Virus record (IMG/VR): IMGVR_UViG_3300037041_002244
Location: 1 to 47,935 of that record
Length of the DNA: 47,935 bases
Source of the DNA: a virus
Direction: 5' to 3' (one strand)
A model generated the notes under the pieces. It saw only the letters and a list, made by a program, of their open reading frames with translations, had not been told where the DNA came from and did not search any database. A program made the position numbers and the translations under genes. Positions within the stretch are counted from its first letter, which is position 1. Each line of letters starts with the position of its first letter. Shown here piece after piece: positions 1 to 47,935 of this stretch.

Positions 1-982
1 TGAGACTGAGCTTATTTTCGTCAAGCAAGAACGCGCCCGCCTGCGTGCAGAAAAACGGTTTATTCATGACAGGCGTTCCAAAACATTGGATGCTTATCAT
101 TTGCTCAAACTTGATATTATGGCCAACAAAACCACAAAAACTAACAGGTCTTCGATACAATTTTTTGAGATACTTGAAAACTTTTGTCAACTCGTCAGGC
201 CCGAAGGGAGTCTCCCTGTGGCACAAGGGAATGACGTAACCTCGCTTGCCATTGTGACTGAATTGAACAGTCAGTGGCTTGTTACCGTGGTGTCGCATCA
301 AACCAATTGTCTCATAGTCAAAGGCGACGAAGTCTTCGCCGGTCAAGTCATTTGTGATAAAGTCGATGTAGTCTTTTACTTCGGAAACTGTTGTGAACAG
401 TTCGCACGAGCCAATCGGTATGGAGATGTCTTCTTTCGTAGTCAGCGCAGCAAGGTCACGACGCAGCACACTGATAAGGCCAGGACTGCGTGCAACATGC
501 GAAGGATGATAAGTAGCCGTCAAAGCGCAAGCGTGGCCGTCTATCTTGTGTTGAAACTTTCTACCGCGCACCTTGGAAATCTTTACGTCATCCTTACCGT
601 ACAGGATTTTTAATGCGGTGGCACCTAGCGCAACAACAATTTTTGGCTTCAGCGTTTGAATATCACGATGCAAAAATTCGAGACAATTTCCAATTTCAGC
701 AGGCGTTGGAGGCGCGTTGCTTTTGAAACGACAAAGGGACGTTATCGCATAGCTACGGCCAAAATTTGCAGCGGCCATAACACGTCGAAAAAGTTGTCCA
801 CTGGCTCCCGTAAAAGGTGTGGTGCTTTTTGCTACCTTGAAGTCATCGGGCAAATCACTGACAAAAAGAACATCCACGCTAGATCCATCATCGCTACCAG
901 TGACCTCACAGACAGATTTCAAACACGTATCAAAACGGTGACACGACGTCTTTTTGCAGCGTGGCGGCAATAATGTGCGCAT
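1..982 (-). CDS. Uracil-DNA glycosylase-like domain fused to DNA polymerase 3'-5' exonuclease (partial, C-terminus cut by window edge)
   Basis: The reading frame is open to base 1, giving the first 327 residues. Residues 1-180 look like a family 4/5 uracil-DNA glycosylase: cysteines at 9, 14, 20 and 25, a motif PFTGASGQLF at about 56-65, cysteines at 84 and 100 where family 4 enzymes place the other two iron-sulfur ligands, and the C-terminal signature YHPSHVAR at 158-165. The usual GEAPG motif is degraded to SDLPD (42-46). From about 195 a DnaQ-like exonuclease begins, with exo I FDYETIGL (221-228) and exo II GHNIKFE (287-293). This order is known from phage family A polymerases; the polymerase domain itself lies outside the window, so family A is inference. 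The ATG at 982-980 follows GAGG by five bases and lies just after the stop of the spermidine-synthase-like gene. Glycosylase activity is uncertain; the domain could be structural or bind uracil. Confidence 0.88.
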   Translation of the reverse strand, partial: MRTLLPPRCKKTSCHRFDTCLKSVCEVTGSDDGSSVDVLFVSDLPDDFKVAKSTTPFTGASGQLFRRVMAAANFGRSYAITSLCRFKSNAPPTPAEIGNCLEFLHRDIQTLKPKIVVALGATALKILYGKDDVKISKVRGRKFQHKIDGHACALTATYHPSHVARSPGLISVLRRDLAALTTKEDISIPIGSCELFTTVSEVKDYIDFITNDLTGEDFVAFDYETIGLMRHHGNKPLTVQFSHNGKRGYVIPLCHRETPFGPDELTKVFKYLKKLYRRPVSFCGFVGHNIKFEQMISIQCFGTPVMNKPFFCTQAGAFLLDENKLSL

Positions 983-989
983 TCCAACC

Positions 990-1967
990 TCATATGCGAA
1001 GGTACTTCGGAGAACTGTTATCCAACAAACGAAGAGCGTCGTCAATATCCAAGCAACGAATATGATCGAAAGGCAACGGCGCGTCGATGCACGCCATTGA
1101 CGCACAATCAAAGTTGTAATTTACAACGCGCTTGGAAGCGCACACCCAACCCCACACGTCGCCAAAGGACGGAATAAAAGATTGCCAGATCCGAGTATCG
1201 CCTAAAGAGCAAAACCGATGGTATGCGTTCCGAGCATTATCCACACCAAGCATCCCGGCAGGCCCAAAATGTGACACGACAACGCCAAGAGGTGACATGA
1301 GGCAAGATAGCATCCGAAGAAAAGAATCAGGGAACTGTTCTGCGCCAACATGAAAATCACAAATAATAAGGTCGTACTGTTTTTCTTCGGCAATCAACTG
1401 TGCTGCGTGTTTCACAGCGTCGGCTTCAAAAAATTCTACTTGCACGGAGTCGAAGGCACTACTACCGTCAGGCATCTGTGACCATGCCGGAAGGTGCTTT
1501 TTTGCCTCTTGGCAAACCGCTGCGTCCATTTCAACGGCACGGACATTGCGCACCGAAGACGCTACAAAGGGCAAAAGAACGGGGAGGATTCCACCCGGAC
1601 CTACGCCAAGAACCAAGGCTCTTTTAATACGTGGCATACACCACACGTGGCTCAAAACACAAGCGGGCACAACCATAAGCTCGTGGTACAGTCGTTGATC
1701 CAAAGAACTACTCATCAGCGTATTGTTGAGCCACAGCGTGCGTCCAAACTTTGGTGTATCCAAAATTTCGATGCGTTGAACACCCGTGCTACGATCCACC
1801 ACGGTTTGCAAAATGGTGTAAGCGACACCGTCGTCGTCATAAACGGTATGTGTTGCCGAGCCTCCACGCGTGCGAATGGAACCCGTCGCAGGCATCGCAA
1901 TGTCTATTTGACTTTCATTGAAGTTGGACGATTCTTGAAAAACAGTGGGCGAAACTTGGTTCAGCAT
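990..1967 (-). CDS. Spermidine synthase-like (polyamine aminopropyltransferase fold) protein
   Basis: This 325-residue protein has a Rossmann core of the spermidine synthase/methyltransferase type: LGVGPGG at 120-126, the acidic VEMD at 145-148, EADA at 181-184 and YDLIICD at 198-204. Ahead of it, residues 50-100 read like the small N-terminal beta domain of spermidine synthases, with a LWLNNTLMSSSLDQRLYHEL stretch resembling the family's L-DG-Q-S--DE--YHE segment. Known family members move an aminopropyl group from decarboxylated SAM to putrescine. Here the usual paired Asp after the fourth strand is reduced to one (D204, followed by FHVG), so substrate and even activity are open; a SAM-dependent methyltransferase is the alternative. 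The ATG has a strong AGGAGG seven bases upstream. It is the first gene after a terminator and is followed at once by the DNA polymerase gene, suggesting a DNA-related role. Confidence 0.65.
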   Translation of the reverse strand: MLNQVSPTVFQESSNFNESQIDIAMPATGSIRTRGGSATHTVYDDDGVAYTILQTVVDRSTGVQRIEILDTPKFGRTLWLNNTLMSSSLDQRLYHELMVVPACVLSHVWCMPRIKRALVLGVGPGGILPVLLPFVASSVRNVRAVEMDAAVCQEAKKHLPAWSQMPDGSSAFDSVQVEFFEADAVKHAAQLIAEEKQYDLIICDFHVGAEQFPDSFLRMLSCLMSPLGVVVSHFGPAGMLGVDNARNAYHRFCSLGDTRIWQSFIPSFGDVWGWVCASKRVVNYNFDCASMACIDAPLPFDHIRCLDIDDALRLLDNSSPKYLRI

Positions 1968-2006
1968 GATTCCTCCTGCAAAGGGCTACTGTATGTTTAC
2001 AGCACA

Positions 2007-2046
2007 ACAAAAACCCCACGCGATGCCGCAAAGCATTGGCGTGGGG
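2007..2046 (-). terminator. Rho-independent terminator ending the tail/fibre transcription unit
   Basis: On the minus strand CCCCACGC (2046-2039) pairs perfectly with GCGTGGGG (2021-2014), and an inner ATGC/GCAT pairing extends the hairpin. TTTTTGTTG follows directly. It sits in the 103-base gap between the 144-residue gene on its right and the spermidine-synthase-like gene on its left. It therefore separates the long structural unit from the unit that carries the polymerase. A promoter for the next unit would have to lie within about 35 bases; I see only a weak candidate there. Confidence 0.82.
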
Positions 2047-2070
2047 AGCAAATGAAGATGCGCGTAAATT

Positions 2071-2505
2071 TCAGGCAGGTTTGCTCATGTCACGGAGATC
2101 AACCAAAATTGCATGCACGTCTCGAATACACTGCTTATGAATCAAAGGAAGTATCCAATTGTATCCCTGCTTTTTGGGTCTAATAATGCGTATACCACTA
2201 TACGTTTCCTCAACGTAAAGTCCAGGCAGCAAACGCGTAATAGAATCGTCGCCAATTTTCTCAATAGGTGCAAGGACGAAACAACCCTTGTTGCACCCAA
2301 CGTGAGTCTCGCGAAGAATTTCGGCCTTCCAAAATTCTGCATTTTGTGGCGACGGCCCATCGTAAAGAGAGTTCACAACACCAATTTTTCCAAGCGACTT
2401 GGTGATAATCTCGTTACGACTTACCTTGTCGTTATTGAGAAAAAATTTGACAATTACCACACATCCTATTGCGGGACTAGGATCAATCCTGCCAAAGACT
2501 TCCAT
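2071..2505 (-). CDS. Hypothetical protein, 144 residues, last gene of the structural unit
   Basis: I do not recognise this protein. It starts MEVFGRIDPSPAIGCVVIVK and has alternating beta-type and charged stretches with no signal peptide or membrane segment. The start is the ATG at 2505-2503, six bases after AGGAG; an upstream in-frame start at 2532 lacks a ribosome site and would nearly touch the previous gene. The gene follows a structural protein by 28 bases and is itself followed by a strong terminator. Position suggests a virion or assembly protein, but this is only context. A short CACAC/GTGTG hairpin lies over the stop codon of the preceding gene and may slow ribosomes or RNA polymerase slightly. 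Confidence 0.72.
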   Translation of the reverse strand: MEVFGRIDPSPAIGCVVIVKFFLNNDKVSRNEIITKSLGKIGVVNSLYDGPSPQNAEFWKAEILRETHVGCNKGCFVLAPIEKIGDDSITRLLPGLYVEETYSGIRIIRPKKQGYNWILPLIHKQCIRDVHAILVDLRDMSKPA

Positions 2506-2533
2506 GTGAGGCTCCTGAGTAAAATGACACACC

Positions 2534-3427
2534 TTACAGTGTGGCGGGTAGATTGTACGTGCTACTCCCGAAACTTGCTAGACTCGCGCTCTTTGTCGGA
2601 TTGAGCTGCACGGTGATCTCAACGTAATAAATCTCACCCATCGCGAACGCAGAATTTCCGCTTAGATTTGGAATGATCATTTCCTTTTTCACCCAATCCA
2701 TATCGGAAATAATATTGTTTGTCGGGTAATAATTGACACCATTTTTATCCCGAAGGGCAAAAGTGAGACTGGCCTGAAAATCTGCCTTACCCGTTACAAA
2801 CAAGCGTTCAGGGGGATAGTCCTTCGCAACAAATGGATAGAGCTTTTTAATGATGCCAATCGAAGGATTGTTATTTACAAAACGAGTAGTAACGTAGCCA
2901 CCGGAATATTCAGTGATCAAATCAATGGCAGATCCACTTGACTGCACTGTCACACCCTCGATAGGCGCGGTGCGATAGTCGTCTTGCACAAGAGAACTTG
3001 GCTCTTTGATCTTTGTACGTCGCGGCTCGTAAATCATGCTCTGCACAATTGCGGCGCTGGCACCGGGATACCGAAGCCACGCAATAATGAGCGAGTTTTG
3101 AACTTGAGATGCGGGTAAAATGTTGTCCTTGATTGAAAAAACGGGAGGGACGCCGCCGCTGATTTCTTGATATTGATGATCAACCGTAAGCGTGTAGTCC
3201 TTGGCAATACTAGTCAACTGGAACGCAAAATCATAGGACTCATCACTAACCAAGGCCACGCCGCTAGGAAGGATCGCTTTGAATGGCGCAATACGAATCA
3301 CGTTGCTAAATGGGATTTGCAACGTGCCGCCTTCAAGAATAACAGGATTTGCCAACGCTTTGATAATTTCTGCGATGCGCAAGGCAACGACAGGGTCGCT
3401 ATAGTTGACAAAAGTTCTCAGAGCCAT
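2534..3427 (-). CDS. Putative tail/baseplate-associated structural protein
   Basis: A 297-residue soluble protein, mostly predicted beta, with no catalytic motif that I can see. It opens MALRTFVNYSDPVVALRIAE and ends in Ser/Ala/Leu-rich sequence. The composition, rich in Ser, Thr, Asn, Val and Ile, fits virion proteins. The ATG is preceded by AGGGAG at six bases. The gap from the large structural gene on its right is only ten bases and holds that ribosome site, so the two are certainly co-transcribed. I assign a structural role from position between a collar-type fibre block and the operon end; no family is recognised. Confidence 0.72.
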   Translation of the reverse strand: MALRTFVNYSDPVVALRIAEIIKALANPVILEGGTLQIPFSNVIRIAPFKAILPSGVALVSDESYDFAFQLTSIAKDYTLTVDHQYQEISGGVPPVFSIKDNILPASQVQNSLIIAWLRYPGASAAIVQSMIYEPRRTKIKEPSSLVQDDYRTAPIEGVTVQSSGSAIDLITEYSGGYVTTRFVNNNPSIGIIKKLYPFVAKDYPPERLFVTGKADFQASLTFALRDKNGVNYYPTNNIISDMDWVKKEMIIPNLSGNSAFAMGEIYYVEITVQLNPTKSASLASFGSSTYNLPATL

Positions 3428-3437
3428 CAGCGTCTCC

Positions 3438-6212
3438 CTACGGTTGTGGACGGTGTAAATACGCGGTCATACCTACAGCACGCCCGTACAACTCAAACTG
3501 AACTTTACTCAAAGACGTACCTACTACGTCAAATTTGAATACACGCGGTCCCGGACTCGACGTGGCAGGAATAGGCGTTTGCCAAACTTCAGGACGAAAC
3601 ACGTCGGAATAGCGCAGCACGGGCACAGCGTCACCGCCATGCACAAGAACAAACAGAGTGGTAAGTTTGCGTGCGCACAAGCCGCCAACAGACCACAAAA
3701 AACCACTGGTCAACGTAATTTGAAAAGTGGTGGCCGCTACATTGGAAATAGTAAACTCACCGTCGAAATCGTTTGGACTTACTCCCCACAGAGAAACAAT
3801 ACTTCCAGTGCGCAGATCATGAGGCATCGTCGTGGTGACACGATAGGTGCCACCGCCAAGATCCAAAATATCAAACACTGCCCACGTGCGAGTCACGCCA
3901 AAAGCCCGCGATTGATATCGAGGCTTTGTCTCGTCGGCAGAGGGCGGAATCAACGTAGCGATACCGTCCACAAAGCGATTCAACTGCAAGGGAGCTATTG
4001 CTTCAAAGCCGTAATGAAAGCCATTAAACGCCATGATGCCCGGATTGAAAAGAACAGCAGTGATCAAAAAGTTCCCGGACAAACCCGCTGCTGCTTTTTC
4101 CAAAAGAACAACGGCATCGCCTGAACCTTGTGATGCCACAACACCACTATTGAACGTCGTGTTGTTTATTGCATTGATCATTTCAGTGCGGGTGGCAGAC
4201 TCACTCAGTCCTATCTGAAACTCGCCAATCGTATGATCGGGCGATCCTGCCCTTGCCGTAATCGTCTTGAAAGGCGCTAAGGCAATCGTGTCGCCGTCAG
4301 TGATTGCACCGTTGAATCCAGTAAAATCAATGGAGCCATACGCTTTCTTAGCATCAACAAAATCGGCGAAAGTTTCCATCCACCGAGGACGGCGAAAATC
4401 CTCGGATACAAGAATATCGACATTTCCAATAGGCGGCGGCGCACCCAACAAAAAGTTGAAAAATGCAGAATCCGCTAACCCTTCGGATACAGCGTCAACG
4501 GGCAAATAGTTTGACGGCATCTCCAAGCGTTCGGAAATGCGGCGAAGATCCCGAATAGACGACACGCTCAAGCCGTCCCAAAAAACCGCAGCGACAGGGC
4601 ATATCTGATCAAATTTTGAAGACTGGTAAGGCTCTTGATGCGCATAAATAATGATCGTGCTATTTGGCCCGTCATTTGTGCGCGAAAGCACCGTGATCTG
4701 CGAAAGAGTTTTGAAAATACTATTTGACGTTACAAACTGTTCAGGCTTGTACGTTCCGGGCAATGTCACGTTGTCCAACCATGTGACGCCGCTAAACGTA
4801 AGTGTTTCGATCAGCAAAGCGTTGTTGACATCCGTTCCACGCAACTCCAAAACAACTTCCATTGTTGGCGTAAGCGCAGCGCGTGTCAGCCCAATGACAA
4901 TTTTGCTATTGTCATACAACGTGGTGTCTATTGTAGCGGGCACGTAGCCCATGCCGTCGAGTCGTGTTGCGAGTTTTACCATTTGAGGTGTATGAATCAA
5001 ATCGCCTTGCGCATCGAAATACATTGTGAAAATTTGTGGAATCGGCCCGTAGCCTTCAAAACTCTTGGTTGGGTTGACCACGGTGTTGAAGGCTTTGCCG
5101 CCGCTAATGATCAGTTCCCAACTGCGAGGAATGTCGAACACCAATTCATTGTTGGTGACGGATACAGGCGGTTCCATGCCGTAAACGTGAAAATACTCCA
5201 CAATGACATTGGCAGGTATGATTTCATCCTGAGAAAATACAAGAATATTTGTTGACGGAATAAAATCGACGCACAAGCTATTCGCGGGGGAGCCTGACTC
5301 GTAGGCACTCCCAAGAAGTTTGGGATAGTGCAGGAGCGCCACGTAACGTGCATAAGGTCCGCCGTATCTACTCTCACGCGTGCGTGTACCTGTGGCGTCG
5401 TCAATCAAAATTGCCACGGACGGAATCGCCTCAACACAGCGGTGTCCTGGTACACCAGACACGTTATTGTCACGTGCAAAGACGTAGCCGTGTTTAAGCA
5501 TCTGGCTGTAAAGCGTTAAGTCGCCCGCGCTCAGATCTGCCAAGCCAAGATTGTGTGGAGTCAGGTCTGAACCCGTGCCCTTCATATTGCGATGCTCAAT
5601 GTCCTTGACACTGAACCACGGCCTGTTCCAAGCGTAGTTGGACGCGCTCATGTCGATTTCCAACTGAACGCCGCCGCCTGTCTTTTCAACAACAGTGATC
5701 ACGGCTAACACGACACAATTCTTTTTTCGAGACACGCTGAAAGATGTCACGTCATTCCACGTGGCAAGTGTTGTGGATTGCAGTGTCTCGATGTCAGGCG
5801 CACGTTCTGTGCGAACAGGCGCAAGATCGTTGTAGTCGTTGAGTCGTTTTTCCACGCTGTCGTCAAGCAAGTATTCAATGAACAAAACATGGATCGAATT
5901 TATCGCGTAGCTACTCAAAGCAAACTGAAGCTGCTTTGCAACAAGCCATACGAGATTTCCGTCTTCGGTAACTGCAACGCCTAAATTGACATCTACACGT
6001 TCGGGGATTGTCGCATTTGTGCTAACAACCAAAGGACGCGTCAAATCACTTGTGCTGATCTCTCGCGAATCAGCGTCGTCTACGATGCCATGACTACTTG
6101 TGTACGCGGCAAGCCGTTTAACGATTTCTTCATTGAACACTTGATACAAGTATTCCCAATCGTTGGCAGTCAACTTTGTTCTGAAATTTACTGTAGCAAA
6201 ACCCTTTTCCAC
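3438..6212 (-). CDS. Large virion structural protein with fibre-type repeat domains (924 residues)
   Basis: The start is GTG at 6212-6210 with GGGAGG four bases upstream. The N-terminus (VNFRTKLTANDWEYLYQVFN) looks like an attachment segment. Around residues 650-725 there is a stretch of the type found in many phage structural proteins (FKTITARAGSPDHTIGEFQI, then EMINAINNTTF), and around 820-860 a beta-sandwich-like segment (LRTGSIVSLWGV, then FDGEFTISNVAATTFQITLT) typical of tail and fibre proteins. The rest is beta-rich without catalytic motifs. Large size, these domains and neighbours on both sides support a baseplate appendage or fibre role. Partners are unknown. It is followed by the 297-residue gene after ten bases and preceded by the 451-residue gene with an equally small gap. 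Confidence 0.78.
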   Translation of the reverse strand: MEKGFATVNFRTKLTANDWEYLYQVFNEEIVKRLAAYTSSHGIVDDADSREISTSDLTRPLVVSTNATIPERVDVNLGVAVTEDGNLVWLVAKQLQFALSSYAINSIHVLFIEYLLDDSVEKRLNDYNDLAPVRTERAPDIETLQSTTLATWNDVTSFSVSRKKNCVVLAVITVVEKTGGGVQLEIDMSASNYAWNRPWFSVKDIEHRNMKGTGSDLTPHNLGLADLSAGDLTLYSQMLKHGYVFARDNNVSGVPGHRCVEAIPSVAILIDDATGTRTRESRYGGPYARYVALLHYPKLLGSAYESGSPANSLCVDFIPSTNILVFSQDEIIPANVIVEYFHVYGMEPPVSVTNNELVFDIPRSWELIISGGKAFNTVVNPTKSFEGYGPIPQIFTMYFDAQGDLIHTPQMVKLATRLDGMGYVPATIDTTLYDNSKIVIGLTRAALTPTMEVVLELRGTDVNNALLIETLTFSGVTWLDNVTLPGTYKPEQFVTSNSIFKTLSQITVLSRTNDGPNSTIIIYAHQEPYQSSKFDQICPVAAVFWDGLSVSSIRDLRRISERLEMPSNYLPVDAVSEGLADSAFFNFLLGAPPPIGNVDILVSEDFRRPRWMETFADFVDAKKAYGSIDFTGFNGAITDGDTIALAPFKTITARAGSPDHTIGEFQIGLSESATRTEMINAINNTTFNSGVVASQGSGDAVVLLEKAAAGLSGNFLITAVLFNPGIMAFNGFHYGFEAIAPLQLNRFVDGIATLIPPSADETKPRYQSRAFGVTRTWAVFDILDLGGGTYRVTTTMPHDLRTGSIVSLWGVSPNDFDGEFTISNVAATTFQITLTSGFLWSVGGLCARKLTTLFVLVHGGDAVPVLRYSDVFRPEVWQTPIPATSSPGPRVFKFDVVGTSLSKVQFELYGRAVGMTAYLHRPQP

Positions 6213-6222
6213 TGCGCCTCCC

Positions 6223-7578
6223 TTAGAAGAAGATCACTCCACCGTCGTACTTGATACCTGTGTCAAAGCGACCCTTCACGAGATCAAGGTTGATGAAGTA
6301 GGGTTTAAGGATCAATCCGCTGCACTGCCACTCAGCTTCGTCAACTATTTTGACAAGCATCGTATATTCAATTTTTGCCGCTTCCGCCGATGTTGGAAAC
6401 CAATCGTCAAACGACACGTGTGTTCCAGGATCGCCCTTTACACACAAACGAAACTCCGTGATTTCTTCTGCACACCCTATTGTAATACGTTTTGCAGTCT
6501 GCGTGACTAACTGGTATTCAGTCGGCTCACCGGCACACCAAACGACAAGTTTACAATCGCGATCTGCCGTTGCGTTCAACGTCCACGTAGCAGGCGGCAA
6601 TGACGGTATGATGCGCTTAACCGCGTTGAAATAGCCGTCGTCATTACAAATGGCGACAGGTTTGTTGTAGTCGTAAGAAAAGTGCCCTTCTTTGAGATCC
6701 CAAAACAGAATCCAATCTGAAGGGATGCTCTCATATACGATGGGAAAATTCTTGCCAAGCTCCATCGGATAGTCGCTCAAAATTTTCGAGCCGTATTTCG
6801 CAAAAAATGTAGCGGTAAAACTTTCCTCTTCAAGCAAACCAAACTTGGATTTGATGCGCCCGCCCATGAAATCAATGAGGAAAGGCCCAAGACCGTCTGG
6901 TATGATGATCATTTTGGAAACATAGCTAGGATAAGCACGTAGCCAAATTTTCGATGCCGATGTCAAAGAACGAATCAAACCGTCGTCGAGTTCAATCTGG
7001 TGACGGTAATTCATACCGTCAAGATGTGATTCAACGGCTAAGAGTTTAGCATTGAGAACCTTATACTTCACAGAGGAGCGAATGATGCCTTCGACTTTTT
7101 CCACCAAAATCTCGTCATTTTTCACAATGCGATATTTGGATCGAAGTTCAAAGACGGAAACACCTGCGGGATAGTCCGTGTAGCTGTAACAAGGAACAGC
7201 ATATAATGCCACGCGCTCGCCAACGTCGTGCGCTAGAAAAAAGGGTGGCGTGAAAATCTGTTTGGTGTCGGCATCTATATCTTGAATTTCAAGGTACTCT
7301 TTGCCGCGTCCAATATCCAATATGCACCCAGGCTCGTACCAACGCAAAAGACGGTCAACAGTGAAAGCGGTCTGCGCGTATAAAATTTGTGAAGTCGTGG
7401 TTGTCACGACGTCAGGATTGAGAACACCAAAAGGGGAGCCGACCTTACGTGCAAATCGCGCTTCACCTTTGAGTAGTGGATCAAGATACAACGGATAGCC
7501 GCGCACCAACAACTTCAATGTTGCATAGTGTGGCAACGGTTTCCGTGCTATCCGTTCTATTTCTCGTATGAGAGACAT
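6223..7578 (-). CDS. Putative structural protein, 451 residues
   Basis: No family recognised. The protein begins MSLIREIERIARKPLPHY, is mixed alpha/beta at the start and beta-rich later, with aromatic-rich strands (WLRAYPSYVSK, DWILFWDLKEGHF) and no membrane segment. I chose the ATG at 7578, nine bases after GAGGG, over an in-frame TTG at 7587 that would touch the ribosome site. It lies between a collar-type small protein and the 924-residue structural protein, all tightly packed, so a role in the second fibre/appendage block is likely. The final residues form an IKYDGGVIFF tail, possibly an assembly interface; that last point is a guess. Confidence 0.74.
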   Translation of the reverse strand: MSLIREIERIARKPLPHYATLKLLVRGYPLYLDPLLKGEARFARKVGSPFGVLNPDVVTTTTSQILYAQTAFTVDRLLRWYEPGCILDIGRGKEYLEIQDIDADTKQIFTPPFFLAHDVGERVALYAVPCYSYTDYPAGVSVFELRSKYRIVKNDEILVEKVEGIIRSSVKYKVLNAKLLAVESHLDGMNYRHQIELDDGLIRSLTSASKIWLRAYPSYVSKMIIIPDGLGPFLIDFMGGRIKSKFGLLEEESFTATFFAKYGSKILSDYPMELGKNFPIVYESIPSDWILFWDLKEGHFSYDYNKPVAICNDDGYFNAVKRIIPSLPPATWTLNATADRDCKLVVWCAGEPTEYQLVTQTAKRITIGCAEEITEFRLCVKGDPGTHVSFDDWFPTSAEAAKIEYTMLVKIVDEAEWQCSGLILKPYFINLDLVKGRFDTGIKYDGGVIFF

Positions 7579-7590
7579 AGAAAACAACCC

Positions 7591-8043
7591 TCAAAATTGA
7601 ATGACAACACGATGAACGTAAGTGTGACGATGATTCTTTGCCTGCAAAGGCACGTGAGCCACCGCCATAAGAACGTCAGTCCCGATTTCAGCGGGTACGC
7701 TACTCCAATTGATCTTCGCCCAAATGCCAAGTTCGCCTATGCCATAATTTGCTTCCGTTGTAGCAAGACGGCAAACCATGCTGATTGCTTTTGCATTGGG
7801 CTTCTCAAAAATCTCGAATGACTTGAGAGTCGGTGGCGTCGGATATATTGTGTCAACAAGAGCCACGAGAGAAGGATCGATAGCGACGACCTTCACAGGA
7901 TTGGCATCTAGGTAGCCGAACCGTCCCACGTTGAAACCAAGCCAGTAAAACGCGATCTCACCAAGCTGCATTCGCGCATAAATAGCACGCGCAGCGTTGG
8001 TAAGCTGTGCGATACTGCCATCACATGGATCTGTGAAGGGCAT
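7591..8043 (-). CDS. Small tail-fibre/collar N-terminal-domain-like protein
   Basis: This 150-residue protein resembles the N-terminal attachment domain of P2 gpH-type fibres. An early LTNAARAIYARMQLGEIAFY segment matches the usual 'T-aG-aa-a-A---g----l-y-a-G' layout. It is followed by a lone proline-rich linker (YPTPPTLKSFEI) and a GIGELGIWAKI strand pair where fibre N-domains carry a 'GeigElGLw' motif. No catalytic residues. ATG at 8043 has AGGAGGG seven bases upstream. The 149-residue gene at 28608-29057 plays a similar part at the head of the first fibre block, so each block seems to open with one such adaptor. Assignment is by pattern, without a search. Confidence 0.68.
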   Translation of the reverse strand: MPFTDPCDGSIAQLTNAARAIYARMQLGEIAFYWLGFNVGRFGYLDANPVKVVAIDPSLVALVDTIYPTPPTLKSFEIFEKPNAKAISMVCRLATTEANYGIGELGIWAKINWSSVPAEIGTDVLMAVAHVPLQAKNHRHTYVHRVVIQF

Positions 8044-8061
8044 GAAAAAACCCTCCTACGT

Positions 8062-8337
8062 TCAAACATCCGTCCCTGAAGTAAACGCCTTGTCGATTGT
8101 TTTCAGATATCCATATGCGAGCTTGTACGGATTTTCGCTGGCAAGACGCTCGCCAAAATATTTTGCCCACACTTCCGTTTGCAACACGCAGTTGTGAGAA
8201 AAAACCGTCAGCGGTGATTTCTCACGATCCTCTTGTGAATTGTAAACCTTCACCTCGGCAAAAACACACATAGTTTTCTTGTCTAGCGTGAGTTTGTCAA
8301 TACAAAAATACTGTCCAGCTTTGGTGAGAACACCCAT
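8062..8337 (-). CDS. Small hypothetical protein in fibre block, 91 residues
   Basis: Starts MGVLTKAGQYFCIDKLTLDK at ATG 8337, six bases after AAGGAG, which overlaps the stop codon of the tail-collar gene. A longer in-frame reading to the right has no ribosome site and overlaps the collar gene, so I reject it. The protein is short, soluble and not recognised; its N-terminal half has alternating beta strands, its C-terminal half is helical and ends SGTDV. Co-expression with the collar protein and the adaptor-like protein suggests a fibre accessory or assembly role. That is inference from position. Confidence 0.72.
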   Translation of the reverse strand: MGVLTKAGQYFCIDKLTLDKKTMCVFAEVKVYNSQEDREKSPLTVFSHNCVLQTEVWAKYFGERLASENPYKLAYGYLKTIDKAFTSGTDV

Positions 8338-8347
8338 GACGATCTCC

Positions 8348-9265
8348 TTAGACAATCTTAATGATGTAGCGAACAGGCAAACTGCGCGGTTTATTGCCGC
8401 TGACTTTGCTGTTGATGGTAAACGACCCACTGCCGCCGTCGAAAGCACCTTGTGTAAATGAAGGCAGCGATCCGGCGCTCCACGATCCACCTACCTGCGA
8501 TGTCGTCACGGTACTAGCACTCCACGACACGGTACTGGATCGTGTGTGCGGAAGAATGAGCGGAGATGCCAAAACAGGTGTGAGAACATTGGAAGGTGTT
8601 TCCTCCCAATCTACCGTATGTGAACTGAAACCCCAATCATACGTGCGCTGAATCTCGCCAGTCGTATTTTTGACGTTCATGGATTCAACGTGGTAGTGAG
8701 GTAGTTGATCAACATTCAGAACGGTCTTATCCCACTGAAAACTTGGCCACACCAAAGAAGGTGACGCGCCCGTACCGAAGGTATCCGATGCATGTGTCGC
8801 CGCTGTATGCGCATGAGACAGATCGAGATTGGAACCGTCCATGTCATTCTGACCAACCATCGCGGTATTTGACCACGCGGCGGCGGTTCCGGCATTTGTG
8901 GGCACAGTTCCAATGTCACCGCCACCGGCAGCGCCCGCACCGATCACATAGGATTCGGAAAGGTCAGGCGTATACAAATTATAAAGTGGAGAGTTTGAGT
9001 CATCGATGACCTGACCATTGCAGTAGCGCCAACCCGCTGGTAGCGCCACGGCTCCGTTGTAATCGTACCAAGGAACGATAGTGCCAACGGGCACTGTCTG
9101 AAATGACAACAACGGTGACAAATGCTGCGGCTCAACCGCGCCGTCAGCAATGCATCGCGCTGTAACACACTTGTCTGCCAAGTGCGAATTTTTAACGCCC
9201 TTGAGAGGAAGGATGTCATCATTCACTTGCGAATGCGGGATTCTTGTTTTACTATTTTTTCCCAT
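8348..9265 (-). CDS. Phage tail-collar domain protein (short fibre/receptor-binding)
   Basis: Residues about 58-110 match the phage tail-collar domain: VPVGTIVPWYDYNGAVALPA, then GWRYCNGQVI, then a PDLSESYVIGAG stretch in place of the classic 'PDLRGRF--G-g'. Residues 110-290 are Gly/Ser/Thr-rich with several His (LSHAHTAATHASD, LPHYHVESM), as in fibre tips that bind metals in the core. The C-terminus is NKPRSLPVRYIIKIV, the common ending of such proteins ('PP---v-yiIK'). The first 40 residues have polar heptad-like sequence that may join to the baseplate. The ATG has AGAGG nine bases upstream in a 58-base gap. A role in host recognition is likely from the family. Confidence 0.85.
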   Translation of the reverse strand: MGKNSKTRIPHSQVNDDILPLKGVKNSHLADKCVTARCIADGAVEPQHLSPLLSFQTVPVGTIVPWYDYNGAVALPAGWRYCNGQVIDDSNSPLYNLYTPDLSESYVIGAGAAGGGDIGTVPTNAGTAAAWSNTAMVGQNDMDGSNLDLSHAHTAATHASDTFGTGASPSLVWPSFQWDKTVLNVDQLPHYHVESMNVKNTTGEIQRTYDWGFSSHTVDWEETPSNVLTPVLASPLILPHTRSSTVSWSASTVTTSQVGGSWSAGSLPSFTQGAFDGGSGSFTINSKVSGNKPRSLPVRYIIKIV

Positions 9266-9323
9266 ATGATTTTACCTCTTATGTACACTTCTATTTAATT
9301 GGCAGTGAAAGAGGCTCGGATCG

Positions 9324-11111
9324 CTATTTTGTAATAATGGTATTTTCAAGAACGAGAACGTCAATCTGTGTTCCCAAAAAGCATTTGATTGCATCTGAAG
9401 GTGTCTCAACGATAGGTTCGCCTTGTACGTTGAAACTGGTATTCACAACACAGGGAACACCCGTTTTCTCATAAAATGCTTTGATAACTTCGTAATAACG
9501 ACCGTTGTTCTCTGCGTCCACAGTTTGGATGCGCGATGATCCGTCAACGTGGCAAACCGCAGGAACGAGATCCGGCTTTTTGCACTGCATCGAAATCAAC
9601 ATAAAAGGCGAATCCTTACCTTGTGTATCGAACCACTCTTCAGCGTGCTCTTTCAAAACGGAAGGCGCAAACGGACGAAACTCTTCACGGTGCTTGACCT
9701 TGAGATTGAGAATATCTTTCATGTCTGCGCGACGCGGATCAGCAAGAATTGATCGGTGCCCAAGCGCACGTGGCCCAAGTTCAGACCCGCGATAAAACCA
9801 ACCAACAATTTTACCGTCAGCAATTTGCTGTGCGACGATGTCCGCAAGTTCAGCGTCGGACTCAATAACCGCCTGCTTAACGTAGCGCGATTCAAGATTG
9901 GCGCGATGCTTTTCAATTGCAATATCTATGTCCATTGACGAGTACCACTTGCCGCTTTCAAAAACCTCGCGATTGGATAGCACGGTTTTTGCGCGAGGCT
10001 TGCGAATAATAGCGCCACCGCGCTTAACGCAAGCATTCCCAATCAACATAGCTGCACCAATAGACAGGCCGTCGTCACCGCAGGCAGGCGCGACAAAAAC
10101 ATTATCGAAGAGACCCGACCGAACAATAAAGCCGTTCGCCACACAATTCAAAAACAAGCCACCGGACAGGCAGATGTTTTTATGTGTTGTCAGCGAACGT
10201 GTTTTAGTCAGGTAAGCAATAAGAGAATCCTCCAAAATTTTCTGTACTGTCGCGGCCAATGACGTTGACGTAGTGGACTGCCACTCGTCCTTAATCAACC
10301 AATTTGCGTCTATCTCGCCGCCCTCACCATCCAGTTGGGGATAGCGTGTATAATTTTGTGGTAATTTGAGACCTAACATGGATAGCAAACTGGGAACGGT
10401 CGCAAAGAAAAAATCGTTTTCGGAAGGCCATACAAAATCGCAGGCATGACTATGAGGTTTGCCAAACGCAGCCAAGGCCATAACTTTTCCAGCACCGATC
10501 ACAGAAGGCCAAAAACCCAAATAGTCACAAATTTGGCTATAAAGCAACCCAACTTTAATACTGCTATCGCGCTTCATAACACGGAAATGCTTGCCTGCCT
10601 CAGTAAAATCAACAATGGCATTGGTGGCACCGGACTCGTCCGCAACGTCTAGTGCAACCGAAATAGCGTCATCGTATGGACTCATGAAATATGAATAAGC
10701 ACAATGCGCCAAATGATGCCCAATAAAAACAACAGGGCGATCCACACCGCGATAAGACAAAAGGGAACCCCAAAATTCGGAATCACAGTGCAACGAAAGA
10801 TACAAATCGTCTGTTAAAGGCTGGTCGTTAAAAGATGCTTGCCAACCGTCAGCCGCTCGGTTATACACACTTGATCGTTGCCCTTGTGCGTCACGTAAAG
10901 AGTCGCCGACCCAATTACACACAACAAATACGTCTATATCTTCGATACGGATATTTGCAACATTCAATGCGTAGTCAAAAACAACGGGTGGTACGCCACG
11001 GCACTTTTTTGTGCGTGTAATGCGCTCACTGCTTATCATAGTCAATAACTTGCCGTCGCGCACCACAGCAACGCTACCGTCGTGTCCAAAATTTAGGCCA
11101 ACTACAAGCAT
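9324..11111 (-). CDS. Carbamoyltransferase, NodU/TobZ/CmcH family
   Basis: A full-length 595-residue member. The N-terminal Kae1-like domain carries GHDGS (9-13), the metal-binding HHLAH (132-136), a SGGLFLN motif (316-322) and GDDG (345-348). The C-terminal YrdC-like half begins near 430 and contains GSELGPRALGHRSILADPR and EFRPFAPSV. Family enzymes make carbamoyl-adenylate from carbamoyl phosphate and ATP in one half and pass the carbamoyl group to a hydroxyl of a sugar, antibiotic or modified base. The substrate cannot be read from sequence. All key motifs are present, so activity is likely. ATG at 11111 follows AGGAG by six bases. It is the last gene of a cassette with a GT9 glycosyltransferase and a radical SAM enzyme, which favours a carbamoylated sugar. 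A modified nucleotide is an alternative, since related phage enzymes have been tied to DNA modification. Confidence 0.93.
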   Translation of the reverse strand: MLVVGLNFGHDGSVAVVRDGKLLTMISSERITRTKKCRGVPPVVFDYALNVANIRIEDIDVFVVCNWVGDSLRDAQGQRSSVYNRAADGWQASFNDQPLTDDLYLSLHCDSEFWGSLLSYRGVDRPVVFIGHHLAHCAYSYFMSPYDDAISVALDVADESGATNAIVDFTEAGKHFRVMKRDSSIKVGLLYSQICDYLGFWPSVIGAGKVMALAAFGKPHSHACDFVWPSENDFFFATVPSLLSMLGLKLPQNYTRYPQLDGEGGEIDANWLIKDEWQSTTSTSLAATVQKILEDSLIAYLTKTRSLTTHKNICLSGGLFLNCVANGFIVRSGLFDNVFVAPACGDDGLSIGAAMLIGNACVKRGGAIIRKPRAKTVLSNREVFESGKWYSSMDIDIAIEKHRANLESRYVKQAVIESDAELADIVAQQIADGKIVGWFYRGSELGPRALGHRSILADPRRADMKDILNLKVKHREEFRPFAPSVLKEHAEEWFDTQGKDSPFMLISMQCKKPDLVPAVCHVDGSSRIQTVDAENNGRYYEVIKAFYEKTGVPCVVNTSFNVQGEPIVETPSDAIKCFLGTQIDVLVLENTIITK

Positions 11112-11126
11112 AAAGCACTCCTGAGT

Positions 11127-11360
11127 TTAGTCGCAACGTCTGAACGACTTATTTTGAAAAATAGGAATTGAGCCATCTAAGGTTGGTTCAGGATTAAACT
11201 CGGCAAAGCAGTCAACAGTAAGCGTTGAAGCAACGTCGTTAGTTACCATAACATGTCGCCGCCACATGAGAAAAACTTCGTCAGGCATCACAGGCACAGA
11301 CTCCACGTATAGCATTGTGTATGCGTCGCGAGGGCTGATCTTAATTACTTTTACTTTCAT
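11127..11360 (-). CDS. Small protein between radical SAM and carbamoyltransferase genes (77 residues)
   Basis: Unrecognised. It runs from MKVKVIKISPRDAYTM to a basic KSFRRCD end. The ATG at 11360-11358 lies six bases after AAGGAG and inside the last 20 bases of the radical SAM gene, so translation of the two is linked. It has two cysteines, one of them the second-last residue, a DVASTLTVDCFAEF strand pair and a basic MWRRHVM patch. Size and position would suit a peptide substrate or a small partner of the radical SAM enzyme, but there is no leader/core layout or repeated Cys/Thr motif to prove it. It might equally be a binding subunit or unrelated. Confidence 0.72.
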   Translation of the reverse strand: MKVKVIKISPRDAYTMLYVESVPVMPDEVFLMWRRHVMVTNDVASTLTVDCFAEFNPEPTLDGSIPIFQNKSFRRCD

Positions 11361-12234
11361 GCTGCGCTCCTTTTTTGCAAGGATGTGTAAACGGAAATGC
11401 ACGATAAAATAGCACTGCGGACTGCCAATCCGTGTCCAAAAAATTGAGCGTGTTAGTGTCACACAAATGAGGCATACAAGGTATAAGTTTCCCCGTGGGG
11501 GTGACGTCTCCGCAAAAGCCAAAACATGCATAACTCGTGCAGGACACACCTAAGCCTTGTAACTTTTCACGAGTGTCTTCAGAAAACAACGATGGGGGTA
11601 AAAAACCACAGGTGTCAACGGAAAACGAAAATCTCTCTTTTTTTAGAAATGTAAAAACGGACAAAACGTGGTGCTCGTCAAAACTAGCATGCGTACCAAC
11701 GTCCAAAGCAACACGGAGTGCGTTTATACCAAACAAGTCACGACAAATAGGCAAGTAAGCTAAGTCGTCCAATGTTGTACACGTTGTCAAAGTAAGCGAC
11801 ATAAGAGGGCGTATCGAATTTCCAAACCTACCCCGCAACAAAGTAGACATGTTGGCGTGGACCATATCTATTATTTTTTTGTCTTTCTTATACAAGACGG
11901 AGTTATTCCAAACTAGATAATTTCGATAATCCTTGCCATGCGCAGACATGTCAATGTCTGCTAACTGCTGAACTGCGTCAGTACAAAACAAATTTGAAAA
12001 AAGACGAAATTGATCAAAGTAAAAACGGTTATCCGCCATAAATTGCATTATCGGTATAAAATGTGGTGCCATCATGGGTTCGCCGCCCAAAATACCAAAT
12101 TCGCGTTGTCCCTGTTTAAGCGCGTGCTGAAAATAACGAATAAAATCGTCCGCGCTCATGCTCACGTTCTCATTACAGGGCATGAAACAAAAAGAGCAAT
12201 TGTTAGGGCATTGCAGAGTTAATAAAAAATTCAT
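11341..12234 (-). CDS. Radical SAM enzyme with SPASM/twitch-like cysteine-rich C-terminus
   Basis: A 297-residue protein opening MNFLLTLQCPNNCSFC. It has the radical SAM cluster cysteines C9, C13 and C16 (CxxxCxxC) and the GGEP motif at 50-53 that binds the methionine part of SAM. The C-terminal part has C232, C237, C241, C253, C258 and C286 with the pattern CFGFCGDVTPTGKLIPC, as in SPASM or twitch domains that carry an extra iron-sulfur cluster. Known relatives modify peptides, proteins or small molecules by radical chemistry. I chose ATG 12234, which overlaps the stop of the preceding gene as ATGA; an upstream reading would give an N-terminal extension absent from the family pattern. Weak own ribosome site, so coupling to the upstream gene is likely. 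The substrate is unknown. Confidence 0.88.
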   Translation of the reverse strand: MNFLLTLQCPNNCSFCFMPCNENVSMSADDFIRYFQHALKQGQREFGILGGEPMMAPHFIPIMQFMADNRFYFDQFRLFSNLFCTDAVQQLADIDMSAHGKDYRNYLVWNNSVLYKKDKKIIDMVHANMSTLLRGRFGNSIRPLMSLTLTTCTTLDDLAYLPICRDLFGINALRVALDVGTHASFDEHHVLSVFTFLKKERFSFSVDTCGFLPPSLFSEDTREKLQGLGVSCTSYACFGFCGDVTPTGKLIPCMPHLCDTNTLNFLDTDWQSAVLFYRAFPFTHPCKKGAQHESKSN

Positions 12235-12518
12235 AGAGGCACACTCGCAATAAAATGACGCGTAATAGAATTTACATTCAATTCCACAGAACAGGGCAAC
12301 GCATAACACTTTCTAGCTTCTACCCACCATGTTTCCAATAAGGCCAAAGCGTAGCTATAAGTTTCCAGGGCTGTGCGGCGCACGTCAGGAGATGGATCAC
12401 GTATTAGAGCGTAGGCTTCGGCCTTGAGATGCAAGGCATACGTGTACTCCAATAATTGGTCCTGAGTGCAACGAACGTCCAAAACATAGGGCGCTGATAC
12501 CATAAAGTCACCCCTCAT
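12231..12518 (-). CDS. Small helical hypothetical protein in modification cassette
   Basis: A 95-residue, mostly helical protein rich in Leu, Ala, Tyr and Arg (LLEYTYALHLKAEAYALIRD, then TYSYALALLETWWVEA). No motif recognised. It starts at ATG 12518, overlapping the glycosyltransferase stop (ATGA), or at ATG 12503, which gives 90 residues (MVSAPYVLD...). Both starts sit after the same GGGGTGACTTT sequence because this site is duplicated. Its stop overlaps the start of the radical SAM gene. Tight overlap on both sides suggests a cassette-specific helper or substrate-recruiting protein. That is inference; nothing in the sequence names a function. Confidence 0.7.
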   Translation of the reverse strand: MRGDFMVSAPYVLDVRCTQDQLLEYTYALHLKAEAYALIRDPSPDVRRTALETYSYALALLETWWVEARKCYALPCSVELNVNSITRHFIASVPL

Positions 12519-12530
12519 AAAGTCACCCCG
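12501..12530 (-). repeat. Tandem 15-base duplication of a ribosome site plus start codon
   Basis: Two copies of the same 15-base unit (GGGGTGACTTTATG plus A or G) lie head to tail, at 12530-12516 and 12515-12501 on the minus strand; 14 of 15 bases agree. Each copy contains a GGGGTGA Shine-Dalgarno-like sequence and an ATG seven bases later. As 15 is a multiple of three, both ATGs are in the frame of the same gene. The first copy also codes the last residues of the glycosyltransferase. Confidence 0.9.
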
Positions 12531-13381
12531 TTTATTACACGTATGATCTCTCCTAGCATGGCTTCGTCAAGATTCATGGCTTCAGCATTTTCGTCAAGAA
12601 AACCATGAAATCTATTAGGAATGTAACTCCGAGGGAAGCCCGGACGTTGAAACGTATTGTAAAATTCGTAACCGATATTTTGCGCATACGTCGAGCCGAG
12701 AATGGAAACGCCTTTTTTTTGAAAAGCTGCGCCGATATGCGCCAAGGAACTGTCAACACCAACAACAAAATCACAAACACTAACGATGGCAAACAACTCA
12801 CGCAGCGTGAACTGTTGATTCCAAACATTCTTGCAGTCAATAAAGATATGAGAACAGTTTATAAAGCCGACCTTGCGTGACTCGTTTGCGATTGTTTCCA
12901 CCGTAGCTTTTAGAAGCGAACGGTTGGAATTATCACAGGTAGCTACGACAGCGCCAGCACCATAAGGCTGATAAGCGGCTATGATGTCGCGCTGTGTTTC
13001 TTTTTTAACATGTGCTAGTAATTGTTTTGCCCATGCGATCTCATCGTTATGCAAAAACAATTGAGGCTGGCGAGAAGGCAGTGGCACGTCACCGTTAATC
13101 AAGAAGTTGAAAGAATCAATCAAATGATGCTTTTGGTTGTAGTACAAATGACTGTGATAAGGTTCTGGATGTAAAAAATTACCATAGCGGATAACGTCGT
13201 CCCACAAATAAGGATGATCTAGTTTATAGCATTTTCTGACGTAAGGGTTGTGCCAAAATACGTCAGGCCAAGAAGAAATGACGATTAACTTTGAGTTTGG
13301 ATGATTAGTAGCAAAAGATCGTAGTGCGGGCGTTGCACAAATCACACGACCAATGCCACCGTCTATCTGAATAATATTCAT
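12515..13381 (-). CDS. Glycosyltransferase family 9 (heptosyltransferase-like)
   Basis: A 288-residue protein with both GT9 signatures. The N-terminal loop is GGIGRVICATPALRSF (8-23), followed by KLIVISSWPDVFWHNP. The C-terminal sugar-nucleotide site is ELFAIVSVCDFVVGVDSSL (195-213), then AHIGAAF and a GVSILGST strand. The Asp and His in that motif (D210, H215) are kept. Family members transfer heptose or related sugars from ADP- or other nucleotide donors, usually to lipopolysaccharide. At 288 residues it is a little shorter than typical bacterial WaaC/WaaF proteins of around 320-350. There is no membrane segment. ATG 13381 follows GAGG. In this phage context the acceptor may be a fibre or a host glycan; sequence does not decide. 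Confidence 0.86.
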   Translation of the reverse strand: MNIIQIDGGIGRVICATPALRSFATNHPNSKLIVISSWPDVFWHNPYVRKCYKLDHPYLWDDVIRYGNFLHPEPYHSHLYYNQKHHLIDSFNFLINGDVPLPSRQPQLFLHNDEIAWAKQLLAHVKKETQRDIIAAYQPYGAGAVVATCDNSNRSLLKATVETIANESRKVGFINCSHIFIDCKNVWNQQFTLRELFAIVSVCDFVVGVDSSLAHIGAAFQKKGVSILGSTYAQNIGYEFYNTFQRPGFPRSYIPNRFHGFLDENAEAMNLDEAMLGEIIRVINGVTL

Positions 13382-13398
13382 GAGTATAAAAACCTCAA

Positions 13399-13950
13399 TT
13401 AAGCGTCGATCACCGTAGCAAAAGCCGCCTTCGTATTTTTGAGATACAGATATATTTGTTTGACCAAATTTGTATTTGTGTCGGCGTAAAGAGCGTCAGT
13501 AGAAAAATACTGTTCCCAAGACCAGTGATCCGTCCACGATTCAATAGTTTCATAATCGAAACTAGCAGCGCACCGACTAACATAACGCTCTTGTGAAACG
13601 TCGTAAAATGTTTGCCCACATGCCACGGTCCAAAACTCCCATTTTGTACCAATCCATTTTGCAACGTGATCTTCATAGTCCAGCCACTCGCCTTCAGGAG
13701 AGTCGCCAACAAACCACATATCATCAATGTTACGCTGTTCAATAGACGGCGGGATATCCCGTTTACCTAATACTCTTTGAACAGGTGCGCCGCTTCCGAT
13801 CATAAATTCTTTATGCGCCAAAAACTCAGCGGACTTCGACGCGTCAGCATAGATGCGTAGAGAAAATGCGACGCATCTACTCATTTTATCATAACGCACC
13901 ATGTCAATTATGCTGTAGGTTCCGGGAGCTAAGTAGTTCAAGAAAGCCAT
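13399..13950 (-). CDS. Hypothetical protein, 183 residues, aromatic-rich
   Basis: Unrecognised. It begins MAFLNYLAPGTYSIIDM and is notably rich in Trp and Tyr (WLDYEDHVAKWIGTKWEFW, SWTDHWSWEQYF), as sugar-binding proteins and fibre tips often are. There is no signal peptide or membrane span. ATG 13950 follows AAGGA by six bases. It lies between the glycine-rich putative adhesin and the GT9 gene, 17 bases upstream of the latter. It may belong to the fibre tip group or to the modification cassette. Both readings are inference. Confidence 0.74.
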   Translation of the reverse strand: MAFLNYLAPGTYSIIDMVRYDKMSRCVAFSLRIYADASKSAEFLAHKEFMIGSGAPVQRVLGKRDIPPSIEQRNIDDMWFVGDSPEGEWLDYEDHVAKWIGTKWEFWTVACGQTFYDVSQERYVSRCAASFDYETIESWTDHWSWEQYFSTDALYADTNTNLVKQIYLYLKNTKAAFATVIDA

Positions 13951-13961
13951 GACATTTCCTT

Positions 13962-15713
13962 TCAGCCAGAAGTATTACACCATACGTTAAATTTGAGGCG
14001 CACAAAACCGCGTGTGCCTATATTTCCTGTTGCACCTGATGCACCTGTTCCGCCAAGACAACCTGCGGCACCTCCGGCTGCCGCGCATCCGGCAGCGCCG
14101 CCGCCAGGAACTCCGCCGGAGTTTCCGGCGAAACAGGTGCAGCAGAAAAGGTTCCAACAAGCGTTGCCATAGGTATAGCATTCGGAAACCCCGGATGCTT
14201 TGCCGCCGCCACCGCCGCAGCCGCCCGCGCTTCCGTACCCACCATTACCTCCGGTACCACCGTAGCCACCACAGCCACCGCCACCGCTGTTGCCACCCGC
14301 ACCGCCAGTGCCACCCGCACCGTAACCACACCATCCGGCTGCGCCTGTACCGCCTGCTGTGCCGGTACAACCACCGGGACACGTGCTAGGACATCCGGCT
14401 GCGCCGCCTGCGCCGGGACAACCTGCAAGGCCCGGAGGTGGCGGTGTTGCTGCTGTATCGTGGGATAATTGGGCATGCCAATAATTCAAACTCGGCCCAA
14501 ACCCGTTGCAATTACACGTACACGTACCCGCACCCGCTCCGGGTCCACTATAAGCATTTAGTCTACACCCCGACTGATAGTAGACGCCGCCTGCGCCACC
14601 TGAGCCAGCGTTTTGTCTATAAATAGCACCACCAAGCACATCAAAGGAGCCACCACAGCCACCCCAACTCGAACCGCTGTACGAGTAGCACCACCCGTAA
14701 CCGGCGGTGCCATTACCACAAGGACCGTAACCGGCGGCACCGCCAACAGCACAGGCTCCGATGAACATGGAGCTACCACCACCGCCACCCCATTTACCAC
14801 CTGCGCCACCTGCGCCACCTACAGGATAACACGCCCAGGACGAACCAGCGCCGCCGCCGCCGCCGCCGCTACCCGCGTACAGTGCCGACCACGAAGACGC
14901 GCCGGAGCCGCCTGCGCCGCCGTATACATATCCCGTTGAATAGTAGGCGGGACACCCACCACTGCCAGCGGCTCCCGCAGAGTTCGTTCCCGGACTTATA
15001 GTATAATTTGCGGCCGCAGCGGGCGTACTACCTGCGGATGCTACACCGCTACCTGTGCCACCCGTGCCACCTGCGCCGCCAGGAAAAATGCAGCACATAA
15101 CACCTGCGCGACAAATATATGAAGGGCATCCTGACGCGCCACTACTAGCCGTAGACGATCCACTATTGTAAGCCACGCCCGCCGAAGGTGCGCCGCCTGT
15201 ACCGCCACAACCAACACAGACTGAAAAAGTTTGCGCACGTAATGCGGAAAAACAACACGGTGTCCCCCCTAAATTCGTTGTGCCACTGCAACCACCTGCG
15301 CCGCCTTCGCCGCGACAGCCGCCACAACCGCCGTAACCGCCGTTACCACCGGGACCACCGCACCCTCCGCATCCTGCGCAACCCGAAGCGCCAGAGCCGC
15401 CGCCGCCACCTGCGGAGTTAGCATAGTAGGCGGCGGGAGCCAAGGCGTGATAGCTACCCAAACCGCCTGCGCCACCCGTGCCACCCGTACCGCCACAAGC
15501 GCCACAACCGCTAGTTCCACCTGTACCGCCGCGCCCGCCACCGCCGCCACCGGAGCCACCGCCACCGCCACCGCCACCGCCAATACCCCATACACAAAGA
15601 GGGTCTTGCTCCACAAGTGTCTGCGGTGACACCCAAGTGTTATCCGTTGTGTAATCGCAGCACAAGGATACTTTGCGCAACCTTTTCATAAAAACCATTG
15701 GAGTAAAATGCAT
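13962..15713 (-). CDS. Glycine- and cysteine-rich tail-fibre adhesin-like protein
   Basis: A 583-residue protein. After a roughly 40-residue N-terminal segment with ordinary composition (LRKVSLCCDYTTDN), it is dominated by Gly runs (up to nine in a row) broken by Ala, Ser, Thr, Tyr and about 44 Cys in all. The last part ends GTRGFVRLKFNVWC, like the 'G--G-V-V-Y' end of glycine-rich phage fibre domains. Gly-rich runs of this kind form polyglycine-II bundles in the receptor-binding adhesin gp38 of some T-even phages, and that gene also lies right after the long fibre gene, as here. So an adhesin at the fibre tip is the best reading. The high Cys content is not usual for those adhesins. ATG 15713 has TAGGAG six bases upstream. 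The long G-rich DNA would give spurious reading frames on the other strand, which I ignore. Confidence 0.85.
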   Translation of the reverse strand: MHFTPMVFMKRLRKVSLCCDYTTDNTWVSPQTLVEQDPLCVWGIGGGGGGGGGSGGGGGGRGGTGGTSGCGACGGTGGTGGAGGLGSYHALAPAAYYANSAGGGGGSGASGCAGCGGCGGPGGNGGYGGCGGCRGEGGAGGCSGTTNLGGTPCCFSALRAQTFSVCVGCGGTGGAPSAGVAYNSGSSTASSGASGCPSYICRAGVMCCIFPGGAGGTGGTGSGVASAGSTPAAAANYTISPGTNSAGAAGSGGCPAYYSTGYVYGGAGGSGASSWSALYAGSGGGGGGAGSSWACYPVGGAGGAGGKWGGGGGSSMFIGACAVGGAAGYGPCGNGTAGYGWCYSYSGSSWGGCGGSFDVLGGAIYRQNAGSGGAGGVYYQSGCRLNAYSGPGAGAGTCTCNCNGFGPSLNYWHAQLSHDTAATPPPPGLAGCPGAGGAAGCPSTCPGGCTGTAGGTGAAGWCGYGAGGTGGAGGNSGGGGCGGYGGTGGNGGYGSAGGCGGGGGKASGVSECYTYGNACWNLFCCTCFAGNSGGVPGGGAAGCAAAGGAAGCLGGTGASGATGNIGTRGFVRLKFNVWCNTSG

Positions 15714-15754
15714 CTGAGACTCCTATGTCGCTTCTATTTTACAACACAATCAGG

Positions 15755-18700
15755 TCACGACATATCCGCAATGACGACACCGTAAATGATGCCACCAATT
15801 TTGATAAAAGTGTACACGTCGTGGCGACCCGCTGTTTGCGACGGTGTTGGTGCCGCGCCGGAGTTCCACCTAATGGTTGCTGCCGGAGTTGTTGCCGACC
15901 AGCTTGCCGTATAAGCACCCGGACTGATCAACGTGATATTTACCGTTTGCCCCTCGGTCAAACCATCGATAACAAACGCCTGCGCTCCACCTGCCGGTGT
16001 ACGCACAAAGATGTGCTTCGCGGCAGCGTTGAAAGTATTGTTGCCATTGTCCGTCGCTCCGGGAGACACGAAACGCCCGTAGCCATTCACAACGTGCATG
16101 TTTGCACCGGACGCCGCGCCCAATCGCGCTGTTCCATCAACGTACAAGTTGGTGCCAGCGTACACGGACTTCTCAACACCGATGCCGCCTTCAATGACGA
16201 AGCACCCAAGGTCTTTTGACGTTGCGTCGGTCGTGTTAGGAATTGTAACGATGCCCGTACCGTCTATCGACAATCGCGTGTTGTTGTTGGTCTGAAAAGC
16301 TAAGATGCGGGTTCCCGAATTGTGACCAATGTACAAACCAACGCCGTCTTGCAAGAAGGTCGTGGTGTACCCTGTACCAGCAGCGTTATCGAATTTCCAA
16401 CGGGCACCGATATAAAAAGTTTCCACCGCCGTTTTGACAATGCTGTCTGTCGCTACTGTTCCTGTGCCCGTGAAGGAAAGAACGCCACTCGGCAGTTCAA
16501 TTATACCGGAGGTTTTGACTCTGAATCTTACTGTAGGCTCCGTGTCCGTTAGAACAGATCTCGTCGCAACAATAAAGTCGCCATTTGTGACACCCGTGGC
16601 ACCTGTTTCTTGATAACCGCAATAAACAGGGTAGTGTGCGCCTGCGGTCGGCTTGTAGCCAAAACCAATCAAGCGATAACTGTTAGCACCGTATTCATCC
16701 AAGCCCAAACCGACGTAGTAAGCATTGGTTGTTGCCGTTGGCGCATTACTGCTAATGACGCTTGAAAATACGGTACTTTTGCCGAAAACTTTGTGGACTA
16801 AAGTCGATTGCGTTACGGTCAAATCAGGACCGATTTGGTGATTACCGCTGCTGTCAACAACGTGAACAGAAACGGTCGCAAGGTTGCCAGCCGCATTACG
16901 ACACAATCTATAACTTTGCGCAGTGTCTACGCCATGTGCCCACACCGTAGCAGCATTCTGTGTAACGTACTGTACTATAGTCGCGCCACCACTCGCATGT
17001 GTGGTACGCAGCGACATAACGCTGTTACCAGCACTGTTGGAGTTTTGCAGAATCATCGTGTTGCCATAGAACGTGTAGTTCGTATTAGCATGATCAGCGG
17101 CGGTCGCACTACCAAACTGTGTACTTCCGTTACCAACAATCTTGAGAACAGTCTCCGTGTAATTTCTGATATGAAATACAGTATCGGTGTCCGCAAGAAA
17201 TCCATTCGTGTTCGGCGCAGTAAATTTATACGCGTCAAATATGAAGCCTGTGCGTTGCCCGTCAGTAGCACCGCCGTGATACGATCTAAAATAGAACGCT
17301 GTGAGTCCATCTGTGTCAGTACGCGCTACAATAGCAGGGGATGCCGCTGTCGCTTGGAAAGCCAACTGTCCCGCAGCAAGTTCGGAACCGTTGCTCACTG
17401 TCGAGAACGTGGATGTTATCGCGACCCAACCACCGTCTTTGATATTGATGACAGAACTACGAATGTACCGCTTGTTGGTATTATCCCATCGCGTAACGTC
17501 GCCCTGCGCGGTGCCTGTCTGAACCTGCGCAGTATCGAGACCCGAACTTCCCGAAGAATCGTATTGATCCCACGTGCCGACAATCGCAGTGGTGTTACTT
17601 GCAAAGTGCATATCGATGCGATTTCCTGTCGTCGCACCAAGATTGATTCCCGTAACAAAACCGCTGATGATTCCCTTGCCAAGAAATTGATTATTGCTGG
17701 CAGTCATTGTGATTGCAGGATTTGCACCGGACGCTGCCCATCCCGTACCAGAACCCTTGAACATGAAGTTCAAGCGTTTGCCGGTTGTCAGTGAAACAGA
17801 CAACGCCTCCAACTTCTCAACAAGAATCCAACCGCCGTCAGGACACGCGGTAATAGCCGCCTGCGTCGTAGCATACCGATTGCCGTACACGTCAACGTCG
17901 GTCACGACGCAATCGTATCGAAATTCTTTGTCGTCGGTTGTGAACAGATCGAGACTACCAATTTGACCTGACCGCAGCACAACATTTTCAAGCCACAATT
18001 TAGAACCAAGCCGTCTGCCAAGCACAAGGATATCGTCGCCGAATGGAACTGTCGCCGCTGCGACCACGGTCAAGTTCGCCGCTGCCACACCTGTACGATT
18101 CACAGTGACGTAGATGAAGTCGCCGTCTGCAATTGCGAAGTTTGTCAGCGCCAAGATCGTATTGCGCGTGTCGCCCAAACCTTCCATTTCGACATACATG
18201 GATGCCGCCGTGGTAAGTTGAGTACCGCTCCACGTGATATTACCACCGCCGCGCAATTTCTTGTTGGCATTCTGTCGAATCATCTGCGTTGTGGTGTCAC
18301 CGCGATCACTCAACTTGACGAGAGACTTTTGCACGTCGGTTTGCGATGCGCCAAGTGTAACAGGCTCATAAGCAGTCGTACCAAACTCACTGACCTCGTC
18401 CGAAATCGCTGACGCTGGATGTGCGTTAGGATCGCTGCGACCGCTCAAGCTATTGTGATTTGCACCGCCGCCACCGCCACCGGCACCGCGACCAGGATTC
18501 TTCGTTCCCCGAATATCAAGAGGCTCAATGGGCATCTGACAGTTAGTGGTGCCGCCACTCGCTGCGACGTACTGATAAGTGATGCGGTACAGCGCCGCCA
18601 TTTCAGCGGCAGGAAATCCACCAAACTGAAGACTGTCAAAATCCTCGGCTTCCGCATCCGCCTGTGTCGCGTGTTGCGACTGTGGCTGAATGATCATCGT

Positions 18701-21700
18701 GGTGCCGAACTGGAAGTTTGTCGTCAACACCCACACGTTGAAAAAGTAGGTGCTTGTAACGGGTGTCTGCGCGAAGTTCGACGCGGGATCACTCCACTGA
18801 GGGACACCGACAAGATGCTTGATAGGAAGTCCTGTCACAGCGTCCCACGTCCAGTCACCAGCCACAGTGTTCTCACGATACCAAATTTCGATCTGCGCGG
18901 GATCTGCCAAGTCTTGATGAAACGGACTTGAAAAAGGTGCCGTATCATACAGCGTGTGGAAAATATCCTCGTCAGCAATTTGACCGCCTGACAGACTGAA
19001 AGTGATTGCAGCGTCCGAAGGTGTGAGCAACGTGTAGTCAGCAATGTTGTGACCGCTGATATATTGCGTACCGAAAGCCAGATGCTTGTACAAGTGGTCT
19101 TTCCAGATACGCGAAACACCGTGGCGCTCGTCGCCAAGTTTTCCTGCGGCTAGATTAGCATTCCACAGCACAACGGCAACGGGAGCATCCGTTGCAAGAT
19201 CCCACGGCGAGTTTGTCACCTGCAATTCAAACTGATCATCAAACCAAATCCAATACAAGCCTGAAATATTCGGCACAGGAGCCGTCTTAACGGTGTCAAT
19301 TTCCTTGCGCACACCTTGCACGTACACGGTATAAAACGGCGCAGGAGTCACCGACAACGTCAGTGTCAAATCGTCGAAGTCCAACACGCTTTGGAAAATC
19401 TCGGATTCGACAAAGCCGATGGGGAACACTGTTTGTTTTGCAGCGGTTGACGGTTCAACCAAACCGATACAACTTGCGACGTTGTATTCGTAGTCACGCA
19501 GCGTACCGTAATCAATATTCTGGCGATTAGGTCCGTTGGTGCCAAAAACCATTTGCACAACAGGACGTGTCTGTGCATTGAAGTCAATCGCATATGCCGT
19601 GAAGTTCTCAAGCAAGCCGTAGCCCGTCATGGAGCATCCAGGCGCGTCGAACGTGATTCCTGTTCCAACCACACTGTTACCGTCAAAGCCGGTCTCAGGC
19701 CCACGGAAAACGAAGTGGATCGTTTTTCCATTAGTGTTGAGTCCTACTGTCAGCACGGTCATCTTGTTGACAAGAATGAAGCCGCCATCAGGACACGCGT
19801 TAATAGCATCCTGTGGATTCACAAATGTCGTATAGGGATGTCCTTGATAAATCGCATTGCTGATCACGGTGTCAAACTTGAACACACCATCATCCATGCT
19901 GAACGGACTTCCCTGCGAACCATCGAGATTGAAGTCAGTCAAAAGCAAACCGCTGTAGTCAACGGCAAGCGTATTGTTCTTGAAAAAGGCTTCGATGCGC
20001 GTTCCAATATTTCCATTGAGATCCAGCGCCGTCGCGAAATTCTCGAACTTGCCAAGACCCGTGATCGTGCAATACGGTTTATTCAACTGCAAGCCTGTGG
20101 ATGCAAACGGTATCGTACCGGCTTGAAGTTCATTCACCGCCAAGGAAATGGGCAAACCGCCAATCGTCACGGCGTCGCCCGCCCACTCACCAGGAGTAGG
20201 AATGGTGAAATTCTGCCAAATATGATTTTGCAGATCCCACAAATAAACTCTGAAGTTTGTCGCAGTTCCCATATACAAGAATGTGTTATCGTGCCACACA
20301 CTCAACGCCTGATCCGTAGACGTGCCTGCCACAGTATACGTTGTCTTGTATTGAAAGATCGTGAAATTGGTTCCAACGCTATCGCCACCCACGTAAAGGT
20401 ATCCGAGGTTGTCACCCCAAATATGACGATACTTGTCGCCCACGGGAGCCGCGAAATTGCTAACGTAGCTCAACGTACCAGCGATGTAGTTGTAGCTATA
20501 AACGCGCATGTAGTTGTCGCAAGCAACATGCAAGTAAGCATTGTCACCCCACACGGCATAGTAGGTATCCACACCTTGCAGGTCTGTCGCAATTTGTGCA
20601 AGCGCACCGGACACGGGATTGACACTGTAAGAACGAATACCAAGTGTCGAGTATGTGACATAGGCAAAGTTTCCGTTACCCCAACAACCTGTCGCCACTC
20701 CGGGATTCAAAAAGTCCTTGCGGGTCAGGACGCCTATTTCAACACGGAATGTTGCAATACCGTCAGCGCCAACTGCGACAAGATGCGATCCCGCAATTGT
20801 CAATTTTGTGGTGTAGTCATTCGTGTTCCAAGAACTGACAAGCGACCAAGAAGTTCCATTGAATTGAAGCGCAACGATGTATCCTGTACTTGTCGATGCG
20901 TAAATGTAGGTGCCGTCGCCAATGACGTCCAAGAAGTTTCCGAGCGCACCTGCGTAGGTGGCAACCGCCGTGAGTACACCCAATTGGCTCACAGTGTATG
21001 CGGTAAGATCAGTTCCTTGACAGGAATAAACGTAGGTGCCGTCTCCCCAAGATCCATTCGCCGCTGATCCGTCACTGTCTTTGAGCGTAAACGTACTCGT
21101 ACCGGCAAGACCGCTGTAAAGATTGTCGCCCGGATAGTTACCAGCCTGCGTCACGGAAATTGTGATATTAACTGGCACAACGCCCGTCAACAACGTGTTG
21201 GCGTTCACAGTAATTGCGAGCGCGGGTTTCTTGCCGTCAACTGTTCCGATGAACTCGACGAAAAAGCCACCGCTGTAGCTTCCCGTAACAATCACGTTGT
21301 CAATCGTTGTAAGCGCAACAAGCTCGCCGCGAACGTCATTTGCTGTGGCGTCCCAATTCATGTTGTTGGTATTTTGCCCATTGTAAGCAAGACGCCAATT
21401 TCCTGAAGTGGGCACAGTGCTGAACACGATGTGCTGAATTTCATTTATGCCGTCAGGGATCAAAAGCGGCAATACAGGGCGCTCTGCCATTGTACCGATA
21501 AACTCAAAGTCAAATCCTGCATAATAATCGCCAGTGACAAGGATATTGCCTGCGCCAATGCTCGGCACACTTTCCATAACAGCCTGAACACTTGCGGCGT
21601 TCGACGTGTATGGAATATTGGCAGATTCATTGCCACTGTACTTGAGACGGAACGATCCCGAAATCGGATAGATTTGCGGTGTTCCCTGTTGCGTTACCGT

Positions 21701-24700
21701 CGCGGCGATAGAACCTGCGCCGCTGTCGTTGGCATTATGTGTCAAGGCATCCGTTGTAGATCCCGACGTGGTTGTGTTCGCCTCTACGACGTTGGTATTA
21801 AGCGTCCATGCAAAAGGCAGCAGAACACCGTTGACCGCCGTGAACACCTTAAAGGCGACCTGCGATGCATTATCAGCACTCAGGATGTTTGCAGCGACGC
21901 GGTTTGCAAGTGGGGTACTCACGTAGTCAGCGCCCGTAGGTTGCGTGCCCGCGCCGTTGATATTGAGCCACACGGCGTACTTGTTGCCTGACGTTGACCA
22001 AATCGTGAAGTAGTCGGCTTGCGTCGAAAGCAAGCCGGTAGTAAATGCGAATTGCGTTGTTTCCGACGTTCCAACTTGCGTTGCAAAAGCAAGATGCTGA
22101 ATTTCATTTATACCAGCGGGTACGGTCAACATGACTTGTGGTTGCAAACCGTCAACACCGACCCACTCAATAATGAATCCTGTGCTATAGTCGCCGGACA
22201 CAGACACGTTGGTGATATTGGACAGTGCCTCAAGCGCCGCCTCAACACCGGCAGCATTTGTGCTAAAGGACATATCGACTGTTTTTTGCCCACCAAATTC
22301 CAGTTTCCAAGTGCCGCCATCGGGAATTGCGCTGAATGTCACTTCCTGAATAGCGTCGGTTCCGCCGTAGGACAAAAAGCCCGTTTCCGGTCCTTTACAA
22401 ACAATGTCCACGCGCTTACCGCGTGTTGTCAACATGCTGTTTAGAACGCACAATTTCTCAACAATAAATCGCCCGCCGTCACGTACATCCTCCATCGCAG
22501 TATAAGGATCGACGTAGCAGTTTTCACCAACACGATCATCAGTGACAACAACATCGTTGGCGAGGTCTTCAATATAGACACCAAGGGAGCCGTCAATATT
22601 ATACTGACCCACAAGCAAATCACGCTTGTCAATATTCACGCGCCCGATTTGAATGCGCACGTTGTCAATGTCGATAGGATTGCCAATGGCACCGACAAGC
22701 ATTGTGAACAGAGGCAAGGATGCGTAAGAAGACGTTGCAGTAAGCGTGAACTCATAATCCTGGAAACTGGCAGTCAGCGCAGGATTGACAATATCCGCAT
22801 AAGTACCAAAGCCTGTAAAGGACATGCTTTGACCTGTGAGTGCCACAGACTTCGCACGGAATTTGACCCAGTAGGTACGCCCATCTGTCAGAGGAACGGT
22901 GTTCCACAAGAGCCTATGATTGGCACCCGCTTGATAAGTCCACGTCATAAAATCATTGATAGTATCGTATGTAACAACGGCACCTTCAACGCTATATTTA
23001 CTCGTTGTATCAGTCGCAAAATCATCGCGATAAATCCAACCGTTGTCTTCAGGAAAACGCATTTCGATGCGCGTGCCTGCCATGTCGTTAAGGTCAACGG
23101 CAACGTCAAAGTCATCAAACTCACCCATGCCGAGGAACTGACAATCAGCATGTGTCAATTGAAATCCGACTCGCCCTGCGGTAGCAGCTTTTCTAAAGCC
23201 GGTTCCCAATCCCTTGCACATCACATTGACGCGCTTACCCGGAATGATTGTCGAAAGAATATCGGCTTTTTTCTCAACAAGAATCCACCCACCGGCAGGA
23301 CATGCAGCGAATGCAGCGGCGGCAGTCGTGTAACATTGAAATCCAATACGATCCGTCAAGCGCACGTCGTAGTTGAACGGAATGTCTTCTTGGTCAACGT
23401 CCAAACCAAGAGAACCGTCAACACTAAATTCATTTCTTTGCAGCGTGCCGTAGTCAATTGACGTTGTATTGTTTTCAAACGCCATTTCGATCCGCAAGCC
23501 GGGATTGCTGTTACTTTGAATGCCCGTTGCAAAATCTTTGATAAGTCCAAGGCCGACAAATTGACAATTGGGAGCGGACACAAGTTGAATGCAGTCACCT
23601 GTGAATGTGGACTCACCCGCAGTCGTTTCCGAAACGGTGGCCACAACCGGCGTAACACCAAACAACAAACTGCTATTTACGATCACATTCGTTTGAGGCG
23701 ATTTTCCAACATTGCCTGTGAATGACAACGTGAAGCCATTGGTAAAGTTTCCAGTCACAACAATCGCAGGCGTACCGGGGAGCGCCTGCAACGCGGCTTG
23801 CACTGTTACCGCCGTCGCAGCGGATGTCATGACTCCTGTGGTATTTGCACCGTATGTGATCGTCCACGTTCCGGCATTTGGCGTGGCAGAGAACAGAATG
23901 AGTTGAACTTCATCCGTTCCGGGGAAGGCCACAAAACCTGTATCCTGACCACGGAAAAGGAAGTTTACCGATTTTCCTGAAACAAGAAGAGGTGTGCGAA
24001 TGTCGCACATCTTATCGACAAGAACCCAACCATTGTCAGGACATTCGTCAATCGCCTGTTGAGGGATTTGGAAAAAGTTCACATCCTCAACGTCACTAAC
24101 AACAACCTGAATCAGAGCGCCGATTACGTTGCGATTGAACTCGCTGTCGTCGGAGCTTCCCTTGTTGCGCCACACCAAGATATTTTCAACAGGCAGAACA
24201 GGAAGGTCATAAGTCAACAGCACGCTGTTACTATTCCAAATAACGTAGTCATTGGACGCGCCCGCTCGAAGAAACTTTCCGCCAATCGCCAAAAAGAAAT
24301 CACGGAAAGGTTTGCCGGGATTCGTCCCTTCGTTGAAGGTGGGAATGCCTGTAATGAGTGTGCGACCCGTGCCATTGAAATTTCTTTGCACGTCGAGAAC
24401 GCCGTCGCCCTGCGCATTTGTGTTATCGCTATTGATTGCGGCTTGCCAATGAAAGTCGGCAACAAGCTGCGCGTTGAGCCGGAAGTACACTTTGTAATCA
24501 AAAATATCAACGGTACCGGAAGTTGCCTCAAGCGATGTGTCACCCTTGAGCAATGTCGTCGCGACACTCGTACCTGCAATCCAGGTCGCAAGATATTGAC
24601 CCTGCCGTGCATCGTAAAACAAACCAACGTCGGTTTTGCTGACACCCGTATCGACCGTTGCCAAAGCTATAATGACGTCCAATGTTCGAGGATCGAATGT

Positions 24701-26749
24701 CTTAGAACTTGTCACGGTAGCCGTTGTCAAAAGAAGCACGTATTCATTGCGGTCAGCATTCAACACAAAGTCAAATGTGACGGTGGCTCCATTGTGAAGC
24801 TGCGCGTTGACCAGTTCCGTTGTGTTTGAAAATGTAGATGCTCGGATTTCCGTTGCAGTACGATAAGCAACACCATAGGTGGCCAAGCTAAGATTCCACT
24901 GCATCTCAAGCTGAAGCAAACCCGCAACAGCTTTGATTGCAACCGCCGCAGTATCCAACAAAAGGTATTGATCGATTTTTCCGAGCCAAATACCATTTTG
25001 CGCATGAAATACTGCAATGTATTTTGTCTCAATTTCGTTGTACACCAAACGCGGCCACAGTGCAGGATTGACCGCACCGTTATAAAGCATCTGTGCAGTC
25101 CCTACACTTGTTCCGTAAGTGTGGTCAACCCACCACAGACTGCCCGCACGCTCATACAGCGTCACGTAGCGTTTGCCCAAATCGTCAAATACGGTTTGCC
25201 CGATCTTGGAAACAGCAGATCCATTCCCTGCGTTGTTGTCGAGATAGACGATATTTCCTTTGGCGTTGCCGTTACTATAAAATAAACGACGTGCAAGTTT
25301 TCCTGTGCTTGCTTCAACAAATACAATACAATATTCATCGTAGAAGTCAGAGAAGAAAATCGAAGCACCCACAGCGTCGGCAAAAGTGGCTGTGTTAGTG
25401 ATGACCAAAGTGTCAGGATCATACCACGTCAAATAAACAGTGTTGCTGTCCTCATACATCCGAGCGGAAGTATTCGCAAGAAATCCGTGACACACACGCA
25501 CATTGGCTGGTGTAGTACCCGTGGTAGAATCGGGAACACCGTCAAACTGAGCCGATGCGAAGAACTTGAGAAACATGTTTGCGCCCGCGTCACCGGGATC
25601 ATACACGACTTCGGAAAGTTGTTCTTTGTAAGAATTTGGCGGATTGATTTGAATAGGAGACCACGTGCTCGACTTTGTTGCTGCAAGATACGCGGCTTCA
25701 CGCCGACAAAACAAACCACGTGTGTCCGTGTACCGAACGCTAAGATGCGTAATGTCGGTTTTGTCCACCTGATAAAGTGTGTTTGGCCCGTCTTGTTGCA
25801 GGAGATCTTTTGTTGTGAAAACTTGCGAAAAAGTGGCCTTGCCATTTGTCAGCAAAGATGCGTCGTCAACGGTGACATTTGTCTGCGATGTCACTACCGT
25901 TATTTTTGCAAACGCGTCACCTTGGCGCACGAGATCACCGGGCACCATAGTGAAACTAGGTGCAAGTGCAAGCGTAAGGACGTTGCCAACTTTGGTAAAA
26001 GATCGGATAGACCAATCGACGTTGACTTTACCTTGATCGACAAATGTGTACTCGCCCGTTGTCTCGGATGACTCCACAAAATTGCTTGTTTCCAGAGTAT
26101 CAAGAAAATTCATTTGATACCGTGTGATCAGATAGTCGTCGCCACCCTCACCGGCCAAACCGCTGCTGCCACCGGCACCGCCGCTATCAAACATTACAAA
26201 GTCAGCAATCGCTGCGGACAACCCCCACGTACCAGTTACGCCGTTTTTCTGGCAAATAACCGTGAACAGTTTTCGTCTCGCCAATTGACTGAACGTAACC
26301 TTTGTCGCGGCTCCCTGAGTAGCTGCCGGAATACCCCATCGGACAAACCATTTATTGCCGATCATTTCCACGCCAACCCACACGTAGTAGTTGGCAGGAA
26401 TTATAGGACTGTAGGGTGTCGAACTTTCAAAAGCGCCAGTAGCAATACCTGTAAGAATATTCAACGTACTCGCGACAATTTCTTCATGACTGATGTCAGG
26501 TTGCGGTGATTTTGTAAAGATAGCGGCAGTATTGCTCAACTCACCCTGTGATCCATTACTTTGCGTCAATCCCACTTCCGAGCCGCTGATTGTAACAACG
26601 GGCGGCACTTGATAATCTACACGGAATGGGACATCTAAAAAGCGTTCCAATAGATCGAACTTGGTGTTGAGCGAATCGCGTTCTTTACTGTGAAAGCTCG
26701 GATGCTCTTTTTCAATGAGTAGTTGATGACCCTGCATTTCACCAGCCAT
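15755..26749 (-). CDS. Giant modular tail-fibre protein (3,664 residues)
   Basis: One uninterrupted frame of 11 kb. ATG 26749 follows AAGGAGTG by four bases. Visible parts in order: an N-terminal attachment region; a beta-rich, possibly propeller/sialidase-like part at about 400-770; five copies of a module centred on a CPDGGWILVEK-type motif (about residues 905, 1153, 1424, 2321, 2973), each followed by a G-x-x-TGF strand and in most copies an F-x-x-A-x-D-L-N-x-x-x-G-x-RIE-type strand, resembling a right-handed beta-helix; a carbohydrate-binding-module-like stretch near 1260-1390; four 80-residue repeats with a VTGDYSxGFxxEFxG end; a probable beta-propeller at about 1880-2180 (GDGTYVYSCQG, GDGTYIYASTS, GDNAYLHVACD, GDNLGYLYVGG); a NHNSLSGRSDPNAHPASAI hinge near 2700; and a compact C-terminal head. 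No auto-cleaving chaperone motif is clear. It lies upstream of the glycine-rich adhesin gene. Confidence 0.93.
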   Translation of the reverse strand: MAGEMQGHQLLIEKEHPSFHSKERDSLNTKFDLLERFLDVPFRVDYQVPPVVTISGSEVGLTQSNGSQGELSNTAAIFTKSPQPDISHEEIVASTLNILTGIATGAFESSTPYSPIIPANYYVWVGVEMIGNKWFVRWGIPAATQGAATKVTFSQLARRKLFTVICQKNGVTGTWGLSAAIADFVMFDSGGAGGSSGLAGEGGDDYLITRYQMNFLDTLETSNFVESSETTGEYTFVDQGKVNVDWSIRSFTKVGNVLTLALAPSFTMVPGDLVRQGDAFAKITVVTSQTNVTVDDASLLTNGKATFSQVFTTKDLLQQDGPNTLYQVDKTDITHLSVRYTDTRGLFCRREAAYLAATKSSTWSPIQINPPNSYKEQLSEVVYDPGDAGANMFLKFFASAQFDGVPDSTTGTTPANVRVCHGFLANTSARMYEDSNTVYLTWYDPDTLVITNTATFADAVGASIFFSDFYDEYCIVFVEASTGKLARRLFYSNGNAKGNIVYLDNNAGNGSAVSKIGQTVFDDLGKRYVTLYERAGSLWWVDHTYGTSVGTAQMLYNGAVNPALWPRLVYNEIETKYIAVFHAQNGIWLGKIDQYLLLDTAAVAIKAVAGLLQLEMQWNLSLATYGVAYRTATEIRASTFSNTTELVNAQLHNGATVTFDFVLNADRNEYVLLLTTATVTSSKTFDPRTLDVIIALATVDTGVSKTDVGLFYDARQGQYLATWIAGTSVATTLLKGDTSLEATSGTVDIFDYKVYFRLNAQLVADFHWQAAINSDNTNAQGDGVLDVQRNFNGTGRTLITGIPTFNEGTNPGKPFRDFFLAIGGKFLRAGASNDYVIWNSNSVLLTYDLPVLPVENILVWRNKGSSDDSEFNRNVIGALIQVVVSDVEDVNFFQIPQQAIDECPDNGWVLVDKMCDIRTPLLVSGKSVNFLFRGQDTGFVAFPGTDEVQLILFSATPNAGTWTITYGANTTGVMTSAATAVTVQAALQALPGTPAIVVTGNFTNGFTLSFTGNVGKSPQTNVIVNSSLLFGVTPVVATVSETTAGESTFTGDCIQLVSAPNCQFVGLGLIKDFATGIQSNSNPGLRIEMAFENNTTSIDYGTLQRNEFSVDGSLGLDVDQEDIPFNYDVRLTDRIGFQCYTTAAAAFAACPAGGWILVEKKADILSTIIPGKRVNVMCKGLGTGFRKAATAGRVGFQLTHADCQFLGMGEFDDFDVAVDLNDMAGTRIEMRFPEDNGWIYRDDFATDTTSKYSVEGAVVTYDTINDFMTWTYQAGANHRLLWNTVPLTDGRTYWVKFRAKSVALTGQSMSFTGFGTYADIVNPALTASFQDYEFTLTATSSYASLPLFTMLVGAIGNPIDIDNVRIQIGRVNIDKRDLLVGQYNIDGSLGVYIEDLANDVVVTDDRVGENCYVDPYTAMEDVRDGGRFIVEKLCVLNSMLTTRGKRVDIVCKGPETGFLSYGGTDAIQEVTFSAIPDGGTWKLEFGGQKTVDMSFSTNAAGVEAALEALSNITNVSVSGDYSTGFIIEWVGVDGLQPQVMLTVPAGINEIQHLAFATQVGTSETTQFAFTTGLLSTQADYFTIWSTSGNKYAVWLNINGAGTQPTGADYVSTPLANRVAANILSADNASQVAFKVFTAVNGVLLPFAWTLNTNVVEANTTTSGSTTDALTHNANDSGAGSIAATVTQQGTPQIYPISGSFRLKYSGNESANIPYTSNAASVQAVMESVPSIGAGNILVTGDYYAGFDFEFIGTMAERPVLPLLIPDGINEIQHIVFSTVPTSGNWRLAYNGQNTNNMNWDATANDVRGELVALTTIDNVIVTGSYSGGFFVEFIGTVDGKKPALAITVNANTLLTGVVPVNITISVTQAGNYPGDNLYSGLAGTSTFTLKDSDGSAANGSWGDGTYVYSCQGTDLTAYTVSQLGVLTAVATYAGALGNFLDVIGDGTYIYASTSTGYIVALQFNGTSWSLVSSWNTNDYTTKLTIAGSHLVAVGADGIATFRVEIGVLTRKDFLNPGVATGCWGNGNFAYVTYSTLGIRSYSVNPVSGALAQIATDLQGVDTYYAVWGDNAYLHVACDNYMRVYSYNYIAGTLSYVSNFAAPVGDKYRHIWGDNLGYLYVGGDSVGTNFTIFQYKTTYTVAGTSTDQALSVWHDNTFLYMGTATNFRVYLWDLQNHIWQNFTIPTPGEWAGDAVTIGGLPISLAVNELQAGTIPFASTGLQLNKPYCTITGLGKFENFATALDLNGNIGTRIEAFFKNNTLAVDYSGLLLTDFNLDGSQGSPFSMDDGVFKFDTVISNAIYQGHPYTTFVNPQDAINACPDGGFILVNKMTVLTVGLNTNGKTIHFVFRGPETGFDGNSVVGTGITFDAPGCSMTGYGLLENFTAYAIDFNAQTRPVVQMVFGTNGPNRQNIDYGTLRDYEYNVASCIGLVEPSTAAKQTVFPIGFVESEIFQSVLDFDDLTLTLSVTPAPFYTVYVQGVRKEIDTVKTAPVPNISGLYWIWFDDQFELQVTNSPWDLATDAPVAVVLWNANLAAGKLGDERHGVSRIWKDHLYKHLAFGTQYISGHNIADYTLLTPSDAAITFSLSGGQIADEDIFHTLYDTAPFSSPFHQDLADPAQIEIWYRENTVAGDWTWDAVTGLPIKHLVGVPQWSDPASNFAQTPVTSTYFFNVWVLTTNFQFGTTMIIQPQSQHATQADAEAEDFDSLQFGGFPAAEMAALYRITYQYVAASGGTTNCQMPIEPLDIRGTKNPGRGAGGGGGGANHNSLSGRSDPNAHPASAISDEVSEFGTTAYEPVTLGASQTDVQKSLVKLSDRGDTTTQMIRQNANKKLRGGGNITWSGTQLTTAASMYVEMEGLGDTRNTILALTNFAIADGDFIYVTVNRTGVAAANLTVVAAATVPFGDDILVLGRRLGSKLWLENVVLRSGQIGSLDLFTTDDKEFRYDCVVTDVDVYGNRYATTQAAITACPDGGWILVEKLEALSVSLTTGKRLNFMFKGSGTGWAASGANPAITMTASNNQFLGKGIISGFVTGINLGATTGNRIDMHFASNTTAIVGTWDQYDSSGSSGLDTAQVQTGTAQGDVTRWDNTNKRYIRSSVINIKDGGWVAITSTFSTVSNGSELAAGQLAFQATAASPAIVARTDTDGLTAFYFRSYHGGATDGQRTGFIFDAYKFTAPNTNGFLADTDTVFHIRNYTETVLKIVGNGSTQFGSATAADHANTNYTFYGNTMILQNSNSAGNSVMSLRTTHASGGATIVQYVTQNAATVWAHGVDTAQSYRLCRNAAGNLATVSVHVVDSSGNHQIGPDLTVTQSTLVHKVFGKSTVFSSVISSNAPTATTNAYYVGLGLDEYGANSYRLIGFGYKPTAGAHYPVYCGYQETGATGVTNGDFIVATRSVLTDTEPTVRFRVKTSGIIELPSGVLSFTGTGTVATDSIVKTAVETFYIGARWKFDNAAGTGYTTTFLQDGVGLYIGHNSGTRILAFQTNNNTRLSIDGTGIVTIPNTTDATSKDLGCFVIEGGIGVEKSVYAGTNLYVDGTARLGAASGANMHVVNGYGRFVSPGATDNGNNTFNAAAKHIFVRTPAGGAQAFVIDGLTEGQTVNITLISPGAYTASWSATTPAATIRWNSGAAPTPSQTAGRHDVYTFIKIGGIIYGVVIADMS
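17800..24060 (-). repeat. Five diverged beta-solenoid-like modules within the giant fibre gene
   Basis: The motif CPDGGWILVEK and variants occur at 24012-24055, 23271-23311, 22457-22500, 19765-19803 and 17813-17850. Each is preceded by a Y-x-x-x-x-A-I-x-A-type helix and followed about 25 residues later by an F-x-x-x-G-x-x-TGF strand. Spacing varies because other domains are inserted between copies, notably the probable propeller between the third and fourth. Divergence is high at the protein level. Confidence 0.8.
21432..22111 (-). repeat. Near-identical short DNA repeats marking a recent internal duplication in the fibre gene
   Basis: A 17-base stretch at 21432-21448 (tgctgaatttcatttat on the plus strand) is repeated exactly at 22095-22111. 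Both code the NEIQH segment opening an 80-residue repeat unit. Exact DNA identity in otherwise diverged repeats points to a younger duplication or gene conversion between these two units than between the others. Confidence 0.7.
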
Positions 26750-26759
26750 GATTCACTCC

Positions 26760-28592
26760 TTAATAGTTCAGCAGTTTCATGATTTCGATGTGAGCGTTGC
26801 GAGGTGGCTCTTTACCTGCAACAAACTCGATTGTGGTTGACGTGAGTTTGCGGTATTGCACGTAGCCCTTGTAATAGGCTTCAAAGTCGCCCGTATATGT
26901 TACGGAACCGCTGTCGTCGGCGCTAACATCGAAACCGAGTTCGCCACCAATTGTGATGGCAGTATTTGCGCCTGTAGCCCATTTGATCGTAAAGCTACCG
27001 TTGTTGTTACTGATCGTAAACTTGTTGCGCAATGAATCATAAGTGCAAACGAACACCGTTGTAGAACTTGCGTTCAATTGCGTTTGCACCGCCGTTGCCA
27101 GTGCTGCGGGAGCATATGAACCGGGAGGAATTGTGGCGACACCATCAAATAGCACAGGGTCTCTAAAGTCGATTTTGTCGTTGACACCTGCAACAATCAC
27201 CTTGGCTTCACCAACGGAAAAATCGTCTTGCGTTTGCACAACGCCGTTCTGCTTAACAATGATATCGCATATCGCGTTATCGGCAATAAATGAAAACGCG
27301 GTTGTGACAAATGACGGTTGTGACGGCAGTATCACCATAAATTGTTGATTCAAAAATGGCATACCCGACAAGCGGCGATCAAGCTGTGCGGTCTTTGGCC
27401 CGCGTTCAATAAAGGCTTTGACCGAGATATCTTTGAGTGTGCCTTTTTTCCCGTAAAGAACACGCAAACCACTATCAGGGCTGATGTTTGTAAGAATCCA
27501 CAAAGAGTTGCCAACGAAAAACCCATCAACGTCCACGTTGGGATTGATCGTCGGATTCAAGGGAACAGTGAAGTTCGCGTCGGTAAAGATGCCTTCGAGT
27601 TTCACTAACTCGCGCTTGGTTGTCGTGTATTCCCGATCCTCATTTGTATCATAAAGAGAGAACCAAGCCACAGGCGTTCCCAAGCCGCCTGTGCCCACAT
27701 AAAACGGTCCCTGCGCAGCGGGGAGTTCGATTTTCACAGGGGTTGAAGCGTACACGTATTCGGCTTGCGTCGCGAACACTTTTGCCTGCGTGACGTAGCG
27801 ATTTGTGTTAGAAGGCGCACCGTCGCTTCCCTGCAAGGCGTCATTTTCATCCTGCGAAGGCATGCGCGGATCAGTGGACGTCACGTACCGATTTGTGTCA
27901 CTTGGTGTGCCAAATGTACCGGCTGCTGCCAACGCTTGGTTGTCGGTCAAGTGAATTTCATTGCTGAAAGCATTTGATCGATGCAACGCCAATTCCGACG
28001 CAATGGCCGTGGACTGCGTAATATTAACCCACGTCACACCGTTGAACGCATACAAGGCAGGAACGTCACCGGAGCCGTCAGTGATCAGGTAAGAGTCACC
28101 GGGTCGGCTTCCAGATGCAGGAAGCAAAGATAACGAAGCAATCACACCGCGCAAATTCAGACGCTTCACGGGGTCTATTTCATGGCGCGATGTTGTATTG
28201 ATCTGGCTTGCGATAACTTCGGTAGCGCCCGTTGGCACTGCCAGCACACAAAACACGATCAGGTAATCTTTTTCGGGATCGGTATTGTAAGCGTTGGATT
28301 CCAAAACTTCATATGTCAGCGTTGGATCATTGTCTGTTCGATACCGCGCACGCAAAACAAGATAGCTTGTTTGTCCCGCAGGAATAGTGTGATTGATATA
28401 AGAACTCTCAACCACAATCATACCATCGAGAGACGCCGCACTGAACGGCGTTGTTTGCACTTTGAGTTGACCGGAAATTGGCGTAACTGTACCGCCAATA
28501 AAGATGCCTTTTTGAATCAAGTCCTGAAAGCGTTGATTCATTTCCTGCGTGCTATCAGGATTGCGAAACCTGTAGATCGCTTTTATTGCCAT
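26760..28592 (-). CDS. Tail-fibre-like structural protein, 610 residues
   Basis: It begins MAIKAIYRFRNPDSTQEMNQ and has an N-terminal attachment part with a GGTVTPISGQLKV segment typical of proximal fibre proteins. In the middle are NRYVT repeats (TPSDTNRYVTSTDPRMPSQ and PSNTNRYVTQAKVF), about 40 residues apart. The C-terminal third contains a domain seen in many phage virion proteins: GVATIPPGSYAPAALATAV, then KFTISNNNGSFTIKWATG and ITIGGELGFD. No catalytic residues. ATG 28592 has AGGAGG seven bases upstream. It precedes the giant fibre by ten bases, so the two are probably the proximal and distal parts of one fibre; that pairing is inference. Confidence 0.8.
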   Translation of the reverse strand: MAIKAIYRFRNPDSTQEMNQRFQDLIQKGIFIGGTVTPISGQLKVQTTPFSAASLDGMIVVESSYINHTIPAGQTSYLVLRARYRTDNDPTLTYEVLESNAYNTDPEKDYLIVFCVLAVPTGATEVIASQINTTSRHEIDPVKRLNLRGVIASLSLLPASGSRPGDSYLITDGSGDVPALYAFNGVTWVNITQSTAIASELALHRSNAFSNEIHLTDNQALAAAGTFGTPSDTNRYVTSTDPRMPSQDENDALQGSDGAPSNTNRYVTQAKVFATQAEYVYASTPVKIELPAAQGPFYVGTGGLGTPVAWFSLYDTNEDREYTTTKRELVKLEGIFTDANFTVPLNPTINPNVDVDGFFVGNSLWILTNISPDSGLRVLYGKKGTLKDISVKAFIERGPKTAQLDRRLSGMPFLNQQFMVILPSQPSFVTTAFSFIADNAICDIIVKQNGVVQTQDDFSVGEAKVIVAGVNDKIDFRDPVLFDGVATIPPGSYAPAALATAVQTQLNASSTTVFVCTYDSLRNKFTISNNNGSFTIKWATGANTAITIGGELGFDVSADDSGSVTYTGDFEAYYKGYVQYRKLTSTTIEFVAGKEPPRNAHIEIMKLLNY

Positions 28593-28607
28593 TGGAAAGC
28601 CTCCTAA

Positions 28608-29057
28608 TTAGCTGTAGACTTCGATAGTAAGCTCAACTGTATCAAGAGAGCTTTTTGAACGGCGACCGAAGTTTCCAATTGCGTAGAAAAACTTGGTTCC
28701 CTTGAGAGGACCGTCGCCCAATCCTGGCGCAGTTTCACCAACGGGGTCGTAGACAAATTCTGCATACAAACCGATGCTACTAATATCCCCGACAGCCTCT
28801 AGCGGTTCGAGGACGCAGAAAAATTGAGGGACATACACGTTGATAAGCTGCGCAGTAGTCACAGCCTTTGGCCCAAATACAACTCCCGGAAGATCCGACA
28901 AAGTAATATCGGGTGTCAGTGGTGTAGAAGGATTTCCAGGATCATAGCCTTCGTTACCGATCTGAAACTCAAGCACCTTGTAAGCACGTCCAAGGATTCC
29001 GCTCTCATTGATGTTAATGCGTGCGATGTTGGTCAACGCCGCTAGAATGGTTGCCAC
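28608..29057 (-). CDS. Small fibre-adaptor/collar-like protein, 149 residues
   Basis: The start is GTG 29057-29055, seven bases after GGGGAGG, which overlaps the stop of the previous gene; a longer in-frame reading overlaps that gene and has no ribosome site. The N-terminus (ATILAALTNIARININESG) and the layout are like the gpH/collar N-domain: an early helix, a YKVLEFQIGNEGYDPGN segment, a proline-rich linker and an ISSIGLYAEFVY strand. It resembles the 150-residue protein at 7591-8043 in plan rather than in close sequence. Position at the head of the fibre block supports an adaptor that joins fibres to the baseplate. Confidence 0.72.
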   Translation of the reverse strand: MATILAALTNIARININESGILGRAYKVLEFQIGNEGYDPGNPSTPLTPDITLSDLPGVVFGPKAVTTAQLINVYVPQFFCVLEPLEAVGDISSIGLYAEFVYDPVGETAPGLGDGPLKGTKFFYAIGNFGRRSKSSLDTVELTIEVYS

Positions 29058-29061
29058 GGTT

Positions 29062-29322
29062 TTACCTCCCCACCGAATCCAAATAGCGTGCGTGGATGCC
29101 GACAACGATCCGCTCACCAAAGCGCACCTTGTAGTAACCTCGACTTTTCGAGATTACTTGCCCTACCGATCCCTGCACAACGTCGTCAAAATTTTCGTTA
29201 AGCACTACACGAGGAGATTGGGTGATCGCGCTGGCTTCGCTCCGAATCTCCTCTGCAAGACGGAACACGCCTCGACGCTCAAGTTCCGCAGATATTTCAT
29301 CCAACTCGTCCCAAAGGTTCAT
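29062..29322 (-). CDS. Small protein with helical N-terminus and SH3-like C-terminus
   Basis: An 86-residue protein. Residues 1-35 form a charged helix (WDELDEISAELERRGVFRLA). Residues 50-85 (GSVGQVISKSRGYYKVRFGE, then RIVVGIHARYLDSV) look like a small SH3/KOW-type barrel, a fold common in adaptor proteins and nucleic-acid binders. ATG 29322 follows CGAGGTG by four bases. It sits between the baseplate gene at 29361 and the fibre-adaptor gene, and its stop forms part of the ribosome site of the latter. A connector or chaperone role is possible; no family is recognised. Confidence 0.72.
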   Translation of the reverse strand: MNLWDELDEISAELERRGVFRLAEEIRSEASAITQSPRVVLNENFDDVVQGSVGQVISKSRGYYKVRFGERIVVGIHARYLDSVGR

Positions 29323-29360
29323 GATTCACCTCGATGTAATCCCTAGAATTAGGTTAAGGC

Positions 29361-30734
29361 TTAGGGGTTTGGCGTTCCACCCATGACTGTGCCCGTACAG
29401 GACAAAGGCACGTCAATCTGTTGATCCGCAAGCTGCACAAAGAGATTTTGTGTGTAATAGCCTTCCGGGTAAACCCACGGAGGTCCGCCGTAGCCCTGTC
29501 CCGGTGTTTTGAAAAGGCTGTCAAAACCAAACTCAGCTTGCGAAGTATTCCACACAGGCGGATGATCTTGTTCCATACGCCCGGTCAAGCGGAAGCCAAC
29601 AAACCCGTCACTGTGAAGATCAACGGGATCACTATCGAACGACCTCGTGTCATCAAACGGTATTCCCATATCAAAATGTAAGCGATAATTTCCCCCAAGC
29701 GGATTTTTCTCGTCCACGTAAAGATCAAACTCATACGATGCCAAAGCTGTTTTGATCTTGGATTTCGTCTTTATGTACAAAATGACATTGTAGTCTTTGG
29801 GGAGATACTGTGGCGACGTCAACGTATCGTCGCTCAAGCCAAAGTCAAAACGATGCTTTTGCTCAGTACCGTCGCGAATCGCATCAACCGTAACCTGATA
29901 CGCGTTGACATCCTTCAATCTGAAAATTTCTTTGAGGTTGTTGGACAGTTTTGAAAACGCTAACCATCTACTGACTTCAACTTTCGTCAACCACACGTGT
30001 GCATCCACGCCCGCGAAGTCTTCTTGCGCTGTGTAGATCGTATAAATCGTAGGATCGACTTCTTTTGTATTCTGCGCATTTTGAAAGTAAGGCGTATTGG
30101 CTGTAAGCGCAGTCAAAAGATCGCGCACGGCAAGATCGCTCATACTTTCGTTGAACAGAGCGCGTGTGGCAAAGCGCATTGCTATACGATTAAGACTCTT
30201 CACGGATGGCAAAAATGCTTGGAAAGCAATCAGAGGCTCAACCAAACTCGTACTGTAAGAGTTAAAAATAAGTTGTTCTTGATTATCAATCTTACTCCAC
30301 GTATATTTCTCAAGTTCAGCGGCGTAGGCAAATAGCATCGTCGCGTAATTTCGCGCATTGAGAACAATCGTGGCTTTCTCGTAGCCGTCGTCCACGGTGA
30401 TTATGTTGTGACCCTGTCCGAGAGTTAAGCTGGCCACGGCGGACACGTTGGTTGGAACAACCGTGATCTCTTTTAGATTGACCGTGGAACCTGTTTTACG
30501 CTCGCGTGGCTGGCTCACCGTGACTTTGATAGGCCAATAAGGGCGCACAGGCGTTATAAGGATGTTGGTTGGCTCCGCTGTAAAGGGAACCACCTCATAT
30601 TTTTTATCCCAAAAGCCACCCGCAGGCACGCCGCGTTGCGTATACTCACCCGTCGTGGCATCCTTAACGCCAAACAACATACGGTCAAATATGTTGGCAA
30701 AACTGGATCTGAGGTACTTGACGGTTAAAGGCAC
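29361..30734 (-). CDS. Putative baseplate protein, 457 residues
   Basis: The start is GTG 30734, seven bases after GAGG that overlaps the stop of the gpJ-like gene. It opens MPLTVKYLRSSFANIFDRML. The middle has a helical stretch (LPSVKSLNRIAMRFATRALF, SDLAVRDLLTALTANT) and a beta-rich end (QNLFVQLADQQIDVPL). The helical part with its 'many short repeats of polar and aliphatic residues' is reminiscent of wedge proteins, and the gene follows the gp6/gpJ-like gene as gpI follows gpJ in P2. I do not see a clear gpI signature, so only a general baseplate role is claimed. Confidence 0.74.
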   Translation of the reverse strand: MPLTVKYLRSSFANIFDRMLFGVKDATTGEYTQRGVPAGGFWDKKYEVVPFTAEPTNILITPVRPYWPIKVTVSQPRERKTGSTVNLKEITVVPTNVSAVASLTLGQGHNIITVDDGYEKATIVLNARNYATMLFAYAAELEKYTWSKIDNQEQLIFNSYSTSLVEPLIAFQAFLPSVKSLNRIAMRFATRALFNESMSDLAVRDLLTALTANTPYFQNAQNTKEVDPTIYTIYTAQEDFAGVDAHVWLTKVEVSRWLAFSKLSNNLKEIFRLKDVNAYQVTVDAIRDGTEQKHRFDFGLSDDTLTSPQYLPKDYNVILYIKTKSKIKTALASYEFDLYVDEKNPLGGNYRLHFDMGIPFDDTRSFDSDPVDLHSDGFVGFRLTGRMEQDHPPVWNTSQAEFGFDSLFKTPGQGYGGPPWVYPEGYYTQNLFVQLADQQIDVPLSCTGTVMGGTPNP

Positions 30735-30738
30735 GGCA

Positions 30739-32148
30739 CTACCTCATAGGTGAAAGGATCAAATTGTTCTCGTCAATTTTTGGATATTCGTTATCCTCGA
30801 AATTGACAATCTCGACGTCAGACAAAGATCCGACAGTCTTTGCAAATTTAATAAAGAAAAGATCACCAAGGCCGACCACTTCACTTTTCAATTGGGAGCG
30901 CAACGTCTCAGGATTCAAGTTGTCAACGAAGGTGCCCACCTCAACAAGTTTGTACAAGCTATCCAACAAAGCGGCCTCGCCGTCTTCAAGAGAGACAGAC
31001 CCGACAAATGAAAATCGAATTGAGATGCTTATCTTTGATTCCCGTGCTTCGCGTACCAAAACATCGGTGCGAAAAAGTAAATTGTTTGTTGAAGGAAACA
31101 AATCATTCTGCACGCTAGTAATAATGTTGTTGTACTGATATGTGACGGAAACGGAATCACCAAGCACCAAGGGAGGATCGAATATTATGCTATCCTGCGA
31201 CCTGGAACTCTGTTGTAGAACGGAGTCGTCACGGTCAAACTGCCACGTCGTTATTGCGATGCCATTTTTAGCGACCGAAGAAACGCTGTAAACAGGTTGG
31301 TTCAACAACACGTAAGATTCCTGCCCGTCCGCTGCCGTGAAGGTATCAGTCTCCACAAGCATATCTTGGCCAATAATGTACAAATCCAAAGCAGGTCGAA
31401 TGGTGGGACGTTTGAAAATAGACTGATTGCTAGGGTCAACGATGCGCACACTGGAAATAATGGCAGGGTTATAATTGAGAACGCGTGATTCCACGCCGCC
31501 AAATGTGCCAGTATCCATACCCTCAAATCTCTTTTTGATCCGATCAACTTTTTGAGTATTAGACTCAGCTTCTTCACCGCCAGAATAATCCGCAAGATTG
31601 ATCGTACCGTCCCAACCATCCACGACACTCAGAATTTTGTTGACGCGTCCTTGTTTGAGATCGTAGGTTGATCCGATTGCAGTGGCTTCAGTCAAAACTG
31701 GTATGCCGTACCAACCCTCTTTGTTGTTGTAATAAATGTCGGCATACTGGCCTTCCATGAAAACAGTTTCAAGAGTCCTATAAACCATGCTACTGTCAGC
31801 GTTTGCTACCAGTGTGCCCTCGGCAATCAGGAAAGATTCGCCAACCTGTGGACGCGCAAATCGGAAAAAATACTGAGCCTTGGTGCGCGATGCCTTTCCC
31901 GATCCTTGACCTTCCATTGCGAAGTTAGTTTCGAGTGCAAGCACTTCTCGTTCGTCAGCGACCTCAGAAAAAGCACTGGTGTAGAGATTTGAAATGTAGT
32001 CGGCTTTGTCTTCGGCGCTACCTAGCTCCTCGCCAACAGGACGTATCATCAAATCGAAAACTGGACCCTTGTCATACTCCACACTTTTGTCACTGTCTTG
32101 AACACGCTTCGCTAAACTGGCAATACGCTCGTCCGCTGTACGACCCAT
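30739..32148 (-). CDS. Baseplate wedge protein, gpJ/T4 gp6-like
   Basis: A 469-residue protein with the layout of baseplate J proteins. There is a helical N-terminal part (ADYISNLYTSAFSEVADE), then a variable beta region. The diagnostic middle runs from GRVNKILSVVDGWDGTINLA through DYSGGEEAESNTQKVDRIKK to a TGTFGGVESRVLNYNPAI segment, matching the family's 'v-N--a--GG-daES---l--R--------t--g-e-av'. After this comes a beta domain with VTYQYNNIIT and a DSLYKLVEVGTFVDNLNP helix. Such proteins form the wedge ring around the hub in contractile tails. ATG 32148 follows AAGGGAG by five bases. Neighbours upstream are a gp25-like gene and downstream more baseplate genes, as expected. Confidence 0.85.
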   Translation of the reverse strand: MGRTADERIASLAKRVQDSDKSVEYDKGPVFDLMIRPVGEELGSAEDKADYISNLYTSAFSEVADEREVLALETNFAMEGQGSGKASRTKAQYFFRFARPQVGESFLIAEGTLVANADSSMVYRTLETVFMEGQYADIYYNNKEGWYGIPVLTEATAIGSTYDLKQGRVNKILSVVDGWDGTINLADYSGGEEAESNTQKVDRIKKRFEGMDTGTFGGVESRVLNYNPAIISSVRIVDPSNQSIFKRPTIRPALDLYIIGQDMLVETDTFTAADGQESYVLLNQPVYSVSSVAKNGIAITTWQFDRDDSVLQQSSRSQDSIIFDPPLVLGDSVSVTYQYNNIITSVQNDLFPSTNNLLFRTDVLVREARESKISISIRFSFVGSVSLEDGEAALLDSLYKLVEVGTFVDNLNPETLRSQLKSEVVGLGDLFFIKFAKTVGSLSDVEIVNFEDNEYPKIDENNLILSPMR

Positions 32149-32160
32149 AATTTCTCCCTT

Positions 32161-32601
32161 TTAGCCGCTTGCGGCGCTGTACCAGTCAACTTCTGCGGGC
32201 AAAAGATGACTGAGATCCATCAGGATGTCTTTGTCTAGCAATTTTCCGAAGCCAAGTTTATTGTCATTGCTGACTTCGATGAAATAGTACAATTCCGTTT
32301 CCACTTGTACAATGTCAATAGCATTAACGCTCGATATTTTTTCTTCCGAAGGCATGTCCTGCTGGCGTTCTTGAAATTTTCGTAGACGTGTGATGGCATC
32401 GGCTAATTCATTTGGCACCACACCGGGTATGACACTGCTAAAATTGATAAGGCGGTTTCCAAAATTGCGTGTTGCCTCAAAGCCGGTGAGCAACGCTTCC
32501 GCGATATCTTGTGAGAGTTTTTCTTCATTTTCAATTAGCTTGAAACGTCCCGTGGCTTCCGCAATGTAGAGGTCGCCTGCCGAGACTTTGAATGTCTTCA
32601 T
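32161..32601 (-). CDS. Probable gp25/gpW-like baseplate wedge protein
   Basis: A 146-residue protein starting MKTFKVSAGDLYIAEATGRF. The centre (LSQDIAEALLTGFEATRNFG, then NRLINFSSVIPG) resembles the gpW/gp25 signature 'l-Qdi--lLlT--ge-----fGs-l'. The C-terminal beta strands (ETELYYFIEVSNDN) also fit. In T4 and P2 this protein attaches the sheath start to the wedge. The ATG at 32601 overlaps the previous stop as TGATG; an upstream in-frame reading lacks support. It lies directly before the gpJ-like gene, the usual order. Evidence is by pattern and order, so other small baseplate proteins are possible. Confidence 0.72.
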   Translation of the reverse strand: MKTFKVSAGDLYIAEATGRFKLIENEEKLSQDIAEALLTGFEATRNFGNRLINFSSVIPGVVPNELADAITRLRKFQERQQDMPSEEKISSVNAIDIVQVETELYYFIEVSNDNKLGFGKLLDKDILMDLSHLLPAEVDWYSAASG

Positions 32602-33128
32602 CAGTAGCTCCCCAAAGGTATTGACCAACTAAGCATTTGTTGCTTGATATTGTCATCCATAAAACCCGATTCGAGTTGTTTCTTCACAATGGATGCTACA
32701 ATATAATCGTGCAATGCCTGCCGCCGGTACATTGAAGCCTCGTCAATACCACGCCTCAAATCTTGAGAAACCATGCTCACTTCAGGGACGTCGGCCCACG
32801 TGCTGAATTGTAGCTGCTGTTCGATCTGCGAGTATGCGCTCAGTGAATTGTCCAACTCGTCCAAAGTTTTCTTACTATCATTGATTTCTGCCTGCACTAC
32901 AATGGACATCAATTCGTCGCGGTCTTTTTGCCGTGAGGCATCCGTCGTTGACTTGCGCAAGACGGCGCTCAATTTTGAACGCAAACCTTGTTCCAGCGTA
33001 ATAATATACGCCTCGAAATCCATACCAATTTCCTGATACGCACTCGCTGACGCATTCCAAAAGGAAGGGCGGGGATCTTGGCGACGGAGCGAAATTTGCT
33101 TCTGCTGCGAATCTGTCAGTGTAGGCAT
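32601..33128 (-). CDS. Hypothetical helical protein in baseplate module, 175 residues
   Basis: Starts MPTLTDSQQKQISLRRQDPR at ATG 33128, five bases after GGGAG. It is mostly helical with heptad-like charged stretches (DELDNSLSAYSQIEQQLQF, RQALHDYIVASIVKKQLESG), so coiled-coil contacts are likely. No family recognised. The stop codon overlaps the start of the gp25-like gene (TGATG), a sign of equal expression. Position among baseplate genes suggests a baseplate or tail-completion role. The 52-base gap to its right holds AT-rich sequence but I find no clear promoter in it. Confidence 0.72.
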   Translation of the reverse strand: MPTLTDSQQKQISLRRQDPRPSFWNASASAYQEIGMDFEAYIITLEQGLRSKLSAVLRKSTTDASRQKDRDELMSIVVQAEINDSKKTLDELDNSLSAYSQIEQQLQFSTWADVPEVSMVSQDLRRGIDEASMYRRQALHDYIVASIVKKQLESGFMDDNIKQQMLSWSIPLGSY

Positions 33129-33180
33129 GAAAACTCCCAGGTCTGAACATTCCTATTGATATTTTAATGGCGAAGGGCAT

Positions 33181-35796
33181 TCAGAGAGGAAGGGGGTAGG
33201 GTGCGCCCTTCGGAGCGGGCACCACGGCGCTTATGGAAGTCGGTATTCTCGACAGCGCCTCGCTGATCGCGCTAGTACCGTAGGTGGAACAAGGGCATGC
33301 ACTCTTGACAGAAAGCGCGGCTACGCGATTTGGCAAAATAGAAACCTCGGTGCGCAAGAGGTTAGCGGATTTTCCTGATTGTTGCATCAGTGACACAGCA
33401 AACAAACAAATGGATTGAATTTGGTTTATCAGTTCATCAATGGGATTCGGCAAATCAATAGTCTTCAGACAAGGCAATTGCGGTATGTCATTTCCCAAAA
33501 GACTCGTCAGCATGCAGGATGACTGACATAGCATTCCGACAAGCGATGAAATCAAATTGTTAAAGGAGTTCAAAAATTCAATGACTTTATTCATAGTTTG
33601 CTTAACCAAGTCAAACAAAAATCCCGCGCTCAAATCGAGGCTGGCTCCAAACAAACAGGCAGGCACGCCGGGAATTGTCAAACTGGCTGTCGCCGAAAGC
33701 AAAGTTTCCAAATCGCGGAACATGGTTCCCCATGCTGAAAAAATCGTTTTGATCAAAACTTGCATGCGTCCACAGGTGGCTTGCAAAATAGAAGCTGTTG
33801 CTTTAAGGGCTTTGTCCACTAGGTCACTGTATGCGCCATAAATATCAAGGTCAGATGGCGGGATAGATGCCAATTGCCTTGTTTTATCAGAAAAGCCAAA
33901 TGTGGAGTCGAAATCAATATTGCGCACCAACAAAGAGGCAGGGCTGTCAAGAGTTTTCTGCCCGCCCAAAACCATCTGCCCGTCGCCCAAACTGCTGCCA
34001 AAACTCTTCACGTTGGCATCGGCATCCGTTCCTGTGAAAACTGCCGAATTTTGCGAAGCCATGATTGAATCCAATGTAGAATCCGATAAAGAAGATTTGT
34101 CCTGCGTTTTCACAACCGTCGTTGTTGTCGTCGTCACTTTGCTTCTACTGTCACTCACCGTCGTGGTAACGTCCACGATCTGCACAACACCGGGTGTCAC
34201 CTCGTTTCGAGAGGACTGCGTGGTAGTGCCCACAACGTCGTTGACACTTGCGGACTCGGTCTTAACCTGCGTGCTAACACTTGTGCTGACACCGGGAGCT
34301 ACGGCAGCATTACCGTCAACGGTGCGCGTACTCTTGTCGATATAAAAACTCAGCATCTCCGCTGTAGCAGGTGCCAAAAGAGGCGTGATTGTTTCGGCAA
34401 GAACAAGCCCACCCAAATATGAAATCAGCAAAAATAATCGCAATCGCGTCTCGGTCACGCTGTCGTCGGTCGGGTCACGCTGTGTAGCAAGCGCACTATT
34501 GCGACAAACATGCGCCATTGCCTGCGCTTTGCCGATATAGTCAAAAGGGCGGTCGCGCAGGCTGTTGCTTATTTTGGTTGAGCCAGGGCGTGAACGTATG
34601 CGCACTGTGAGATACCGTAACAAGTCACTGGACTGTTTTGTCAGATCAACACCGGCAAGATCCGCTCGCCAATCCAATAAATACTTGACGCGTTCTGTGC
34701 CAAATTTTCCTTCCAAATTACCAATTAGTTCGCGGTCTGGTATTTTGGACACGCGCATATTCATCAATTGCTGTGCGCTCTTTATGGACATTACAACGTC
34801 GGACATATTTGCAGGTATTCCGCCGTAGGCACGCGACAGTAATTGCAGAATGCGATCCAATTCAAATTCTAGTAGATCGAGTTCGCTAACAATTGCTTGA
34901 AGTGCTTGACCAGAAAAACCAAGATTCAAAAAACGTGCAATAGTGCCTGTGTCAGTAGGCGTATAGTCAATAGAAAACACGTTGATTTCAACTGCGGCCA
35001 TATCATACTTTTCAGATATTTTCCACAGGGGAACATCGTGATCAATGTAGGAACGAACGGGAACATATGCGATGCCTTGATTGTCCCACCAAACATCTTG
35101 TGCTTGCAATTTGAATCCAAGGCGTGCTTCAATCGACGGGAGTGTTTGCCGATTGCCGTCTATCGGTTTGAATTGTGCAACGGTAATTTGACTGTAAACG
35201 ATAAGATGCTCACCGGATCGCATTGCACGCACGATTTCTTGAAACCTAGAATAGTCGCGACCCACGGCCAAATAGAGCCGCCGATAGCTTGCGAAATTGT
35301 TGTCGCCGCTATCGGCAAGCACAGTGCCAAAACAATTTGCGATGCCTAATGCTGAAAGGCGCTCGTTATCGTTCTCTTCACTTATCGACGGACGTGGAAA
35401 AGTAGCACCGCCCGCTGTACCCGCGCCGCCACCCACGCTAACACTTGTACCACGGCGAACAACGGCAGATGGTGTGTCGTCAGAGCCACCGGGGTCGCCC
35501 GAAGTTTGCCCACCAGTGCCAAAACCACGGCTAGGCGGTTTTGTCATTTTAGGTGTGCCCATAGACGTCGCAAAAGATTCCAAACCACCAAAGATGCTTC
35601 TTTTCAAATAAGCGTCAAGCGCGTCCAAAGCACCTTGAATTTGAAGTTCTGCTTGTGAAACGTCAAGTGTCTGCACAAGATTGACAAGGTCATTATAGGT
35701 TGCAAGAGCGTCTTTGTTGATGTCATTAACAATGGCACCAAAATCAAGATCGTTGCCATGCAAATCACAATTATGAATTTGTCGAGAGTCTGCCAT
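33181..35796 (-). CDS. Large baseplate-module protein with possible LysM-like segment
   Basis: 871 residues from the ATG at 35796 with GGGG about seven bases before; a reading that starts 21 bases earlier overlaps the previous stop and is less likely. Regions seen: a helical N-terminus; a Gly/Ser/Thr linker near 90-140 (GGAGTAGGATFPRPS); a segment ending HDVPLWKISEKYDMAAVEIN near 260-280 that recalls a LysM fold; a helical core with RVKYLLDWRADLAGVDL; a long Ser/Thr/Val linker near 530-590 (TTTTTTVVKTQDKSS); and a hydrophobic, Cys-containing helical end (LISSLVGMLCQSSCMLTSLL). LysM-like modules occur in tail and hub proteins. No catalytic motif is visible. It follows an unknown 183-residue gene and precedes the helical 175-residue gene. 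A hub or inner-baseplate part is a guess by position. Confidence 0.77.
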   Translation of the reverse strand: MADSRQIHNCDLHGNDLDFGAIVNDINKDALATYNDLVNLVQTLDVSQAELQIQGALDALDAYLKRSIFGGLESFATSMGTPKMTKPPSRGFGTGGQTSGDPGGSDDTPSAVVRRGTSVSVGGGAGTAGGATFPRPSISEENDNERLSALGIANCFGTVLADSGDNNFASYRRLYLAVGRDYSRFQEIVRAMRSGEHLIVYSQITVAQFKPIDGNRQTLPSIEARLGFKLQAQDVWWDNQGIAYVPVRSYIDHDVPLWKISEKYDMAAVEINVFSIDYTPTDTGTIARFLNLGFSGQALQAIVSELDLLEFELDRILQLLSRAYGGIPANMSDVVMSIKSAQQLMNMRVSKIPDRELIGNLEGKFGTERVKYLLDWRADLAGVDLTKQSSDLLRYLTVRIRSRPGSTKISNSLRDRPFDYIGKAQAMAHVCRNSALATQRDPTDDSVTETRLRLFLLISYLGGLVLAETITPLLAPATAEMLSFYIDKSTRTVDGNAAVAPGVSTSVSTQVKTESASVNDVVGTTTQSSRNEVTPGVVQIVDVTTTVSDSRSKVTTTTTTVVKTQDKSSLSDSTLDSIMASQNSAVFTGTDADANVKSFGSSLGDGQMVLGGQKTLDSPASLLVRNIDFDSTFGFSDKTRQLASIPPSDLDIYGAYSDLVDKALKATASILQATCGRMQVLIKTIFSAWGTMFRDLETLLSATASLTIPGVPACLFGASLDLSAGFLFDLVKQTMNKVIEFLNSFNNLISSLVGMLCQSSCMLTSLLGNDIPQLPCLKTIDLPNPIDELINQIQSICLFAVSLMQQSGKSANLLRTEVSILPNRVAALSVKSACPCSTYGTSAISEALSRIPTSISAVVPAPKGAPYPLPL

Positions 35797-35800
35797 GCTA

Positions 35801-36352
35801 CTACCCCACAGGTGCAAGAGGGTTGAGAAGGGGTTGAGGACCGCTAGGCGGTGGAACCATATTCATTCCCGTCGTGGAACACGTCAGCGTAAGAAACGCT
35901 GTCCTGAAGGCATCGGCAAAAGCGTCAGCGTTTTCGGCGGGCGCTATACCTGTGATTGTCGCAATGAGTCCGGCTTTCGCCGCAGCTATGCTTGCAGCGT
36001 CTATCAAGGTTGCGGGTGTAGGCGCATAGGTGTTGGCAGGTGTAGGTGGCAAACCAACCGACGCTCCGGGCAGCACAGTCATAACTGATCCTAGTAAACC
36101 TTGCTCCCACGCATTCGCAAAGTTATTAGCACCCTCCACGGCGCTATCTACAAACGTCAAAAGTTCCAAAGCTGACTTAAATGCAGCGATGCCAAAAACG
36201 AAGTTGGATGGGATAGTTTTGATGGTTAGTATTTCCAGTTTTCCAGTCGTCAGTGACGACACGGCATTTGCCAAATTGAGCGCCCACGAGGTATTTGCCA
36301 CCTTCGGCAAGTCGTTGAATGTGGAACTCCAAGTCGATACGGGGTCAAGCAT
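35801..36352 (-). CDS. Hypothetical baseplate-module protein, 183 residues
   Basis: A low-charge, Ala/Leu/Pro-rich protein (MLDPVSTWSSTFNDLPKVAN..., then LLGSVMTVLPGASVGLPPTP, ending in PPPSGPQPLLNPLAPVG). Two hydrophobic stretches could be buried helices rather than membrane spans. No family recognised. ATG 36352 follows GTGAGG by five bases. Two TAG triplets stand in tandem at its end, the second just before the next start. It comes right after the central spike gene, a place often taken by small proteins that cap or connect the spike. That is inference. Confidence 0.74.
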   Translation of the reverse strand: MLDPVSTWSSTFNDLPKVANTSWALNLANAVSSLTTGKLEILTIKTIPSNFVFGIAAFKSALELLTFVDSAVEGANNFANAWEQGLLGSVMTVLPGASVGLPPTPANTYAPTPATLIDAASIAAAKAGLIATITGIAPAENADAFADAFRTAFLTLTCSTTGMNMVPPPSGPQPLLNPLAPVG

Positions 36353-36359
36353 GGATGCC

Positions 36360-37976
36360 TCACTTTGTTTTCGTTATAAGGGATAAGTGAGATCCCGGTG
36401 GCACATCGAAAGTCGCCGCTTGGACAGGTGGGCCTGAAGGTCCGACCGCCGTAGGATGCGTGTGCATAGTCAGCCACGTTTTGAACGCAGTGCCTTTGAT
36501 AACCGCTTCGGTCGCGCCGTCACCTAGTTCAATTGCAGGCGATTCAATAATAGCTTTTGACACCGCAGTGACTTTGACAGATGAACTTGTCATGTCCACA
36601 ATGTTGTTATTTTTGTCCTTGGCTTTGATGCCGTCACTGGTCATCTCAGCCACGTTCTTATTTGTGTCGGTTATTGTTATGCCGTCCGAAGTCATCTCCA
36701 CGGTATTCGCACTTAGGTCAACAACCTTAACGCCCGCGTCATTTGTATCTATTTTGTTTCCGCTCGTATCTTCAATATGGATGGATGCACCGTCGATCAA
36801 AATCTTGGCACCATTGATATCAGCGTCCCACTTCTCTGCTACTTTCAAAATCCACGAGGAGTCATACGTTTGTTCTACATCCCCGGAAACAACTTCCGTC
36901 TTGCCACCGCTAACAGTTTCAATCCAATTGTTGTCAACTGTGATATTGTAGTCCACACCAATTTCGATTTGATGCGTTCCTTTTGGCGTGCGAAAAATAA
37001 AACCAGTGGTGGCACCTTCAGGCAGATCTACGACAAGATTTCCCTCTTCGTCAAGCTGAAACACAGCTTCTTCGCGCTCGCCCAACACGCTTGCGAGAGC
37101 GCCGCCAACGGTGTAATAGATTTTCTTCACACGCAAAGGTTTGCCCGTGTCTTCGCATTGCTCTATTTCGCCAGTCTCGTCAAAAACGTGGCCAGACCGC
37201 TCCCAAAAAAGAGGCTTGCGCTCACCGTCAAGCAAATGGATCATATGTTCACGTGCAAATTTATTCTTGTATTTGCACCATGTTTTCTTGTAATAACTAT
37301 CATCCGTGGACCTAAAAATAACGCCAAGACGTTCTTCATCGTACAACTTATTGGCCGCATGAAAATGCAACATGCGTCGATGCACAGGAGCCTTTTCATA
37401 AGACTCCATTCGGTCTTGTGACATTCCATGCTTTATTACGCCAGCACGACTGTCTAGCACAGCACGATTTCCCCAAAATATCTGTGACAGTCCTGCACTG
37501 CCAACGTCGTGCTCGCCACTAAATAGGGGGCGATAGGCTTCAAACTTGTTCGCGGCGGGTTCGGCGGGTTCAGTATCGCTGCTAAGACCTAACGCGCTAG
37601 ACAACGCAGATGCCGCTTTAGAGGCAAGAGAACCTATAATCGATCCTTGTTCAGTGTCGTCGGCTTTGTACCGCTGCGCACGACGGCTACTATTGCTATT
37701 TCGGTAGCCCACGACTTCTTGAACTTTTGTGTCCGCACGTATCTGCACAAGAGCCACAAGAGAGTTGTCGGGCATGCTACGCACCCAACTACTATTTCCC
37801 TGATACGGGTGCAGCACGTTGAAATTGCGCATTCCAAATGGCCCTTGAAGCGTCATGGTGTCAGACTCAGGACTGACGGTTTTAATCACGCATTCAAAAG
37901 GCGCATCGTTCAAACCTGTGCGGCTATTTTCCATTTTCTTTGAACGATTTTCTTGCTGAATCCACGTCTCGCCCAT
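36360..37976 (-). CDS. Central tail spike protein (gpV/T4 gp5 C-terminal-like)
   Basis: 538 residues. The N-terminal quarter contains an OB-like segment (FECVIKTVSPESDTMTLQGP, later VALVQIRADTKVQEVVGY). Then a unique region with a Trp/Lys-rich part. From about 370 the sequence becomes beta-helical: ETVSGGKTEVVSG and then three to four copies of an 18-residue unit (N-x-x-x-MTSDGI-x-x-x-D). The end, TWLMHTHP-type (FKTWLTMHTHPTAVGPSGPP), is the well-known HTH...PSGPP tail of phage spike proteins. The protein is probably a trimeric cell-envelope-piercing spike under the hub. The start overlaps the hub stop (TAATG) and GGGAGG lies six bases upstream. Confidence 0.87.
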   Translation of the reverse strand: MGETWIQQENRSKKMENSRTGLNDAPFECVIKTVSPESDTMTLQGPFGMRNFNVLHPYQGNSSWVRSMPDNSLVALVQIRADTKVQEVVGYRNSNSSRRAQRYKADDTEQGSIIGSLASKAASALSSALGLSSDTEPAEPAANKFEAYRPLFSGEHDVGSAGLSQIFWGNRAVLDSRAGVIKHGMSQDRMESYEKAPVHRRMLHFHAANKLYDEERLGVIFRSTDDSYYKKTWCKYKNKFAREHMIHLLDGERKPLFWERSGHVFDETGEIEQCEDTGKPLRVKKIYYTVGGALASVLGEREEAVFQLDEEGNLVVDLPEGATTGFIFRTPKGTHQIEIGVDYNITVDNNWIETVSGGKTEVVSGDVEQTYDSSWILKVAEKWDADINGAKILIDGASIHIEDTSGNKIDTNDAGVKVVDLSANTVEMTSDGITITDTNKNVAEMTSDGIKAKDKNNNIVDMTSSSVKVTAVSKAIIESPAIELGDGATEAVIKGTAFKTWLTMHTHPTAVGPSGPPVQAATFDVPPGSHLSLITKTK

Positions 37977-39730
37977 TAGCTGCCTCCCTTAGTGGAACTC
38001 CCAACACCGCTATTTATGGTCGCATTCTTTTTCTTGTCGTAACCATAAAGCGTATTGTAGCTAATCGGAACAGACTCGCCGCCCGTTATGAAACGAAATT
38101 TTCCATTTGTGTCCATGCGGCGCAAATAGCGCATGTCAACATTTGTCTCGGCGCGTTCATGAGTCGTCAAAGAATCTGTCACAGCAGTTGTCAAGCCTAT
38201 GGCGAAACGAGTGCGGTGATACAATGGTTTGTTCGGCAATATAAAAGGTCGAAAGGAAAAGGTTACGCCTACCTTATTGGCATCCGACAATCGCTTTTGC
38301 AATTCAATGTAACCGAGGCGAACCAAAGTGTCAGGGCGGTCACAAAAAGGCAGCGGGTGTGTTTGCATGTTCACGCCAACACGTCGCGCTAAATTAGTAG
38401 ACCCAACAATCGCTCGTGGCTGTAAACCCTTTGGATACGTGTCATTTGGGTTCACTTCCTTCCAACCAATATTACCTGTCACACAAATTGCGGTGACAAC
38501 CTCGCCACTGTCCTCGTCCAAAGAACCTGTTTTTGCATGCTGGTCAACGGTGAGAACGGTGCGAAACTCGCCAAAATCACTTGGGCTAAAATCGTACATA
38601 GGGAACTCAACGATGACGTCACCGTTGCCCGCCGTCCACCATTGATAGTCAATACGATTGCACAAGTCACAAATAGAATCGTACCGCGTTGTCCACTCGC
38701 GGGTATCGCTACCGCCTTTCGCGTGTTCAAACTCTACAAGATTGGCGGCACCCGTGCCTGAAGACGGTAGCAGCATGTGCATCAGTCCGCTGATTGGCCA
38801 GTATTTAGCACCGGGATAAGTCTCGCGCCCAATTGCGTCTATTTCGGAAAAAGACAAAAACCTTTTTTCCACGCCCAAGAGACAAATGGCATACCAGTCT
38901 TCTAGCGTTTTGCAGGCATCATTTCCCTTGAGTGTTCTCGCGTCCACAAATTTGACGTTTACGCCCTTTTTGAATTGGCCAAGTCCATTCCAGCCTTCAG
39001 CGCTATTCCCTACAATTAAGTCAGACATTGCATTTTCAAATCTTTTGTTTGCCAAAGGATTTGTGAAAGCATTCGGTCTATCCAAATCCCGAAAGAAGGA
39101 ATCGGGATCTTTTAGCATCTGTTCTTGCACTTGTATGCCAACGGTGCCCACAGCAATTTGGTTGATACGCATGCGCTGTGCCAACGCCTTAATGCAGTAC
39201 GCGGTAATTCGCAGTGTTTGCGATCCCATAACGTAGTCTTCATCGGCAGGCTTAGAGTCAATAAATCCCGTGAATCGCCAAAACCACTGATCCGATTCCG
39301 TCAGAGGATTGTGTATGGCAATGCGAACGGGGTCATTCTTTGTGAAAATATTGCCGTACACGTTAAGTGGATATTGCCGCACGCCCATGCTGTCAGGAGG
39401 ATTGTTACCGTCGTCATTTTTCCAATCATAAATACGATTCTTGATAGCCTCGCTGTAAGCACCTTCTTCGGACATTCGCCAAATAGGTTTTATCTTTTGT
39501 ACGGTGCCGTCGTCAGAAATTACCATGCCGAGATTTTCAGGTGTCAGCAAAAAACGGTCAAGCGCATTGTCGAGATCAAAAGACGCGGTGTTGAATCCGT
39601 CACGATCACATATAGTGATGCGCACGTCGCCTTTGACGTAGGGAGTGACACGCTCCCCGAAAATATAAATCTCATAGTCTTCAAAAAAGTTTTGATGCTG
39701 TTGTTCAGCAAAATTGACTATTACAGCCAC
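37976..39730 (-). CDS. Tail hub protein (gpD/gp27-like, probable)
   Basis: 584 residues. The N-terminus (QNFFEDYEIYIFGERVTPYV, then KGDVRITICDRDGFNTASFD) has the layout of hub beta-barrel proteins that define a local axis for the spike. The middle carries helices and a DYQ-like WW region (CDLCNRIDYQWWTAGNGDVI), and near the end are RLGYIELQKRLSDAN and a SFRPFILPNKPLYHRTRFAI strand typical of tail hub proteins with their 'l-P--pv---' strands. No enzymatic motif. The start is GTG 39730 after GTGAG; a nearby ATG is out of frame. It comes directly before the spike gene and overlaps it by one base, the order expected for hub then spike. Confidence 0.8.
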   Translation of the reverse strand: MAVIVNFAEQQHQNFFEDYEIYIFGERVTPYVKGDVRITICDRDGFNTASFDLDNALDRFLLTPENLGMVISDDGTVQKIKPIWRMSEEGAYSEAIKNRIYDWKNDDGNNPPDSMGVRQYPLNVYGNIFTKNDPVRIAIHNPLTESDQWFWRFTGFIDSKPADEDYVMGSQTLRITAYCIKALAQRMRINQIAVGTVGIQVQEQMLKDPDSFFRDLDRPNAFTNPLANKRFENAMSDLIVGNSAEGWNGLGQFKKGVNVKFVDARTLKGNDACKTLEDWYAICLLGVEKRFLSFSEIDAIGRETYPGAKYWPISGLMHMLLPSSGTGAANLVEFEHAKGGSDTREWTTRYDSICDLCNRIDYQWWTAGNGDVIVEFPMYDFSPSDFGEFRTVLTVDQHAKTGSLDEDSGEVVTAICVTGNIGWKEVNPNDTYPKGLQPRAIVGSTNLARRVGVNMQTHPLPFCDRPDTLVRLGYIELQKRLSDANKVGVTFSFRPFILPNKPLYHRTRFAIGLTTAVTDSLTTHERAETNVDMRYLRRMDTNGKFRFITGGESVPISYNTLYGYDKKKNATINSGVGSSTKGGS

Positions 39731-39737
39731 ATAGAAC

Positions 39738-40241
39738 TCACTTTTTCAAGAAGGTTTCTACATGCGCCTTCACGTTATCGGGTGTAATAATCGCGGAAGT
39801 GCGCTCCACAACCTGAGCAAGTGTATGATTTTTTGAATTGATGGTTATCACAGGAATCTTGAAAATGTGCGCAAGCGTCACGTCAAATAAGGCTTGTCCA
39901 AAACCGGGGAAACTGAAATCAGCCAAAACAAGACTGGATCGCAACAACCAATATAAATCGCGAAAAACCATTGCCGACGCTGAAATCCGCATGTCGCCGT
40001 CCTCAAACTTTTGGACAACGTCTTTACGCGGCAAGCACAAGGCAGGATCTAAACCAAGACTGATAACGAAATCGATGCCGACTACTGTGTCGAGATCCGG
40101 CACGTCTTTCTTGAATAATGCGATGGGCGTCGGACTGCCAATATCATACACAAAAGCATCGGCAAGCGACGCTGCCTGAAGCACGTCCAACCACGCGGGC
40201 TTAACAGTCGAGAAGTTAGCCGTGCAGTAAATTATCTTCAT
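39738..40241 (-). CDS. Nucleoside 2-deoxyribosyltransferase-like or related nucleotide-binding fold protein
   Basis: 167 residues. It has the look of the nucleoside deoxyribosyltransferase/DRT-like fold: opening MKIIYCTANFSTVKPAWLDV, a middle helix (MVFRDLYWLLRSSLVLADFS) and then FPGFGQALFDVTLAHIFKIP-VITI, which recalls 'D--v--l--sD-vva---- -g---E---A---gkPv--i'. The usual catalytic Glu is not plain to me (the matching place is a Asp or Gln in GQALFDVTLAH). So it may bind rather than cut a nucleoside or NAD-like ligand. Its ATG overlaps the previous stop (ATGA), and its own stop precedes the hub gene. It is an odd guest among structural genes; a role in nucleotide metabolism or against host signalling is speculative. 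Confidence 0.55.
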   Translation of the reverse strand: MKIIYCTANFSTVKPAWLDVLQAASLADAFVYDIGSPTPIALFKKDVPDLDTVVGIDFVISLGLDPALCLPRKDVVQKFEDGDMRISASAMVFRDLYWLLRSSLVLADFSFPGFGQALFDVTLAHIFKIPVITINSKNHTLAQVVERTSAIITPDNVKAHVETFLKK

Positions 40242-40678
40242 TCATTTTTCCTTCCCGAAAGTGGTGGTGCCATTAGCTGATCGATCATCAATGTAACGAT
40301 CTTTTCCTCGTACTTTGCCAAGCCCAAGCCGTAACAAAGGGAGCGAATTTGTGTAACACCGATCATCTTTTGAACAACACCGCTAAATCTCTTTTCGTCA
40401 AAATCAACCTCGAAACCATTGTCGGCAAGATGCTGTTTAATGGATCGCAAGATACGGTCGAGACCCGCTTGTTTGCGAAACCCGTCAAGCAGGACTTCCA
40501 AAAACAAGTCGTCCCAATTAGGCTCTTGAACGTCGAGCGTGGTGGCAACAATCTTTTTCTGCACCCATTCCGTGCAGACTACATTGAAGCCGAGCTTCCG
40601 ACAACTCTTCTTAGTACCGTCGTCTTGCGTCCACTTCTTGCGATACCATTTGCAGTCTTCACACGTCTTGGTTTCCAC
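40238..40678 (-). CDS. Small protein with N-terminal four-cysteine motif (146 residues)
   Basis: Starts at GTG 40678, nine bases after GGGGAGG; a reading from a TTG further right has no support. The N-terminus METKTCEDCKWYRKKW has CxxCKW, then C...GFNVVCTEW 15-25 residues on, giving four Cys that could bind zinc. The remainder is helical (LLDGFRKQAGLDRILRSIKQH, FSGVVQKMIGVTQIRS). The same N-terminal plan is present in the neighbouring upstream gene, so they share a domain. No family recognised. It overlaps that gene by 20 bases and overlaps the next gene's start by four. A shared role, maybe as metal-bound adaptors, is inferred. Confidence 0.72.
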   Translation of the reverse strand: METKTCEDCKWYRKKWTQDDGTKKSCRKLGFNVVCTEWVQKKIVATTLDVQEPNWDDLFLEVLLDGFRKQAGLDRILRSIKQHLADNGFEVDFDEKRFSGVVQKMIGVTQIRSLCYGLGLAKYEEKIVTLMIDQLMAPPLSGRKNE

Positions 40679-41381
40679 GACCGCCGCCCTCCCCGGACAT
40701 ACGCACAAGCTCCAACGCTATTTCTTTGATACTGTTCAACGTGAAATGAGTATCACGCAGGTTGTCCAACACCATTTCTGCTTTTTCCAACAGCAAGTCA
40801 ACACGCATCAAGTAATTGGTCAAGGGTGTCAACACGTCGTCAATTATTGTCGAGCGTGCGCCTTCGTTCTTATACCGCGATAATTCGTCACCCCAATGTT
40901 TGAAAATGTAGGCTTCGCAGGTTTTTTTCAAACGAAGAACAGTTCGCTTGCGCTTCACGCACGACAGAAAAATTTTACGAGAACGATCTTTGAATGCTTG
41001 CGTTTCTTCAAAGAGCGATGCCAACTCATACAGATCCTTCTTGCCCATAAAACCTGTGGGGATTCGCCGTTGCTCGTTACCCTCTTTGTCAATACGACTC
41101 GCCACGTAGTACATGTCTAACTCTTTAGACAGCGTTTTGTCTAAGTGATACTTGTCGCTTTTCAACTGAGCGAAGATGTCCAACAAAAATTTGTCATCCT
41201 CGCGAATTTTATCCCACTGCACGGGTTGCGGTTGAAACTGATATTCGATGCACGCCTGTGATTCGGGAGTCACACCGTATTTGTCGCTACATGTTTTCCC
41301 GCGAAACGGAGTTACCCGCCATTTGCAAGTGCTACACTTCAGGGATCGATCATGGTGCGCTTTCGGTTTCACATACGCCAT
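40659..41381 (-). CDS. Protein with N-terminal four-cysteine motif (240 residues)
   Basis: ATG 41381 (MAYVKPKAHHDRSLKCSTC...) follows GAGG by five bases; a longer reading to 41438 overlaps the previous gene's end and lacks a ribosome site. The N-terminus has CSTCKWR, then GKTC and a QACIEY unit: four Cys in the same plan as the downstream gene. The rest is long charged helices with many Lys, Leu and Asp (LLDIFAQLKSDKYHLDKTL, then LRLKKTCEAYIFKHWGDEL), and a C-terminal Gly-rich tail. It could interact with nucleic acid or with the clamp region, but I find no motif for that. It lies between the replication and baseplate modules. Confidence 0.74.
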   Translation of the reverse strand: MAYVKPKAHHDRSLKCSTCKWRVTPFRGKTCSDKYGVTPESQACIEYQFQPQPVQWDKIREDDKFLLDIFAQLKSDKYHLDKTLSKELDMYYVASRIDKEGNEQRRIPTGFMGKKDLYELASLFEETQAFKDRSRKIFLSCVKRKRTVLRLKKTCEAYIFKHWGDELSRYKNEGARSTIIDDVLTPLTNYLMRVDLLLEKAEMVLDNLRDTHFTLNSIKEIALELVRMSGEGGGRGNQDV

Positions 41382-41398
41382 AGCAGCCTCATTCAGTC

Positions 41399-41752
41399 TT
41401 AGGTTAAGCGTTCTGCGTCCCGTTTGCGCACAGTACATAAAAACTCAGTCAAACGGGATAGGACGCGGACGTATGAATCATTGTACAAAACAGTCATCTT
41501 TTTGGACACATCCCCGCCGTAGGTGACAAACAAAACAGTCGAAGATGTCCAAGATAGATAACGAGGGGAAAATAATATCTCGTAACCGATCACGGATTTG
41601 TTTTCCGTCGAAAGCAAATACAGGTGCATCCCGGAAGCGGAGCAAACCTCTTTTTCCAAGATAGGTGCCACGGTATCGCACACCTTCAAAACATAGCGGG
41701 TTCTTGCTTGTTGCACCCACAAAAGCGTCGGTAGTGCTAACCAGTCGCGCAT
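41399..41752 (-). CDS. Hypothetical protein, 117 residues
   Basis: Begins MRDWLALPTLLWVQQARTRY at ATG 41752, six bases after AGGGG that overlaps the clamp stop region. The sequence is soluble, mixed alpha/beta, with a SGMHLYLLSTENKSVIGYEI stretch and a Lys/Arg-rich end (CTVRKRDAERLT). No family recognised. Because it is the gene right after the sliding clamp and has no gap to it beyond a few bases, it is surely co-transcribed with the replication genes. A replication accessory role is possible but not shown. Confidence 0.7.
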   Translation of the reverse strand: MRDWLALPTLLWVQQARTRYVLKVCDTVAPILEKEVCSASGMHLYLLSTENKSVIGYEILFSPRYLSWTSSTVLFVTYGGDVSKKMTVLYNDSYVRVLSRLTEFLCTVRKRDAERLT

Positions 41753-41755
41753 AAA

Positions 41756-42838
41756 TTACCCCTGCGAAGTGAGAGGGAAAATGTACCGTGTGTCGTCACT
41801 GCGAATAACCGCAGAGGACTCCAAAATAGAAATGTCTGCGGTGTCCGCCTTGATGATCTGCAAAATTCCAACAAAGACGTTGGCGCTAATCAGAATTGCA
41901 TTCTTCTCTTTGACAGCTATCTTAGCATCCTTGATTGCGACCTTATGGCGCACAGAGCCGAAAGGCAGCTTGGCACTGCACACCATGTTGCCCTTGTCGT
42001 CAAAGGACACCGCAATAGTGATGTCGTCCAAAGCCGTCTTTCCAAGATTCATCATGTCGCCCAAGGATTCAATGGCGTCCTTGACCACGATTGTAAACGA
42101 TGCCTGCGCTTTTTCCCGCGAGGTAACGTCTTTTATCGTCTCGTTGACGTTGAAAACTTCGGATTGACTGCTTGGATAATAACAATCAAAATCGCTTGTC
42201 TTGAAACGCATGGTGCCATTGGCAAAACCGAACTTGAACGTGTCGCCGTCCACGTAGTCTAGTATCATTTCAAGAATACGATGCGGAACAATTACCTCGC
42301 ACTCGGCCTCGTCTTCAAAGGTCTTCTTGCAGTACATTCCGGTGTAACTGTCATTGGTATGCAAGAAAAAAGAATTGTTTTTAATGACCACTTTCACACA
42401 GCGCGTATCGTCTGTGGACGGGATTCTTGCGCAAAGCAAGGCGGTGCGCAAAAGTTTGGTAGGCAGTTTTGTGAGTTTCTTGATCTCTTTGATTGGCCGA
42501 TTTTCCTCGATCAGCGTTGCTTCAGTCTTGGTCTCGAAGTGACCTTTGAGCAAGCCTGCGGAAAAACATAGACCGTCTTTGCCAATAAAAAACTTCACCT
42601 GCTTTGACCGAAATCGCAGGGAGGCAAGCCACTCATTGTTTGTTATGACCTCGCCAGCCTCTTCAACTTCAGCGGGACAACTGACCGACAAAAATCTACC
42701 ATCTTTTCCTGCACAAAATTCTACGGTGCCCTCGGATGCCGTCAACGACACCGGAGTGCCCGCGCCTTTCGAGACAAGCACCTTAGAAATCATGGAAGCG
42801 ATGCGCTTAAATTGGTCTGATTCAATACTGACTTTCAT
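41756..42838 (-). CDS. dnaN: Sliding clamp, DnaN-like (DNA polymerase processivity factor)
   Basis: 360 residues, the usual length for a DnaN-type three-domain clamp. It shows three repeats of the clamp fold: helix-strand patterns around FKRIASMISKVL (start), LRTALLCARIPSTDD (middle) and ESLGDMMNLGK... (last third). The ending is SSAVIRSDDTRYIFPLTSQG, as in DnaN's final 'p-li-p-d---yvimPl'. Sequence identity to bacterial DnaN is not obvious by eye, so a phage-type clamp is implied. ATG 42838 follows TAGGAG by five bases. It is the last of a run of replication genes and would hold the polymerase that is coded about 41 kb further downstream. Confidence 0.74.
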   Translation of the reverse strand: MKVSIESDQFKRIASMISKVLVSKGAGTPVSLTASEGTVEFCAGKDGRFLSVSCPAEVEEAGEVITNNEWLASLRFRSKQVKFFIGKDGLCFSAGLLKGHFETKTEATLIEENRPIKEIKKLTKLPTKLLRTALLCARIPSTDDTRCVKVVIKNNSFFLHTNDSYTGMYCKKTFEDEAECEVIVPHRILEMILDYVDGDTFKFGFANGTMRFKTSDFDCYYPSSQSEVFNVNETIKDVTSREKAQASFTIVVKDAIESLGDMMNLGKTALDDITIAVSFDDKGNMVCSAKLPFGSVRHKVAIKDAKIAVKEKNAILISANVFVGILQIIKADTADISILESSAVIRSDDTRYIFPLTSQG

Positions 42839-42864
42839 AAGATCTCCTAACCGTTTCTCTCATT

Positions 42865-43755
42865 TTACAAGTAGAACAAACTGCTCTTGCCAAGAACTTT
42901 GACACATTCATATTTTCGCAAGAAGAATCGCAAGAACTCAGAATTACCGGCGAACTGATTTTCCGTAAAATCCAATTTTTTGTTGAGTTTTGTCAACTTG
43001 TGCATGGCTTTAATCTGTTCCACGTGCGCCAATAGGACATCCTTATTTTTGCCCGCTGGCATCTTTACAAGCAAGTCTTTCAGCGTGCCGTCACAGTCGT
43101 AAAAGGCTGTCTTCACTTTTTGAAACAAATAAGGGATGCAAGGAATGTTATCACTCTTGTCACCACGGATAGCCTTGTACAATGATATTTTCTTGGCGTC
43201 AGAAAAAGCTAGACCAAACTCTTCACGCATGGCGTCTTCGGTAACAACGTCGCGCTCCCCTATCGAAACGTGACGCATGCGCAAAAGCTGCCACATGTCC
43301 TTGTCGGTACTCACAAGACGGATTGGCACGTCGCGATACTTTGCGCAGAAACTTGCCATCACGTCGTCGCTTTCCTCACCCTCGGCAAAAATCATGGTGC
43401 AAGGTATGTAAGATAACAATTTGATGACGTCATGCACAGGATGAAACTCTTCAGTAAAAGTGTCCGGCAAATATTGCTGAAAACTTTTTCTATTCGGACG
43501 ACGCTTGTAATCTGCGTACAGTGCGTACTTCCACGCTGGATGCCTGTCTAATGCAAAAACCAGCGCGGTCGGCTCCCGAATCTGGTCACGCACAAAGGCT
43601 TGGAGCTTCATGATAACACCATGAATATGCCCAACGGGGTAGCCGTCCGAACGTGTAAGACCCATCAAGCCTTTTTGGAAAAAACAGCGCAAGGCCAGAT
43701 TGGAAGTGTCCCACAGCACGATTTGCGAAGCCTTGTGAATCGGTACGAGTTTCAT
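42865..43755 (-). CDS. 5'-3' exonuclease / flap endonuclease (PIN-like domain)
   Basis: 296 residues with the full set of acidic metal-binding motifs of the family: WDTSNLALR (D16), YKRRPNR (83-89), EGEESDDVM (125-133), STDKD (149-153) and GDKSDNIP (198-205), the last being the helix-hairpin-helix start that binds DNA. These enzymes remove RNA primers and flaps and are also called RNase H in T4. The start is ATG 43755, five bases after GAGG, which overlaps the DnaB-type helicase stop; an upstream reading has no site. Adjacent to helicase and clamp, so a role in lagging-strand processing is expected. Confidence 0.88.
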   Translation of the reverse strand: MKLVPIHKASQIVLWDTSNLALRCFFQKGLMGLTRSDGYPVGHIHGVIMKLQAFVRDQIREPTALVFALDRHPAWKYALYADYKRRPNRKSFQQYLPDTFTEEFHPVHDVIKLLSYIPCTMIFAEGEESDDVMASFCAKYRDVPIRLVSTDKDMWQLLRMRHVSIGERDVVTEDAMREEFGLAFSDAKKISLYKAIRGDKSDNIPCIPYLFQKVKTAFYDCDGTLKDLLVKMPAGKNKDVLLAHVEQIKAMHKLTKLNKKLDFTENQFAGNSEFLRFFLRKYECVKVLGKSSLFYL

Positions 43756-43762
43756 AAAATCC

Positions 43763-45064
43763 TCATGCGTCGTTAGCGGATGCCATATCAGAATCGTCTG
43801 TGTCATCGGCGTCGCGTCCCGACACACTCATATGGGCAAAGTCTTCTACCATAAAAACATCGAAAGTTTTTTGATTTCTTGCCTTCGTTTGCTTGATCGT
43901 AAAAAAGTGTGTTTCCTTTTCCTTGTCGCCCATATGCCAAGACCACACGTTGTTGCTGTTCTCAACAATGGCGCGAGCATACTTCACTTTGTCGTCTTCG
44001 TTCAACTGCGCAAGCAACACTATGACAGAACCAATGGCATTCGCAGCGATCTTAGCGTAGCGGGCACTCTCGCCAAGATTCTGCGCTTGATTCTGATTCG
44101 TTTTGTCTTCAGGATCGAGAAGGTTGATCATGTCGATGAAAATAACATCGGGCTTCAGCGGTGCAATGGTGTTGACAATATTGCTCAACGAAACACTCTC
44201 ATTGGGCACCCACACGTTGAAAAACGTGCCCTTATCCTGCCCGTATTCCTCGAACTCTTTCCACTTGCGACGAATGAGCTTTTCTTGTTTTATTGACAAC
44301 TTTTTCAATAGTACCTGCGAAAAGTCCACGCCGGATATATTGGAAACGATGCGCTCGTACACTTCTTCGGTACTCATTTCCATTGACACGTACACTACCT
44401 TGAAGCCTGCACGGTATTGATTGATCGCTACTTGCAAGCCCATAACGCTCTTACCGCCGCCGCTATTTGCAGCCAACGTCACAAGGCTGCCACGACTCCA
44501 ACCACCATTCTGTGAATCAAAAGACGGTATGCCGGTTGGTATAAATTTCTTTTTTGTGGGATCAAGAATGCGGTCAATGATAGGGCGACTGGTGCTACCC
44601 TCACCGATTGTTTGAATATTATCATGGTCAGTCGTCAACGCGCTCTTAACATGCTTGTCTAATTTTTTGATTACTGCATCCAACGTCGCGGAATCCACGT
44701 CCTGCGATTTCAGGATTTCAAGTGCTTCCTTGGCACCGTCGTGAACGCTGCGAATACGACGATAGTCATTAAGAACTTGCATCAATGACATTGCGTCGTT
44801 GCCGTTCTCAATGGAATTGAGCTTAGACGCCAAAACATTGCGGGCGCTATCACTCAATGCTGGATCATCTTTCAAAAGATTTCGCGAAGGTAAAGCTTTT
44901 CCAGACTTGATCAAGTTACGCAAGCGTTGGAAAATTTCTTTTGTTGGCTCGTGACCAAAATGAGCCTTCTTCAGCTTGCCAATCAAAAACGAGGAAACAT
45001 CCTCTTCCGCATCGAGAACAGTGATCAAAGCACGGATCTCATGTTTTGTCGAACATAACTTCAT
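43763..45064 (-). CDS. dnaB: DnaB-type replicative helicase
   Basis: 433 residues. A helical N-terminal part (1-150) is followed by the RecA-like core. Walker A is ANSGGGKS (199-206), just after GGWSRGSLVTLA; VSMEM (226-230) matches the H1a glutamate motif; Walker B is PDVIFID (305-311); the LLAQLNE stretch (350-356) matches the sensor-like H3 motif; and a THFFTIKQTKARNQ stretch the arginine-finger region. The C-terminal tail is acidic (DADDTDDSDM), unusual for bacterial DnaB but common for phage proteins. The start overlaps the previous stop (ATGA) with AAGGTG eight bases upstream. It lies in order helicase, loader-like, DnaB, nuclease, clamp. Confidence 0.9.
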   Translation of the reverse strand: MKLCSTKHEIRALITVLDAEEDVSSFLIGKLKKAHFGHEPTKEIFQRLRNLIKSGKALPSRNLLKDDPALSDSARNVLASKLNSIENGNDAMSLMQVLNDYRRIRSVHDGAKEALEILKSQDVDSATLDAVIKKLDKHVKSALTTDHDNIQTIGEGSTSRPIIDRILDPTKKKFIPTGIPSFDSQNGGWSRGSLVTLAANSGGGKSVMGLQVAINQYRAGFKVVYVSMEMSTEEVYERIVSNISGVDFSQVLLKKLSIKQEKLIRRKWKEFEEYGQDKGTFFNVWVPNESVSLSNIVNTIAPLKPDVIFIDMINLLDPEDKTNQNQAQNLGESARYAKIAANAIGSVIVLLAQLNEDDKVKYARAIVENSNNVWSWHMGDKEKETHFFTIKQTKARNQKTFDVFMVEDFAHMSVSGRDADDTDDSDMASANDA

Positions 45065-45645
45065 ATTGTTTGCACCTTGGTTACAACTTTAGCGTCATTT
45101 GCCGCTGCACAATGCGAAGTATCCCGGAAATATAAAGCGTAGTCGATGTCAATTCGCAAGGTCTTCTCAGCAAAGTCTATTGGATTGGTGCCACCACATA
45201 CTACAATTGTTGGAATTTCTATCAGAGTCAAAAAGTCACGCACTGCGGAAATACGACTAGGCATGGAATCCGTTGTCACGTTGTAAATGACCGCAAAAGT
45301 CAGGTCTTTCAAACGAGGCGAATGCACGTCAATACACGCCGAATTTAGAAACGACACCCCGTTCACAAGCTGCGGTTGTCTCCGTAACGCGGCTTTGACA
45401 ATATTGACAGCCACAGTCATTGCGGCATCGTCCTTCGGCGCAGAGGCTAATAAGATGCGCACATGTCGCTTTTCTCTAAGGTCGATCTTCATCAAATCAA
45501 CAAGCAGGGCATCTTGGTCTTTTGCAGACACGGCCACTTTTGTATCCACCGAAGGCGTGAAGCGCAGCGTACTAGGGATCACTGTTTGCACAGGCCAATA
45601 GCGCCGAGGCATTTCGATTGCACGCCAATAGTGGTCTAGCTTCAT
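45061..45645 (-). CDS. Putative helicase loader-like protein (possible degenerate AAA+)
   Basis: 194 residues directly before the DnaB-type helicase, overlapping its start. RILLASAPKDDAAMTVAVNI at about 64-83 has the place and feel of a Walker A strand-loop-helix with no GKT/GKS left; RLKDLTFAVIYNVTTDS at about 111-127 looks like a Walker B strand lacking the paired acids; and IEIPTIVVCGGTNPIDFA at 142-159 fits a sensor 1 strand. This is the pattern of phage helicase loaders that lost ATP binding. By order and layout, a helper that loads the helicase is the best guess; a family call would need a structure prediction. ATG 45645 follows AGGGAG by six bases. Confidence 0.6.
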   Translation of the reverse strand: MKLDHYWRAIEMPRRYWPVQTVIPSTLRFTPSVDTKVAVSAKDQDALLVDLMKIDLREKRHVRILLASAPKDDAAMTVAVNIVKAALRRQPQLVNGVSFLNSACIDVHSPRLKDLTFAVIYNVTTDSMPSRISAVRDFLTLIEIPTIVVCGGTNPIDFAEKTLRIDIDYALYFRDTSHCAAANDAKVVTKVQTI

Positions 45646-47025
45646 TCACGACTCCCTTGCCTGACTATGAACACGTTCAGCAATAGCTTTTACAGCGTGC
45701 GCGACCGCACCAACATCCAAGTAGAAATGGATCGTCGGCATGGGCTTTCCCTCATAGGGAGTTCGGATACGTGCAACCTCTTGGGTGTAATTATGCACGT
45801 TGGCTGTCGGAGTCCCAATATGGATGCTATCCCACCACGTCACGTCAATGCCACGTTGAATCAATTTGCGAATAGCAACAACAACGCGAATTTCACCGCG
45901 CTTGGCTTTCGCAAAAAGTTCTTTTCGATTCTTCATGCCTCCCCAAAAAGTTTCAGCTTCGATGTCGTCATTCTGCAATAGACGAGTCATCAACTGAGCA
46001 TGAGCTACACGATCTGTAACCAAAACAACCCACCTGCCAAGCGCAACGTCACGCTTTACGCGGTCAAGAATAAAATCGGTGCGCTTTCTGTCTTTGGTTA
46101 TCCGGTTAATGTAGGTTGTCCATTGAGCAAACTTGCCCACCTTGTACCCCGTATAGTGATACGTGACTGCACATGGGAGTTGTTTGCTCTTACCCTTGAC
46201 AGTGACAGGACCAAGAATGTGATTGGCTATGACATGCAATTGATCTTTTCTTTTATCGGTGCCCGTAGCACCAAAACGGTATTTGGCACTGAAGCCGTTC
46301 ACGACCTTGTGAAAACATTTAGCGGCAGCTTGGTCACACTCGTCAACGAACACAACACCAAAAGCATCACGGTACTTTTTCACAATTTCAGGATGCCGAA
46401 TGAATTTCTGGTACGTCACAACGGCGATCTGCAAACTATTTATGTCCGACCATTTTTTGATCCAACCAATGTAGGTTTTCTTATCAGCGGCTTCCAATTC
46501 TGAAATATTCGTAAAATCGCGAAACGCAACAATGAACTGGTCTAGCCACTCGCGTTGCTTTGCAACAATGAGAACTTTTTGTTTCAACTTACACGCTATG
46601 CGAGCGAACATTACAGTCTTGCCGCTGCGAGGTGCGCTCTTGATAGTACCGTATTTGTATTCCATCCACTCGCGCACAGTGTCGCGCTGATTGGGCCACA
46701 ATTTTTTATTTCCCCATTTCAAGTCTATGGTCAGGGGAACTTCAGCGCGGTTGTCCTCAATCGTAAAACCGTTGAACACCTCGTACAATTTTCCAAGGTC
46801 GCCGCTGGCAAATGAATGCCAGCCACCGCCATGTTCTTTGTAAAAGCGAAGAACTGTCGGCTCGAAACGACAACCACGACAAGCGGCGGGGTCGTCATTG
46901 CCACATTCGTTGCACGTCTGCTTGTTGATAAAAATGCGGCGTGTAAATGCCCGCAACATTTTTTCGGTGACGTACTCTGACGGCACGTATAAACGATGCG
47001 ACAAAATCGCTACAGGCTTTGACAT
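45646..47025 (-). CDS. Superfamily 2 DNA helicase (DEAD/DEAH-type) with N-terminal zinc-binding motif
   Basis: 459 residues. The N-terminus has C38, C41, C49 and C52 (CNECGNDDPAACRGC), a likely zinc ribbon. Motor motifs follow: WPNQRDTVREWM (Q-like), Walker A SAPRSGKT (130-137), a VVFVDECD box (224-231), FGATGT (251-256), a HAQLMTRLLQ helix and VARIRTP, the last matching motif VI. This resembles phage helicases of the UvsW/type III restriction-like group that unwind branched DNA. I take ATG 47025, four bases after GAGG; an earlier in-frame GTG at 47037 is less likely. It overlaps the end of the Rrf2-like regulator gene by 16 bases. Confidence 0.88.
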   Translation of the reverse strand: MSKPVAILSHRLYVPSEYVTEKMLRAFTRRIFINKQTCNECGNDDPAACRGCRFEPTVLRFYKEHGGGWHSFASGDLGKLYEVFNGFTIEDNRAEVPLTIDLKWGNKKLWPNQRDTVREWMEYKYGTIKSAPRSGKTVMFARIACKLKQKVLIVAKQREWLDQFIVAFRDFTNISELEAADKKTYIGWIKKWSDINSLQIAVVTYQKFIRHPEIVKKYRDAFGVVFVDECDQAAAKCFHKVVNGFSAKYRFGATGTDKRKDQLHVIANHILGPVTVKGKSKQLPCAVTYHYTGYKVGKFAQWTTYINRITKDRKRTDFILDRVKRDVALGRWVVLVTDRVAHAQLMTRLLQNDDIEAETFWGGMKNRKELFAKAKRGEIRVVVAIRKLIQRGIDVTWWDSIHIGTPTANVHNYTQEVARIRTPYEGKPMPTIHFYLDVGAVAHAVKAIAERVHSQARES

Positions 47026-47405
47026 ACAGCCTCGCACGTGGGCGCAAAAGACACAATTTTGTGATCCACAAGATCCTGAACGTAAATACTCTTCAGATAT
47101 TTTTTCAAAATTGTGCCTACATAAGAGTGCTGCACTGTGACTTCATTTTCAACGGCACATATGAGTTCCCAAACAGACAATTGCATCGGTCCAAAATAAA
47201 AGTAGCCGCCCATGCGACCGCGTGAGGAAGCTACAAAGCCACGCTTGACTAGCGCACAAAGAATTGATCGAATAAAATCCTCACAGCAGCAAACACCGTC
47301 TCGTGCCAAAACAGGCAACAAGTTGGGAAATTGAATGCCGGATTCATTTTCCAACAGCAATTTAATAATCCTGATAGCAATTTCTGTTTTTTCAGTAAGA
47401 CGCAT
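47010..47405 (-). CDS. Rrf2-like winged-helix transcription regulator
   Basis: 131 residues. MRLTEKTEIAIRIIKLLLEN at the start and GFVASSRGRMGGYFYF at 56-71, then LSVWELICAVENEV, match the Rrf2 pattern 'MrlT-ktdYAlr-L--La' ... 'GLv-S-rG--GGy-Lar-----tl-dIi-avE'. So it is a helix-turn-helix DNA binder with a typical wing. Cysteines at 39-41, 50 and 83 and two near the end do not follow the IscR/NsrR C-x5-C-x5-C arrangement; whether a cluster or redox sensing exists is open. ATG 47405 is preceded by GGAGG seven bases upstream, and this site is part of an inverted repeat. It is the first gene of the replication unit, suggesting control of that unit. Confidence 0.75.
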   Translation of the reverse strand: MRLTEKTEIAIRIIKLLLENESGIQFPNLLPVLARDGVCCCEDFIRSILCALVKRGFVASSRGRMGGYFYFGPMQLSVWELICAVENEVTVQHSYVGTILKKYLKSIYVQDLVDHKIVSFAPTCEAVCQSL

Positions 47406-47411
47406 ATACTG

Positions 47412-47476
47412 ACCTCCGAGCTAATGTCTTTTACAACAAATGAAAAAGGGATGCCGCGTTAGCACCCCTCGGAGGT
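47412..47476 (-). promoter_or_regulatory. Inverted repeat masking the ribosome site of the Rrf2-like gene
   Basis: On the minus strand ACCTCCGAG (47476-47468) is perfectly complementary to CTCGGAGGT (47420-47412), the latter holding the GGAGG Shine-Dalgarno of the Rrf2-like gene. Between the arms lies a terminator hairpin with its T-run. In RNA read through the terminator the outer nine pairs could hide the ribosome site. The left arm abuts the terminator's left arm and shares one base with it (47468), so the two folds may compete slightly. The function as a switch is inferred. Confidence 0.6.
47443..47468 (-). terminator. Rho-independent terminator before the Rrf2-like gene
   Basis: GGGGTGC (47468-47462) pairs with GCATCCC (47454-47448) around a seven-base loop, with one G-U wobble, and is followed by TTTTT. 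It closes the unit that ends with the gene at 47498 and leaves the Rrf2-like gene about 38 bases downstream, so read-through or a very close promoter is needed for the next gene. Confidence 0.78.
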
Positions 47477-47497
47477 AAGCACCTATGGAGTATATGA

Positions 47498-47935
47498 CTA
47501 AGGCAGGGCATCCAGGAAATCGTAGAGATCCTTGGTACAGACGTAACCAATAACCTCTTGGTTGATAGCATAGTCGAATTGCGTGTCGCCTTCAACCCTC
47601 TTGTGTGCTTCCGTGTTCAGCACTTTGATAATAACATTGATAGGCATCCCTGACGTGGGATCGCCGCGAGTTCCCTTGCGCTGAATTTCCAGGTCGTTCG
47701 GGCGCTCGCTTACACCAAGAACGTAGTCAAACATGCGCTCAGGATCTTGCAAACAAGCATCGTCTGTGCGTTCCAAAAACTCGTAGGTTGGAACACCGAT
47801 CTTGAGAAGCAAGGTTTCCATAAGGGTTTTGCCTACGAGTACGCCTTCGACCTTCTCGCCAACGACCTTGAGCTTGTCCACGATAAGGTAGTAGGGATAC
47901 GAAACCACGCCCGTATTCAACTCGCGAAATCGCTG
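47498..47935 (-). CDS. C-terminal part of an unrecognised protein (5' end outside the window)
   Basis: The frame is open through the right edge of the window, giving at least 145 residues, so a start codon within it is not assumed. It reads LIVDKLKVVGEKVEGVLVGK near the start and ends YVCTKDLYDFLDALP. It is soluble, mixed alpha/beta, with no motif that I recognise. A terminator follows its stop after about 30 bases, so it ends a transcription unit. Function unknown. Confidence 0.75.
   Translation of the reverse strand, partial: QRFRELNTGVVSYPYYLIVDKLKVVGEKVEGVLVGKTLMETLLLKIGVPTYEFLERTDDACLQDPERMFDYVLGVSERPNDLEIQRKGTRGDPTSGMPINVIIKVLNTEAHKRVEGDTQFDYAINQEVIGYVCTKDLYDFLDALP

Follow-up and report, generated by a model that had tools for sequence, protein, structure and literature searches.

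Organization of the locus

The window analyzed here is the whole stretch of 47,935 nucleotides of IMG/VR virus record IMGVR_UViG_3300037041_002244, in which a row of minus-strand genes runs from a giant tail fibre to a tail-collar fibre gene. The giant fibre (15755-26749, 3664 aa, 0.8% Cys) is followed by a Gly/Cys-rich tail-tip adhesin (13962-15713, 583 aa, 44 Cys or 7.5%), a 183-aa DUF2793 protein (13399-13950; Pfam PF10983, 3e-7) and the five genes that the original prediction had grouped as a cassette: a phrog_8954-type glycosyltransferase assigned to family GT9 (12515-13381, 288 aa), the small ORF p95 (12231-12518, 95 aa), a radical SAM enzyme (11341-12234, 297 aa), the small ORF p77 (11127-11360, 77 aa) and a NodU/TobZ-type O-carbamoyltransferase (CT, 9324-11111, 595 aa). 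The collar gene lies downstream of CT (8348-9265; Pfam Collar, 7e-4, a weak match under the curated cut-off). All five ORFs are open on the minus strand and flanked as predicted, with the giant fibre and the adhesin on one side and the collar gene on the other; the ATGA overlaps at either end of p95 (12515-12518 and 12231-12234) and the start of p77 at 11360, nested within the radical SAM gene, are also present. From the giant fibre to the collar gene the intergenic gaps are 41, 11, 17, -4, -4, -20, 15 and 58 nt, and AGGAG-like sites precede p77 (AAGGAG) and CT. Because the gaps are small or overlapping and such sites are present, the row looks like one transcription unit, judged from these sequence features. 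In many relatives, the slot of the 183-aa protein is held by a tail assembly chaperone, with PF16778 in 7 of 117 GT9 neighbours. The replication genes of the window have relatives only in distant jumbo phages.

The five-gene unit was not found elsewhere. Only the pair of GT9 and CT recurs, together in 187 of 194 GT9 loci and mostly adjacent. The genes for radical SAM, p95 and p77 occur in no other GT9 locus examined; no relatives of p77, p95 or the 183-aa protein were found among the first GT9 loci, family profile searches gave no match for p95 or p77, and searches of phages, viral contigs and species genomes gave no relatives of the radical SAM protein. The three genes look like local additions around the conserved pair. 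The longer GT9 proteins of cyanophages have C-terminal tails to which p77 might have corresponded; this idea was abandoned, as those tails are low-complexity linkers.

The radical SAM protein matches Pfam PF04055 (1.6e-8; 35.3 bits against a cut-off of 29.5) and carries the superfamily motifs CX3CX2C (as CPNNCSFC) and GGEP. It had been predicted as radical SAM/SPASM; the radical SAM core holds, while SPASM lacks Pfam support, the C-terminus showing only a Twitch/SPASM-like Cys pattern and NCBIfam giving weak N-terminal matches (N_Twi_rSAM 0.003, under cut-off). Weak matches to peptide maturases such as HxsC and the small ORFs on both sides of the gene would fit a scheme in which this enzyme is the main actor, crosslinking or modifying the Gly/Cys-rich protein or a small ORF with GT9 and CT as accessories. 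However, there is no SPASM match, no precursor peptide was identified near the gene, and other GT9 loci have Cys-rich proteins without any radical SAM gene, so we regard this scheme as very improbable.

Glycosyltransferase and carbamoyltransferase

The glycosyltransferase matches Pfam Glyco_transf_9 (PF01075, E-value 7e-8, above cut-off) and phrog_8954 (1e-43), an apparently phage-only family. A search of viral contigs with the window protein alone gave no match, and the GT9 proteins of Vibrio and Aeromonas phages as queries only recovered Vibrio phage SBP1 again. The predicted model (pLDDT 88) has a GT-B fold, and its nearest folds by Foldseek were 3tov (1.6e-11), the LPS heptosyltransferase WaaC (1e-9) and TibC (5e-8), with WaaF also among them. 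The C-terminal DSxxxH sugar-nucleotide motif region is shared with WaaC and WaaF (D210/H215). In contrast to those enzymes, all phage members aligned lack the catalytic Asp at the position of WaaC Asp13, which is Arg or, in Pelagibacter phages, Lys; they have an invariant PEPY motif, and they are linked to tail genes rather than host LPS genes. The PEPY motif includes Glu73, a possible alternative catalytic base. Because the Asp13 equivalent is missing and another base is possible, the window enzyme is assigned to GT9 by fold and profile only, as a putative heptosyltransferase.

The bacterial autotransporter heptosyltransferases (BAHT) TibC and AAH have the GT9 fold in common with the phage enzyme and modify an adhesin at many sites (PMC4358343). 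TibC forms a dodecamer, requires a four-Cys iron finger and glycosylates serine, using Asp110 as the base (PMC4358343). The phage enzyme is smaller, carries Arg where WaaC has Asp13, and is encoded beside Cys-rich phage tips; no four-Cys iron finger insertion was found in its 288-aa sequence or model. It is thus not classed as BAHT, although it may work like one.

The CT matches Carbam_trans_N (PF02543, residues 5-355, 5e-41) and Carbam_trans_C (PF16861, residues 427-595, 5e-70), both above cut-off, and phrog_1601 (2e-118). It has the Kae1-like N-terminal and YrdC-like C-terminal domains of NodU/TobZ enzymes; its nearest solved structures are 7xb6 (2.5e-67), GdmN and TobZ, and it is about 30% identical to cyanophage 'Nol-like' enzymes. 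The two Pfam domains are shared at full length with the NodU, TobZ and GdmN O-carbamoyltransferases, whose known members act on Nod factors or antibiotics.

Linkage of GT9 to cysteine-rich tail tips

The adhesin, two genes upstream of GT9, contains more Cys than any other of the 37 genes called in the window (P-value about 4e-17 at the window mean). The window thus shows the combination that defines the proposed system, a phrog_8954-type GT9 a few genes from a tail-tip protein whose Cys content is 6% or more. The original prediction had suggested checking whether the cassette co-occurs with the Gly/Cys-rich gene, and the result is strongly positive. Among loci picked solely by a shared tail-fibre N-terminus, a Cys-rich ORF was present in 33/33 loci with GT9 and 0/24 without it; the Fisher values do not allow for common descent. 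In the reverse direction, GT9 was present in 68/68 loci picked by a Cys-rich adhesin. Hold-out loci agreed in 9 of 9 cases, and a Cys-rich ORF was found in 83 of 86 among all GT9 loci with room for one. Two loci (L032 and L242) have GT9 and CT with no Cys-rich ORF in the stretch examined, and the GT9 of a third (L093) is a doubtful family member. The family tracks tail-tip proteins with 6-12% Cys, a trait common to unlike tail-tip architectures. In cultured phages, the Cys-rich proteins are SSSM7_114-116 in S-SSM7, SXBG_00224-226 in S-CAM1 and gp062 in Vibrio phage SBP1. GT9/CT loci sit with tail-fibre and adhesin genes and are not randomly placed.

In GT9-only Vibrio and Aeromonas phages, the most Cys-rich fibre adjoins GT9. 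Pelagibacter phages without CT also have a Cys-enriched fibre beside GT9, though weakly (P-value = 0.055 in HTVC111P). Cys-rich fibres are retained where GT9 occurs without CT, whereas Cys-rich adhesins are missing from loci that have CT alone, so the cysteines follow GT9 and not CT. The same observation bears on whether CT might itself place the carbamoyl group on cysteine, in the way HypF modifies HypE, with GT9 secondary. NodU enzymes and the carbamoyltransferase domain of HypF have related folds, and CT has a weak Pfam HypF_C_2 match; given the distribution just described, this is the least probable of the schemes considered.

Pattern of the cysteines

In the Cys-rich proteins, Cys is enriched tenfold while Ser and Thr are not enriched, and charged residues are depleted. 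In repeat fibres, Cys occurs 171 times at outward positions and never at inward variable positions. Comparison of Cys-rich and Cys-poor proteins by blast was confounded by Gly-rich sequence and is set aside in favour of substitution counts within families, where Cys swaps with polar residues. A diversity-generating retroelement as the source of the cysteines was set aside, as the enrichment spans whole proteins.

Conservation in these proteins is also highest at Cys, a pattern that disulfides or metal sites would give as well. The cysteines might then stiffen the tip, while GT9 and CT, carried in the same exchangeable cassette, would act on the host surface or in superinfection. Agrobacterium phage Milano provides a precedent in its Cys-enriched tail proteins, with a disulfide network (PMC10811340), and host O-chains are the usual assigned target of phage glycosyltransferases (PMC7029224). 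However, the Milano tail has about 2% Cys (structural proteins average 2.1%, against 6-12% here), paired disulfides in sheath and baseplate, and no glycosyltransferase link (PMC10811340). The Cys-rich proteins show no parity bias (odd Cys number in 185 of 362), and the outward cysteines of repeat fibres are scattered. Moreover, the linkage is two-way and near total across groups with unlike cassettes, for which a host-surface target accounts poorly. We consider this explanation unlikely.

Alternatively, GT9 and CT could glycosylate the tail tip on Ser, Thr, Asn or Tyr, with the cysteines serving another role selected in the same tips. TibC, the nearest solved protein-modifying GT9, acts on serine (PMC4358343), and the invariant Glu73 in PEPY is a possible base for a hydroxyl. 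The tenfold enrichment is nevertheless one of Cys and not of Ser or Thr, and a hydroxyl target offers no reason for the strict tie between Cys and GT9 across unlike proteins. Its probability is similarly low.

Proposed function and implications

Our preferred reading, with a probability of roughly 0.6, is that GT9 attaches a sugar to cysteines exposed on the Cys-rich adhesin and that this sugar is then carbamoylated by CT. The closeness of the GT9 fold to TibC, a protein heptosyltransferase, fits this reading (PMC4358343). The sugar would most likely be heptose from an ADP-heptose-type donor. The radical SAM gene, p95 and p77 would be extras of this locus, making up one of a number of interchangeable tailoring sets that accompany a common core. 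Glycans on the tip could keep a charge-poor protein soluble, and they may shape or shield receptor binding. A carbamoylated glycan or modified residue on a fibre, adhesin or host molecule had been proposed; of these, a carbamoylated glycan carried by the fibre or the adhesin fits best, given the GT9 and CT pairs beside fibre and adhesin genes, and nothing was found to point to a DNA base.

S-linked glycans are known mainly at few sites of small bacteriocins, and S-glycosyltransferases of the SunS/ThgS type belong to GT2. Like the proposed phage enzyme, these glycocin enzymes put sugar on cysteine (PMC6405829, PMC12457901), but their GT family differs, and their substrate is a small bacteriocin with few modified sites, whereas the virion protein would offer about 30 cysteines.

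Heptose-type genes were present at 63 of 194 GT9 loci and at 0 of 46 GT9-negative fibre loci; none was found in the window. LPS of marine Synechococcus is without heptose (PMC4515613), and the function of the cyanophage LPS/heptose clusters was left open, as 'stuffer DNA' or functional (Sullivan et al., 2010, PMC3037559). These clusters (T4-GC 302-308 in P-SSM2 and S-SSM7) coincide with the loci described here, and no tie to Cys-rich tips was drawn in that study (PMC3037559).

Taken together, the linkage suggests that many marine phages sugar-coat their host-binding tips, probably via those cysteines. The broader proposal, to which we give an even chance, is a widespread and unrecognised dense S-glycosylation, in which a phage-only GT9 branch would coat tens of tip cysteines on many folds, the sugars would then be carbamoylated, sulfated, methylated or oxidised by exchangeable enzymes, and cyanophage 'LPS' genes would supply the sugar. 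If true, tens of S-glycans per virion protein would mean that cysteine is used in a novel way and that phage meets host through a new kind of surface chemistry. The unexplained 'LPS'/heptose genes of cyanophages would gain a testable role despite the heptose-free LPS of marine Synechococcus, and a common 'hypothetical protein' would gain a function, giving annotators a rule for finding the target.

Gene organization of the window and distribution of its GT9 family

In the window, which derives from a virus record in IMG/VR, nine consecutive minus-strand genes run from 26749 down to 8348, overlapping or spaced by at most 58 nt: a giant fibre, a Gly/Cys-rich adhesin (13962-15713), a 183-aa protein (13399-13950), GT9 (12515-13381), p95 (12231-12518), a radical SAM protein (11341-12234), p77 (11127-11360), a carbamoyltransferase (CT, 9324-11111) and a collar fibre. 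Of the original prediction, in which the five genes from GT9 to CT build a carbamoylated glycan or modified residue on a fibre, adhesin or host molecule, the gene-level observation was confirmed: its overlaps and nested start are correct in the window sequence, and family searches supported GT9, the radical SAM protein and CT, the last as a full-length NodU-type enzyme, but did not confirm the SPASM label of the radical SAM protein. The same searches gave no convincing match for p95 and p77. Where GT9 stops and p95 starts (12505-12545, minus strand), the stretch GGGGTGACTTTATG is repeated, so that p95 has two candidate ATG start codons, either of which is possible. Helicase, DnaB-like helicase and exonuclease genes were detected at 42865-47037; because the DnaB-like helicase resembles its counterparts in Vibrio, Burkholderia, Pseudomonas and Erwinia jumbo phages at only about 30-34%, the virus appears to be a large phage from a group not yet described.

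The window GT9 belongs to the phage family phrog_8954, within which it is divergent. It shares about 25-34% identity with 'hypothetical proteins' from the cyanophages P-SSM2, S-SSM7 and S-CAM1, and relatives at that identity also occur in more than 500 viral contig stretches. In bacteria and archaea, a search of 84,980 species genomes found only nine relatives, every one on a metagenome-assembled contig with phage layout, so the family looks restricted to phages.

Conserved core and exchangeable neighbours

GT9 and CT are both present in 187 of 194 GT9 loci, adjacent or nearly adjacent in most of the first 86. In cyanophages, the gene after GT9 is a 'Nol-like' carbamoyltransferase (T4-GC 302 and 303), and this pair is followed by nucleotidyltransferase, sugar kinase, phosphoheptose isomerase and epimerase genes. 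A radical SAM gene was absent from every other GT9 locus examined, and the five-gene set was therefore not borne out as a conserved unit. Variable genes near GT9 encode 2OG-Fe(II) oxygenases, sulfotransferases, cupins, a halogenase and an FkbM methyltransferase, and the window radical SAM enzyme may be one more exchangeable tailoring enzyme.

A sulfotransferase-like gene directly follows CT in several GT9 loci (L245:11694-12506, L180:8397-9269, L207:6186-7130 and L179:11685-12566), with an FkbM-like methyltransferase and more transferase-like genes nearby, forming another tailoring set. A tryptophan-halogenase gene lies within the sugar/carbamoyl cluster of S-SSM7 (L003:14146-15633); the enzyme may act on a tail protein or on a sugar precursor. 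In a CT-only phage group without GT9 or Cys-rich adhesins (L192:9995-13207; also L193, L202, L188 and L191), an unrelated radical SAM gene comes immediately after two carbamoyltransferase genes, showing that CT and radical SAM occur together outside the window too.

Association of GT9 with cysteine-rich proteins

Among the first 86 GT9 loci, 73 carry a Cys-rich ORF upstream (above 6% cysteine, versus about 1% elsewhere), concentrated at positions -1 to -5; in several of the other 13, the contig ends just before GT9. The association was tested in four ways. When the sole criterion for choosing loci was the N-terminal region of a T4-like tail fibre, a Cys-rich ORF was present in 33/33 GT9-positive but 0/24 GT9-negative loci with at least 9 kb downstream (Fisher test, 1e-16, uncorrected for relatedness). 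Across all 80 such loci the counts were 34/34 and 3/46; in the three GT9-negative loci with such an ORF, the contig extends no more than 5 kb beyond the fibre gene, and GT9 possibly lies past its end. Adhesin-chosen loci with at least 3 kb downstream had GT9 in 68/68, a count silent on Cys-poor relatives because the search patterns include Cys. Hold-out loci from a genome collection agreed in 9/9 (two of them alike).

The fourth comparison covered phage groups with GT9 but without CT. In Vibrio SBP1, Aeromonas HJ05 and, weakly, Pelagibacter HTVC111P, the highest cysteine count of any gene belongs to the fibre adjoining GT9 (41, 23 and 12, respectively; in SBP1 the other tail fibre comes second with 15). 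Loci with CT but without GT9 contained no Cys-rich adhesin. Cysteines therefore track GT9, not CT.

Overall, a Cys-rich protein or stretch was found in 83 of 86 GT9 loci that have enough flanking sequence on either side, the exceptions being L032, L242 and the doubtful member L093. In some loci (L042:14795-17780 and L031:14719-17694, minus strand) the Cys-rich adhesins lie downstream of GT9 on the opposite strand, so the link is independent of one operon order. The window adhesin, with 44 Cys in 583 residues, has the top count of the 37 called window genes.

Features of the cysteine-rich proteins

The Cys-rich proteins are tail-tip proteins of differing architecture. Gly_rich_2 domains occur in 28/31 members of one family, whose model (moderate confidence, pLDDT 69) finds its best matches in the fibre of cyanophage Pam3 and the Bxb1 tail tip; others are an S74-chaperone fibre, a Phage_Tail_Tip protein, a coiled-coil tail protein and large proteins without Pfam match. 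In Vibrio phages D505 and K479 (L090:9726-14996 and L094:9726-14657), the tail protein adjoining GT9 carries Cys at Ala-like coiled-coil repeat positions, reaching 10 per 100 residues.

Cysteine is highly conserved between homologue pairs. On the overall pattern, modified surface side chains are likelier than either buried thiols or disulfide pairs: in 196 YadA-head-like repeats from five fibres 171 cysteines fall at five variable positions read as outward-facing and none at two variable positions read as buried; where Cys is replaced, it gives way to T, S, N, Y, G and R (control proteins: A, V, S, L and I); odd and even Cys counts are equally frequent; and the content of Asp, Glu and Lys is down by about half.

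Enzymes and putative sugar donor

The confident window GT9 model (pLDDT 88) is similar to known GT9 enzymes, WaaC, WaaF and TibC among them; TibC heptosylates an adhesin (PMC4358343). The position of WaaC/WaaF Asp13 is Arg or Lys in all aligned phage members, and their PEPY motif is invariant. Since a thiol acceptor requires less base assistance than a hydroxyl, this replacement would suit cysteine, which is only suggestive because Glu73 of PEPY is possibly the base instead.

At least two heptose-type genes occur in 63/194 GT9 loci versus 0/46 GT9-negative fibre loci, many of the latter short; the window has none. Heptose is absent from marine Synechococcus LPS (PMC4515613), so a cyanophage needing ADP-heptose must carry its own genes; for Vibrio and Aeromonas phages, the host could supply it.

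Proposed function and relation to known systems

We consider it somewhat probable (about 0.6) that the cysteines of the tail tip are glycosylated by GT9 and that CT serves as a tailoring enzyme. The main direction of the original prediction thus stands; its five-gene unit was too specific, and it was incomplete because the clue to the acceptor sits in the neighbouring adhesin.

Sullivan et al. (2010; PMC3037559) described LPS genes in cyanophages without deciding whether they are functional, the glycosyltransferases of pelagimyophages have been attributed to host O-chains (PMC7029224), and S-glycans are known on glycocins (PMC6405829, PMC12457901). No report of a link between GT9 and Cys-rich tails was found in the searched library of mainly open-access papers. 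Glycosylated virions, protein heptosylation by GT9 and O-carbamoylation are all of known kinds; what would be new, if true, are the combination of these parts and dense glycosylation at cysteine.
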